Shown one piece after another: positions 1 to 64,000 of a stretch of DNA of 64,000 bases; the stretch's first letter is position 1; each line of letters opens with the position of its first letter. The notes under the pieces were generated by a model. It was given only the letters and a program-made list of their open reading frames with translations, had not been told where the DNA came from and made no database searches. Both the position numbers and the translations under genes were made by a program. The stretch is taken from assembly GCA_028015205.1 (NCBI GenBank), contig CM051516.1, forward strand, positions 59,586,230 through 59,650,229, written 5' to 3'. The stretch comes from Mytilisepta virgata (lineage: Eukaryota > Mollusca > Bivalvia > Mytilida > Mytilidae).

Positions 1-57
1 GAATTATAAGTATTACGCCTACTGCAACCTTTCAAAAATGGTTAATATTATTGTTAA

Positions 58-311
58 ATCCACAAACAGATGTTATTTCATCACGATTTACTACACTGCA
101 GGTAAGTCATCAATTTGAACCATTTCCGGTGTATAAAATGGGAAGGCTGCTTTTGTATTTATATAGCCTGTTCACTTTAATAAGAAATACATACGCTATA
201 TATACGGAGCGAATAGATATGAATGGAAACTACATACCCTATTATAGTTATGCAGTCGTTGCAATGTGTGAAATGAACCCAAAGTTGATTAAAGAAGTAT
301 TTAGTCAATGA
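58..311 (+). pseudogene. Truncated copy of the 2H-phosphoesterase gene (5' part only)
   Basis: Bases 58-293 closely match the 5' flank and first ~50 codons of the intact gene at 14,841, including the start at ATG 138, the hydrophobic leader and the segment reading YIPYYSYAVVAMCEMNPKL. After the codons for PKL the homology stops abruptly and a stop follows at 309-311. Both HxT catalytic motifs of the full gene lie downstream of this point and are missing, so no active enzyme can be made. The break sits a few bases before a foldback element. Leader-only expression is possible but nothing supports it. Confidence 0.8.
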
Positions 312-463
312 GGAACCTGAGTGAGTTGTCTTTTCCTAACCAATGTAGGTAAGGGAGATAATAAATTTGTCTCCCTTTTAGCCTCAGGACAAAAGGGAGA
401 GCATTTAATTATCTCCCTTACCTACATTGCTTAGGAAAAGATAACTCACTCAGGTTCCTCATT
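307..463. mobile_element. Foldback (palindromic) MITE-like element
   Basis: Two arms of about 55 bp (307-362 and 408-463) are reverse complements with only a couple of mismatches. They begin AATGAGGAACCTGAG and end CTCAGGTTCCTCATT. A second small hairpin (CTCCCTTTT/AAAAGGGAG) lies in the loop. There is no coding capacity. No clear target-site duplication is visible, so the class is unassigned. Confidence 0.8.
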
Positions 464-525
464 ACTATTATTTATGAATTATAAGTATTACGCCTACTGC
501 AACCTTTCAAAAATGGTTAATATTA

Positions 526-1340
526 AGAATCTCATCCAAAATGAATGATCTTCAAAGTCCAATCATCATTTTACAAAGATTCGACTTTAAACTCAATAAA
601 TTGACGAGCGAAGTCAAAAATTGTTATATTTCGCGTCGAATTACTTCACTATTGCATGTCGAAGGGACGCAACTCCGATTCTCATTGACTTATACATTGT
701 TATAGACAGATACTTTATTTTCCAAATTAGAGCCCAGGAGGGCATATTACAGAACACATATAATTTTACAAATTCACAATCATTGACAAATGGGAGACAA
801 CTCCCTCCTACAACACACAACTCTTATATAATTGTCAACGCAATTAAATATGTACCAGTATGTATGTACATCACTTGTAAAAGCAAATAAAATGATTTAC
901 AGAACCTGCTCACGGAACACATATACAAGGCGAGGAGTATTACCAGTAAACACATACATTTTGCAGTATACATATAAATATATATATATATTGCCAATGG
1001 CATTACAGTGACAAAACTGCATGAAGCACCAAGAGTCAATGCTATAATGACCAAGGTCATACTTGTACTTCATGCAGGAATGGCATATGTCATATCAATG
1101 GACAAAGTTTCTTATATACTACAATTTGAGGGTGTAGTAAAGGATTTCAAGGTTTTTAATCTGCACACATATCGAAACATTCCAAAATTGCAAAAAACAC
1201 CAAGAGACTATATCTTAATGGATAAAATCCTACCTTCATTTTTATGCAAAATTGGAAAGCCACCTCAGACATGTATACAGATACAATCCAAACCAAGTAT
1301 GACTACCACCCAGTATCATGTATAAATATATTTGAGTAAT
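526..1340. other. Non-coding AT-rich stretch with an old repeat fragment
   Basis: I see no convincing gene. Bases about 536-585 resemble, in inverted orientation, the stretch near 14,440-14,490 at the 5' edge of the third non-LTR element, so this is probably a retroelement scrap. A 105-codon open frame at 1008-1325 has no recognisable motif and I treat it as chance. Confidence 0.4.
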
Positions 1341-1429
1341 GAGGGATCTTTAGTATTCATCATCCAAATAAACTTTTATTATTCAATGTGTGAAAATTTT
1401 TACAGGACTTTGTAATATTGTTTACTAAC

Positions 1430-4400
1430 TCTTCCCTCTCAAGTAAGTGTTTACTACATTTCAACATATAATGAATTTCATCCTCAACCTCACCTAATGT
1501 GCACCGAGAACAAATTCTGTCTTGTCTGAGCGTACCCTGGTACCTACCACATTCAATTCCCAGCTTATGTGCAGATATACGTAGCTGGGTAAGTTTTCTC
1601 CTCTGATCAAAATTGTGTATTATTGTCAGATAATTTTCAAACCTGAAATTTCCTTTACAAAAAGAATACGTAAGCAGTTTTTCCTCTTTAAAATTTTTGA
1701 ATCATTCAACCCACATAGTAATAAAATAATCTTTAACAGATTTGTTGCAATTCTGCTTAAAATTATATACTGAGTTATTTATACATTTTTTCATATCAGA
1801 TATCCTTTCTAATAGTGCATTTAAACATCCATACCATGATTGTTTGTTTGATTCCCATAGGGATTTTGAACAGTTAAAGGCAGCTTTCAGCAATGGAAAG
1901 GTTGTGTCCAAATTTTCAAGCCGATGCCAAAATTTAAACATGGATTTTACTATTTCATAGTAGAGAGGGAAACGACCCAATTCTGACAGTACTGCAAAGT
2001 TGGTACTTTTTTGTGAACACCCAAAACAAATTTACAAAATTTGGAGTGTAATTTTTTACATAATAATTTAGAAAAGATTTTGTCAATATCAATATTTCCT
2101 TTCTTAAATCTTGCAGCAAAAGGATTAAAGTATCCCCATATTTCAGAACAGTATAAAAGAATTGGTCGTAAGGTATGGTAAAATACATTCAATGCTGTCT
2201 TGATATTAGGATTATGTGATAAAAAATCTTTCCTTAGCTTGTAGTATGCCTTCATTGCCTTTTGATAAATTTCATTTTGGGCAGAGGAGAAAGATTCAGA
2301 TGGACAAAACTGCAAACCCAGATACTTTGTCTACACATTCCAATGCATAGGAATAAAAAATGAATTTATTTTTAATTAGTCTGCCTGCCTTGTTGAAAAT
2401 CAAAATGTTTGTTTTATTAGTATTTATTTCAAGACACCAATCATTACAGATTCTATAGAGCTGATCTAGCTTTTGTTGTAGTCCCAGGGAAGACTTAGAT
2501 AATAAAACTATGTCATCTGCATACATTAAGCAGTGAATAGGGGTGCTATCTAAAATGACAGGATCTGAAGTATGTTTAAGGTATCCCGGCAGTGAGTTTA
2601 TGAAGATTTTAAAAAGATTTGGACTTAAATTATCCCCCTGTTTTACGCCAAGTTTAACAGGGAAGAATTCTGTAATATGATCTCCTATTCTAATACAGGA
2701 CTTACTAAAACTATACATATTTTTAATTACATTATAAATTTTACAACCAACCCCAATTTCTAATAATTTTATTTTGATGCCAGTGTGTATGACTTTGTCA
2801 AAAGCCTTTTTGAAATCAAGAAAGCAGGCAAACACTCTTCCGTCTTTGTTATTACAGCATAAATAAATAATAGATTTTAAAATAAATATATGGTCAGATG
2901 TCCTAGCTTTCTTGGTAAACCCAATTGGGAGTCATCGATTATATTATATTTAGTTAAAAATGAATCCAGTCTGTTGTTCAATATGGCATTAAAAAGTTTA
3001 CCAATAGAAAGTTGGTAATTGTTATCCCACGATAATTACATGGATCAGTAATTTCTCCAGATTTATGAAGCACAGTTACATACCCCTCAACCCAGGAAGG
3101 TGGGTATAAACCAAAGCTTAGACAAGCATTAAATATTTTTGAAAAACATGGTAATAAGGAATTCTGACCATATTTAAACATATTATTACTGACAATATCC
3201 AAACCCGGAGATTTATTACCCTGTAATTTTGAAATTTCTGTTTCTGTTATCAGTTTGTCAAGTTCACTAAAACATGATTGCTTTTCAATATGACTTAATT
3301 TGTCATCTAGTTGTGAAAGTCTTTCTCGAAACGAGTCTTTAATTTGGCTTAAGTCTTGAAAATGTGATACCCATTTAGATGATGAGACAGCAGAGCTACT
3401 ATCATTATATTCATTATTTTTTAGGTCATTTATAAGATTCCAATAGTGAGGGATTTTCCTCATACAAATTGTCTAACTTGTCAATTAGCAATTTTTTGTA
3501 CTCTTTGTATTTCAATTTTCTTAATTTGGAATACTGTTTACTGAGTTTATAATAATGGTCTCTGACTATCGGATCAGACGGGTATTTAGAATACACTTTT
3601 CCATAATTTATAAGCCTATACCGAAGATTTTGTAATTCAGTATCAAACCATTTCTTTTTTTGGTTTACTTTTTTTTCAAGGATATGGAAGCTGTATTTAA
3701 CAAGATATGGGACAGCTCTGCTGAGGCATCATCAATAGATAACTGTGATTCATCAATCTTTTTATTGCTAAATTCCTCAATTTGTTTTTGAATAACAGGG
3801 GATATAAGTGCAGATTGGAATTCTGATGCTGAGTTATCTGACCATATAAATTTTGTAGGCATATTATGCATAACAATACTATCATTGCATGGTTGAGTAA
3901 CATAGTTTGCAGATAACTGCCATTATATAATACAGTGACAATCTGAAATGGTTGGAACAAAATCATTTACACAAAAATATAATATCTTGTCCAGGATACA
4001 TCAGACATTAGAACATAATCAACAACACTAGCACCATTTGGTGTAAAACGTGTATTTACCATTTACACCACCAAGGACTCGACCATTCAACAATCTGAGT
4101 TGATGTGATATGCAAAATTCTAAAGGTTCTCGACCTCTAGCATCCAATTTACTATCTCTACTACTGCGTTTGAGTATTTGTTTATCAATTGAATAATTAT
4201 TGAACATTGGAATGAAATTGTTATCATCATTTAGAATATAATCTTGCCCATTTCAGTTCTTGAATTAAAATCTCCACATAGTAGAACATTACCAAGTTTC
4301 GTGAATTTTTCAACATCATTTTCAATGCATTTGATTATATCAAGGTCGAGCCCCTGCGAATATGATGAGTCTGCAGGTGGATCATAAACCAAACATAAAA

Positions 4401-4749
4401 ATAGGTCTTTTTTAAAGTTAAAGAACTGTTTTTCCAGCTTCACCCATTGAAAGTCTGGATTTATGTTTTGTAAAATTTTAACGTGGGGTTTAATACAGGA
4501 TTTAACCATCACTGCAAGACCACCAAAATATCTATTATTTTTAGAAATTGGCCTACATATTCGGTAGAAATTGAAGCATCCAACTTTATGAATTTGTGTA
4601 TTATAACCCATATGTGTTTCTGCAATGAGGACTATGTCATACTTGGTTAACTTGTTGACAAAAAATGGGTCATCAAGTTTATTTCCCTCCTTATTAATAA
4701 GGCCACCAGCATTAATAAAACCCATTTTTAGTGAGGATGATATTGACAT
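1430..4749 (-). pseudogene. LINE 1 ORF2: endonuclease-reverse transcriptase, frameshifted
   Basis: The protein starts at the ATG whose first base is 4749. The first 170 codons carry APE-type endonuclease signatures (AETHMGYN, LLCGDFNSR). After frame breaks, the reverse transcriptase follows: the KSPGLDIVSNNMFKYG segment near 3220, FLDFKKAFDKV near 2820, GVKQGDNLSPNLF near 2650, and the catalytic YADD near 2520. The C-terminal part (2315-1430) continues in several frames and ends with a Cys/His cluster (ICSRCTLGEVEDEIHYMLKC, near 1480-1530). At least four frame changes make it inactive. Together with ORF1 upstream it would have made the element's RNP and performed target-primed reverse transcription. 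Confidence 0.8.
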
Positions 4750-5304
4750 GACTATCTTTTCCTCTCACTTAATTTATAATTTATAAGAAAATATCCCAGT
4801 ATCAGAAACACAAACAATAATTCGGAAAGGATGAAGAAGAAGAAGAAAAAAAATAGTAACACAAAACAACAAACCTGAAACTTTTAACTCCCCTAGTTTT
4901 CAAGTTCGACACACAAAACCACAAAGGTGATAAATAAAAAAAAAAAAAAAAAAGGATTTGAAAATATTAAAAATCACCGAAAATAAAATTTATATTTATA
5001 CCAATAATGCAGATGTTCCAATTGAAAGATTTTATTATTATAGCTACTAGTTTGGTTCTAGTGCACTTCTAATGAAGTTTAATTTGGTATAGGTCTGAAT
5101 ATTCTATTGTAACCCAAGATTGAGATGATCCATTATCAACATGTTATGAAGTTACTCATTTAGTCATTATAAGGACTTACCTGTTTTAAGGGATCACTTG
5201 GGGACTATTTTATATACTTTTTTTTTTTTACAAAAATACATGTATATAATAATTGTTTTACAACTATTGCATACATGTCATATACAAACAATATTGTGAA
5301 ATCG

Positions 5305-6344
5305 TTATTCGTTTCCCCGCCCTCTTCCACGGCCACGTCCAGTACCTCTCGAGTTGCCATAGCGGCTTCTCGATCTGAATCTTTCAGGAAGTGGGATCTC
5401 CAGTGCCCTGTGTATTGCATTTTTGAAATTTGCAGCCAAATGAGACACACCTTTGTCGTTTAGAGGTTTAAGAAGGTTGGTATTCACTTTTCCCTCGACA
5501 TACAAGTTGTGATGTTCCAGAATTATAATATTCTCCTTCTGTGTGTGGTCATGCAACTTTTGAGTAATAAGAGCATTTATAATTTGGCCATTAGTTTGAT
5601 TGACAACACTATCTCCTCTTGGAGTAGTTGCAGAAATGATACATTTAGTATTCGGCCATTTGTGAATATATCTGCCACAATAGCGAATAGATCTTCCACA
5701 CAATTTTGCGGAGACTTTGACTTTAAGTCATTGGTTAACATATGTAGCACTACGGCATCAGGCAGACTTGATGCATCACACTTACTAATATATTCATTTC
5801 CCTGATCTAAGGTAAACTTCGAAACTTTATGAACATTAACAGCGGTAGACAACGTCTCCTCGTTTATCGAAGCAATATTAGAAGTACCCACAAGAATAAC
5901 CTGAGGTTTGCCATGAAACATTGATTGATGTGCAGTATCCTCACTTGTTGCTGATGGATATTTTGCCCATCCAGTTTCTGATGATAGTTTTTGTTGTGCA
6001 ATGCGCAGGCCCAATGTGTCCGACATTTGGGTTTTCAGTGACAAAAACTCATCCTGGGCTTGATCCAAGGAAAGTTTAAGTTTCCGTTCTGATTCCTGCA
6101 ACAACTGGATTTCTGCATTTTTTTCAGTAATTTTGTTGGTTATAAAGTCCAATTCAGAATTGGATGCGGACACTAGCTTTTGTAGTTCAGTGCGAGTGCT
6201 CTGGAGTATGGTTCGTTCATGACTGAGTGTTTCTTCATACTGAGACTTTAAAAGCACAATGTTTGTTTTTTCAATTTGTAGCAGCGGCTGAACAGAGTCA
6301 CGTTCGTCTTTAACAAGTTTAAGTTTTTGCTGAAGAGCAGCCAT
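5305..6344 (-). pseudogene. LINE 1 ORF1: coiled coil plus SGNH/GDSL esterase-like domain, frameshifted
   Basis: From the ATG at 6344 the first ~130 residues form a heptad-rich coiled coil. An SGNH-hydrolase-like domain follows: VILVGTSNIASI (nucleophile block), VVLHMLTNDLK (third block) and, after a frameshift near 5640, LNDKGVSHLA (the block bearing the catalytic His). The C-terminus is Arg/Gly-rich (GRGRGRGRGN), suited to nucleic acid binding. Esterase-type ORF1 proteins are known from CR1/L2-like LINEs. The frameshift between 5577 and 5703 means the present copy cannot give one intact protein. Confidence 0.7.
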
Positions 6345-6665
6345 ATCTGTAGAATCATCCTTCTTGCATATTTGTTTGTTATGTCATGTTATATATTGTA
6401 ACGTTGCTTTCGACCAGAAATCCGCGAACTTTTGTCTTTATTTATCGAGGGTTACTCAATTAGACTTAATCTAATTTTCATTCAATTCAATTCAATATTT
6501 TATTAACATCTCACCTTATGTATACATAATGATATACACAATAGTTATCATATAAACAGTAATGCATAAGCCAATCAATACAGATTTATGAGAGACGATA
6601 AAACACATAAAATAAAACATGCATAAAGTTTAAAGAGACACAATTCTGTACATGCAAATATAAAA

Positions 6666-9600
6666 TTATTTACAGTATAAAACTTCTCTACGTTTTTTCA
6701 AGATTAAATTACAGGTTTTGGCACAAACTCTAAAAATATCTTGATTCGAAAATAAAAATACGATCTTCTGACAATCAGTAAAATTCATAAAATTATCATC
6801 AAACTTAAAAGCTTCACTAAAAAGATGATTTCTAAAATCATGATAAACAGGACAATGTAAAATAACATGCGACTCATCTTCAATTAAATCTGTGCAATTA
6901 AAACAACATCTCTCCTCCAGTCTTAAATTTTCATAACGGCCAATTTCCAATCGAATTGGAGCTACCCCACATCTAAATTTAGAAAAGGCGCTACGATCAC
7001 TAAAAGGCAATACAAATTTACAATAATTTTCAACACAATATTCTGTCTTAAAAAGCTTATATGTTCTTAACTTATTACGTCCATTACCCGTCCTGGAAGA
7101 GAGTGAGTTTACATTTCTTTTCCATTCTTCAGTGTAATTTACAAACATTTTTGATAAAATATCTTGTTTCAAAACACACTTATTTATGTTACTATTTATA
7201 TCACAAAAATCATCTAATTGTAAATCAGATAAATGTTTCCTAACAATATAATTCCAATTTTTAACTATTTTACGTTGCCGACTGACCTCATCTGCCCAAG
7301 CGAATACTTTTCTGTTTGTTCGACAGTGATCCATATTTACCAAACGACACCACTGAGCTGCGATAACCTTCCACTGTGTATGGTAGATCGGCACCCAACC
7401 CATGTCTCCCATGACGGCAAGGTTGGGTGTATATCTACCAACGCCAAGAAAAAATCGACACGCTCGACGTTGGATAGCATTAATACAGGAATGGCTCTTG
7501 TAACCCCAGATTGCAGCACCATACTCTACAATAGGGCTTACAAGCGAATCAAACAATTTTTTAAAAACATCATATGAAACGCCACCAATGGCTTTACACT
7601 TAGCTATAACTAAACCAAGAGCCCTGTTCGCAGACTTAAAATCAGCCTTAGCACTTATATCTAAGTCAAGAAATTCGTTCAATACTAATCCCAAATAAGT
7701 ATAGTCGCTTTTTAAATCAATAGTCATATCTCCACATTTAAAGATATATCCAGTTCGTTCAAAGAGGTCGGTCTATAATGGACAACATTACTTTTGAGAG
7801 CATTTATAGTCATATGATTATCACCACACCAATTAAACAACTCATCTAAGAGCCTTTGTAGCTCACTTTCAGTATTAGCTAACAATACGATATCATCTGC
7901 ATATAGCAATATACATACTTTTTCTCCATCTATATCTAAACCAATATCAAAGGATTTCAAATAAATTGCCAATTCGTTGATGAAAACGTTGAACAATAAG
8001 GGTGATAGCGCACAACCTTGTTTCAAACCACAGTTAACAGAAAACCAGTCTGTATTAAAATTATTAACTCGTACAGAACATCTAACCCCATTATATAAAG
8101 ATTTAATAGCCATACACATCTTCATATCAATACCCAGGGATGAGAGCTTTTTCCATAACAAGGATTTGTCTATGGTATCGTATGCCTTTTTGAAATCAAT
8201 AAAAGCACAGAACGTTGACTTGCGAAGTTATTTACGCACATCAATTAAAATAGTAAGCGATGCTATTTGATCCACAGTACTCCATCCCTTACGAAAACCA
8301 TTTTGCTCATCAACCAAAGCGTTATTGTCATCTAACCATTTACTCAACCTTGCATTCAAAATATTACAGTACAATTTATAAGAAGCAGTTTTGATCTTGT
8401 GGGTTACTCAGATCTGAATTTACCTCACTACTAGGTTGATTCAATAACGTTGAGTAGTCCGTCTTCCATCTCGCCAAGACATTGTGTACATTAGTTGATA
8501 CATTACCATTTGAATCAATAACTTCCATGGGGATTGAGGACTTACGATCAGTTGCAATTCCTATCTTACCTATTTTCTTCCAGAAGTTATGCTGGTCAGT
8601 CTTCGACTCAGTTAAGAGTTCGTGCTGTAGCGAGTACCAATACTCACATTTGGCTCTTTGAACTTCTCGATCAAAAACTCTGCGTTTTGACACAAAATTA
8701 CTTGTCTGGACAAGAACCATTAGATATTTTACCCCTTTTCCATACCTTTTCTAGATAACACATCTCATTAAAGAGTACAGTTAAATTCTCATTCCACCAA
8801 GGTTTTTTTACCCGTTTTTTCTTATTAACATGTATACTATCTGACATAATGATTACTTTAGAGTTTAACTTCTTATTCATTTCCTCTATTACAGTACTAC
8901 AAAAATCGTCATATACCTTATTAATGTTACATTGTGAAGTTTCATCAGTTTCAAGACTATTAATAGTGTCCATAATCTGTCCAAAAACTTCATCACTACA
9001 ACAAAAATCACTCGGAATATTTTTTACGTCATACTTTATGAACCCTGTATCTCTATTAGGTGATATGTCTAACGGCGGTAACGGGGATTCAATATGAAAT
9101 TCACAATACAAAAGAGAATGGTCAGGAATAGATTTAGCATCCAACCCTGTCATGTTAAGCCCAGAATTTATAATCAAATCGGAGGCCCGCATAACCTTAA
9201 AGTCTTGAAACAAATGAAGATTTTCATAACTTACAATACAGTAGTCAACTACAGATTGACCTTTAGAAGAAACACATGTGAAATCTTTAGTACCAACTCT
9301 ACCATTCAACATACAGCAATTACTACTTATCAAAAAATCAATAAAAGTGTTACAATAACTGTTACGTGTAAAGTCTACAACATTTCTTATACCAATATTG
9401 TCTACTCCAGGTATACAATCATACTCGTCACTACATCTACTATTAAAATCTCCGTATATAAAAAATAAACCCTCGTTCTGAAATTCGTACACCTGTGACA
9501 ACAATGTATCAAAAAACTGATCTTTATCAACTTGCCGTGTCGAGTTTTCTGGGGGAAGATAACAAACACATATGTTAAAACTAAAAGTGGACATTCTGTG

Positions 9601-9678
9601 TTTCAGATATAACCATAAAATACCCTCATCTGACTGGTCCAAAATACCAATATCAAAAATTTCAAAAAAATAGTCCTT

Positions 9679-9723
<45 letters not shown>

Positions 9724-9945
9724 ATCCTCCAGAGCCAGATTTAGGTCTTTTGTGGATACCTTGTCTATTATTCCCAAACCACTTATACCCATCAACATTT
9801 AATATATCATCATTTCTCAAATGGGTTTCAGCTATACCAATTACATCAAGGTTTAAACATTCAACTGAACTCAAACGTACAATATAATTGTCAGAAATGG
9901 CATTTTTTGTCCATCCATTTACATTCCAAAAGCCTAATTTTACCT
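6666..9945 (-). pseudogene. LINE 2 ORF2: endonuclease-reverse transcriptase, frameshifted
   Basis: The minus-strand frame begins near 9945 (FWNVNGWTKNAI). It shows APE endonuclease motifs (IGIAETHLRND near 9830, FFIYGDFNSRCSDEYD near 9440, SIPDHSLLYCEF near 9110). The reverse transcriptase has an FIDFKKAYDTID segment near 8200, GLKQGCALSPLLFNVFIN near 8010 and LLYADDIVLL near 7900. A long C-terminal region (7727-6666) is still open over 353 codons and ends with CCFNCTDLIEDESHVILHC, a CCHC-like motif. Breaks lie at the poly(A) tract 9683-9721 and near 8700, 8370-8160 and 7725. The YADD box is intact but the frame is not. Confidence 0.8.
9683..9721. repeat. 39-bp poly(A) tract inside LINE 2 endonuclease
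   Basis: An uninterrupted run of 39 A on the plus strand lies inside the endonuclease coding region, between the codons for SGSGG and those for IKDYFFEIFD. On the minus strand it reads as polyphenylalanine. It shifts the frame and disables this copy. It looks like expansion of a shorter T-rich codon stretch, or a small poly(A)-tailed insertion. Confidence 0.9.
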
Positions 9946-9958
9946 AGCGACGTTTATA

Positions 9959-11128
9959 TTAATGGTCTGATCTGTCATGACCACTTCTACTCGATGGTGA
10001 TGAACGACGATTGGAACTGTCACTATTTTGGCGACGACTAGAATCGTTATTGTGACGAGAGTCTCGTCTATCAAAGTTTCTGTTAGAACTATGAGTTGCT
10101 TCTGGTCGTGTAGGGGACATAACTATCCTAGAACCTCTAACACGAATATCCGGGTTAACGGATTTTAAAGTACTGAGTAGTATCCGCATGTTTTCCGACT
10201 CAATACGCTGTTGTAAGGTTAAATCTGGATGTATAAAAACATCACTGTACTGTCTACTGGATTTCAGTTTCTTTTTAGCAGAAAATATGGCATCACGATC
10301 AGCTTTTGTCTTACAAGACACGACAACAACACCAGCACTGTGTGTTTTGCTGACTTAACGCTCGACGGTAAACGGACCCATTTTAGACAGTTTTAGACCT
10401 TCTGTAATTAAGGCTGCAACTTTTAGTTTAAGGTTTTCCTTTCGGCCTTCAGGTAGATTACGTATTATAATGTTCTTGGTAATATCTTGCGTCGAACTAG
10501 TTGTATGGGTACTCTTTTCAAGCACTGTTTTAGAAATTTCGTCTAACTTGTCTTCAACAATTCGCAGGTCTTGATCAATGTCTTTGCGTAATGTTTCCAC
10601 CGTTTTATCCACATCTTTACGGATTTTTGACACCTCGCTACTTACATGTTTATCCAAAATCTGGTTGAACTTGTGAGTAAGTTTGCGATCAAGATTTTCC
10701 TCAAGACTGTTAATGCGAGCACTCACACCGCTAAACATTGAATGCATATCTGCCGACAATTTACTTATCATTTTTGTCATAACGACGGCTTCTGGAGACA
10801 ACCCCGCATCAACATGTACTTCTGCCTCAATTTCGATATCGGCCGGCTTCTGAGAAGCTATCTGGTTCACATCCAGTTGATCCCTTCTCTTTCCACCAGT
10901 TGATTTTCTTGGTTTCTTGTTCTGTCGTGCGTTTTCTTTGTCTGCAACTTTCGGAGAACAAGATCCACTATCATGCTTCCTTTTATTACTGTTCTCTATA
11001 TGAGTACTATCTAAAATGACCGAATCATCAGCATTGTAGATAACATCATGTGCAAGCGATATAATGTCACTTGTATTGAGGTTTTCTGTGGAGATATTAC
11101 ATTTGCCTACAACGCTTTTGCGTTCCAT
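9959..11128 (-). pseudogene. LINE 2 ORF1: coiled-coil RNA-binding protein, frameshifted
   Basis: The N-terminal part (open to the frame break at 10,355) holds a basic stretch (NKKPRKSTGGKRR), then a long amphipathic helix region with coiled-coil periodicity around 10,550-10,800, then NIIIRNLPEGRKENLKLK, which resembles the start of the RRM-like fold of LINE ORF1 proteins. The C-terminal half continues in another frame (10,321-9,959) with KADRDAIFSAKKKLK and a Ser/Arg/Asn-rich tail. Upstream in-frame ATGs extend to 11,179, and I favour one near 11,128 (MERKSVVGKC). ORF1p would coat the element RNA. The frameshift near 10,340 breaks it. Confidence 0.65.
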
Positions 11129-11331
11129 TTTACGGTTCATTGAAGCCCTCCAAACATCAATTAACAAAATCATACACATTCATACAATACACATTCACAT
11201 AATAATAATCAACAAATTATAAACAGTATATAATAAACGTATATAATAAGTTATAGTACATTTTCCTTAAACTCCATTAAGGAAATATTTAAAACAATGT
11301 TCCTTAAATATGTTAATATTTCGAGAATGTT

Positions 11332-14145
11332 TTATGCAATATGGCAAATCATTCCAAATTTTAACTGCTGAATACTGAAAGGATTTTTATAAAAATTTGT
11401 ATTTGGTCTTTTTAAGAACAAATCATCATTTACTGAAGATCGCAGATTATAATTGTGAACTTCACTAACAGTTTGTAAAAATAGATACTCTGGAACAAGA
11501 CCATTTACTACTTTATACATTAGCACAGATTATAGATATTTAACTCTTTCTACAAAAGGTAACCAGTTCAGAAAAGAGAACATAAAATTTGAAGGAACTG
11601 TCTTATCACATTCTAATATAATTCTTGCAGCTCTTTTTTGAAGCTTGGTAATTCTGACTGAATCTTTTTTAAGTACATCACCCCAAACAGAACTGCAGTG
11701 GTACATATATGGTAATATATATGAGTTATAGAACAGCTGTCTAACATGAATTGGTAAAAAATGTTTTAATTTATTTAAAAGTGCAATTTTGGATGATATC
11801 ATTTTACATACTCTGTTTACCTGATCTTCCCATTCTAAGATTTCATCAATATCAATGCCAAGAGGTTTATGACATTTGACGTTTTCAATTTCGGTTTCAT
11901 CAATTTTGATGGAAAGCTCAGGTAATTTAATAAGTTTTCTTTTGGAACCAATGGTCATGCATTTAGTTTTGTTAGCATTTATTACCATGCTGTTAGACGC
12001 GATAGTATTCACATCATTTTGCAGCTCGGTATTTATACTTTGAAAAGTTTTGTCATGATGATGCAGAGTCGAATCATCACCATTTTAATCAATACCAGAT
12101 TTTTTTTTATATGAAAAGACAAATATTTATGTATATTATAAAAAGAAGGGGTCCTAAAATAGACCCTTGAGGAACACCATATTTAACAGTATGTTTATCA
12201 GATTTTATATTTCCATGGTGAACTTCCTGTTTCCTATCAGATAAGTAAGATTGAATCCAATTTTTTCTCATGTCTCCAACCTGATAATATTGCAATTTTT
12301 GCAAAAGAATAGAATGATTTACCAGGTCAAAGGCTTTACTAAAATCAATAAAAACTGCACCTACAACTTCGCCGTGATCTAAATATGTTAGCCACTCATC
12401 AACTAATTTTGTAAGAGCGGTTTGACTCGAATGGCATTGTCTAAAACCTGATTGTGAAGTATGTAATAAATTATTCTCATTTAAATATTCATACAATTGA
12501 GAGCAAACATGTCTCTCAAATAGTTTTGATATAGTACAGAGAACTGATATTGGTCTATAATTTTACGGGATATTTTCCGGTCCTCCCTTGTGTATAGGAG
12601 TTACCCTTGCATGCTTTAACTTTTCTGGAAACTGACCACTGGTCAAACTTTTGTTAATTAAAAATGTTAAAGATGGTGATATATTTCTGCACAAAGTTTT
12701 AATATTCTGGGCCCAATTTTATCAAGATCTGAAGATTTAATAGGATTTAGCTTTTTTAAATGTTTTTAAACATCCGCTACCGTAATAAGATTTAGTTGAA
12801 AATCGGAATTTTTCGGTAGTTTTTTAGAAATAAAATTTTGAAGCAATGGAAAATTCATATCTGATGTTTTATGCCCGATAAGTTTATCGGCGATCGCAGA
12901 AAAATGATCGTTTAAGGAGTTAACAATATCCTGTGGATCGAAAAAAGTATTGTTTTCATAATCTAGCTTACATCTAATTTGGGGTTAACTTCCCTTATAT
13001 GTGTCCATAACTCTTTAGAATTTTTACTATTTGATATAGCATTTTGGTAGTACTTCTCTTTTGCTATTTTAACTAAAGAAGTTACCTTGTTACGCCATAT
13101 CCTATAATTTTCCCAATCTTTATGGGAATGAAACATATCTCTCTTATGAATCGCATCATTTATTTCTTCATTAAACCAATCCGCTTGCGTGTATGATTTA
13201 ACTCTTTTGATTTTAATAGGTGCATGTTTATCAAAAACTTGTAAAAATAATGTATACCATAAATCCAGTGCAATATTTACATCATTTTGCGTTTCAATTT
13301 CATGAAATGGCAAAGTGCGCAAATCGGCTTGAAATTAAACATCATTAAACTTTTTAAAACACATGTATTCAATTACTGTGTGCTTATCTTTTTTAAATTT
13401 GTTGTTGACTTTACGGTTAAGACATATGGGATAATGATCACTTATAGCATACTTTGACACATGACCATGTACAATTTCAGGGTTTGTTGTATAAATATGA
13501 TCTATAAGTGTTTCTGAGTGTTCACAAATTCGTGTTAGACTTGTAATTAGTTGCGTTAAATTAAACAATTCCATAAGAGTTAGCCATTTTTTGTTCTGGC
13601 TTTTTAGTAAATCAATGTTAAAATCCCCCATCAGTAAAATCTCCTTGTTTTCGGAAGTAGCCATTTCCAGTTCTTCCTAAAAAATATCAATCCAAAATTG
13701 CAGAGAATCTGGTGGACGATAAATAAATGACATAATAAAAGATTTGCTATTTGCCCTACTTTGGTAAAGAAATTTCTAACCACAGAGATTCTATAGAATT
13801 CATTGATGAATCACGTCTTTCTTTTGTTGAAATAGTTTCCTTCACATATACTAATATCCCACCCCCTTCCCTATTTTGACGATCTCGTCGAAAGATTTTG
13901 TATCCGGGTACTTTACATTCATTACTTTTAATATCCGTCTTTAAAAAAGTTTCAACAAGACCGAAAAAATCAATAAATTTGTTGTTTGTAACAATGAGAT
14001 TTTTTATTTCGTCATATTTTGATAATAAATGTCTAATGTTCAGACAAATTGCATTTAACCCCCCCCCTTTCTTTAACTTTAAAGAGTTAGAATTTACATT
14101 TTTAACACAAGTGTTTGTTTCAACTGATGAATTAGAATTTTCCAT
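11332..14145 (-). pseudogene. LINE 3 ORF2 remnant with destroyed YADD box
   Basis: Endonuclease pieces include AICLNIRHLLSKYDEIKN, FFGLVETFLKTD and EILLMGDFNIDLLK. Reverse transcriptase pieces include [33 protein letters not shown] and [14 protein letters not shown]. The segment that should carry the catalytic Tyr-Ala-Asp-Asp (plus strand about 12,060-12,100) is interrupted by a stop and has lost the Tyr-Ala. C-terminal conserved segments (NKTKCMTIGSK, LGIDIDEILEW, LPYMYHCSSVWGD) are still readable. Multiple stops and frame changes show an old, dead copy. Confidence 0.8.
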
Positions 14146-14283
14146 GCAAATGCATTCCGATGTATCACAATCCGGACATAAGTTTTTAAGTACATGAAAA
14201 GAATTTGAACAATATGTATTACATTATTTTGTTTTGAGATTCTATATTTATCCTCAAATTCTGATACATCAGCACTATCCTAA

Positions 14284-14450
14284 TACATAAAACAATTGTT
14301 GATGTGGTGACCATAAAAGCCACATCTGAAACAATGTCCATGAAATGTATACCTTTGTCGTTTTCGACCATTACTTTGGTAGTTCTGGTAATTTCCAGAT
14401 GACATAGACCTTATATATCTATGTTTAAGAGTTTGCTGCCGCATCTTGGT
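14284..14450 (-). pseudogene. CCHC zinc-knuckle remnant (LINE 3 ORF1 scrap)
   Basis: Read on the minus strand, a ~50-codon stretch is basic and Gln/Arg-rich and ends with HCFRCGFYGHHINNC, a CX2CX4HX4C zinc knuckle, then a stop. Zinc knuckles occur in Gag and in ORF1 proteins of some LINEs. Its place just 5' of LINE 3 ORF2 suggests it is the tail of that element's ORF1. The rest of the ORF1 is not recognisable. Confidence 0.5.
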
Positions 14451-14840
14451 AAAATGATGACTAGATTTTGATGATCATTCATTTTGGAGGAGATTGAGGG
14501 CAGATATAAAATAATTTGTTACATGGAAGTATTTTTAATTGATTTTAATCGTGGCAGGGGTAGGAAATCCAAAATGGCGGCTTATATCCCTTTAGGATTT
14601 TTTAGTATAAGGACGTGGATAGTGTATAGCACATTGATAATAAACGCAGAATATTCGTTGTAATAGTAAATATTTATTAAAATTACTCATGAAATAAACA
14701 ACAGAAAAAAAATAAAATGAAAACGAAATAAATATCCAGAAGTCGGGCTCCTGTGGTTAAATCAATGAACAGATGTTAATTCGTCACGATTTACTGCACT
14801 GCAAGTCAGTCATCAATTTGAACCATTTCCGGTGTATAAA

Positions 14841-15716
14841 ATGGGAAGGCTGCTTTTGTATTTATATAGCCTGGTCACTTTAATAAGACATACATACGCT
14901 ATATATACGGCGCGAATAGATATGAATGGAAACTACATACCCTATTATAGTTATGCAGTCGTTGCAATGTGTGAAATGAACCCAAAGTTGGAACAGCTTT
15001 ACGACGTATTCAAGATCTCGCCAATGAGAAAATATTATATGCCACGTAACCATACGTCATATCATATGACTGTGTTCAATGTTTGGAATCAAATGGAGAA
15101 TTTCTACCCATATCAGAAAGACAAATATGGTAGAGATCCAAAACGAAATCTCGAAGAAATGAACAAAGTAATGAAACCGGTGTTATTTAAAATAGGAGAA
15201 AAACTTAAAAAATTTCCGGAACTTGATTCTATTCCTGTGACGAATTTGAAAGTGAACAGAAAGAAACCTGGCCATAGTGGAATGTCATTGTCAGTGGAAA
15301 TCGTATCCGCGGCACAAAACGAAAAACTCAAAAATTTTAGGTCATGGTGTGCCGCTAATTTGGACAAATCAGACGAAAAACTACGCTTTCATATCACAAT
15401 TGGAGATGTTTACAGAGAGATAACAGAAGATCTTGAACCAGCAATTTTGGAATTAGAAAAATGGTTAAAAAACAACATTCCGTATTTAATTGTGAGAAAA
15501 CCTGTACCAGTTGTGTTCACTACAGTAGAAAAAATTCATCCCTATTTGCAATATTTTTCTTATAACAATGTTACAAACATGTTTGATCTACAGTTTACTT
15601 TGAGTCATTCAAAGCTTTCCATAACCATGAAAGAAATATTCTTTATAATCATGCTACTAACATGTTGCTTGTGTATTTGTAGAGGGAAACTATACCCAAA
15701 AGCACAGATTTTTTGA
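14841..15716 (+). CDS. 2H-phosphoesterase-like protein, probably secreted or membrane-tethered
   Basis: A 291-residue single-exon reading frame, starting at ATG 14,841. An upstream in-frame GTG is not a eukaryotic start. Residues 1-24 form a hydrophobic leader (MGRLLLYLYSLVTLI). The two hallmark motifs of the 2H phosphoesterase superfamily are present: HMTV at residue 75 and HITI at residue 184. The DUF1868 branch seems the closest, from memory. Family members hydrolyse or form 2',3'-cyclic phosphates and related phosphodiesters, but the substrate here is unknown. A second hydrophobic stretch near the C-terminus (EIFFIIMLLTCCLCIC) could be a membrane anchor. Its 5' part is duplicated at the start of the window. 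It stands alone between a LINE cluster and the LPMO-like gene. Intactness suggests function, but an intronless retro-copy cannot be excluded. Confidence 0.7.
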   Translation: MGRLLLYLYSLVTLIRHTYAIYTARIDMNGNYIPYYSYAVVAMCEMNPKLEQLYDVFKISPMRKYYMPRNHTSYHMTVFNVWNQMENFYPYQKDKYGRDPKRNLEEMNKVMKPVLFKIGEKLKKFPELDSIPVTNLKVNRKKPGHSGMSLSVEIVSAAQNEKLKNFRSWCAANLDKSDEKLRFHITIGDVYREITEDLEPAILELEKWLKNNIPYLIVRKPVPVVFTTVEKIHPYLQYFSYNNVTNMFDLQFTLSHSKLSITMKEIFFIIMLLTCCLCICRGKLYPKAQIF

Positions 15717-16951
15717 CATACAAGACATTGTGTGTGGGTTTTTTTCTTGTACATTTGCAGTGGTTTGAAAGTGGTACCATAGAGTGTTTATTTAAATGTA
15801 ACTCACTACCGTCGGCTACTAAGATTGAATTTAACAAATTGAAGTGGACTTCGCCATTTTCAGGAATAATCTCCCCTGAGGCTGGACACTAGAAATCTAC
15901 ATGGTATACTGAGAAAGCAGTTAAATTCTCTGTTGTCTTTAGTATTCTGTTAAACATAATAAACAAATTTTGAACTTTTAAGCAGGTAAATTATAAAGTT
16001 GTTATGAATAAAAAAGATTATCTTGCAGTGGTTAACTATGCCTTTGAAATCATTACAGGTTTTCTTCTATACACAGCGGGAACAGTATGTCGTACTCAAC
16101 AGACTTGGGGCCTATTACAAATTTTGTACCTTGTATTAAAGTTTGTAGTTTGCTCTTTTCTGTGCTGTTGTCGTGAAAAGGTGTGGTGATTTTCATTGGA
16201 TAATATAGACCTTTTCTGATACATAGTATTTCATCCTCCACACAATTTTGCGTTCTGGAATTTAATTTCTCTATAGAATAGTTTTAAATTACCTATAGAT
16301 TTGCAATAAGGTTTTAGAAATTTGATTTGTAAACTTAGGGTCCACAGGGGTGAACAAACTTTGAAAACTGTGAATTTAAACTTGTGACCTTAACTCGTCT
16401 TTCATTTTAACGTTTTTTTCTTTACAGTATTATCATACATCATATTATGTAGATGTACAGTGAGGTTTTAGACTTTTGATTTTCAAAACTTGGGGTCCAC
16501 GGGAGTCGAATTTGAAAATTATGATTGTAAACTTGTGACCATTAAGTTCTTTTTAATTTTTACTTCTTTACAGTATTGTCATTAACCATATGAGATACGC
16601 AAGTTTTATAATTAAGATTTTCAAAACTTAGGTACATCAGGGGTTGAATTTTGAAAGTTGCAAGTTGATAGAATGACTGCATACTATTTGAACATGGACA
16701 TTAAACCTGAATCCTTGCCCCCAAAACCTGCGGTAAAAACAAATTAAATCCTTCGAATTTATGTCAGCGGAGATACACCTCATCTTAAACCTGATAGCCG
16801 TTAACCTTTCAAACTGTATATCTTAATCAACAAACATATTGTCACATTGAGTAAATGATAATCATATGACAATATTGGTCCCACAATATCAGATAGCACA
16901 TTTTTAATCATTTTAAAACTGAAATATATAAGTGTTCAAGTTAGGCTAGCT
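15717..16951. other. Intergenic region; diverged ~150-bp tandem repeats at 16,320-16,680
   Basis: No gene is apparent. Between about 16,320 and 16,680 a unit recurs two to three times. It contains AAACTTRGGGTCCAC, AAACTTGTGACC and a T-rich stretch ending TTTACAGTATT. The copies are imperfect, so this is an old tandem repeat. The remainder is AT-rich and lies upstream of the start codon at 16,952, so it may include the promoter of the LPMO-like gene, but I see no clear TATA box. Confidence 0.5.
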
Positions 16952-19900
16952 ATGATAAGAAAACTTGTTTTCCTTTTTATTGGTGCTATCATTCATCAGT
17001 CATGGAGTCACTTGTGTTTAGTTTTTCCGGAACAGAGAGGAGACATGGATATTACAAAAGTAAGTATAGCCCTAAACCATATGCATGCTGTACATCTACT
17101 GGTTTATATGACTGGTACTTTTATACTTCGATAAACACTGTAAACTTGACAATTCGATACCCTGGCAATGTTTTCCTTGAAATAAAATTTGATATTAATG
17201 AAACAACTTACAGAATTAAAGAAATGTAAGAGTTATAATTACAAAAATTTATGTTCAGTGTATTTTAATGTGTTAATTACAACATCATTATATAGTTGAA
17301 AACGTTTTTTTTTTATATTTAGTGAACTGAAATAAGCATATATGAATATCGATAATTTTGCCCTTTAAATTCTAGCCTATGAATAATACTGTAACATATT
17401 CCCACCAGAATGAATATCTTTAATGCTTCTCAATATGTTTTATTTAAGAACAAACAACATTTAATAAATGACAAAGGCAATAGATAATTCTAATATCTTT
17501 TATTTTCTGTCAAGAATTCTTAAACATCAGTTTGCATATTTCCAGCATATACTTTCATACACTCTGAATGATAATTACTAATTTTCAATTATTAAAAGAG
17601 TGGGAGCAGCACATGTTTTAGACATGGTGCGGAGTGTGGAGGACAACAGCCAGAAACACCAGGAGTAACGCCATATATGGGAGGTTCCCAAATGTGGGTT
17701 AAAATTCAACAAAACTACAACCATTACGAAGTTGGCTTCCCAGGTATGTGAATATTAAATTCCGTCAACAGGAAAAAAGTCGCAAAATATGCTTACTCAG
17801 CAAATTTGTTACTCTCACCGTGGTTTTGAAATGAAAAGCCAAATAATTATATTTGGCGGTGCAGGGCTTTCGACATACATAATATTAAAAAAAGGATATG
17901 GTTAATAAATATTTGCATTACATCCCTAAATGCACATGACATAAATGAGTAAAGGAAAAGTTCTTTAATTGCTATTGTTCATCTTAAAGTCACGAGAAAT
18001 CCTTCAATTGTAAGGTTCAAGAAATTATCATAAAAAGTGTCAAAGATTCGTAAAAGTAACCACAAATTCCAAACAAGCAGAGTATTCCATGCGATAACAA
18101 AACAGCAATAAGTAGACTAAACTAATACGGACCCATAAAACCAGTTTAACCCCACCACTGTTCAGTGTCTGTACCAAGTCAGACTATCCTGTCTCTCTGT
18201 TGTGTTCGAGTTTGTGTTTTGTACTCTTTATGTTATTTTTTGTCCAGAATTCTGTCATTTGGGTTGCTTTGATTGATTGGTTTGTCATTATTGACCTTTC
18301 CTGTTATCCATTTTGTTGTTTTTTTAACAATACATGGTGCTGGATGAGGAGAGGCACATATAAAATATGACGTGGTTGAACATGTTTATGGGCTCTCACA
18401 TTTAAATTTACTCTACAAAGTTTTTAAAAGTTTAGATAATTTTTATTTTTTTTGTCAGGATATATGGATATTGCTGTTGCTCCACTAAACAGTACAGACT
18501 TCAAGATCTTGGCTTTCACACCGGACTATTATATGTACGCACAAGATCATCGAGAGAACTTTACAACAATCGTTGTAAGTAACCTTTTTTCATTACTTTC
18601 TTCTGTCCGTTACATAATGAAAAGTAAATACAAATAATTATTGTTTAAATAAGAGAATATGAATATTTAGATAGGAAAATTATTTTCTAAATTCTAATCA
18701 GTACTTTGATACAAACAAGACTCTGAACGTAACATTTTTAATAATCACATAATCTGAATTGACTTTATTTCATTGGGTCCAGGGTGAAGCTTTTCTATTG
18801 GCTACTGAGTCAGTTAGGGGTCATCCATAATTGTCAACATTTACGTAACGCACTCTAGGAGGGACGGGGTTTCAAATTCAACATTGTAGGCGTATACGCT
18901 TTAAAATCGGTATAAATGTCATTTCCGCCGATATTCCGGAAAATAGAGAATACATGATGGTGATATTTATAGAATTGATTATGCTGAGAAAGTTCTGAAC
19001 AGTATCTAAGGTGATAACATGCAAACGAACAGCAAATCTCTTGAGGATGTCAACATATGAATCGTACTCTTGACTTGGTTCATATATTTTCAAGGGATGT
19101 AACGATGTCTGTATGTCCTCTTTCCGAATAAGCAGTGGCACCTATTCACAGCAACAATGTTAAGAAATGTTGATGTACACTTTTTGGGGGTTTCCAAAAA
19201 GAGTGCTGTTTGAAAACTTATGAAAAATGTTGACAATTATGGACTACCCCTTAGTAATACGCTCAAGTGTTATTTTATAACTACGGTCGTAAATTGGCCC
19301 TTGTCCCGAAGGAGGAAGGGATAAAACGGGTATCTGAGCATGTCATGGTCCGAGACATTCCACCACTTGCTGGGCGTGTTGGCTGTGCAATGTGTAGGAT
19401 TTTTTTTAAAACAAATAATGATGAAAATAAAGCAAAATAGAATATTAAGTTTTCCAGTATCCAAGATCAGAGAATCTAATTGTTTGATCACAAACAAGTA
19501 TCTACGAGGACATAATTCTATATCTGCTATCTTATGATTTACAAGATAGATATTTTTTTTTGGCATATTCATAATAAATAAAAAAATCTAGGAATCAGAT
19601 CCCTTGTTCATAAATTATCTTGTTTTATTCCTAAAGCATAATATATAAAGACTATAATTAGTCAGTTCGAAGAGGCAGCTGGCGCCTCCAACTCAATAGA
19701 ATTTACGGCCATGAAATTCATAGTAAAGTAGGTGTCACAACTCAACTGACATTAGCAGTTTACAATTTTTTTTATCAACTATCCTTAGTTAATTTTATAA
19801 CCTGTTGCTTAAAGTTCGTTTTCTGAGTTTTAAATATAATTCACAAAATATGGCTGAATAAAATTACAAAAATTATACAACTGAAATTTAATATAGAACC

Positions 19901-22900
19901 TCTTTTCTTATTTCAAAATATGAACAGGTCACTATATGGCAAATTTGTCAAACATTATTTTCGATTACAGATTCTTCCTAATATTGACTGTGACCACTGT
20001 GTAATTCGCGCACGTTACAATCCCCACAAGCCAGGGGAGACAACATTTTACCAGTGTGCTGATATCAAAATAAAGAAGACAGAAGGCTCTTCATCTACAA
20101 AATTATTGTCATCTCTCCCACCATTGTCACAAGATCTTGACCCTCAGTACCAGACTGTAAAAAAGAAATTCCGGATGTTGAAATACAAAAATAGAAATGG
20201 TCCTTCAATAGATAATGCCTACCTGGTTGGTTTATCACACAGTAACTTTGAACGATCAATCGTAAATATGGTGAACATTTCTTTGGTGACTGGTTATCCA
20301 TATGCAGAACGTCAGTACAACTTGAACATTGCAATTTCAAAACGAAATTTTCAGAAACAGAAAAGTCATCATTTTGTTGCAGGCGGGTCCGGTACCACTA
20401 ATTATATAAATGATGCTGTTGGTGCAATTAATACGAAGGGTAACGTAGTTAGTTTAATTCATTCGGGTGAACCTGATATTGTAGCTGACATTTTCGTAGA
20501 ATTCGATTTGGGCTTTCAAGGACTAATAAGACAGTCAGCAATACTGTCAAATGTTGGAGCACCTGTCAATGCCGTTTTGCCATACGATGATAATAAATAC
20601 TATGTTTTTTCAATACAGGAAGCCGATAAAGAAGGTATGTATGAACATCAAGTTTAGAGTAAAACCATAATATCTTGATAAAACTATGTTTACTTTCGGG
20701 TACTAATTTGAAATGAAGTGTTCCACACTACCCAGTCTTAAAATTTGACAGTTCCATTTCAAACTATAGATGAAACTTCTTTTATCAAAAAATGGATTTC
20801 TTTTAGTAATTTGTTCGGCTCAAGTTAATAATTTATACTTTATTAATTAACTAGTATTATTGGCTTCAATACGACTAAAACTGTCCTTTCACTACAGATC
20901 ATTTACTCGGCCAATATAGAAAAACCCGGCCAATACAGATTTTTTTGCTGTATTGGCCGACTTGTACACAGCCGATATAGGGTGAGTCGTATTTCTCTAG
21001 ATTTTAGTTAAAATACATATGAAAACTCCAAAATGTTTACATTGTATCTAAATTTATACATGGTCTGTGATTATAGATTATCCAGTAATAGATCTGATTA
21101 AAAATATATTTCACAGCCCTCATTCAAATCCTTCAATGACTATACTTATGAATTTTCAAAAAAAAAAAAAAAAAATTCATACAGATATGCATTGTGAAAA
21201 CCAGTTAATTAATAAAGATATCATTACATAGTTGTTTCTGCATTGGCCTTGAATAGGTCCTCGGCAAATCTTTACAATATTTTTTGTCACGAAGTTTGAA
21301 AAATTGCTTATCGTTGAAAACCTTGCATAAACTTTCAATAAGAAGAATGGCATTGAAACCCCTGTTCACGTGTGTTTTTTTTTGTATTATTTTTCCGGTT
21401 TTCTCATGTACTTATTATCCCCGCATCCGTTTGTTTAAACTTTGGTTGATACAATGAATAATTTTGTATTTCAGGTCAATACATTTTTGTAATTGGTAAC
21501 ATGGTAATGCAGAATCCTCTCACGTGTGTTTATACTCCTGTAATAAAATCAAAGGCGGAAAATTTATATGTTAACTTTCAGTGGGCAGAGTATGATCCTA
21601 CAAGAAATTGTATATATATTCTAATGGGAAACGAGAATTCACCGGACGAGTTGTTGGCAAGGATTTACACTTTTAACCTCTATAATCAGTAAGTACCTGT
21701 TAGTGTTAAAAACAACACCCACCATTTCATAGATGTTCCAATTTTAAAAATTTAGGAGCTATTGAATTTTATTCAATTTCTGATTTGTCGAAATAAACGT
21801 GTAGCAGTATACTGAATTAGCTCAGGAATAAATGGTTTGCGTGAAGAACAACAGTATATACTTATTGACTGGGTATGAGCTGAGGGGAATAGTAAGTTTA
21901 TTGTCCCCTCGATACCAACTATTGCCCCGAGGGGTAACCAAGAGATACCAACTATTGCCCCGAGGCGTAGCCAAGAGATACCAACTATTGCCCGAGGCGT
22001 AGCTAAAGGGCAATAGTTGGTATCGAGGGGACAATAAACTTACTATTCCCCGAATATGCAGTCAATAAGTGTTTTATTATACCGAAACACTTTACTGGTC
22101 AATAGTTTTCAGTACTAATCATCGGTCATTATTTACCAGTGAATTGTTTTGGAAACTAATAACCAGTAAAATTAGTGTCTCGATTTTTATATAGAAAAAA
22201 CATAATGAGGTATAATAATATGTACTATTCCGGTATATCATGAAGTCTCTGACAATCATAACTGATATACGTTATATTTTGTACATATGCTGGAATGTAA
22301 TAGACATGTCCTAATTTCTCCCTTATTATCAATATCTTTTCCAGATCATACGTGGTGACTGAAGTAAATGTGAGCCAATATAATCATTTTTGTCATTGCA
22401 TTGTTTATTTCTCCCTTACAATCAAATATCTTTTTTCAGATCATACGTGGTGACTGAAATAGACGTGAGGCAATATACATTCATGTCAATGCATGTCGAT
22501 CCTAAATCAGGTATTATTAAAATAACCACTTAATCTTTCCTTCTATGTATTATATTGTATTTTTAAAGAAATGAATGGATTTGGTGATGAAGTCTTAGTT
22601 TTGACATAGTGATAATGTGTATATTATATAACATGTAAAACAAACGGTATCCTCTTAAGTTTCTGGAGTGTTGATAACCTCCATTAAAACTAAAAAATAT
22701 ATCAAAATGTCTGCAAGAAAAACTAACATACAACCAGGGAAAACTAATGTTTCATTATTTAGACATCAAAAACAGTAAATGGGGTAATTTACAGATTAAA
22801 ATCTATGCCTTTTCAAAAGACTTGCATGTTATTTTTAGGAAAAGTATTTGCAGTGTCACCTGGATTGTTCTATGGCTCAAATACAGAATGGTTTTTAATT

Positions 22901-23948
22901 GAAGTAGATCCATTTACTGGAAAATCTGAATACGTTCTAAAAATAGCCGACTTTGGTAAGATTAGTAGATTAAAAAAATATAAAAACGTCCAGATAAATT
23001 GGTCTTGTTTAATGAATTCTTCTGAGCATTTTATTATGAAGTCTAGCCAGTAGTAATTCCATAAGGGTTTTCTTTCAATTATATTTGCAAATCATCCCAT
23101 AGGCAACTGTTCAGTGCATTTAAACAACATAGGGTTAAGGTTTTCATTGGTATTTATATACATTTAATGCTAGGAGGGATTTCTACAGCTAAATTCATTT
23201 AATATCTGAATAAGGTTAGATATGTGTCAGGTTGGTGAGGAATCTATGATTTATAAATATATATATATATATATATATATGATGCTAGTAAGGAAAGCAT
23301 ATGCATGATCGACGGATAATATAACATACAGTAAACAAAAACACGAGGAATGTATTGATCTATGATTTCTATTACAAATTAGAGATTTGCTGAGGGTATA
23401 AGGAAAGTATACACCTAATCGATGCTGTATATTACATAATCGAGTAAAATGTTGACTGTTATGTAGAGACCTCATCAATTTAGCAAAAAACGACTAAGGA
23501 AACAGTATTGTATTTCTCATCTTGAAAATATTTATAATAGACGGACTTCGACACATGCAGACTGAACTTCAAGATATCAATGATTGAATTGATACAATCA
23601 TATTTACCATAATAACAAATTAAGAAATCGGTTCTGTGTAGTTTCGTCTCAAAGAAATGAAGAGAATTGTACAGCAGCCTTTAGTCTACCTAAAATACCT
23701 CCTTTATTTTATTCGTTATAAAAAAAATATATCACGGAATTTTATTTTCAGGGTATTTTGCTAAATATTATGGTGGATCAGTTTTCAATGCAATAAGTCC
23801 AAATGGTGTCCTGTACCACACATTCAGACTATACGATACCAATGCTGACGTCATCGCTGCAATAGATCTAACGAAAAAATCAGTAACATTTTCCGAAATA
23901 ACAAATTTACGAGGAGTTCATAATTTAGCACTTGTTAACATCAGATGA
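16952..23948 (+). CDS. Secreted LPMO/BIM1-like N-terminal domain fused to a propeller-like C-terminal half (8 exons)
   Basis: Predicted exons: 16,952-17,059; 17,599-17,743; 18,459-18,574; 19,971-20,634; 21,475-21,688; 22,440-22,510; 22,839-22,955; 23,752-23,948. All have GT/AG borders and compatible phases and give 543 residues. A signal peptide (MIRKLVFLFIGAIIHQSWS) precedes HLCLVFPEQRG, so the mature protein would start with His, as in copper-binding LPMO and BIM1-like proteins. Further marks are ECGGQQPETPG, the QNYNHYEVGFPG segment with a candidate second copper His, and CVIRARYNPHKPGETTFYQC with paired cysteines. The second half (exons 4-8) contains repeated blade-like segments such as WFLIEVDPFTGKSEYVL and VIAAIDLTKKSVTF. 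An AATAAA lies at about 23,985. Copper binding and the substrate (chitin, glycan or metal transport) are inference. Exon 1 is the least certain. Confidence 0.65.
17060..17598. other. Intron 1 of the LPMO-like gene, with a protein-like open stretch
   Basis: Directly after the proposed donor (GTAAGTATA at 17,060) a different frame stays open for about 55 codons to 17,229 and reads like protein (e.g. SKYSPKPYACCTSTGLYDWY, NLTIRYPGNVFLEIKFD). It could be an alternative exon end read in another frame, or chance. The rest of the intron is AT-rich without features. Confidence 0.35.
18130..18340. repeat. Probable fragment of an abundant mussel interspersed repeat
   Basis: The T/G-rich stretch with CCAGTTTAACCCCACCACT, CTGTACCAAGTCAG and a run of TTTGTC/TTTTGT motifs resembles, from memory, a family very common in mussel genomes. 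It lies in an intron of the LPMO-like gene. Assignment rests on recollection only. Confidence 0.3.
18817..19250. mobile_element. Harbinger-type MITE (434 bp, TTA target duplication)
   Basis: Terminal inverted repeats of about 26 bp (left GGGGTCATCCATAATTGTCA; right, reverse-complemented, GGGGTAGTCCATAATTGTCA) are flanked on both sides by TTA (18,814-18,816 and 19,251-19,253). A TTA/TAA duplication and G-rich ends are typical of PIF/Harbinger non-autonomous elements. There is no coding capacity. It sits in intron 3, just before the tandem duplication begins. Confidence 0.75.
20895..20990. repeat. Short palindrome in intron 4 (copied near 26,895-26,990)
   Basis: An imperfect hairpin: CGGCCAATACAG, a loop ATTTTTTTG, then CTGTATTGGCCG, with further pairing outside (CGGCCAATATAG against CAGCCGATATAGG). 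It has the shape of a small MITE. The same sequence is present in unit 2 of the duplication, so it predates the duplication. Confidence 0.6.
21860..22070. mobile_element. Foldback element in intron 5 of unit 1, with internal 38-bp repeats
   Basis: The ends are inverted: ACTTATTGACTG at 21,860 and CAGTCAATAAGT ending at 22,070. Long arms read GGGGAATAGTAAGTTTATTG and its complement. The centre holds about three copies of a ~38-bp unit (ATACCAACTATTGCCCCGAG), which unit 2 has only once. Beyond 22,070 the homology to the larger composite element of unit 2 continues to about 22,210 and then breaks. Confidence 0.75.
22250..22510 (+). repeat. 95-bp tandem duplication of the splice acceptor and start of exon 6
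   Basis: The segment ending with a polypyrimidine tract, CAG and ATCATACGTGGTGACTGAA occurs at 22,345 and again 95 bp later at 22,440. Both have a usable acceptor. Only the second is followed by a good donor (CAG|GTATTA at 22,511). The first stays open in the same phase as far as the second copy's acceptor. It could act as a decoy acceptor or an extended exon. The arrangement is also kept in unit 2 (28,824 and 28,919). Confidence 0.7.
23256..23280. repeat. (TA)n microsatellite in intron 7
   Basis: A run of about 12 TA dinucleotides. The duplicated unit has the same tract at 29,750-29,774. Confidence 0.9.
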
Positions 23949-25288
23949 TTAAGCTACGTTGTGAACTTTTAAATGTTTCAAATAGCAATAAAAGCTTCAT
24001 AAGTGTAAAAATGCAATTTACTGTCAGGAATCGAAATAATAAAAGATTAAAACTAGACAAGTTTTTGTATCTTTTTAATGATGTCGTCCTGGACCGTTAC
24101 GGAAGCGTATTACGGGGCATTTGAAATTTCGAGTTTTATAAACTTAAATTTTCGACTTTTAGAAAGTCTGACTTTTGACTTTCTGAAAAGTTGAAATTTT
24201 GACCTGTTCAGTAAACTCTAAATTTAAAATATTGTGTTTTAAAAAATATTTGTCCATTCAAAATATTATTTAATATTTTCCCAGTACGCTTCTGTACAAT
24301 TCTGCCTTTTTAAAATTAACTACCGTTCACATTTTACTTTCATGACACAAAATCAGTCACGCAACAAAGGCAAAAGAACTGAAATGCATGTCCAAATGCT
24401 TTATTCAATCTGGGAAAATGTCTTGCACTTCGCATCAAGTTCAAAGAACTCGTTTGAATGGAATTATGATGTCCATAAAGCCACATAATACATATTCAAG
24501 GCAGTAACAAAAAATTACACAAAGACTAAAGTAAATTAATTCAAACATTCGTCAAACAGACACTGTCTGAATTTTCTCGACAATTTCATAACGAAAATCC
24601 AAAACACAATAAACGCATAAATAATCATGGGGATACCTAGAAACAGTAACATCCATATGTGCTGTGTAAAAGTTTAACTTAAAATTTGTATCATTTCTGA
24701 CAAGCTACCATCTTGCTGCTTACCACACAAATATGGTATTAATTGTTAAACTATACCAAATATTAAGCATAAGAAGCCAGTTTAGCCCTGCCACTCTTTG
24801 TTGTTCCCCGCCGCGAAGCGACGGAGGGACATGGTAATAATATCCGTCCGTCCGTACGTCCGTCCGCCTGTTCGCAACACCTTGTGGACGCAACTCCTCT
24901 AAAACCATTTCACCGGGCGGTAGCTTCCATATTTGGTAGGATTTATTGTTGTGAAGTGTTAATGTGCATACTATACCGCCATTTGATTCAACAAATTTTG
25001 TAATAGTTATGGGACTTAGACTATTTTCAACATTTCTCAACAATAACAATGTGGACGCATCTCCTCTGAAACCTCTTGGCGGATTGCTAATGCAAACTGA
25101 TTCTGCAGAGCAGGAACTGTATATGAAGTATAGTTAGTATTATATGATCCCTGTGCAGAGGTGGAGAACATATGTCCACGTGTAGCAATCTTGTTGTTTT
25201 TGTATTGTGGTTTGTGTGTCTTCTTTTGAAGTTAATGATTGAGTATGATGATGTTACTTTTAGCCAACAATATATCCACTGGACGTAC
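23949..25288. other. 3' flank of unit 1 with (CCGT)n tract and a repeat fragment
   Basis: The first ~50 bases form the 3' UTR with the polyadenylation signal AATAAA near 23,985. At 24,808-24,870 there is a CCCCGCCGCGAAGCGACGG motif followed by (TCCG)n, which looks like the start of an interspersed repeat that continues to about 25,290 (GTGGACGCAACTCCTCT, GGACGCATCTCCTCTGAAACC). No gene is seen. The same sequence follows unit 2. Confidence 0.6.
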
Positions 25289-25973
25289 TTTTGGCCCTTG
25301 CCCCGAAGGAGGAAGAAATAAAACGGGGGTCTGAGCATGTCATGGTCCGAGACATTCCAACACTTGCCGGGCGTGTTGGTTGTGCAATGTGTAGGATTTT
25401 TTAAAAACAAATAATGATGAAAATAAAGCAAAATAGTATATTAAGTTTTCCAGGATCCAAGATCGGAGAATCTAATTGTTTGATCACAAACAAGTATCTA
25501 CAAGGACATAATTCTATATCTGCATCTTTTCTATATATGATTTACAAGATAGATATTTTTTTTTGGCATATTCATAATAAATAAAAAAATCTAGGAATCA
25601 GATCCCTTGTTCATAAATTATCTTGTTTTATTCCTAAAGCATAATATATAAAGACTATAATTAGTCAGTTCGAAGAGGCAGCTGGCGCCTCCAACTCAAT
25701 AGAATTTACGGCCATGAAATCCATAGTAAAGTAGGTGTCACAACTCAACTGACATTAGCAGTTTACAATTTTTTTTATCAACTATCCTTAGTTAATTGTA
25801 TAACCTGTTGCTTAAAGTTCGTTTTCTGAGTTTTAAATATAATTCACAAAATATGGCTGAATAAAATTACAAAAATTATATAACTGAAATTTAATATAGA
25901 ACCTCTTTTCTTATTTCAAAATATGAACAGGTCACTATATGGCAAATTTTCCAAACATTATTTTCGATTACAG

Positions 25974-28900
25974 ATTCTTCCCAATATTGACTGTGACCAC
26001 TGTGTAATTCGCGCACGTTACAATCCCCACAAGCCAGGGGAGACAACATTTTACCAGTGTGCTGATATCAAAATAAAGAAGACAGAACGCTCTTCATCTA
26101 CAAAATTATTGTCATCTCTCCCACCATTGTCACAAGATCTTGACCCTCAGTACCAGACTGTAAAAAAGAAATTCCGGATGTTGAAATACAAAAATAGAAA
26201 TGGTCCTTCAATAGATAATGCCTACCTGGTTGGTTTATCATACACTAACTTTGAACGATCAATCGTAAATATGGTGAACATTTCTTTGGTGACTGGTTAT
26301 CCATATGCAGAACGTCAGTACAACTTGAACATTGCAATTTCAAAACGAAATTTTCAGAAACAGAAAAGCCATCATTTTGTTGCAGGCGGGTCCGGTACCA
26401 CTAATTATATAAATGATGCTGTTGGTGCAATTAATACGAAGGGTAACGTAGTTAGTTTAATTCATTCGGGTGAACCTGATATTGTAGCTGACATTTTCGT
26501 AGAATTCGATTTGGGCTTTCAAGGACTAATAAGACAGTCAGCAATACTGTCAAATGTTGGAGCACCTGTCAATGCCATTTTGCCATACGATGATAATAAA
26601 TACTATGTTTTTTCAATACAGGAAGCCGACAAAGAAGGTATGTATGAACAGCAAGTTTAGAGTAAAACCATAATATCTTGATAAAACTATGTTTACTTTC
26701 GGGTACTAATTTGAAATGAAGTGTTCCACACTACCCAGTCTTAAAATTTGACAGTTCCATTTCAAACTATAGATGAAACTTCTTTTATCACAAAATGGAT
26801 TTCTGTTAGTAATTTGTTCTTCTCAAGTCAATAATTTATACTTTATTAATTAACTAGTATTATTGGCTTCAATACGACTAAAACTGTCCTTTCACTACAG
26901 ATCATTTACTCGGCCAATATAGAAAAACCCGGCCAATACAGATTTTTTTGCTGTATTGGCCGACTTGTACACAGCCGATATAGGGTGAGTCGTATTTCTC
27001 TAGATTTTAGTTAAAATACATATGAAAACTCCAAAATGTTTACATTGTATCTAAATTTATACATGGTCTGTGATTATAGATTATCCAGTAATAGATCTGA
27101 TTAAAAATATATTTCACAGCCCTCATTCAAATCCTTCAATGACTATACTTATGAATTTTCAAAAAAAAAAAAAAAATTCATACAGATATGCATTGTGAAA
27201 ACCAGTTAATTAATAAAGATATCATTACATAGTTGTTTCTGCATTGGCCTTGAATAGGTCCTCGGCAAATCTTTACAATATTTTTTGTCACGAAGTTTGA
27301 AAAATTGCTTATCGTTGAAAACCTTGCATAAACTTTCAATAAGAAGAATGGCATTGAAACCCCTGTTCACGTGTTTTTTTGTATTATTTTTCCGCTTTTT
27401 TTAAGTACTTATTATCCCCGCATCCGTTTGTTTAAACTTTGGTTGATACAATGAATAATTTTGTATTTCAGGTCAATACATTTTTGTAATTGGTAACATG
27501 GTAATGCAGAATCCTCGCACGTGTGTTTATACTCCTGTAATAAAATCAAAGGCGGAAAATTTATATGTTAACTTTCAGTGGGCAGAGTATGATCCTACAA
27601 GATATTGTATATATATTCTAATGGGAAACGAGAATTCGCCGGACGAGTTGTTGGCAAGGATTTACACTTTTAATCTATATAATCAGTAAGTACCTGTTAG
27701 TGTTAAAAACAACACCCACCATTTCATAGATGTTCCAATTTTAATAATTTAGGAGCCATTTTGTCGAAATAAACGTTTAGCAGTATACTGAATTAGCCCA
27801 GGAATGAATGGTTTGCATGAAGAACAACAGTATATACTTATTGACTGGGTATGAGGGGAATAGTAAGTTTATTGTCCCCTCGATACCAACTATTGCCCCG
27901 AGGCGTAGCTAAGGGGCAATAGTTGGTATCGAGGGACAATAAACTTACTATTCTCCGAATATGCAGTCAATAAGTGTTTTATTATACCGAAACACTTTAC
28001 TGGTCAATTGTTTCCAGTAGTAATCATCGGTCATTATTTACCAGTGAATTGTTTTGGAAACTAATCATCGGTAAAATTAGTGTCTCGATTTTTATATAGA
28101 AAAAAACATACTGAGGTATAATAATATATATTATTATACCTTAGATATATTTTTCTATAATAAATACATGCACAATAATTTCACTATTTTTAACATTTTC
28201 AGTGATTTAACTATTTTCCCCGGTCACCGGTCAATAGTTTCCAAACTATTTTCCCTCAAAAAACTATTTTCCCTCTTCAAGTTACGTTGTTTCGCGGATT
28301 TTTAATCCCGGGCACGGGATTGGCTGGGAGGTTTTAGCCGACCCGTTCGGAAGCTCCCGCGTTATAGGTTATCGTCAATGCTGAATCCCGAGATGTTCCG
28401 GTACGTCTTCAAAGTATTTAGAAAAAGGGATATGTCATGGTGAGAACATGAATTTAAAAAAAAATAATGGACTCTGTCACTCGATCATGCATCTCGGGTA
28501 CGTACACATGACTTAAATTTTGCCTTAATTATCTCTTGTGTTTCTTTCGGTATAATAAAACACTTACTGACTGAGTAGTCGGGGAATAGTAAGTTTATTG
28601 TCCCTCTGAACAACTATTGCCCCTCGGCGTTGCCTCGGGGCAATAGTTGTTCCTCGGGACAATAAACTTACTATTCCCCTCTTACTCAGTCAATAAGTAT
28701 ATACTATTCCGGTATATCATGAAGTCTCTGAGAATGATAACTGATATACGTTATATTTTGTACATATGCTGGAATGAAATAGACATGTCCTAATTTCTCC
28801 TTTATTATCAATATCTTTTCCAGATCATACGTGGTAACTGAAGTAAATGTGAGCCAGTATAATCATTTTTGTCATTGAATTGTTTATTTCTCCCTTACAA

Positions 28901-30441
28901 TCAAATATCTTTTTTCAGATCATACGTGGTGACTGAAATAGACGTAAGGCAATATACATTCATGTCAATGCATGTCGATCCTAAATCAGGTATTATATAA
29001 AATAACCACTTAATCTTTCTTTCCATGTATTATATCGTATTTTTAAAGAAATGAATGGATTTGGTGATGAAGTCTTAGTTTTGACATAGTGATATCATGT
29101 GTATAATACTATAACATGTATAATATGTATAACAAACGGTATCCTCTTAAGTTTCTGGAGTGCTGATAACCCCCATTAAAACTAAAAAATATATCAAAAT
29201 GTCTGCAAGAAAAACTAACATACAACCATGGAAATCTACTGTTTCATTATTTAGACATCAAAAACAGTAAATAGGGTAATTTACAGATTCAAATCTATGC
29301 CTTTTCAAAAGACTTGCATGTTATTTTTAGGAAAAGTATTTGCAGTGTCACCTGGATTGTTCTATGGCTCAAATACAGAATGGTTTTTAATTGAAGTAGA
29401 TCCATTTACTGGAAAATCTGAATACGTTCTAAAAATAGCCGACTTTGGTAAGATTAGTAGATTAAAAAAAAAAATAAAACCTTCCAGATAAATTGGTCTT
29501 GTTTAATGAATTCTTCTGAGCATTTTATTATGAAGTCTAGTCAGTAGTAATTCCATAAGGGTTTTCTTTGAATTATATTTGCAAATCATCCCATAGGCAA
29601 CTGTTCAGTGCATTTAAACAACATAGGGTTAAGGTTTTCATTGGTATTTATATACATTTAATGCTAGGAGGGATTTCTACAGCTAAATTCATTTAATATC
29701 TGAATAAGGTTAGATATGTGTCAGGTTGGTGAGGAATCTATGATTTATAAATATATATATATATATATATATATGATGCTAGTAAGGAAAGCATATGCAT
29801 GATCGACGGATAATATAACATACAGTAAACAAAAACACGAGGAATGTATTGATCTATGATTTCTATTACAAATTAGAGATTTGCTGAGGGTATAAGGAAA
29901 GTATACACCTAATCGATGCTGTATATTACATAATCGAGTAAAATGTTGACTGTTATGTAGAGACCTCATCAATTTATCAAAAAACGACTAAGGAAACAGT
30001 ATTGTATTTCTCATCTTGAAAATACTTATAATAGACGGACTTCGACACATGCAGACTGAACTTCAAGATATCAATGATTGAATTGATACAATCATATTTA
30101 CCATAATTACAAATTAAGAAATCGGTTCTGTGTAGTTTCGTCTCAAAGAAATGAAGAGAATTGTACAGCAGTCTTTAGTCTACCTAAAATCCCTTCATTA
30201 TTTTATTCTTTATAAAAAAATATATCACGGAATTTCATTTTCAGGATATTTTGCTAAATATTATGGTGGATCAGTTTTCAATGCAATAAATCCAAATGGT
30301 GTCCTGTACCACACATTCAGACTATACGATACCAATGCTGACGTCATCGCTGCAATAGATCTAACGAAAAAATCAGTAACATTTTCCGAAATAACAAATT
30401 TACGTGGAGTTCATAATTTAGCACTTGTTAATATCAGATGA
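25974..30441 (+). CDS. Duplicated 3' exon module (exons 4'-8') of the LPMO-like gene
   Basis: Five exons correspond one to one with exons 4-8 upstream: 25,974-26,637; 27,472-27,685; 28,919-28,989; 29,331-29,447; 30,245-30,441. Lengths, phases, GT/AG sites and the stop codon are all kept, and only a few residues differ (for example GLSYTN for GLSHSN, NAINPNG for NAISPNG). No signal peptide or His-bearing 5' exon lies in front, because the preceding 1.3 kb matches unit 1's intron. The module could be used by splicing exon 3 over 7.4 kb to 4', giving an alternative C-terminal half. It could have its own promoter, or be a fresh non-expressed duplicate. Absence of any disruption argues for youth or use. 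Confidence 0.65.
27836..28699. mobile_element. Composite foldback element in unit 2 (about 860 bp)
   Basis: Each end is itself a palindrome of 130-140 bp (27,836-27,975 and 28,562-28,699), built from GGGGAATAGTAAGTTTATTG arms around a TATTGCCCC…GGGGCAATA centre. Between them the sequences AAGTGTTTTATTATACCG (near 27,970) and its reverse complement (near 28,550) face each other. The whole is therefore an inverted-repeat element whose termini are hairpins. The interior is non-coding (ACTATTTTCCCYC repeats near 28,210-28,280). In unit 1 only the left end and ~140 bp remain. Confidence 0.7.
29750..29774. repeat. (TA)n microsatellite, unit 2
   Basis: Counterpart of the tract at 23,256. Same flanks and about the same length. 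Confidence 0.9.
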
Positions 30442-31312
30442 TTAAGCTACGTTGTGAACTTTTAAATGTTTCAAATAGCAATAAAAGCTTCATAAGTGGT
30501 AAAAATGCAATTTACTGTCAGGAATCGAAATAATAAAAGATTAAAACTAGACAAGTTTTTGTATCTTTTTAATGATGTCGTCCTGGACCGTTACGGAAGC
30601 GTATTACGGGGCATTTGAAATTTCGAGTTTTATAAACTTAAATTTTCGACTTTTAGAGAGTCTGACTTTTGACTTTCTGAAAAGTTGAAATTTTGACCTG
30701 TTCAGTAAACTCTAAATTTAAAATATTGTGTTTTAAAAAATATTTGTCCATTCAAAATATTATTTAATATTTTCCCAGTACGCGTCTGTACAATTCTGCC
30801 TTTTTAAAATTAACTACCGTTCACATTTTACTTTCATGACACAAAATCAGTCACGCAACAAAGGCAAAAGAACTGAAATGCATGTCCAAATGCTTTATTC
30901 AATCTGGGAAAATGTCTTACACTTCGCATCAAGTTCAAAGAACTCGTTTGAATGGAATTATGATGTCCATAAAGCCACATAATACATATTCAAGGCAGTA
31001 ACAAAAAATTACACAAGACTAAAGTAAATTAATTCAAACATTCGTCAAACAGACACTGTCTGAATTTTCTCGACAATTTCATAACGAAAATCCAAAACAC
31101 AATAAACGCATAAATAATCATGGGGATACCTAGAAACAGTAACATCCATATGTGCTGTGTAAAAGTTTAACTTAAAATTTGTATCATTTCTGACAAGCCA
31201 CCATCTTGCTGCTTACCACACAAATATGGTATTAATTGTTAAACTATACCAAATATTAAGCATAAGAAGCCAGTTTAGCCCTGCCACTCTTTGTTGTTCC
31301 CCGCCGCGAATA

Positions 31313-31349
31313 TCCGTCCGTCCGTACGTCCGTCCGTCCGCCTGTCCGC
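31313..31349. repeat. (CCGT)n microsatellite, unit 2
   Basis: A short TCCG/CCGT tract matching the one at 24,843-24,868 in unit 1, preceded by a shortened CCCCGCCGCGAA motif (about 28 bp deleted relative to unit 1). Confidence 0.85.
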
Positions 31350-31768
31350 AACACCTTGTGGACGCAACTCCTCTAAAACCATTTCACCGGGCGGTAGCTT
31401 CCATATTTGGTAGGATTTATTGTTGTGAAGTGTTAATGTGCATACTATACCGCCATTTGATTCAACAAATTTTGTAAGAGTTATGGGACTTAGACTATTT
31501 TCAACATTTCTCAACAATAACAATGTGGACGCATCTCCTCTGAAACCTCTTGGCGGATTGCTAATGCAAACTGATTCTGCAGAGCAGGAACTGTATATGA
31601 AGTATAGTTCGTATTATATGATCCCTGTGCAGAGGTGGAGAACATATGTCCACGTGTAGCAATCTTGTTGTTTTTGTATTTTGGTTTGTGTGTCTTCTTT
31701 TGAAGTTAATGATTGAGTATGATGATGTTACTTTTAGCCAACAATATATCCACTGGACGTACTTTTCT

Positions 31769-33189
31769 TACATGTCAGTAATCAAATATTATTGCAGGAC
31801 CGGATATGGCGGTACTAAGGGGATGTGAAAAAGTAAGGAGGTGAGGTTGAATGTATTTAATTAGTTTTGTTGACCCCAAATCTGCTTATAAGCATTTTTA
31901 TCTGTCATGAATTTCTGGCACCACAGGGATATAAAAACATTTAGGTGAACGAAATGAAGAATCCTGATTTTATTAGTTTCATCAAAGTTAAAAGACTTAG
32001 TTTAACTGATGCAAATTTAATTAAAACATACACGATATTTATAATTGAAACTAAAAATTTACATTTATTACATATATGAATTAAATTTAAGATTTTCTCT
32101 TGAGTAAATTTTATCTCTCCGTTGAATAATTATTTTGAATTTAATTTTAATTAATTCGTAGAAAAAAACGATGATGTTAACTTATTAATTTTCACATCAG
32201 TTACGGTTACGTTGATTCAACCGTGGTTTCGGATTGGTTTCTTTCATAGATCGATTGATTATAAATGTAATGGATGTGGATTTGATTATCTCCCTTTTTT
32301 AGTTTCAGATTAATGTTTTCTTAATTATATGTTCATTTTAAGTTTAATTTGTTTTTAAACACACTAAAATAAAAAGTAGCTTAATTTGTTTAACTGTTAA
32401 AGTATTTAACTATGACATCTGTTTAATATTTTATGAATTTTAGCTTATTCAAAATTTCTTCCATACCTTATCTTTAAATTTATCTGAGAAAGTTATAAGA
32501 TTTTATCTCAACATTGGTCTGGAGTTGCAGCGGTGGAGAGAAGACCACTCTCCACGTGTACGAGCCGGCACTACTGTCACCTTTCTTGTACACTTCAATT
32601 TCAGTCTAAAGTAGACATCAGCTCGCAGGAATCCATAGATTCCACCCGAGTTCTTTTTCTGCAACTACTTTGGCATTACTTTGGTACTTTTAACTAAATT
32701 CTAAAACACAACGCGAATTACTTATTTTATGCTTGGCTAGATAGTTGTATATTTGTAAATAAAATATTGTCTTATATTGAATTTATGTCTTTGTTCAGCC
32801 AGAATCTGACATCAGGTATCCCGATGATCGAATAGGGGCGAAGTACTGGCCATTACACGTCCCGGGAGGTGTCTTTACTGACGCCCTCCTGTTACATATA
32901 TTTCCAAAATACCCCCTTTAAATTTTAGGTGAAGACCACACAGTTCTTATTATTTATTTTGTTTTCTGTCTCTCGACAGTCTCCGTATAGCGAGGCATTG
33001 CCTAATGTGCGTGGCTGTGGGAGCTCAGAAAACTTTTTCTGCTTATTTTAACTTTGCCTTTGTTTTATTACTCCATGCGTTTGAACATATATACATGTGA
33101 CAGTCGATTTAAGAGCTCACCAGAGCTCATGTTGTTTTGTTAATCTGTACATAATATGCCGACTCTAAATAAATTTTACTTCCTTACCT
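31769..33189. other. Non-coding AT-rich stretch; possible solo LTR
   Basis: No open reading frame of interest. A purine-rich run (AAAAAGTAAGGAGG, ~31,828-31,841) followed by TGAGG, and about 960 bp later an AATAAA-containing segment ending near CAGAATCTGACA (~32,810), would fit a solo LTR, but no second copy or target duplication was found. The sequence just before 33,190 ends in ACCT, which is half of the target duplication of the next element. Confidence 0.3.
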
Positions 33190-33797
33190 TGTTATGATAT
33201 TGTAATTATTATATTTATTTATCTTGGCCTAATTTGTTTTGCGTAGCCTTATAACATGTATACTATGTTTACATAATACTTATAGTTGTTTACCAAATAA
33301 TGTTATAACTGCGCAGTTTAGAAATCACTGGAACAATAATGGATACTGGTGGAATGACTAGAACTTTCTATTTGACTTACGTAATAATTATGGTGTGATT
33401 CGAACTTCTACCGTATTCCAGAAGTTTCCGTTCTACAGTATATATACGGACAAGAAAGTTATACTTGCAGAACATCATTTATCGGACCAGATAGACATTC
33501 TTGTGTTCTCAGCTGTTGGATTTATTTACGTTTCACACATCGTACTTCACAGACTTTTATTTTCGTTACATCATACTAGATTGTGACTGATTGGATATAA
33601 TATTCCGTTTGGATTCAGGCAACAGTGACCAGAATTCCGGATCAAGAAAAAACAGGATTTTGAACAGTTAAGTTGACATTTTAGTTTTTTTCTGTAATAT
33701 TTTTTGTAAACTTTGTATATAATAAATCTTGTTAAATTTTATTATTGATTTGTGTCTTTTGTTGGCTACAATTTAAAAGGTGATTTCGGCCGTAACA
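33190..33797 (+). repeat. 5' LTR of the Gmr1-like element
   Basis: 608 bp, TG…CA ends. The promoter should lie here. A TATATATACGG segment (~33,440) is a candidate TATA box, and AATAAA near 33,720 serves as the polyadenylation signal in the 3' copy. Confidence 0.9.
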
Positions 33798-33802
33798 GAA
33801 AT

Positions 33803-33821
33803 TGGGGGCTCGTCTCGGGAT
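33803..33821 (+). promoter_or_regulatory. Primer-binding site, near match to tRNA-Pro 3' end
   Basis: TGGGGGCTCGTCTCGGGAT lies five bases after the LTR. It equals the complement of a typical tRNA-Pro 3' end (as used by many retroviruses) except for one extra T in the middle. The primer tRNA identity is inferred. Confidence 0.7.
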
Positions 33822-33886
33822 AACGTTAATATCTTATTAAATTTTTTCAGTATTTTTATTAGAATTAGCCAACAAAATTCTACAAA

Positions 33887-34495
33887 ATGGAATTTGATGC
33901 TGGTAAATTTTTGAAAACGCCAGACCTGGAAGGGTTTGATAAATTAAAGAAAGAAGAATTAGTGTTGCTTGCTAAACATCTAAAAATAGATTTTAGAACA
34001 TCTATGAGAAAACAAATTATAAAAAATTTGGTAATAGACAATTTAGTTGATTTAGAAATTTTTGGTGAAGAGGCTCTTGACCTCAAGGTCGAAAATGTTG
34101 ATGCTTTAAAAATAAAACAGCTTGAATTAGAACATGAACTTAAATTAAAACAATTGGAAAAACAATTGGAAAACGAAGTTAAATTAAAACAATTAGAAAA
34201 GGAAGATGAATTTAAATTAAAACAATTAGAAAAAGAAGATGAATTTAAATTAAAACAATTACAGGCAGAACTTGAAATGAGGGAAAGGTTAGAGATGGAG
34301 AAAATAAAAATAGAAATGGCTAAAGTAGAAAGCAACACTAAGTCAAAATCAGAACATTTTGAGGCAGCAAAAAATATACGTTTGGTTCCGAAATTTTGTG
34401 AAAAAACGGTGGATAAATTTTTTCCACAATTTGAGAAAATTGCTCAAAATTTGAAATGGCCAAAGCCTTATTGGACTCTTATAAAAAAAATATGA
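33887..34495 (+). pseudogene. N-terminal part of Gag, interrupted by nested insertion
   Basis: From ATG 33,887 the frame gives a helical, charged protein. After an N-terminal ~70-residue region (MEFDAGKFLKTPDLEGFDKL) comes a Lys/Glu/Leu-rich coiled coil with repeated LKLKQLEKEDEF units (residues ~85-145). The start of the capsid-like region follows (LVPKFCEKTVDKFFPQFEKI). At base 34,478 the reading frame runs into the nested element and stops at 34,495. The remainder of Gag resumes at 39,009. Without the insert the two parts would be in frame. As it stands, Gag cannot be made whole. Confidence 0.85.
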
Positions 34496-37400
34496 TGAAA
34501 TGATATAAAAAATAGGGGAACTGTCTCTGGATGTTGTGAAGCTTGGTTTTGCCATGCCAGATAAAGGAATGCCCGGTAAAAGCCTTACCTGGTAGTGGCA
34601 TTATTTGGTAAAGGCTCTACCTGGTAGAGGCAGGCCGGGATCGGCTAGCACCAATAAAAACTACTGGAACATCTATAACAGTAAAATACCCAAGCTTAGA
34701 AAGCTAGGATTTCTTTCCTATTTATACGGTAGAATTTAGGTCAGGCCAAACAATTTTTACATAACGGGACAGAATGACGCACGTAGAATTAATATTATCA
34801 GATTTAGTCAGTATTAGTTTAATAGCGGTCATTCTTTGAAGTATATAGTTTAAGTAGCTTGTCCATGTTCGACCTGGGGCACTGTGTGTATTCAAAATAT
34901 GTCAACAGATAAGAGCAATTATATCAAATATAGTAAAGGTTAAAAGTTCAAATATTATATCAAATATAGTAAAGTTTAAAAGTTCAAATAATATTTTCAT
35001 TCAAAAACAAGAACAATTTATAATTTTAACTGAACGTATTGTACACGGAATTTTATGTTACAATAGTCGCTCCTCCTTTAACCAGAACCTGTCCCAGGTT
35101 CGGACTTAAAACAAAATATAGATATTGTTTAAAGTATATTATTGTATAAAGATTATTTTATTTGTAAACAGGACTTACCCATGCAAATTAATTATAGAAA
35201 TATACAATTAATTTATTGCCTATTTATTACTTCAAACAAAATATAAGATTAGAAGAGATGATAAATGAAATTGATGAAAACTGCATAAAAAACAATAATT
35301 TGTTGCATGCGGCCTAAAACATTAAAACAACATTTTTCATGAATTCCATTATCATAAAAGCAAAGGGTTTAAAACTGAATCTTTTTTATATTATTTTGCT
35401 ATTTTTTTTTTACTATTATTTTTATATATATACTTATTTATGTTCCTTTTTTTTTATATATTTTCAAAATGTATTTATTGATGTTATTATTTGTTTTAAG
35501 GACATTTGCAGATACGATAGGATATGATACCTTAAGTTGTTATTTAAAAGAAAAATAATTTTACATTATGATCTAATAATACATTGCAAAATTGATTTCA
35601 CATATTGAAATAAATTTATTCCAGTGTAACAACTTATCCTAGGAAAAACATTTTTGTCACGTTATTTTTGGCCAATTTTTAACTTTGTGTACATCACACA
35701 TTATATATCTATTATTCTCATTTTTTATCACATAGGATACAACATGCGTCTGTGTATTGTTGATGGCAAACAAGGCAATCTGAAGGCAGTGCTTGTTCCC
35801 ATTGAGATATGTCATTATAGCTAGTGAATGTTGTATTAATCTTGTCAATTTTTGCAACCACTAGAATATACAATCTCTTCACTTGTGACTTCCTAGTACA
35901 AAAGACAATTTTTACGTTACAAATAATTTGAACTTAATTCATGAATTACAATGAGCGTTCAAATTACCTGGAAATCTATTCAAAACAGTTACTTTTATAT
36001 TTTAGCAATATGTTATTAGATTTAAAATTAATTTAGACAATTGGGAAAATTTACCATTTTAAAATACGCAAATTTAAAAAAATGATTACTTATTTACAAT
36101 TGATTATATATATGAAATGTACGCATTTTATAACTTCAAATTTCCCCATTATAAATAATTTTAGATGCCAATACTCACAGTTTTAGAACAAACAATATAT
36201 ACATGTAATAAAGCATAGATGTTACAAACAATGCAAAGTAAAATGTCCAAAAGTGTCACTAATAGAAATACCGGTATAATATTATTGTTTATAAATCCTC
36301 AGCACTTTTGATGGTAATATACATGTTAATGTTCTGGAACTGGAATAATAAATGTCCGAAATATGAACAACAAATCCAAAACAAACAAATGTTCAGTATC
36401 ATATTGCAAATATTGATGTAAAGATGCTAAAAATGTCCTGTCCTTATGATGTTACGCGTGATGTTCCATTGCACCTTTGATGTCCAATTGGATAGATGTA
36501 GTTCCATTGGGCCAGCTTTAACGTTCTCCACCAATTCTTATAAAAAAAATATGTTGAAATGATATAAAAAGTAGGGGAACTGTCTCTGGATATTGTGAAG
36601 CTGGGTTTTGCTATGCCTGGTAAAGGCAAGCCTGATAATGGCATTATTTGGTAGAAGGCATTAGGCCGGTAGAGGCACTACCTGATAGATACAGGCCGGG
36701 ATCGGCTAGCACCAATAAAAACTACTGGAACATCTATAACAGTAAAATACCCAAGCTTGGAAAGCTAGGATTTCTTTCCTATTTATACGGTAGAATTTAG
36801 GTCAGGCCAAACAATTTTTACATAACGGGACAGAATGACGCACGTAGAATTAATATTATCAGATTTAGTCAGTATTAGTTTAATAGCGGTCATTCTTTGA
36901 AGTATATAGTTTAAGTAGCTTGTCCATGTTCGACCTGGGGCACTGTGTGTATTCAAAATATGTCAACAGATAAGAGCAATTATATCAAATATAGTAAAGG
37001 TTAAAAGTTCAAATATTATATCAAATATAGTAAAGTTTAAAAGTTCAAATAATATTTTCATTCAAAAACAAGAACAATTTATAATTTTAACTGAACGTAT
37101 TGTACACGGAATTTTATGTTACAATAGTCGCTCCTCCTTTAACCAGAACCTGTCCCAGGTTCGGACTTAAAACAAAATATAGATATTGTTTAAAGTATAT
37201 TATTGTATAAAGATTATTTTATTTGTAAACAGGACTTACCCATGCAAATTAATTATAGAAATATACAATTAATTTATTGCCTATTTATTACTTCAAACAA
37301 AATATAAGATTAGAAGAGATGATAAATGAAATTGATGAAAACTGCATAAAAAACAATAATTTGTTGCATGCGGCCTAAAACATTAAAACAACATTTTTCA

Positions 37401-39008
37401 TGAATTCCATTATCATAAAAGCAAAGGGTTTAAAACTGAATCTTTTTTATATTATTTTGCTATTTTTTTTTTACTATTATTTTTATATATATACTTATTT
37501 ATGTTCCTTTTTTTTATATATTTTCAAAATGTATTTATTGATGTTATTATTTGTTTTAAGGACATTTGCAGATACGATAGGATATGATACCTTAAGTTGT
37601 TATTTAAAAGAAAAATAATTTTACATTATGATCTAATAATACATTGCAAAATTGATTTCACATATTGAAATAAATTTATTCCAGTGTAACAACTTATCCT
37701 AGGAAAAACATTTTTGTCACGTTATTTTTGGCCAATTTTTAACTTTGTGTACATCACACATTATATATCTATTATTCTCATTTTTTATCACATAGGATAC
37801 AACATGCGTCTGTGTATTGTTGATGGCAAACAAGGCAATCTGAAGGCAGTGCTTGTTCCCATTGAGATATGTCATTATAGCTAGTGAATGTTGTATTAAT
37901 CTTGTCAATTTTTGCAACCACTAGAATATACAATCTCTTCACTTGTGACTTCCTAGTACAAAAGACAATTTTTACGTTACAAATAATTTGAACTTAATTC
38001 ATGAATTACAATGAGCGTTCAAATTACCTGGAAATCTATTCAAAACAGTTACTTTTATATTTTAGCAATATGTTATTAGATTTAAAATTAATTTAGACAA
38101 TTGGGAAAATTTACCATTTTAAAATACGCAAATTTAAAAAAATGATTACTTATTTACAATTGATTATATATATGAAATGTACGCATTTTATAACTTCAAA
38201 TTTCCCCATTATAAATAATTTTAGATGCCAATACTCACAGTTTTAGAACAAACAATATATACATGTAATAAAGCATAGATGTTACAAACAATGCAAAGTA
38301 AAATGTCCAAAAGTGTCACTAATAGAAATACCGGTATAATATTATTGTTTATAAATCCTCAGCACTTTTGATGGTAATATACATGTTAATGTTCTGGAAC
38401 TGGAATAATAAATGTCCGAAATATGAACAACAAATCCAAAACAAACAAATGTTCAGTATCATATTGCAAATATTGATGTAAAGATGCTAAAAATGTCCTG
38501 TCCTTATGATGTTACGCGTGATGTTCCATTGCACCTTTGATGTCCAATTGGATAGATGTAGTTCCATTGGGCCAGCTTTAACGGTCTCCACCAATTCTTA
38601 TAAAAAAAATATGATGAAATGATATAAAAAATAGGGGAACTGTCTCTGGATGTTGTGAAGCTTGGTTTTGCCATGCCAGATAAAGGAATGCCCGGTAAAA
38701 GCCTTACCTGGTAAGAATGACGCACGTAGAATTAATATTATCAGATTTAGTCAGTATTAGTTTAATAGCGGTCATTCTTTGAAGTATATAGTTTAAGTAG
38801 CTTGTCCATGTTCGACCTGGGGCACTGTGTGTATTCAAAATATGTCAACAGATAAGAGCAATTATATCAAATATAGTAAAGGTTAAAAGTTCAAATATTA
38901 TATCAAATATAGTAAAGTTTAAAAGTTCAAATAATATTTTCATTCAAAAACAAGAACAATTTATAATTTTAACTGAACGTATTGTACACGGAATTTTATG
39001 TTACAATA
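34478..39008 (+). mobile_element. Nested 4.53-kb non-autonomous element of tandem ~2.06-kb units in gag
   Basis: The insertion is flanked by a 5-bp target duplication GGACT (34,473-34,477 and 39,009-39,013). Inside, a ~590-bp terminal-type repeat occurs three times (34,478-35,065; 36,537-37,126; 38,597-39,008), and between them the same ~1,470-bp internal segment occurs twice (35,066-36,536; 37,127-38,596). The layout is therefore repeat-internal-repeat-internal-repeat. The last repeat has lost ~178 bp internally. No open frame encodes a recognisable protein. Ends are CTTATAAA… and …TTACAATA, not TG…CA, and there is no convincing primer-binding site or polypurine tract. An LTR-like or Penelope-like non-autonomous element is the best guess. 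Confidence 0.8.
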
Positions 39009-39016
39009 GGACTACT

Positions 39017-42000
39017 ATGCTGCAAAGTGTTTTTGTGGGCAAGGCCGCTGAAATTTACTCAGCTCTTTCTTCAGAAAAAAGTTCTGATTATGACACTGTT
39101 AAACAGGAAGTTTTGAAAGCTTATGAGCTAGTGCCAGAAGCATATAGACAGAAATTTAGGTCTTATAAAAAGTTTGAAACACAAACCTATGTTGAATTTG
39201 CTAGGGAAAAAGAAGATTTATTTGATAAATGGCTTACGTCAAAGAAAATAGATAAAAATTTTGATAAATTAAGACAATTAATATTATTAGAAGAGTTCAA
39301 GCAGTGTGTTAATTTAGACTTAAAAACACATTTAGATGACAAAACTGTTGAGACATTGCAAGATGCAGCTGTTGTTTCCGATAATTATACCATTTCACAT
39401 AAAAGAAGTTTCAAAGGTCAAAATTTTAATACTTCATGCGGAAATTACAAAAATCAAAGCACTGAGCGTACTGATATTAAGCCTGTTGCACAGAATAAGA
39501 GTCCGTCTAGTTATAATATGTCTGGTCCAAAGTTTGATACTTTTGAGAAGAAGTCACTAACTTGTGCTTATTGTAAGAAAAATGGTCACCTGATGGCTGA
39601 TTGTTTTAGACTCCAGAAGAAGAATGAAAGAGATCATAAGCCCAAGTCCAGTGCTTGTACGACACCCGTTTTTACCAATAAGTTGGAATGTCCTGCGAGT
39701 CAGGCTTTTAAGTCCAGTTTTTGTGATTACATGGAGGATTATCAACCCTTTATGTCTGATGGGTTTGTTTCTATTGTTAATAATACTACTCCTCAGCCTA
39801 TTAAGATTTTACGGGACACTGGAGCTTCTCAGTCTTTGTTGTTAGAAGGCGTGTTGCCTTTGTCCGAGGAGACGTCCGTTGGTGCCTCCGTTTTGTTACG
39901 AGGTGTGGAGTTAGGTTGTATAGATGTTCCCCTCCATCGTATTTATTTGAAGTCAGATTTAATTACTGGACCAGTTGTTGTGGGTGTTCGTCCTACTCTC
40001 CCCGTTGAGGGTGTTTCATTGTTGCTAGGAAATGATCTAGCTAGGAACAAAGTGGTTGCTGAACCAATTGTTACAAGTGAACCGGTGGTGGATGTTAAAT
40101 CACCTGAAGATGATGCTGAACTGTATCCAGCTTGTGTTGTTACTAGGGCAATGGCAAGAAAACAACAAGATGAGACTTTACAAGAAGGCCGGTATGATTA
40201 TATGGACCTTTCTGACACTTTCTTTGCCGACATTGAAGGTCCCGGTAGCTCAGAAAAGGCCATAATCAGACCACCTGGTACTAACAAACGTGTAATTATG
40301 CCATGGCCAGACGTGAATAGCCATTCATTAGACAAAAGAACATTTAGGGAAGAACAGAATAAAGACCCTGAGGTTCTTCAGCTCTGCAAGAGGGCTCTAC
40401 CCCAAGAAGAAGCAGACAAAGTGGCCGAATGTTACTTCCATCAAGACGGCATTTTGATGAGGAAGTGGAGGCCCCCTGATGCTATCCCAGAGGAGGAATG
40501 GAGAGTGGTATACCAAGTGGTGGTGCCTAAAGTCTATAGGCAAGAAATTATTGGTCTTGCCCATGACACCCCCTTGGCTGGACATTTAGGTATAAGGAAG
40601 ACTTGCCTTAAGATATTACAACATTTCTACTGGCCCAGACTTAGAAATGATGTCACAGAATACTGCAAATCATGCCATATATGCCAGGTTGTTGGCAAGC
40701 CTAACCAGAAAATACCACCAGCACCACTTCTGCCAATTCCAGCCTTTGAAGAACCTTTCAGCCGAGTACTTATTGATTGCGTTGGACCTTTACCAAAGAC
40801 CAAGACTGGAAATGCTTATTTATTGACGATCATGTGTACATCCACTCGCTTTCCTGAGGCTATTCCCTTAAGGAATATCAAGACACCAACTATTGTCAAA
40901 GCTCTTATCAAATTTTTCACATTAGTAGGACTTCCTAAGTCTATACAGTCCGACCAGGGTTCAAATTTTATGTCAGGTTTATTTCAACAGGTCATTTACC
41001 AGTTAGGGATTTCTCAGTATAGATCAAGTGCTTATCATCCAGAATCTCAAGGTGCCTTAGAACGTTTTCATCAAACATTGAAGAACATGATTAGGACTTT
41101 TTGTCTTCAATTTGACAGGGACTGGGATGATGGTGTTCACTTTCTACTTTTTGCGGTCCGAGAGGCTGTTCAAGAATCCCTTGGTTTTAGCCCCTTTGAG
41201 TTAGTGTTTGGTCATACTGTAAGGGGACCTTTGAAATTGATTAAGGAAAAATGGCTTACTGAACACACTGACTTGAATCTTCTAGACTATGTATCTAGAT
41301 TTAAAGAAAAATTGTATACTGCTTGTCAAATTGCTCAGAATAACTTAAAAACTGTACAGAATAAGATGAAAATATGGTATGATAAAGATGCCAGGGACAG
41401 AGTTTTTGAGCCTGGTGATAAGGTACTTGTATTTTTGCCAGTCCCTGGGCATCCGTTACAGGCTAAATACTGTGGTCCTTATACCATCGAGAGTAAAATC
41501 AATGATTTGAATTATATTGTAAAAACTCCAGGTCGGCGTAAACAAAATAGAGTGTGTCACATTAATATGTTAAAACCATATTTTGAACGTACTAATGAAG
41601 GTGAGAGTAAACCAGTTGCCACTTTAGCCATGGTTAATTTGGAGAACGATCATGACAAACCAGACATAACTGAACCATCTTTTGATTCCAAGACTGTGGA
41701 ACAAACTGTTAGATTGAAAAATTCTGAAATTTTATCAAATTTGGACTCAAAACTTGCACATCTGACTTTCGATCGCAGAGAAAAATTGAAAACTTTGGTA
41801 TTTTCTTTTAAAAATCTTTTTCCAGATGTGCCAAACAAAACTACTGCTGTTTGTCATGATGTTGATGTAGGCGATGCTTCTCCAATTAAGCAACATCCTT
41901 ACCGGCTCAATCCACTTAAACTTGATGTTATGAGACAAGAAATTAGATATATGCTTGACAATGATATTATTGAGCCGAGTGACAGTGAATGGAGCTCTCC

Positions 42001-43138
42001 TTGTCTTCTTGTACCCAAACCAGATAAAACCTTTCGTTTCGTTACTGATTTCAGAAAAGTAAACTCAGTCTCAAAATCTGAATCCTATCCGATTCCAAGG
42101 ATAGACGATTGCATTGATAACATTGGACAATCAAAATTCGTAAGCAACTTTGATTTATTAAAAGGTTACTGGCAGGTCCCCCTGACACCGAGAGCTCGTG
42201 AAATATCAGCTTTTGTCACACCAGACGGCTTATTTCAATATACTGTCATGCCGTTTGGTATGAAAAATGCTCCAGCTACATTTCAAAGAATGATTAACAA
42301 TGTTATAAAAGATTTAGACTGTTGTTCTGGTTATATTGATGATCTTATTGTATGTAGTGATAGCTGGGAAGAGCATTTAACACATTTATATGATACTTTT
42401 GACAGATTGTCACAATCAAATTTGACTGTTAATCTTGCTAAAAGTGAATTTTGTAAGGCCACTGTTGATTATTTAGGGCACACAGTTGGCCAAGGTCAAG
42501 TGAAACCTATTATGGCTAAAGTGGATGCAATTACCAATTTTCCTCCTCCTACAAATAAAAAACAACTCATGAGATATTTAGGCATGATTGGATTTTACAG
42601 AAAATTTTGTTCAAATTTTGCTACTGTTGTTCAACCATTGACTCATCTTTTACGAAAAGATTCTAAATTCATCTGGAGTGATAATTGTCAAAACTCTTTT
42701 GAAAAAAGCAAATCACTTTTAATTAACAGTCCCGTTCTCATCACTCCAGACTTTAAAAAGCAATTCAAACTTGCCGTTGATGCAAGTGATGTAGGAGTTG
42801 GAGCCGTTTTATATCAAGAAACAGATGATAATGTTGAGAAACCTATATCATATTTTTCCAAGAAGTTAGATAAACATCAGAAAAATTATTCCACTATTGA
42901 AAAAGAATGTTTTGCACTGTTGTCTGCACTTCAACATTTTGATGTATATTTAAATCCCACTATGCATCCTATTCTAGTTTATACTGATCATAATCCTCTC
43001 ACCTTCATACATAAAATGAGAAACAAGAACCAGAGGTTGACTAGGTGGAGTTTATTGTTACAGGAATATGATATTATTGTAAAACATATTAAAGGTAAAG
43101 ATAATGTAATAGCAGATGCTTTATCTAGATCTTATTAA
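39017..43138 (+). CDS. Gag C-terminus and Pol polyprotein: protease, integrase, reverse transcriptase, RNase H
   Basis: 1,373 codons without interruption from the first ATG after the nested insert. Domains: rest of Gag capsid region (1-135); zinc knuckle CAYCKKNGHLMADC (~183-196); retropepsin with DTGAS (~267); integrase His-Cys zinc finger (GHLGIRKTCL…CKSCHICQ, ~515-560); DDE core with LIDCVGP (~586), QSDQGSNF (~646) and GALERFHQ (~681); GPY/F-type module (KYCGPYTIES, ~815); reverse transcriptase with FDLLKGYWQVPL (~1044), FGMKNAPATFQ and YIDD (~1106); RNase H with AVDASDVG (~1254) and YTDHNPLTF. All catalytic residues I can check are present, so the enzymes look functional even though Gag is broken upstream. 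The start codon is a consequence of the insertion. Natively this was one long gag-pol frame. Confidence 0.92.
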   Translation: MLQSVFVGKAAEIYSALSSEKSSDYDTVKQEVLKAYELVPEAYRQKFRSYKKFETQTYVEFAREKEDLFDKWLTSKKIDKNFDKLRQLILLEEFKQCVNLDLKTHLDDKTVETLQDAAVVSDNYTISHKRSFKGQNFNTSCGNYKNQSTERTDIKPVAQNKSPSSYNMSGPKFDTFEKKSLTCAYCKKNGHLMADCFRLQKKNERDHKPKSSACTTPVFTNKLECPASQAFKSSFCDYMEDYQPFMSDGFVSIVNNTTPQPIKILRDTGASQSLLLEGVLPLSEETSVGASVLLRGVELGCIDVPLHRIYLKSDLITGPVVVGVRPTLPVEGVSLLLGNDLARNKVVAEPIVTSEPVVDVKSPEDDAELYPACVVTRAMARKQQDETLQEGRYDYMDLSDTFFADIEGPGSSEKAIIRPPGTNKRVIMPWPDVNSHSLDKRTFREEQNKDPEVLQLCKRALPQEEADKVAECYFHQDGILMRKWRPPDAIPEEEWRVVYQVVVPKVYRQEIIGLAHDTPLAGHLGIRKTCLKILQHFYWPRLRNDVTEYCKSCHICQVVGKPNQKIPPAPLLPIPAFEEPFSRVLIDCVGPLPKTKTGNAYLLTIMCTSTRFPEAIPLRNIKTPTIVKALIKFFTLVGLPKSIQSDQGSNFMSGLFQQVIYQLGISQYRSSAYHPESQGALERFHQTLKNMIRTFCLQFDRDWDDGVHFLLFAVREAVQESLGFSPFELVFGHTVRGPLKLIKEKWLTEHTDLNLLDYVSRFKEKLYTACQIAQNNLKTVQNKMKIWYDKDARDRVFEPGDKVLVFLPVPGHPLQAKYCGPYTIESKINDLNYIVKTPGRRKQNRVCHINMLKPYFERTNEGESKPVATLAMVNLENDHDKPDITEPSFDSKTVEQTVRLKNSEILSNLDSKLAHLTFDRREKLKTLVFSFKNLFPDVPNKTTAVCHDVDVGDASPIKQHPYRLNPLKLDVMRQEIRYMLDNDIIEPSDSEWSSPCLLVPKPDKTFRFVTDFRKVNSVSKSESYPIPRIDDCIDNIGQSKFVSNFDLLKGYWQVPLTPRAREISAFVTPDGLFQYTVMPFGMKNAPATFQRMINNVIKDLDCCSGYIDDLIVCSDSWEEHLTHLYDTFDRLSQSNLTVNLAKSEFCKATVDYLGHTVGQGQVKPIMAKVDAITNFPPPTNKKQLMRYLGMIGFYRKFCSNFATVVQPLTHLLRKDSKFIWSDNCQNSFEKSKSLLINSPVLITPDFKKQFKLAVDASDVGVGAVLYQETDDNVEKPISYFSKKLDKHQKNYSTIEKECFALLSALQHFDVYLNPTMHPILVYTDHNPLTFIHKMRNKNQRLTRWSLLLQEYDIIVKHIKGKDNVIADALSRSY

Positions 43139-43209
43139 AACACTGTATACGTACTATATATTTTTGTATATATTGTTCATGAAGTTCTCGTTACACTCAA
43201 ACTTCTTTT

Positions 43210-43220
43210 AAGGGGGGAGG
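43210..43220 (+). promoter_or_regulatory. Polypurine tract of the Gmr1-like element
   Basis: AAGGGGGGAGG abuts the 3' LTR and is the expected plus-strand primer for reverse transcription. Confidence 0.85.
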
Positions 43221-43828
43221 TGTTATGATATTGTAATTATTATATTTATTTATCTTGGCCTAATTTGTTTTGCGTAGCCTTATAACATGTATACTATGTT
43301 TACATAATACTTATAGTTGTTTACCAAATAATGTTATAACTGCGCAGTTTAGAAATCACTGGAACAATAATGGATACTGGTGGAATGACTAGAACTTTCT
43401 ATTTGACTTACGTAATAATTATGGTGTGATTCGAACTTCTACCGTATTCCAGAAGTTTCCGTTCTACAGTATATATACGGACAAGAAAGTTATACTTGCA
43501 GAACATCATTTATCGGACCAGATAGACATTCTTGTGTTCTCAGCTGTTGGATTTATTTACGTTTCACACATCGTACTTCACAGACTTTTATTTTCGTTAC
43601 ATCATACTAGATTGTGACTGATTGGATATAATATTCCGTTTGGATTCAGGCAACAGTGACCAGAATTCCGGATCAAGAAAAAACAGGATTTTGAACAGTT
43701 AAGTTGACATTTTAGTTTTTTTCTGTAATATTTTTTGTAAACTTTGTATATAATAAATCTTGTTAAATTTTATTATTGATTTGTGTCTTTTGTTGGCTAC
43801 AATTTAAAAGGTGATTTCGGCCGTAACA
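43221..43828 (+). repeat. 3' LTR of the Gmr1-like element
   Basis: 608 bp, apparently identical to the 5' LTR. Followed by the ACCT duplication and then 88 bp of host sequence before the next LTR element. Confidence 0.9.
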
Positions 43829-43916
43829 ACCTCTACAGAGCATGTAATTAATCTTTCCTTTAGGATGCTGCCTCAATGACAGCGACAGTTTAACAAACTT
43901 TGTTCAACTAAAGAAG

Positions 43917-44112
43917 TGTAGTAGATTTTGGGTAATTAGTGAGACCCAAACGGAAAACGTTAACCGTCCCACAATGCATCTCTCTCTTGCTTGCATCCAT
44001 CTTAGACGAACAGACACAGAAATCTATAGACACAGATCTTGATTAATCCTACTCCAAGGAGAGAAGATTAATGCCAGAAACTAAGGTAAATTAATTAGTT
44101 GACCTTACAACA
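43917..44112 (+). repeat. 5' LTR of the Tpt1-bearing element
   Basis: 196 bp with TG…CA ends, short for a gypsy-class element. No obvious TATA box in the LTR. Confidence 0.9.
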
Positions 44113-44114
44113 TC

Positions 44115-44132
44115 TGGCGCTGCGAGCACATC
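44115..44132 (+). promoter_or_regulatory. Primer-binding site
   Basis: TGGCGCTGCGAGCACATC starts two bases after the LTR and opens with TGG, the complement of the universal tRNA CCA end. I cannot name the cognate tRNA from memory. Confidence 0.6.
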
Positions 44133-44876
44133 GTTCTTGCACGGTCGGAATAAAGATATTTTTCACTTTGAACCGAGTGTGAATTGGCGGCTGTTTCCCG
44201 CCATACCCAAATTGTAACTTTTGATAGTTTAACGGTTTTTTGTGGCATCTAACATATCGGTGCTGCACAAAATCATTAAAAATTAATTGGGGTTTTACGA
44301 TTATACCGGGAAACCCCAGTTAACTCCAAATTTTTCCCGTTTTGTGAATTTTTTCTGTGTCGTCACAAGTTTGCAAGGAGAGCCTGTCGAGGGAGTCTTT
44401 ACTTACCAGATTCCCACGATAGTTATATTTGGAATTTTGGGATTTACTTGACTTACCAGTAAATCCCAATAGCCATATTTTCAATTTCATATTCCGAAAT
44501 ATTTAATTTATCGGTATTTTGGACTATTTTAATTTTGTGTACAACTGGTGTTTTTGAGATTGTACCTGGGTTTAACAGATACATCTACTGACCAACTTTT
44601 ATTTGTAATTTCCCAGAGTTATCTAACTTATCGGTATCTCTGTGGTATACAGTACATAGTTTCAGGGTTTTTACGAGTTATCTTACTTACCGGTACTCGT
44701 CATAAGCCCTGATTTTTTGTCACATATCCCGACATATAATAAATATTTGCAAGAACACCGCGGCATTTTTGAAGAGCACAGAAGAAGAATACAGAAGAAG
44801 TGTTGTTTTTTATTTAAATAAATAGTGTTTGTCAGTTACTAATTACAATTACTATTTGGGGCTGGTATTCTTCACT
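44133..44876 (+). other. Long 5' leader of the Tpt1-bearing element
   Basis: About 740 bp without a long frame, before the gag ATG. It contains four or more variants of a motif with TTTACTTACCAG, TTATCGGTATT and CTTACCGGTACTC (44,400-44,700). Such repeated motifs could be packaging or structural elements, or splice-donor-like decoys (…TTACCAG on the plus strand is an acceptor-like sequence). Function unknown. Confidence 0.4.
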
Positions 44877-46988
44877 ATGTCTAATATTTTTATTAACACC
44901 TGCTCCTATGAGGACTTATTACAGCTCCCGGGTATTGGCCCAAAAATTGCGGAGCAAATCATGGCCATAAGGGAGGTGGAGGGATCATTAAGGGAAGAGG
45001 ATTTAGCCAGGGTCCCCCATCTTAGAATAACACCGGATCTTTTGAGCAGGCTGGACTTCTCTCAGGGGGAAGGGAACCCAAGGGTTATGGATGGACAGGG
45101 ACAGCCGGTAGACCATCCATATTGGGACCAGGGGCTGGGATTTCCTACCATGGGAGCCCAGGGAGGCCTGACCAGGCAGGGGGCAGGAGATTATCAACGG
45201 GACAAGGCTCCATACCCAGTTAAACAGGAATCTCAAGGACCACAAACCCCATACCACCAATACATGGGGGGAGGAGATATGGATTCAGCTTTCATTGAAT
45301 ATGAGCTTAACAGTGATTCGGGGGGACCATACACTGATAACCACACCCCGTATGTCGATCAGTCAGGGTGGGGTCAGAGTAGTATGTACACAGGTGACCG
45401 GAAATATCAGTTTGGGGACCCTCCACAGCAAAGGGCTAGTAGATATCAAAACAACCCATATGATAATTCCAGCAATACGGAACACGGGGAGATGGATTGT
45501 AAAAATCAATATGATCAAAGGTGGGAGGCCAAGGTCTACAGGGGGGCCGGAAAGTTGCCCTACAGCACACAGGCCCAGTGGGACAGGGACAAACATATGC
45601 CACTGGGGTTAGGACAAGATAGTTTGGCCAGGGATCGGGCGGATAAATTGAAGGGATATAGTACACCACACCCAAGTAATGGGGGGCCAGTGGGGGCACC
45701 CCAGGGAACACCCATGGAATACACGCAGGGTAATAGGAGTGCAGCTCAGGGGCAGGGCCTTAGAATTGAATCTTCGGTAGGGCCAATAAGAGGGATAACA
45801 GAAACACCCAGGAGTAGGTTTAGTAAGTGGCAGCAGAGCTATCCTCTGACACAGGGTCCGGGGAGGGGGATGAGGCCCATGGAATGCCCACCCCAGACGT
45901 TCAGGGGGCAAGTGGAGGACTCGGTTTATCGCCCTTTCAATACCACACAATGGGAAAACAGGGGCCCAAGAGACCAAAGAGACAAGTGGGGTAGGGGGTA
46001 TGGACCTGGATATCAACAAGGGCCAAATAAGTATGGGCCGAGGGGAGATAATCGACAGGTAGCAACACCCACAATTGAGCCAGAGCCAAGCAAAAGACCC
46101 AACGCTACCCCGAAAAATCTGAAGTATGATGGGAAAACTAACTGGCAGGCATTCTTCACGAAATTTTCCCGATATTCAGAGGTCTGTGGTTGGGGGCCCC
46201 AGGAATGCAAGGACCAATTATGCTGGTGTCTAGAGGGGAAGGCTAGTGAGTATTATGCCCTCATAGCTGAACGTAATAGGGAAGTAGGATACTCAGAACT
46301 AGTCCAGAAATTGGAAAAACGCTTTGGGTTTAAAGAACTCCCGGAAACTGCACAAGTCCAATTTCAAAATGCCCGCCAAAATCAAGAGGAGTCCCTGGAA
46401 GACTGGGCGGATAGGGTGTTATCACTGGCTACCAGGGCTTTTCGCGAGCTCCCGGAAGAACACATGTACCAACAGGCTGTGTTAAGGTTGTGCCAGGGGG
46501 CGGCTGATAAGGAAGCGGGTAGTGCTGCCTCTAATGTTCGCCCCAAAAGTATTGAGGATGCCGTGGATAAGATTAGGTGGCATCAGCATAACCACCAGGC
46601 TATCTATGGGAAGCCCTCAAAAAGGGAAATTCGACACGTCGAATATGTTGGTGAATATAGGGATGGCATGCTCACACCACAAGTGTGTGCTACTGTTCTG
46701 CCCCAGAGGGGTGGGAGAGTCTCCGGGAAGATAGAAATGGCCACAATGGAAAAACGTCTGGATAAGGTGGAGGGCGTTGTGTCAGAATTGCTGACTGAAC
46801 TGAAGAAACTGAATGCCCAGGGGCGTCCCCCGGTAAGAAGCCCTTCACCCGGGAGGACTGAATGCTATCATTGTGGGCAAACAGGCCATTTTAAACGTGA
46901 ATGCCCGAGTCTCCAGGGAAGGGATAAGGTTGTTAGTTTTGCAGACCAGGTAGTTGGGTTACATTTAAACAAGAAAGGGACCGCTTAA
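44877..46988 (+). CDS. Gag polyprotein with N-terminal helix-hairpin-helix domain
   Basis: 703 residues from ATG 44,877. The longer frame upstream starts at a TTG and is not used. Residues ~4-60 match the ComEA-type helix-hairpin-helix fold: FINTCSYEDLLQLPGIGPKI, then IMAIREVEGSLREEDLARVP. This module binds DNA or RNA without sequence preference in bacterial competence and repair proteins. Residues ~60-400 are Gly/Gln/Pro-rich and disordered. Residues ~410-575 form a retrotransposon Gag capsid domain (KYDGKTNWQAFFTKFSRYSE, SEYYALIAERNREVGYSELV, LEDWADRVLSLATRAF). A zinc knuckle CYHCGQTGHFKREC lies at ~663-676. The stop at 46,986 is bypassed by the -1 frameshift signal just upstream. Confidence 0.88.
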   Translation: MSNIFINTCSYEDLLQLPGIGPKIAEQIMAIREVEGSLREEDLARVPHLRITPDLLSRLDFSQGEGNPRVMDGQGQPVDHPYWDQGLGFPTMGAQGGLTRQGAGDYQRDKAPYPVKQESQGPQTPYHQYMGGGDMDSAFIEYELNSDSGGPYTDNHTPYVDQSGWGQSSMYTGDRKYQFGDPPQQRASRYQNNPYDNSSNTEHGEMDCKNQYDQRWEAKVYRGAGKLPYSTQAQWDRDKHMPLGLGQDSLARDRADKLKGYSTPHPSNGGPVGAPQGTPMEYTQGNRSAAQGQGLRIESSVGPIRGITETPRSRFSKWQQSYPLTQGPGRGMRPMECPPQTFRGQVEDSVYRPFNTTQWENRGPRDQRDKWGRGYGPGYQQGPNKYGPRGDNRQVATPTIEPEPSKRPNATPKNLKYDGKTNWQAFFTKFSRYSEVCGWGPQECKDQLCWCLEGKASEYYALIAERNREVGYSELVQKLEKRFGFKELPETAQVQFQNARQNQEESLEDWADRVLSLATRAFRELPEEHMYQQAVLRLCQGAADKEAGSAASNVRPKSIEDAVDKIRWHQHNHQAIYGKPSKREIRHVEYVGEYRDGMLTPQVCATVLPQRGGRVSGKIEMATMEKRLDKVEGVVSELLTELKKLNAQGRPPVRSPSPGRTECYHCGQTGHFKRECPSLQGRDKVVSFADQVVGLHLNKKGTA

Positions 46989-47006
46989 GAGGCCGGAGTG
47001 GGTCCC
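46964..47006 (+). promoter_or_regulatory. Programmed -1 ribosomal frameshift signal
   Basis: The heptamer TTTAAAC (46,964-46,970) is in the correct phase (T TTA AAC in the gag frame). A 6-nt spacer AAGAAA is followed by GGGACC (46,977-46,982), which pairs with GGTCCC (47,001-47,006) across an 18-nt loop that includes the gag stop codon region. The -1 frame is open from 46,928 onward and leads into the Tpt1-protease frame. A slip here gives a Gag-Tpt1-protease fusion. A pseudoknot with downstream bases is possible but not shown. Confidence 0.85.
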
Positions 47007-49480
47007 CGGATAGTGGAGAGGGTCTCAGTAGGGAGAATTTGGTGGATGAAGGTACCCCACATGTGAGGGGGGTGGACGAGGACGTAGTTGAGGACAGCAT
47101 TGAGGGGTGTGAAACAGTAGAAAATAGGCTAGGGAAGGACAATTTGTTATCTAGGACCCTGGCATACATTCTTCGACATGGGGCAGTTAAGTGGGGATTG
47201 CAGATAGCCCCAGGGGGTTATGTTGAAGTACGGGAATTGTTAGAAAAACATCCTGGGATGCAAGGTTTTAACACAGAGGATGTACTAAGGGTGGTAAAAA
47301 AAGAAAATCAGGCTTTTCAGTATAAACAGGAGGGGGATTCTGGGAGTATCAGGGTTAGGGCAACACAGGGACATTCTTTTCCTTTTGAGAATCCTGAATT
47401 ACAATTGATTGAGGCAGGGGATGCTCCATATTGTCTATACTTTACAACATCCTCTGCATGGGAGGGAATAAAGGAAGCAGGGATCAACCGGATGAAAAGA
47501 GTATATGTGCCCTTGTATAGGAATTTCCCAAAGACATTAAAACCACACTGGGAATTGGCCCTAGGGATAGATGTTGTGAGGGCCCAGGCAGAAGGGTATC
47601 CATTCTATCAATCACAGGATGGATTAGTTCTGTGCCCAGGTAACTCTGAGGGTTGGCTGCCATTAAAGTTTGTAGTCAGTGTGCAAAAACTAAGCACATG
47701 TGAATTTCTTAGCCCGATTGAATGGGATGCAGGGAAAGAGACAAGATCAGTGGAAGGTACAGATGATCAGTGTGACCCCAGTGTAGCTAGATCCTGGGCA
47801 GAGGAGGTTATAGGGGAAGGTTTTTTCAGTGAGCCGCCCTGGGAACCGGGTGGACAGGGAGTCTCTGCAGATGAAGAGGGTGAGCGGAAGGTGGACCCAG
47901 GTGAAATTGGGGAGGTAAACCCCCAGAAGGAGAGGGTAGATACAGGAGACCAAGGGGAGGGATCTGATAATTCAGAGATCGATGTCACACTCACAGAACA
48001 GTCCCAGGAGTGTGAGGAAGTTGAAGGTGTTGTCACTATTTGTCGAGTGCGGAATGGGATGGCTCTTCGGGTTCCCCTTCAGTTAAATGGTAAAAGCATG
48101 TATGCAGTAGTGGACACGGCGGCAGAGGTTACCTTGATTTCTGAGGAAGTATATAAATCCTTGGACATAGTTACCCCAAAAATTAGGGAGGTTATCATGA
48201 ACACAGCAGGGAGGGGGTTACAGATGAATGGGTTTATTGTAGGTCCGGTCGAAATTACATTGGGTACTAGGGAAATCACAACAGATATCTATGTAGCCCC
48301 TATTGAAGATGAAATGCTCTTGGGTTTTGATCTACTGAGAAAACAAGGGGTGGAATTGTATTTAGCAGAGGGTCAGTTAAAAATTGGTCAAGAAAAAGTC
48401 CCCATGACTACAGCCGCGGTGAGGGGTCTAACAGAATCAGCTGATGTAGTAGTGCCAAGGAAAATTAGAGTCCCCCCTAATTCTGTTATGAGGATGTTGG
48501 CCCCGATGAGGGAGTTGTGGGGTGGAGGCCCAATCTTGGAGGGGAGATACCAGGGCATCCCAGGGATCGCCATACCTCTGCATGAGGCGATGGAGATCTG
48601 GTTGGGATTGTCTAGGACTCTGGGTCGAATGCGTACACAGCATCCTGTGGAGATAAGGGAGGCCAACCCAACCCAGAGTGATCCTCCGGGGCTTGAAGGT
48701 GGGTATGGGTTCAAGGGGGAATTTAAGGGCTCCAGAGAAGAAGGGGGCCAATGTCCCGATGACCAGGGATACCTGGAGAGGGTCTCGCTCATAGACCCTC
48801 CCATTGCATCTTGTGGAAGCAGCACGAGATATAAAGAATCCTCCAAAAGCCGAAACATCCGGAGGAAAAGAAGGAGGAGGAGGGAACTGGAACTTTCCCA
48901 GTCCCGAGTCGTCGCCACACGGGAAAGTGTCAATCTAGCTGTGGGGACGTGGGGTCAACCCGTAGAGACCCCACAGCCGGCCGGATGGAGGGAGGCACCC
49001 AGGGGTCTCACCCAAGAGACCCCGGGGCAAAACAGACCCAGGGATCCTGTTCAAGGAATCCCGGGGCTTGGTTCCATTCTAGGGCTCCAGGAATATCTAA
49101 TTCCCTGGTACCCTATTAAGGCCCTAGACATCGACCCACATGTGGTGTTGGTACATGTGGCTGATGTCTTTAGGGATATAGAGGGTGAGAAGTGGAATCT
49201 GTCGTCCGTGAGGTTGACGGCCCTACAAACCCAGGGCTTCAACCTGCTGGGCCACCTGGATGTCATGGCCCTCACCCACAGGGTGAACACCTGGGGTTTA
49301 AGTAGGCAGGTCATCGATAACCTGTCTGCTCAGGGGGCCATGACCATTCTGTGCCGAGAGGGGGAGTGGAAGATTCCTTGGGTTTTCGAGGTGGAGACAG
49401 CCAACTCACCCGCCTCATTGCTGCACTGGCGGGTGCAGGCGCAGGTCATCGGAGCAATGAGGGAAAGGAGGGGTAGGTAG
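46970..49480 (+). CDS. Frameshift ORF: Tpt1/KptA RNA 2'-phosphotransferase-like domain, retropepsin, unknown C-terminal domain
   Basis: Read in the -1 frame; no ATG lies in the frame before the Tpt1-like domain, consistent with frameshift expression. At ~47,120-47,690 the protein matches the Tpt1/KptA family: LSRTLAYILRHGAVKWGL, GYVEVRELL, IRVRATQGHSF, CLYFTTSSAWEGIKEAGI and NRMKRVYVPL. The Arg-His (LRH), Arg (RATQGHS) and Arg (MKR) positions correspond to the known catalytic tetrad. The usual HGT motif is altered (YFTT) and HVHL is VYVPL. The family transfers an RNA 2'-phosphate to NAD. An acidic linker follows, then an aspartic protease (VVDTAAEVTLISEE, LLGFDLLRKQG; ~48,020-48,400), then a PPN-type linker as found before reverse transcriptase in gypsy elements. 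Instead of polymerase there is a basic stretch (RRKRRRRR) and a ~150-residue domain I do not recognise. Confidence 0.85.
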   Translation, partial: QERDRLRGRSGSPDSGEGLSRENLVDEGTPHVRGVDEDVVEDSIEGCETVENRLGKDNLLSRTLAYILRHGAVKWGLQIAPGGYVEVRELLEKHPGMQGFNTEDVLRVVKKENQAFQYKQEGDSGSIRVRATQGHSFPFENPELQLIEAGDAPYCLYFTTSSAWEGIKEAGINRMKRVYVPLYRNFPKTLKPHWELALGIDVVRAQAEGYPFYQSQDGLVLCPGNSEGWLPLKFVVSVQKLSTCEFLSPIEWDAGKETRSVEGTDDQCDPSVARSWAEEVIGEGFFSEPPWEPGGQGVSADEEGERKVDPGEIGEVNPQKERVDTGDQGEGSDNSEIDVTLTEQSQECEEVEGVVTICRVRNGMALRVPLQLNGKSMYAVVDTAAEVTLISEEVYKSLDIVTPKIREVIMNTAGRGLQMNGFIVGPVEITLGTREITTDIYVAPIEDEMLLGFDLLRKQGVELYLAEGQLKIGQEKVPMTTAAVRGLTESADVVVPRKIRVPPNSVMRMLAPMRELWGGGPILEGRYQGIPGIAIPLHEAMEIWLGLSRTLGRMRTQHPVEIREANPTQSDPPGLEGGYGFKGEFKGSREEGGQCPDDQGYLERVSLIDPPIASCGSSTRYKESSKSRNIRRKRRRRRELELSQSRVVATRESVNLAVGTWGQPVETPQPAGWREAPRGLTQETPGQNRPRDPVQGIPGLGSILGLQEYLIPWYPIKALDIDPHVVLVHVADVFRDIEGEKWNLSSVRLTALQTQGFNLLGHLDVMALTHRVNTWGLSRQVIDNLSAQGAMTILCREGEWKIPWVFEVETANSPASLLHWRVQAQVIGAMRERRGR

Positions 49481-49764
49481 GGGGTGTGAACGGGGGGTCG
49501 GGGGCACAGATTGTTCAAGATAATGGGAGGGGGGTAGGAAGGGGTAATAACAATGGTGGGTTGGGGGAAAACAAAAGTGTAGATAATGTAAATATGTTTA
49601 GATTGATCTTTTATTATATTGTGGGAGAGGGGATGTATGGTCGGGTTTGCACCCATGTGGGAGATGGCTGGGGGAACACTTTTGGGGAGAGGATATGGGT
49701 CTCACATAAATCAATTTTATAAATTTAATCTATTTTGGCAGCTTTTTAACAAAACGGGGGGGAG
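49481..49764 (+). other. 3' untranslated region and polypurine tract of the Tpt1-bearing element
   Basis: A G-rich non-coding stretch ending in CGGGGGGGAG (49,755-49,764), the polypurine tract directly before the 3' LTR. There is no room for a polymerase gene. Confidence 0.75.
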
Positions 49765-49960
49765 TGTAGTAGATTTTGGGTAATTAGTGAGACCCAAACG
49801 GAAAACGTTAACCGTCCCACAATGCATCTCTCTCTTGCTTGCATCCATCTTAGACGAACAGACACAGAAATCTATAGACACAGATCTTGATTAATCCTAC
49901 TCCAAGGAGAGAAGATTAATGCCAGAAACTAAGGTAAATTAATTAGTTGACCTTACAACA
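49765..49960 (+). repeat. 3' LTR of the Tpt1-bearing element
   Basis: 196 bp, identical to the 5' copy by eye. It ends 197 bp before the GSKIP start codon. Confidence 0.9.
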
Positions 49961-50157
49961 GAAGTCAGCATAAAATAATATGTATTTGTCATTAAGTTGA
50001 ACAATACAATTTATTCCATTTTCAGTAAAATATCATTGGAACTTCACGTGAACAGTGATTAAGCACTTTGATTTTTTAAAACCTACCTGGTTTGTTCAGG
50101 GTCCGATACTCGAACGCAAATATTGATTGATAAATAACAGAATTGTCTCCCTTTGGA

Positions 50158-52811
50158 ATGGATGAAAATGAACATACTTTGCGCATAGAAGCCGAAGAAG
50201 TTATAAAAGAGGTGTCATATGCTGTTAAAGCGGTAGAACTATCCTCAGATTTACCAAACACAACTGATCTGGTGTATCTTAACCTACAGACTAAAGAAAA
50301 CGAAGAATTTTGTGTTGAACTTTCAGTTCGTGGATTCAGGGTAGATAACCTCACAGGCACATGGGAAATGGATTGAGTGTTGTGCACATCCTTTTTTTTT
50401 CTGGAATACTCCCTACCTTCATTTTCATATTTAAAAAAAAATTCACCATGTTAGGCCAACTAAATTTAATAGCCAGATTTTCATCCAACCACAAAAAATA
50501 AAGTGGGGCGGGTGGGAGGATTTTAATTTTAATTTTTTAATTTTTTTCATATTCTAAATAAGTTGTTCTAGAATATTAGATGCGGACAAAATTGTATAAG
50601 AAGTATGTTGAGGGCACAGATTGCCCAAACAGCAAATAGTAGGATCTTTTTCTGCTCAAAGTTTGCCATGCTTCGACTTTGGCGATTGACATGCTTTGTT
50701 AGCCCCTTCCATAAAAATTTTGAGGGCATCCATTTTTGAGCTTTCAACATTTTTATTTTCATCAACATTGACCCTGAATTCAATGTAATGGCCTAAGCAG
50801 GGAATTGCATCACTGAGTTTGGTGCATGGATCGATTTCCGTAGATAAGTCACTTTTACTGGAACCGATTCCTCTTGGGGTTGCTTTCCGTCAATTTACCG
50901 CCGACAAAATTGTTAAATACATTAAAAACTGTCAACTCGTCACTAATATTTGATGCGCACCACCCTTTTCTTTCATTTAAACCGACAAGAACTCTCATAA
51001 TTGGAAAAACCATGTTTTTATTATTGCGCGGAAGTGCAATCAGTATGCTGATACTTGTTATATACCAGACGTGGATAAGGGAAAAACCTGGAAATCACAA
51101 TTTTGAAAAAATAAAAAAAAATTGGGGCATGGGGGATTTATGAGGGGCGGGCGGGATGAAAATCTATCAGTTATTTTTAATTGGCCTTATGACAGAAATA
51201 CACTCAATATCACAATATTATAGCTTAAATCAAATGTCCAATTGTTTTTGACCTACAGTACTACACAATACTATGTTGACGGTAATTCGGCACAGCATTT
51301 AATTAGGTGCATTCAAATCATTTTCATGTTAATGCGCCGAATGGGACAATGCGCAGAATTACCTGTAATGACTGTATATCAATAAACAAAAGGTGGCAGA
51401 ATTTCTGGATGTTTAAATGTAAACAGATGATCAGGTTCCGCGTTTAAAGCATTGAGATTTTACAAAGAGTAGGAACCAGATAAAAACACATCAGTCAATA
51501 AGCGGCTACAAATATCTGAATTATACCTATTAATTCCCATTTCTCACAGTAACAGCTACTTACTTTTACATGGGTGTTGGTAGGGGGCCATGAGAAATTT
51601 TTTGTTCACATTTTACTGCACACATTAGTAGCTCCTTTTGTGTATAAGATAGCAACTTCAACTAATGCTAGGCGGAGCCATTTTTCCGGAAGTTATTTAA
51701 AAACTGGGTTAAAAAATATTCATCACCTAACTATAGATGATTTGGGTACCAGATATAATGTTAACAATCGATGTTTCTGCCCAGTGCTGCACCTAGCGTT
51801 AACTGAAGTTGCTATATAAGAGAAAAGGTTTGCAACTCATCCTATCCCCATATCGCTTACCTTCCTGTGGAATGTAATCCTTATTTTCATTAAGGTGCAA
51901 TTTCAATACGACTTTCATAGATCAAATAAATTAGTTAAATATTTGTCTTTATTGTCATTTTATTACTTACTATAAAACCCAGAGAAATCGATTTTTTTTT
52001 CAATGCATATACTTTGTTTATACCGGTATATAATATCATGGGTTCAGATTTGTCAGTTGCAGAGGTCACATAAGTGACTTTGCCTGATATGATTGTGTGT
52101 TCTTATTCGGCTATCTCAATAAGCTTGCAGTCTACCAAAGAAACAACTTGTGACCGAACTACAGCTGTAAATAACTTGTGCGCTGCCCACACTCGTGATT
52201 TACTGCGTAGTTTGGTCACACGTTTATTTTTGGTATTTGAATTCAGCGATTAATTATACTATAATTATGTTGAAAGACGCCACATACAAACAACATAAGA
52301 AATATCTATCTACACAATTCGTATTTTATAAACTTTTGGTTCAGACTTTTTTTTATCTCAAAAAGAAAAATGTTATTTACGGTCATAATCTACATGTAAT
52401 GTAGTGTTGGTACCTTACTTTTACATATAAAAATATTGCATAGTTTGACTTTAGGGGTCTTGTACTTTGAGTTAGGGTTTTGATATGGTTGACATTAGAG
52501 TTATGATTTAAATAGGGTTTTGAGCTATAGATAGGAGAAAAAACAATTACCCTATATGGATTGGGACCTCTAAATTAAAACAAATATAAAAAAAATCAAG
52601 AATTCAATTGAATTTCAATTTTTGCTTTTCAAATATTTTATAGGTAGTAAGCAGATGTTTTGACAAGAATGAAGAGTTAGAATCCAAGTTCTATGAGACC
52701 ATATATGCCTTGTTAGATACTTTGAGTCCAGGTTATAGAAATACTTTTGGAGATACATTAGCCATGAAGTTACAAAGTATCCAACAGAAACAGGATGAGG
52801 ATGAATCATGA
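50158..52811 (+). CDS. GSKIP: GSK3-beta interaction protein (GSKIP), two exons
   Basis: Exon 1 is 50,158-50,340 (61 codons from ATG) and exon 2 is 52,644-52,811. Donor AGG|GTAGAT and acceptor TTTTATAG|GTAG join in phase 0 to give 116 residues. The N-terminal part (EAEEVIKEVSYAVKAVELS, PNTTDLVYLNLQTKENEEF, VELSVRGFR) and the C-terminal part (FYETIYALLDTLSPGYR) match the GSKIP/DUF727 family. In vertebrates this small protein binds GSK3-beta through its C-terminal helix and the PKA regulatory subunit through its N-terminal part, acting as an A-kinase anchoring protein that inhibits GSK3-beta. The donor is weak (GTAGAT) and unspliced transcripts would end at a stop 12 codons later. The intron holds a Harbinger-like MITE. 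An LTR element is inserted just upstream, so the present promoter arrangement is uncertain. Confidence 0.88.
50454..51186. mobile_element. Harbinger-like MITE (733 bp) in the GSKIP intron
   Basis: Inverted ends (left GGCCAACTAAATTTAATAGC…GATTTTCATCC; right, reverse-complemented, GGCCAATTAAAAATAACTGA…GATTTTCATCCC) share about 30 of 36 positions with small gaps. TTA lies at both sides (50,451-50,453 and 51,187-51,189). No transposase is encoded. The TTA duplication points to the PIF/Harbinger group. Confidence 0.7.
51190..52643. other. Remaining GSKIP intron sequence
   Basis: AT-rich, with no convincing exon or RNA gene. A few small open frames (e.g. 51,574-51,819) show no conserved motif. Confidence 0.5.
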
Positions 52812-53183
52812 TACAGGTACATATTTTGTTGAAAGAAGGTTTAATACTACCGGTTAAATTCCCCTGATAACAGGGAATAATCAGCTTAACTGAAGATAAT
52901 TCTAAATTCAGACATTACAGGTAAGTGCAATTATGATGAATGAGACTTAAGATGTGAATGAAGAAGTAGGGTAAATGCCAATGTGACAATAAGCCTGAAA
53001 TGGAATTTGAAATATGCAAAAATAGGTTGTTCGACTTCCTTCAACACCTGGGCATGGTGACATGTGCCTTCACTGCATATCTAGTTCTTATTTGCCCGAT
53101 ATAGCATTGATATAAAAATTTTATTGAGAAACATATATCATCATGAAACCTAAAAAAATGAATAAAATAGGGATACTGTTAAC

Positions 53184-53216
53184 CCCCCCCCCCCCCAAAA
53201 AAAAAAAAAAAAAAAA
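53184..53216. repeat. C-run followed by A-run
   Basis: An uninterrupted C homopolymer of about 14 bases passes directly into about 20 A's, in the region downstream of GSKIP. Prone to length change. Confidence 0.9.
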
Positions 53217-53559
53217 GAAAAAATAAACAGTTATACTGTCTTATTCTTTTTTTGCTTTTAGGTGTTTGAAAAAAATGGACCAAAGAAAACACAAATGACC
53301 AGTATTGTGTGTAGATGCATGCTTTTTATGGTTCTTGAGTGCTAGCAATGTATAGAATTTTATTTTTAAATAAGCTTACAGCTATTTCTTTCTAGTCAAT
53401 ATATATAAATTTTATATCAGCAGTTAAGTGCATGAACAAGCAATATTTATCATTTGAAACAAAAAAAAGTCTGAAAGAAAACCAGAAGTTTCCTCATAAC
53501 TGTTTGAATCTTCTTTAAAAAGTTTTTCTGTTGGAAAATACAGTAGTGGTTACAACATG

Positions 53560-54070
53560 TATTACGCCCCTTTCTTGATGAAATCATTTGAAATTTGGAA
53601 ACATTTTTAGGGACCACTAAACATCCGATTTGAATATTTCACTTGTATTGTTTCCAAGATACGATCATTTTTATTTGGAAAAAAGCCAAAATCAAGGTTT
53701 CCATACAATTAAATAATTTACAATTCGGAAATATTATAAGGGACCACTAAACATGACTTGAGTTCAAATTTGGTTTATGCCCCTTTTTGATGTGAAAAGT
53801 AACCAAAAGTTTCCATTCAATAACTTGAGTATTTTTTCACCAAATTACTTGAATTTTGGAATATTATTAGGGATCACTAAACACACATCAAGTTTTAAAA
53901 TGTATCATCTTTCACTTTTGTCATTTCTGAGTTGTTCCCCTTTTGATACAGATAATAGCCAAAATTGAAGTTTCGCTTTCGTAAATTGAGTATTGTTTCA
54001 ACAAAATATTTGAAATTTTAAAATGTGGTTTTAGACCACTATACACAAGTTGATTTGGAAATTTTAAATA
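53560..54070. repeat. Diverged tandem repeats, ~130-160 bp units
   Basis: The motif AGGGACCACTAAACA recurs at about 53,609, 53,738, 53,868 (GGATCACTAAACA) and 54,030 (GACCACTATACA). Each is preceded by TTTGAAATTT-type sequence and followed by a T-rich segment with CCCCTTTTTGAT and AGCCAAAAT. About four imperfect units; old array, no coding. Confidence 0.7.
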
Positions 54071-54255
54071 TTTAACATTTTCGTTTTTCAAGTTCTATTC
54101 TTTATAATGTAGATCTAATTTTGTATCAGTAAGTATATAATAGTACATGTATTGATAGCTTGGATGAGGGCATTAGTGTCCCATGGACATACTGTCTTTA
54201 TTATAAATATGCAAATTTTATTTGATTAATACAATATGAATTTTCCATATTTTTA

Positions 54256-55690
54256 GCTCACCTGTCCTAAAAGGACATTTGAGCTTTTGCCATTACTTGG
54301 CGTCTGTCGTACGTCTGTTGTCTGTTGTCCGTCGTAAACTTTTTTGAAGATCTTCTTCTCTGAAACCACTGAACCAATTACGGACATACTAAGTCTGAAT
54401 GATCCTTAGGGTATCTAGAATAAAGTTTGTGTTTTTTTTTCTTGTCCGTCGAGAAACATGGCCGTCATGTATAAAAATAGAACATAGGGGGTAAACTGCA
54501 GTTTTTGGCTTATATCTCAAAAACTAAAGCATTTAGAGCAAAATTTGCATGGGGGTAAAAATGTTCATCAGGTCAAGATCTACCTGCTATGAAATTTTCA
54601 GATGAATCGGTCAACCCTTTATTTGATTATTGCCCCTGAATTGTTAATTTTAAGGAAATTTTGCAGTTTTATGTTTTTATCTTGAATATTATTATAGATA
54701 AAGACAAACTTTAAGCAACCAAAATGTTCAGCATAGTAAGATCTACAAATAAGTCAACATGACCAAAAACGTTATTAGGAGTTTTTGCCCTTTAAAGACA
54801 ATTTTTCACATTTTTTTGGTCATCTTTGTAAACTTATAAAAATCTTTTGCTGAAAGATCCTTGGGGTATCTAGTATAAATTTTGTGTTTTATTTTCTTGC
54901 CCATCGAGAGGCATGGCTGACCTGGCTAAAAATAGAACATAGTAGAAATAGCACTTTTTGACTCATAGCTCGAAAACTAAAGCAGTTAGGGTAAAACTGA
55001 CAACTGGTAAAAATGTTTATGACGTCAAGATCTACCTGTCATGAAATTTTCAGATGAATCGGTCAACCAATTTTTGGGTTATTGCCCCTGAATTCTTAAT
55101 TTTAAGGCAATTTTGCAGTATTATTATAGATAAAGACAAACTGTATACAGCAAAAATGTTCAGCAAAGTAAGATTTACAAGTCAACGTGACCAAAATTGT
55201 CAATTGACCCCTTATAGGAGTTTTTGCCCTTGAAAGATTTACATGTAAACAGAAAATAATGGTCGGACATTGTCACAGATGTTTAGGGCATTACTTGAAA
55301 TAAATTAAATGGTAGCTGTACAAGTAAAATAGAGCTTCAAGGGTCAAGGTCATTGAAAAATTCCATAGCAACTGATGAAAAAGTCCATAGCAACTGTTGA
55401 AAAAGTCCCTAGCAATCATATATTTGGTTCAGGACCCTACAATTTACCTTTTCAAGTCAAAATGGAAGGTCAAGAGAATGCTATTGAAAAAGTCCATAGC
55501 AACTGATGAAAAAGTCCCTAGCAACCATATCTATTTGGGTTCAGGATTCTAAATTTTTGCTGTACAGGTCAATATTAAGGAGAAAATTTTGACGGTATAC
55601 ATTAAATAGTAAAAATAATCATTGATGCAAGATCTAAAGGTACACAAAAGATAACAGTTGAGCGATTCAGGCTCTTGGGAACCTCTTGTT
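54256..55690 (+). repeat. Bivalve interspersed repeat 'TAGCTCACCT', copy 1
   Basis: It starts TAGCTCACCTGTCCTAAAAG with a small hairpin (CTCACCTGTCCTAAAAGGAC…GAGCTTTTG) and continues CACTTGGCGTCTGTCGT and CTGAAACCACTGAACCAAT. It ends GAGCGATTCAGGCTCTTGGG…CCTCTTGT. Internally, motifs such as ATTTTCAGATGAATCGGTCAACC and TTGCCCCTGAATT occur twice. This is a very common kind of repeat in bivalve genomes; its class is not clear to me. Confidence 0.7.
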
Positions 55691-57410
55691 ATTATTAATC
55701 AGAGATTTTAGCAATAACATTTCTGTGTTGACAGATTCAAAGTTCCCTTTCAAACTGAAAATTTTAATTTTGTTGAATTGATCTTACAACATAATCACAA
55801 ACTAAGAATTAAAAAAAAAATTCATTGTTGAATTAAGTATATCCTTCATGTACTCAATAATTTAATATTGTTTGCTGGCTGTATTTACTGATTTTTGTTA
55901 AATTTTCAAACTCTGAATTATTATCTTCCACTGCTGAAATGTCCCAAATATTTTACGACAGCTGATTTTCCAATTTTTGTGTACATTTCACTGATTTTTG
56001 CATCATATATGACATCACCACAAACAAATGTGATGTTTCAGAATATATGCAAGTTTTATTTCGGAAAGTCTGATCCGTGTTGACTTTTAGGACATACCTA
56101 CCGGTAATTGTTACTTTAAACATACAGAAAAGTAATAGTCCAGAGTTTTTCATCAAGAAATCAGATGTTGAAGTTTGTAAGACACAGTAGGTTGTTATTC
56201 TTTTATATATTAGAAAAAGTAATAGTAAAATATGAACACTGTAATAATTTGCTTTTATTGTGATTTTTATCTGATTATCTGTTATTTGTTAGTTATTAAA
56301 GTTGTAATAAGGTGCTATGAAAAATTGTTCACATCAAAAAGTTGAAAATTATTTTGTACATTTCATGTATACATTGTGATTGTTATTAACTTTATAGAAG
56401 TTAAGAAATTCTGCCAAAAATATATTAATGATCATTACTTTATTATTTCAAATGTCCAGATTGTGGTAGCTATGACAGTATTTTAATTATTATTGTTAAG
56501 AAATTTTGTATTCGCATGAAGTATGTCACTTTAATACATGTAATGCACACTCAGCTGATAAGTATTTTATTGAAAATCTCTTTTTTTATTTATAGAAAAA
56601 GATTATAGAAATGTGATATATTTGTCCTAGACAACATACACTTGACATCTTTGTCTCATTAGAACGCTAATGGGCTTGAAAAGTAGGTCAATATTACAAA
56701 AACCTATATTGTTTTTAGGGTGGGGCATCCGTGTCTTATAGACACATTTTATATTTAAAAATCTTATAAAATCATTGTTATTATTTAATGGTTTTTGAGA
56801 AATAAAACTTGTCTATGATAAAGCTATGTAAAATCAAGAGAGCATATTTTCCCACCCAATTTCCAATGGCTTATATCTCGAAAACAAGCACACGGACCTA
56901 TAATTTTTTTTCCCTTTTAGTTCCTTTATTAATCCACTATCAATATTTACAAGTGATATGAAAAGCTTGTTATTTTGAAATTGAGCAGCAGACATCCTTA
57001 AAATTATTATCATTATGTAATTACAAATTAGAACATATGGGAGCTTCAAAAGCATGAATATAACAAATCTAGTGACCACCTGTTTAAAAAACTAGGACAG
57101 ATGATTGAAGTGGCAGAGCATCATCTATTGTTGTTCTAAATCAAACATATGAAATGTCAAATTGATAATTTATTAAAAAAAAGAATACAGTATCATATCT
57201 ATCAATATCAATTCAGTACAAAATTTACTGTCTCAAAGAGATAATTGATATGACTATATCTTCTGAGGACATTAACTGTATGAACTTTTAGTCATTACAA
57301 AGAGATTTAAAATTTTTATAATTATTTTCGATATTACACAATTTTTTTTTGTCTTACCTTTATAAGTTTGGACATTTTCGATATTACACAAATATTTTTG
57401 TCTTACTTTT
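55691..57410. other. Non-coding AT-rich region; small tandem duplication before copy 2
   Basis: No gene is seen. At 57,328-57,410 a ~49-bp segment (TCGATATTACACAA…TTTTGTCTTAC) is present twice, separated by ATAAGTTTGGACATTT. The latter phrase reappears right after copy 3 of the interspersed repeat (60,148), so it may mark the insertion point of the composite. Confidence 0.5.
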
Positions 57411-58168
57411 TAGCTCACCTGGCCATAGGCCATGTGAGCTATTGCCATCACTTGGCGTCCGTCGTCGTCTGTAAACTTTTTCAAACGTTAACTCGTCCTA
57501 AACTACTAGACCGACTTCAACCTAACTTTGCAGAATTGTTCTTTAGGGCATCTGGAAAATTTCTATCGTTTAAAATTTTTGAAATGTCGAAAAACATGGC
57601 TGTCGTTACTATAAATAGAACATAGGGGTCCATCAGTAGTTTTCTGCAAATAACTTGAAAACGAAAGCAGATATCAAAATTTTGACATAGGGTCAAAATG
57701 TTCAGCACGATGAGATCTACCAGTGTGCAAATTTTTGTTACGATCTTACAACTGATGTAGGAGTTGTTGCCCTTTAAATGTCAAATTTGGCAATATTTCG
57801 TTTTTCAAGGCTATTATTATGAAAATGAGAAGAGATAGATAATCAATGTAAGAACAAAAGTTGCTCAGTTAATAAAGATCTATGAATGTTCAAAATTTCA
57901 GGTCAATCAGACATACCATGTTAGAGTTATTGTCCTTGAAAATGTCAATTTTGTTTGCAGATTTTCCCTTTTTGTGCAATTATTGTGAAAGGAGATAAAT
58001 AATCAATGTAAGAATAAAAGTTGTTCAGTTAATTAAGATCTATCACTGTGCCAATTTTCAGGTCAATCAGACAACCTATATTAGAGTTATTGCCCTTGGA
58101 AATTTAATTTTTTTCAGATTTTCACATATGTTCAAGTTTAGCATTTTTAATCAGGATGTTGTTTATTA
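57411..58168 (+). repeat. Bivalve interspersed repeat, copy 2 (3' end missing)
   Basis: It begins TAGCTCACCTGGCCATAGGC, TGTGAGCTATTGCC and CACTTGGCGTCCGTCGTCG. Within it, a ~155-bp unit with AGGTCAATCAGACA and AGAGTTATTGCCCTTG is repeated. It runs directly into copy 3, whose start interrupts or replaces its end. Confidence 0.7.
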
Positions 58169-60150
58169 GCTCACCTGACCCGAAGGGTCAAGTGAGCTTT
58201 TCTCATCACTTGGCGTCCGTCGTCCGTCGTCCGTCGTCCGTTAACTTTTACAAAAATCTTCTCCTCTGAAACTACTGGGCCAAATTGAACCAAACTTGGC
58301 CACAAGCATCATTAGGGTATCTAGTTTAAAAAATGTGTCCGATGACCCCGCCTGCCAACCAACATGGCCGACATGGCTAAAAATAGAACATAGGGGTAAA
58401 CTGCAGTTTTTGTCTTATATCTCAAAAACTAAAGCAATTAGGGCAAAACTGACATGGGGTAAAAATGTTCATCAGGTCAAGATCTACCTGTCGTGAAATT
58501 TTCAGATGAATCGGTCAACCCTTTGTTGGGTTATTGCCCCTGAATTGTTAATTTTTAGGAAATTTTGCAGTTTTAGGTTATTATCTTGAATATTATTATA
58601 GATAAAGACAAATTGTAAACAGCAAAAATGTTCAACAAAGTAAGATCTACAAATAAGTCAACATGACCAAAATCATTGATTGACCCCTTATAGGAGTTTT
58701 TGCCCTTTAAAGACGGCATCCAGCATAAACTTTCCTTTAAAGATCTTTTCCTCTCAAACCACTGGACCAATTGAGACCAAACTTTGGTGGAATGGTTCTT
58801 GGGTGGCCCCCTTCCAAAATTATGTCTGGCATCCCCGACTTCCAACCGAGATGGCTGCTGTTACTAAAAATAGAAAAAAAGGGGGGGGGGGTGACTTTCA
58901 AAAATCTTCTTATATGAAACTACAAGTCCAGTTGGAACCAAAGTTGGCAGTAATAGTTCTTAGGAGGTTCTCTTTCAGAAATATGTCCAATGACCCGGAC
59001 TGTTAACCAAGATGGCCGCCACAGCCGAACTTAGTTTAACATAGGGCCCTATGGGAAAATTCATTGAAAATCTTCTTGTCTTAAACCACTTGACCAATTG
59101 GAACCAGACTTGGCAGCAATGGTCCTTAGATGGTCCTCTTACAGAGGTGTGACTTATGACCCGGACTGTCAACCAAGATGGCCGCCACACCCGAACTTAG
59201 TTTAACATAGGGCCCAATAGGAAAATTCATTGAAAAATCTTCTTGTCTGAAACCACTTGACATATTGAAGCCAGACTTGGCGGCATTGGTCCTTAGGAGG
59301 TCCTTTTTCAGAAATATGTCCGATTTTGTGGACTGTGAACCAAGATGGCCGCCACAGCAGAACTTAGTTTAACACAGGATCCTATGGGAAATTCACTCAA
59401 AAATCTTCTCGTCTGAAACCACTAAGCCCATAAGAATTAGGCTTGGAAGCAATGGTCCTTACATGGTCCTCTTTCAGAATTTTGTGCGATGACCCAGACT
59501 GTCAACCAAGATGGCCGCCACACCCGAACTTAGTTTAACATAGGGCCCTGTAGGAAAATTCATTGAAAAATCTTCTTGTCTAAAACAACTTGACATATTG
59601 GAGCAGGACTTGGTGGCATTGGTCCTTAGGATGTCCTTTTTCAGAAATATGTTTGATTTCGTGGACTTTGAACCAAGATTGCTGCCACAGCAGAACTTAG
59701 TTTAACATAGGACCCTATGGGAAATTCACTAAAAAAACTTCTCGTCTGAAACCACTAAGCCAGTTAGAATTAGACTTGGCAGCATTGGTCCTTAGGAGGT
59801 CCTCTTTCAGAAATATGTCCGATCACCCGGATTGTCAACCAAGATGGCTGCCACACCAAACTTTGTTAAATATTGGACCCTATAGGAAAATTCATTTAAA
59901 AATCTTCTTGTCTGAAACCGCTTAGCCAGTTGGAACAAGACTTAGCAGAAATGGTCCTTAGATGGTTCTCTTTTAGAAATATATCCATTGACCTGGACTA
60001 AACCAATGACTGCCACAGCTGAAATTAGTTTAACATAGAATCCTATAGAGAAACAAGCCAAATTGACTGCAACACTTAAATTTTTAGGTCTGCTCAAGGT
60101 GAAAAGTTAAATGCAGGTGAGCGATACAGGCTCTTAAGAGCCTCTAGTTA
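58169..60150 (+). repeat. Bivalve interspersed repeat, copy 3, with internal tandem array
   Basis: The start is TTAGCTCACCTGACCCGAAG with the hairpin partner GGGTCAAGTGAGCT, then (CGTCGTC)n-like sequence. The end is GGTGAGCGATACAGGCTC…GAGCCTCTAGTT. Its first part resembles copy 1. From about 58,900 to 60,050 it contains six or seven units of 163-170 bp. Confidence 0.75.
58900..60050 (+). repeat. Tandem array of ~165-bp units with an AAGATGGC box
   Basis: Each unit runs: GAAACCACTTGAC…TTGGAACCAGACTTGGC…ATGGTCCTTAG…TTTCAGAAATATGTCC…ACCCGGACTGTCAACC, AAGATGGCCGCCACA, GAACTTAGTTTAACATAGG. The AAGATGGC (or AAGATTGC) box falls at 59,009, 59,179, 59,344, 59,508, 59,678 and 59,841, i.e. spacings of 163-170. 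The box is better conserved than its surroundings. Confidence 0.8.
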
Positions 60151-62695
60151 TAAGTTTGGACATTTTAAAAGAAAATGTACTTCATTTTCAACTTTATATT
60201 TACATAGAACTTTGGTCTGCAGAATTTTTTTACTATCAACCACATTCTATTTCTGAATTATGGAACTTATCCTTAATTTAGTAATTAATTATCTTTGATA
60301 AAAATTTCCTGTATTTTAAGTAATTTTTTGGGTAAACCTGTCCTTGTAGAGTCTATATGTATTGAGTTTATTATTTTGAACATGGTTTTAACATGGAAAC
60401 AAGAAAATCCTATGTCTTACAAAATAGTTATCGGCTGTTTTTTTTTAAATCCACCTTGTAGACAAACTGTGTGATAAAGAAATCCATTATTTTTGAAAAT
60501 ATGCATTACTTTGATTCAAAGTGTTGGAATTCTTTAATTTTCTTCCCAAAATTTCAAAGTATTCTTACAAGGATTTAAATCCTTGATTCTTATGATAAAA
60601 CATTTTTCTTTACATAAAGTTTTAAAAACATCTCTCAAGAAATACATAAACAGTTGTGGTGATCCAAGAAATGCCTTAAAATCAAACCAATTGATTGTTT
60701 TTTGTACTTTTATAAGTCATTACAGCATGGAATGTAATTATACATGTATAATTTGTTTATTATTTATTTATTGATATTTTTATGTGATTATTTCTTTTTT
60801 TACATATTTACTGTAGAACTGTGTATTACAGAAAAATCAATAAAAGTTATGTTATCTGTTGATTTATTTATTGTTCCACGCGGCAATGCTGAACGGTTAT
60901 ATGGAAATGTTGATTTCGTGACACACTTTGTAAGGGCTCTCACGTCTACATTTCTCAACAGATTTTAATTAAATTTATATAAAAGATTTATTTCAACATT
61001 CTTTAGGATGAGTTTGAAAAGCAGCACTGGCTGATTGATTTTCATACAGTTATTGCCCTTGAACACTTATAATATGGTAAAATTGTATTTTTAAGCGCTC
61101 TCATCTTTACATTACTGAATAGAATTTCCAATGGTTTAGACTAGAATTCTCTTGGACACGTTCGGAAAGAATCACTGAAGGATTATTTATATTAGAGTTA
61201 TTCCCCTTTGAATAGTAAAAATATGGGGAATTAATTTTGTAAGCACTGTGACGCCTACGTTTAGATTAGAATTCTCTCGGATCAGTTGGAAAAACAGCAC
61301 CGACGGATTAATTCTCTAAGAGTTATTCCCCTTTTAGATAGTGACAATATGGAAATTGACTTTGTAATAAACAACAAAATGGATAACAGGAAAGATCAAC
61401 AACGATATACCAATCAATCAAGGCAACCCGACTGACAGAAGTCCGGACAAAAAAATAACACAAAAGAGCACAAAATATCCTGGAAGACTCTCAGACCTTT
61501 ATATTGTTGGAAATGCACCTAGCAACCATATATTAAAGAAGTCAGGTAATTAAAATAGGAAACTTTAAATTTCAATTCACATTCCAACGGATTTAAAAAA
61601 AAAAATTATGTCAAAGGTTAGATCAGCATTGTATCGTACGGGTTCATTTCAGTAATTTTGGAACTTTCTGTCTTGTTATTTATGTTATTGACTTATTATC
61701 GGCGGGGGACATTGGCTATACTATAGAAATCTTGTTATTTTTGTAAATAGAAAATTGCACTGAATCGGTATTTTCTATGTCTATGTGGACTCTCTATTAT
61801 GCATCTCAATTTGGTGCATTATTTTGCATTAATCTAAGCTTTCTAAATTTATGTTTGAAAACCTTTCATCGATCATAGGAATTGAAAATATGAATGTTTG
61901 AAGAATGATTAATCTGATTGCCACCTGTGCTTACTTACATGTAAGTATCTTTAATCAGAAATTAATTTTACCATAAATCTTAAAAATTACTACAATGAGT
62001 TCATCGTGAAATCAGCATTGAAATTTTTTGACGACATATAAACCTGAATAACCGCTAAGCAACCAATATATCCTTTACAACTGGATATCATTGTATTAAA
62101 TTTCGATGATTTAATATATGCAATTTCTGAACAATTTCATCACAATGAAATGATATTTATTCGTTTTTCCATGGAGCAATTTTTATAAAACGACTTTAAA
62201 AAGGACATTCATTTATTTAAAAGTTGTAAATTTTAACCGTTGCTGTGAAGTCTGATGAATTAATTTTGTCGTATAAGAAATCGGAATAGTTCAAACCCAG
62301 TAACGAGCAGTAGTTTATTATACGCATTAACCCTATATCCGTTATTCTCTTTTTGGTGTATTGATAAAATACAGATTATCACATTAAAAAAGGTCTAACA
62401 AATGATATAATTATTTGATACACAGATCTGCATTACAATTTTATGTAATGTATTGCATTACTACATGACGTTATCTCTGTCTGCAAACCATTTTGGAGAT
62501 TTCATAAAAAAAAATAAGTTGCAGCCATCTGGTCTTAAATCTGAAAAAAGTGTTCCACCGACTATTCCGAAATACCTTCGACTACTCGTGTCTTGTCAGA
62601 GGTTCCGAGACGGCTTTAAATTGGTCCGAGATTCCCTTGAAATGAGACGCCAGATCTTAGAATTGACTGGGGTCGTGGGACATCGGCTGAGAACT
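60151..62695. other. Non-coding AT-rich region with diverged tandem repeats at 60,870-61,370
   Basis: No gene found; small open frames lack motifs. Between 60,870 and 61,370 three units of ~150-165 bp share TTTGTAAGSRCTCTSACG, TTAGATTAGAATTCTCTYGG-like and GAGTTATTCCCCTTT segments. The rest shows nothing. Confidence 0.5.
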
Positions 62696-62984
62696 CAGGG
62701 GCGTTTCCAGGATTTTTGAAAGGGGGGGGGGGGGGCGTATAATAAAACTTTGGCCGAGCAAATTTTTTGGACCTTTTTCAGCTAAAAAAACATAAAATAA
62801 TTAAGAAATGCACTAATGTAACGGTTCCTGACTTGGAGCATGTATATTTTAGACTGTATGTGTTTAATTAATGAATATGATAAATTGCCATATTCAATAA
62901 AATATTAAGCAGATTACGATAGTTTTTTTAAGGGGGGGGGGGGGGGGCGTACGCACATTACGCCCTCACCTGGACCCGCCCCTG
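62696..62984. mobile_element. hAT-like MITE (289 bp, 5-bp target duplication)
   Basis: Left end CAGGGGCGTTTCCAGG; right end, reverse-complemented, CAGGGGCGGGTCCAGG. It is flanked by GAACT on both sides (62,691-62,695; 62,985-62,989). Two G runs lie near the ends (~62,721 and ~62,932). CAGGGGCG ends are typical of hAT-type elements, some groups of which make 5-bp duplications. No coding. Confidence 0.75.
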
Positions 62985-63036
62985 GAACTTACACTCCATA
63001 TTCATGTATACAATTGGTATTCGGAGCACCTGAGTC

Positions 63037-63200
63037 TACCCCTGGTTTTTTTGGTGGGTTCCATGTTGTTCATATGTTTTTAGTTTTTAATTGTAGTGCA
63101 TGTATTGTTTTGGTCTTGTCTTCGTTGTTCTCCGGAGTTTGTCAGTTGTTACGATTTTTCTCTCCTTGGAATATCACTTTGGTATTTCTTGACTTTACTT
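63037..63200 (+). repeat. Possible 3' fragment of an abundant mussel repeat
   Basis: GTGGGTTCCATGTTGTTC, GTCTTGTCTTCGTTGTTC and CCTTGGAATATCACTTTGG resemble, from memory, the T/G-rich tail of a family very common in mussel sequence. Diverged. Recollection only. Confidence 0.3.
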
Positions 63201-63283
63201 AAAACAAAGTTTGTCAATGCTTTTCTAACTTCAAATTAGATGTCTGCCGAGATAACATGATATGCTTTGCTTTTGTGACAATC

Positions 63284-63578
63284 CAGGCCCCTACGCAAAC
63301 TTTTTTGGAAAGGGGGGTGGGTGAGAATTTTCCTCGGCCAGGAGTTTGGGGCAAGTGTAGATAAGATAACTATAAAACGAATGCGGGATGGACATTTCCG
63401 TGTATATTATATAGAGTGTTGATTTTTATCAGAACTTTAACGAAGACGTTATGAAGACAAGTGAGGTTATTACAATTTTTCAACCTGAATAGTCAATTAA
63501 AAAAAGGACTTTAATAGTGGTCAGTGGTTTTCACAGAGGGAAGAGGGGGTGGGGGACCCCCGTCTGTGTACGGGCCTG
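63284..63578. mobile_element. Second hAT-like MITE, diverged
   Basis: Left end CAGGCCCCTACGCAAAC and right end (reverse-complemented) CAGGCCCGTACACAGAC match at 14 of 17 positions. G-rich runs lie inside near both ends, as in the element at 62,696. Flanks CAATC and CATTC match at four of five bases. It may be an older relative of that element. Confidence 0.5.
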
Positions 63579-64000
63579 CATTCTGAATAATTATTTGCAA
63601 ATATTTTGTTCGTAAACCTTATATTGACTTCTATTGTCATGCAAGATAAAAATAGACGATACAAATACACTATCCATACCAAAGTTGATGTCAATGATTT
63701 AACAACAAAACTGATTGCATAAACACTATTCAGCAGAACTCTTTGCCATATGGAACCCAGCATATGATAACCGCTTAATAAAACACGTTTCAATTTTGTT
63801 AGTAAAGAAATTGTGTATGATTTGTATTGTGAAATATTTTAACAATGTGACGACACCTTATTACCTTTAAAAATGTACTTGATAGCCACCAAAACGACTT
63901 TTTATACAAACTATGACACGAAATCCACCCCCCCAAAAAAAGACAAAATAAAAACTGGTAAATCAAAAATCTTTTTTGAGACAAACTTCAGGGTATCTGT
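63579..64000. other. Window tail, nothing recognised
   Basis: AT-rich sequence without a convincing gene or repeat boundary. Small minus-strand open frames (63,521-63,793; 63,799-63,984) have no motif I know. Confidence 0.4.

What the first reader, a model, noticed from the sequence alone, without database searches (positions are those of the whole stretch)
47120..47690. RNA 2'-phosphotransferase (Tpt1/KptA) domain carried by an LTR retroelement
Seen: motifs LRHGAVKWGL, GYVEVRELL, RATQGHS and NRMKR, in Tpt1 order, lie in a frame flanked by Gag zinc knuckle and retropepsin, inside identical 196-bp LTRs. Known: Tpt1 enzymes use NAD to remove RNA 2'-phosphates, some also ADP-ribosylate RNA 5' ends, and catalysis needs an Arg-His-Arg-Arg set. 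Inference: the element captured the enzyme at the place where betaretroviruses carry dUTPase. It may process the primer tRNA or virion RNA, or counter or exploit a host RNA-end defence. I do not recall a described element of this type, but cannot search.
Basis: partly seen in the sequence, partly recalled or inferred. Interest (0 to 1): 0.95.

Follow-up and report, generated by a model that had tools for sequence, protein, structure and literature searches.

The report
RNA-end enzyme captured by a retrotransposon
A virus-like jumping element in a bivalve-like animal genome carries, between its particle protein and its protease, a copy of a host enzyme that edits phosphates on RNA, and selection has kept that copy, which offers a way to ask what this poorly understood enzyme does in animals.

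Summary
Confirmed. Window 43917-49960 is a young Ty3/gypsy-type LTR element (LTRs identical 196/196, 4-bp target duplication). A Tpt1/KptA domain (47138-47641; Pfam E 8e-31; human TRPT1 E 1.5e-25; AlphaFold model pLDDT 86) lies between the Gag zinc knuckle and the protease, reached by a -1 shift at TTTAAAC. This copy lacks RT, RNase H and integrase: about 3.9 kb is missing and the protease frame runs into a 3' ORF. The genome holds 28 further-or-own element-type Tpt1 places besides the host gene; five have RT, and one shows an open Tpt1-PR-RT-RH-IN-PHD frame. Mytilus mussels have diverged relatives. Trees fit one capture from an animal-type TRPT1; the intron-bearing host gene lies elsewhere. 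[quoted passage not shown] Against ordinary chemistry: the NAD-contacting HGT motif reads YFT here, and most Mytilus elements have Lys at the third tetrad site. Best reading: a particle-borne enzyme acting on the element's RNA ends; activity is untested. Enzyme capture by LTR elements is known; a Tpt1 capture by one was not found in the searches made.

The parts
43917..44112 (+). 5' LTR, 196 bp, TG...CA
   Evidence: identical to the 3' LTR 196 of 196
43913..43916 (.). target-site duplication GAAG, left copy
   Evidence: sibling copies have TTAA and CTAA
44115..44129 (+). presumed primer-binding site beginning TGGCGC, 2 nt after the LTR
   Evidence: sequence; no matching tRNA found
44877..46988 (+). 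Gag frame, with N-terminal helix-hairpin-helix (44889-45023), capsid-like PNMA match (46197-46445) and CCHC knuckle (46863-46910)
   Evidence: Pfam HHH_3 2.7e-8, PNMA 2e-6, zf-CCHC 1.3e-6; ATG read
46964..46970 (+). presumed -1 slippery heptamer TTTAAAC in the 52-nt Gag/Tpt1-PR overlap
   Evidence: kept in 22 of 24 places that align; no unusual downstream fold
46937..49480 (+). second frame: Tpt1, linker, protease, then ORF3-derived part; open, 847 codons
47138..47641 (+). Tpt1/KptA domain; tetrad codons R 47174-47176, H 47177-47179, R 47357-47359, R 47498-47500; YFT in place of HGT at 47438-47446
48074..48340 (+). retropepsin-type aspartic protease (DTA)
   Evidence: gag-asp_proteas 1e-8, Asp_protease_2 1.7e-6
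48490..48493 (+). deletion junction: about 3.9 kb with RT-RH-IN-PHD absent relative to RT-bearing siblings
48491..49480 (+). part related to ORF3 of RT-bearing siblings, Arg-rich; no Pfam match
   Evidence: also resembles the C-terminus of Mytilus protein P0006
49751..49764 (+). polypurine tract
   Evidence: sequence
49765..49960 (+). 3' LTR
49961..49964 (.). target-site duplication GAAG, right copy

Best explanation
A lineage of Ty3/gypsy-type LTR elements in bivalves captured, once, the spliced coding sequence of an animal TRPT1 (Tpt1/KptA) gene into the linker between nucleocapsid and protease. SHOWN: domain, position, fold, tetrad, other copies, single-clade origin, purifying selection. 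INFERRED, likely: the domain is made only as a minor Gag-Tpt1-PR(-Pol) fusion by -1 frameshifting at TTTAAAC, so it enters the particle with the genomic RNA (about 0.75). INFERRED, less sure: inside the particle or assembly body it acts on ends or 2'-phosphates of the element's RNA, most simply putting ADP-ribose on 5'-monophosphate RNA, which for human TRPT1-type caps blocks XRN1 and translation, or clearing 2'-phosphates that would stall reverse transcription (NAD chemistry on RNA about 0.45; the ADP-ribose cap in particular about 0.2). The window copy is a shorter member that lost RT-RH-IN, kept Gag-Tpt1-PR and is presumably mobilised by RT-bearing siblings.
For: Domain and fold. Copies: 35 match rows = 29 places by my merging, of which one is the host gene and one a 28-aa scrap. 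Five places have RT at 97-100%; the C19 copy has Tpt1, PR, RT, RNase H, IN and PHD in one 1802-aa open frame, searched in pieces. Mytilus proteins P0001-P0004 have Tpt1 plus protease; P0005 has part of Tpt1, protease, RT and RNase H. Tpt1 tree: 9 element rows one clade (100/98; 100/100), next to the host gene (80/95) inside animal TRPT1 (81/93). Protease tree: the 10 Tpt1-bearing rows fall together (94/96) with P0006, whose gene model starts at the protease. Host TRPT1 on C11 has at least 5 exons. dN/dS window against L013: Tpt1 0.22 (0.12-0.40), PR 0.13, Gag C-part 0.09, linker 0.43; window against RT-less L007, L008, L010: Tpt1 0.28-0.33, upper bounds 0.61-0.76. Human TRPT1 needs the same tetrad for 5'-phosphate RNA ADP-ribosylation (PMC6582358, passages); ADPr-capped mRNA resists XRN1 and is not translated (PMC9458441, abstract).
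Against: No activity, expression or packaging data. In the window family HGT is Y-F-T, R-x-H-x-H is R-x-Y-x-P, and the six residues around SGMR are missing; in Runella Tpt1 the His/Thr double Ala mutant kept 4% product and R137A lost activity at low NAD (PMC6333775). Most Mytilus rows have Lys at the third tetrad site and P0002 lacks His and the fourth Arg. No significant fold downstream of the slippery site (z 0.37). Host-to-element branch support is moderate (80/95).
Confidence: 0.6

Rival explanations
1. The domain has lost NAD chemistry and serves as an RNA-end or RNA-phosphate binding module, or as a structural spacer of the Gag-PR fusion.
For: HGT to YFT, HxH to YxP and loss of the SGMR stretch all lie in the NAD lobe; Mytilus rows with Lys at the third tetrad site.
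Against: The fourth tetrad Arg, in the NAD lobe, is kept in 20 of 22 rows and Thr of HGT in 22 of 22. The NAD lobe is itself under constraint: dN/dS 0.21-0.30 in five comparisons, upper bounds 0.55-0.74. A mere spacer should look like the linker, 0.43, though the intervals overlap.
Confidence: 0.27
2. The enzyme is active but turned on host molecules: a counter-defence that alters RNA ends or nucleotide signals made by host innate immunity, or that uses up NAD.
For: Free-standing Tpt1 genes occur in DNA viruses: 22 IMG/VR loci and three sawfly baculoviruses (PMC3230848, passage), so viral use of Tpt1 outside splicing is plausible.
Against: No direct evidence; the Gag-linked, low-yield expression favours action inside the particle.
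Confidence: 0.15
3. The domain processes the primer tRNA or repairs tRNA-derived primers.
For: Classical role of Tpt1 in tRNA splicing (recalled; PMC6333775 passages); a TGGCGC primer site is present.
Against: Two pattern searches of the genome for a tRNA ending to fit the site gave 0 matches, so the primer is not even identified; knockout mouse cells splice tRNA normally (PMC6582358 passage).
Confidence: 0.08
4. A chance or assembly join of a TRPT1 pseudogene to one element copy, with no role.
For: None found.
Against: 22 of 22 close protease loci have Tpt1 beside them; other species carry it; dN/dS well below 1.
Confidence: 0.01

Closest known systems
Animal TRPT1 / Tpt1 / KptA (PF01885)
   Same: fold, Arg-His-Arg-Arg tetrad, winged-helix plus NAD lobe
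   Different: encoded inside an LTR element between Gag and protease; no introns; YFT for HGT; six residues fewer at SGMR
Betaretroviral dUTPase in the pro frame (recalled)
   Same: captured nucleotide/nucleic-acid enzyme directly after a -1 frameshift and before the protease
   Different: enzyme family unrelated; host and element lineage different
Bdelloid rotifer LTR elements with DEDDy exonuclease, GDSL esterase or dUTPase (PMC5408684, passages)
   Same: LTR elements that captured enzymes
   Different: exonuclease and esterase there are separate ORF3s and showed no significant departure from neutrality; no phosphotransferase in the main text (0 occurrences)
Insect LTR elements with viral SF1 helicase, chromodomain elements (PMC6338049, first of four parts)
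   Same: accessory domain in a retroelement polyprotein
   Different: other domains; helicase there from RNA viruses, here from an animal gene
KptA/Tpt1 of sawfly gammabaculoviruses (PMC3230848, passage) and of IMG/VR DNA-virus contigs
   Same: Tpt1 carried by a virus; the baculovirus one close to an insect protein
   Different: free-standing genes in DNA viruses, not fused to a retroelement polyprotein

Membership tests
Tpt1/KptA protein family (sequence and fold) | PF01885 match above the curated cut-off | tested here: met
   107.9 bits against 26
Tpt1/KptA protein family (sequence and fold) | two-lobed Tpt1 fold | tested here: met
   pLDDT 86.3; Foldseek 7yw3 TMq 0.81, TMt 0.86
Active Tpt1 enzyme | Arg-His-Arg-Arg tetrad | tested here: met
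   window has all four; among window plus L002-L022: R24 20 of 22 and H25 20 of 22 (rest stop or missing), R85 22 of 22, R132 20 of 22 (one K, one S); eight broken or fragment rows L023-L030 left out of this count
Active Tpt1 enzyme | HGT motif contacting NAD adenosine | tested here: not met
   Y-F-T in the window family; H-C-T, H-Y-T or H-Y-N in Mytilus rows; HGT in the host gene
Active Tpt1 enzyme | NAD-dependent 2'-phosphate transfer or 5'-phosphate ADP-ribosylation | not testable with these tools
   needs purified protein
Ty3/gypsy-type LTR element | LTRs TG..CA, target duplication, polypurine tract | tested here: met
   TTAA and CTAA duplications in two siblings
Ty3/gypsy-type LTR element | PR-RT-RH-IN order in the autonomous form | tested here: met
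   C19 sibling, pieces of one 1802-aa frame; absent in the window copy
Ty3/gypsy-type LTR element | primer-binding site matching a host tRNA | tested here: inconclusive
   TGGCGC site present; pattern searches 0 matches
Retroviral-type gag-pro -1 frameshift | slippery heptamer in phase within the overlap | tested here: met
   TTTAAAC, 22 of 24 places
Retroviral-type gag-pro -1 frameshift | stimulatory RNA structure | tested here: not met
   81 nt downstream: z 0.37, 124 of 200 shuffles fold as well; pseudoknots not modelled
Non-autonomous deletion derivative of an autonomous family | shared LTR and coding ends, common internal deletion, multiplied copies | tested here: met
   junction continuous in 14 of 24 loci L002-L025, six stop at or before it, one begins after it, three have no match

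The most novel reading that the evidence does not exclude
The element family packages its own NAD-using RNA-end enzyme as part of the particle: it ADP-ribosylates decapped or cut genomic RNA (or clears 2'-phosphates), shielding it from 5' exonuclease and translation so that it is kept for reverse transcription. The short subfamily throws away polymerase and integrase, which can be supplied in trans, but keeps Gag, Tpt1 and protease under selection, so the enzyme belongs with the cis-acting packaging functions.
Probability: 0.25. Interest if true: 0.92.

Novelty: new variant of a known kind. Interest (0 to 1): 0.8.

Why it matters
Tpt1 is kept in animals although, as PMC6582358 argues (passages), most lack an obvious source of 2'-phosphate RNA and mouse knockout cells splice tRNA normally. 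A mobile element that has kept a copy under selection through the divergence of at least two bivalve genomes, and through loss of its own polymerase, says that the enzyme does something useful to a retroelement RNA. That is directly testable with one small protein. It also adds an RNA-modifying ADP-ribosyltransferase relative to the short list of enzymes that LTR elements have captured, and shows that mussel genes annotated TRPT1 or TPT1 can be retroelement pieces.

Tried and rejected
Chance motif match: rejected. Single odd copy or assembly join: rejected. Neutral passenger: rejected by dN/dS. Structure-stimulated frameshift: no support. Primer tRNA: two pattern searches, 0 matches. Sister elements with another enzyme at the same place: four upstream stretches of other PR/RT-related elements (L086-L089) gave Gag, knuckle and protease; the stretch before the protease of L088 had no Pfam match and only chance PDB matches, so nothing like Tpt1 was seen there; L089 also held an unrelated RT frame. 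A search of the genome with the ORF3 part did not complete, so ORF3 stays unidentified. Window species: not identified; no Mytilus-like (66%) protease copy appears among the 150 scored hits, which jump from 73-74% to about 53% and below, so it is probably not one of the named Mytilus species.

Limits: the protein search that reached host-type TRPT1 listed 120 of 702 hits, mostly vertebrates, because I put a human fragment in the query; no plant, protist or other mollusc TRPT1 entered the trees. A third Tpt1-like place on C2 (L061; 28-37% identity) is unclassified.

Full report
What is there. The element runs from 43917 to 49960. Its LTRs are identical over 196 bp and flanked by GAAG. Gag (ATG 44877) has a helix-hairpin-helix at its N-terminus, a capsid-like stretch with a PNMA match and a CCHC knuckle. 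The second frame (46937-49480) overlaps Gag by 52 nt, in the -1 phase, and the overlap holds TTTAAAC in phase (46964-46970). After it come the Tpt1 domain, an acidic linker, a retropepsin and a tail without a Pfam match. No RT, RNase H or integrase matched.

Is it Tpt1? Pfam PF01885 E 8.1e-31; human TRPT1 7yw3 E 1.5e-25 by sequence. The AlphaFold2 model (26 rows, mean pLDDT 86.3) finds 21 PDB chains at E <= 0.001, all Tpt1/KptA/TRPT1, best 7yw3. The tetrad Arg-His-Arg-Arg that PMC6333775 (passages and one section) and PMC6582358 (passages) describe as essential is present. The HGT motif that contacts NAD adenosine is Y-F-T here; RxHxH is RxYxP; and a six-residue stretch at the SGMR of animal and yeast enzymes is missing.

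Other copies in the genome. The genome held for the window is 1.03 Gb. A search with the domain gave 35 rows, which I merge by eye into 29 places: one is the host gene on C11, one only 28 aa. A protease search (150 of 625 candidates scored) gave 22 places at 74% identity or more; by eye all 22 coincide with Tpt1 places; a 44-aa scrap at 73% (C12) does not. The RT search (150 of 3573 scored) gave five places at 97-100%, all beside Tpt1 places (L012, L013, L014, L015, L018); the next hits are at 73% or less. Distances from Tpt1 to RT are 306 to 3105 bp, so L012 and L014 are rearranged. L013 (C1) and L015 (C19) have both in one open frame (1218 and 1802 aa). The C19 frame, searched in three pieces, gives Tpt1, protease, RT, RNase H, integrase and a PHD finger. 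The C1 copy has LTRs identical 196 of 196 with TTAA on both sides; the C4 short copy has one mismatch in 195 with CTAA.

The short form. Against L031 and L032 the window copy passes from the end of the protease region directly into ORF3, skipping about 3.9 kb, with a 4-nt overlap at 48490-48493. Of 24 loci (L002-L025) 14 are continuous across this junction, six stop at or before it, one begins after it and three have no match. So one deletion gave rise to a multiplied short subfamily that kept Gag, Tpt1 and protease.

Selection. I took in-frame codons from best tblastn stretches and used Nei-Gojobori counts with codon bootstrap. Window against L013: Tpt1 0.22 (0.12-0.40), protease 0.13 (0.06-0.25), Gag C-part 0.09 (0.05-0.16), linker 0.43 (0.22-0.82). 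Group means between short group A and RT-bearing group D: 0.20 for Tpt1; between short groups B and C: 0.51, the highest. Window against short copies L007, L008, L010: 0.28-0.33 with upper bounds 0.61-0.76. Both lobes are constrained (0.12-0.25 RNA lobe, 0.21-0.30 NAD lobe). Pairs share ancestry and are not independent, and decay after insertion pushes the ratio up. Tetrad positions in 22 rows: 20, 20, 22 and 20 kept; the fourth is K in L007 and S in L016; L023, outside that count, has Q for the first Arg.

Relatives elsewhere. Protein search 1 gave 29 hits; P0001-P0004 have PF01885 with protease, from M. galloprovincialis, an unnamed ENA record and M. coruscus (two); P0005 (M. galloprovincialis) has the end of Tpt1, protease, RT and RNase H. 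One search added P0030 (M. edulis) and P0031 (M. coruscus); one search added P0034, P0036 and P0059. Most Mytilus rows have Lys at the third tetrad site; P0034 has Arg; P0002 has Tyr for His and Glu for the fourth Arg.

Origin. Nine element Tpt1 rows form one clade (100/98; 100/100). With yeast, bacterial and DNA-virus rows added, the clade sits beside the window genome's own TRPT1 (80/95) among animal enzymes (81/93). The protease tree puts the Tpt1-bearing rows together (94/96), with only P0006 among them, whose gene model begins at the protease. The host gene (C11) has at least five exons with AG/GT borders visible and an HGT motif; the element domain has no intron. One capture of a spliced animal TRPT1, then descent within the element lineage, explains this.

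How it works. Position after a -1 shift and before the protease means, if the shift works as in retroviruses (recalled), a minor Gag fusion that travels into the particle. The slippery heptamer is kept in 22 of 24 places, but the sequence behind it folds no better than shuffles. Human TRPT1 caps 5'-phosphate RNA with ADP-ribose through the same tetrad (PMC6582358, passages), and such caps block XRN1 and translation (PMC9458441, abstract). A particle enzyme of that kind could shield genomic RNA and keep it for reverse transcription; removing 2'-phosphates from the template is the other simple role. The altered HGT motif leaves room for a slower or changed enzyme or a binder.

Novelty. Ten paper searches of the held open-access library; some searches asked directly for Tpt1, TRPT1, KptA or PF01885 with retrotransposon, transposon or Mytilus terms. 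From listings and a few passages none described Tpt1 in a retroelement. Subscription papers and preprints are not held. Captured enzymes in LTR elements are known (PMC5408684, passages; PMC6338049, first part), and DNA viruses carry free-standing Tpt1 (PMC3230848, passage). Hence: new variant of a known kind.

Noticed in passing
window 38801-43138: A second, neighbouring retroelement with a 1445-aa frame in the order SCAN-type Gag, integrase, RT, RNase H (integrase before RT, as recalled for Gmr1-like Ty3/gypsy elements).
   Followed up: partly
L032 (sibling on C19), third pol piece: A PHD finger follows the integrase in this family's pol and in related proteins P0010 and P0011.
   Followed up: no
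window 44889-45023; L087: A helix-hairpin-helix motif at the Gag N-terminus, also in a Tpt1-less relative and in Mytilus proteins P0019, P0021, P0026.
   Followed up: no
L086 and L087: Related Tpt1-less elements have Gag and protease in one open frame, without a frameshift.
   Followed up: no
window 48491-49480; P0033: ORF3 of this family is Arg-rich with a tail resembling Mytilus P0006; no Pfam match; function unknown.
   Followed up: partly
G000 C2:22290990-22291181 (L061): A further Tpt1-like stretch, neither clearly host TRPT1 nor element.
   Followed up: partly
window 19827-20657 and 25884-26660: Two near-identical frames of 276 and 258 aa, a duplication; the first has no Pfam match, the second was not scanned.
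   Followed up: no
PMC11817969, table passage: A Mytilus chilensis gene annotated PF01885 is among genes with strong expression change in a transplant experiment; it could be an element copy rather than TRPT1.
   Followed up: no
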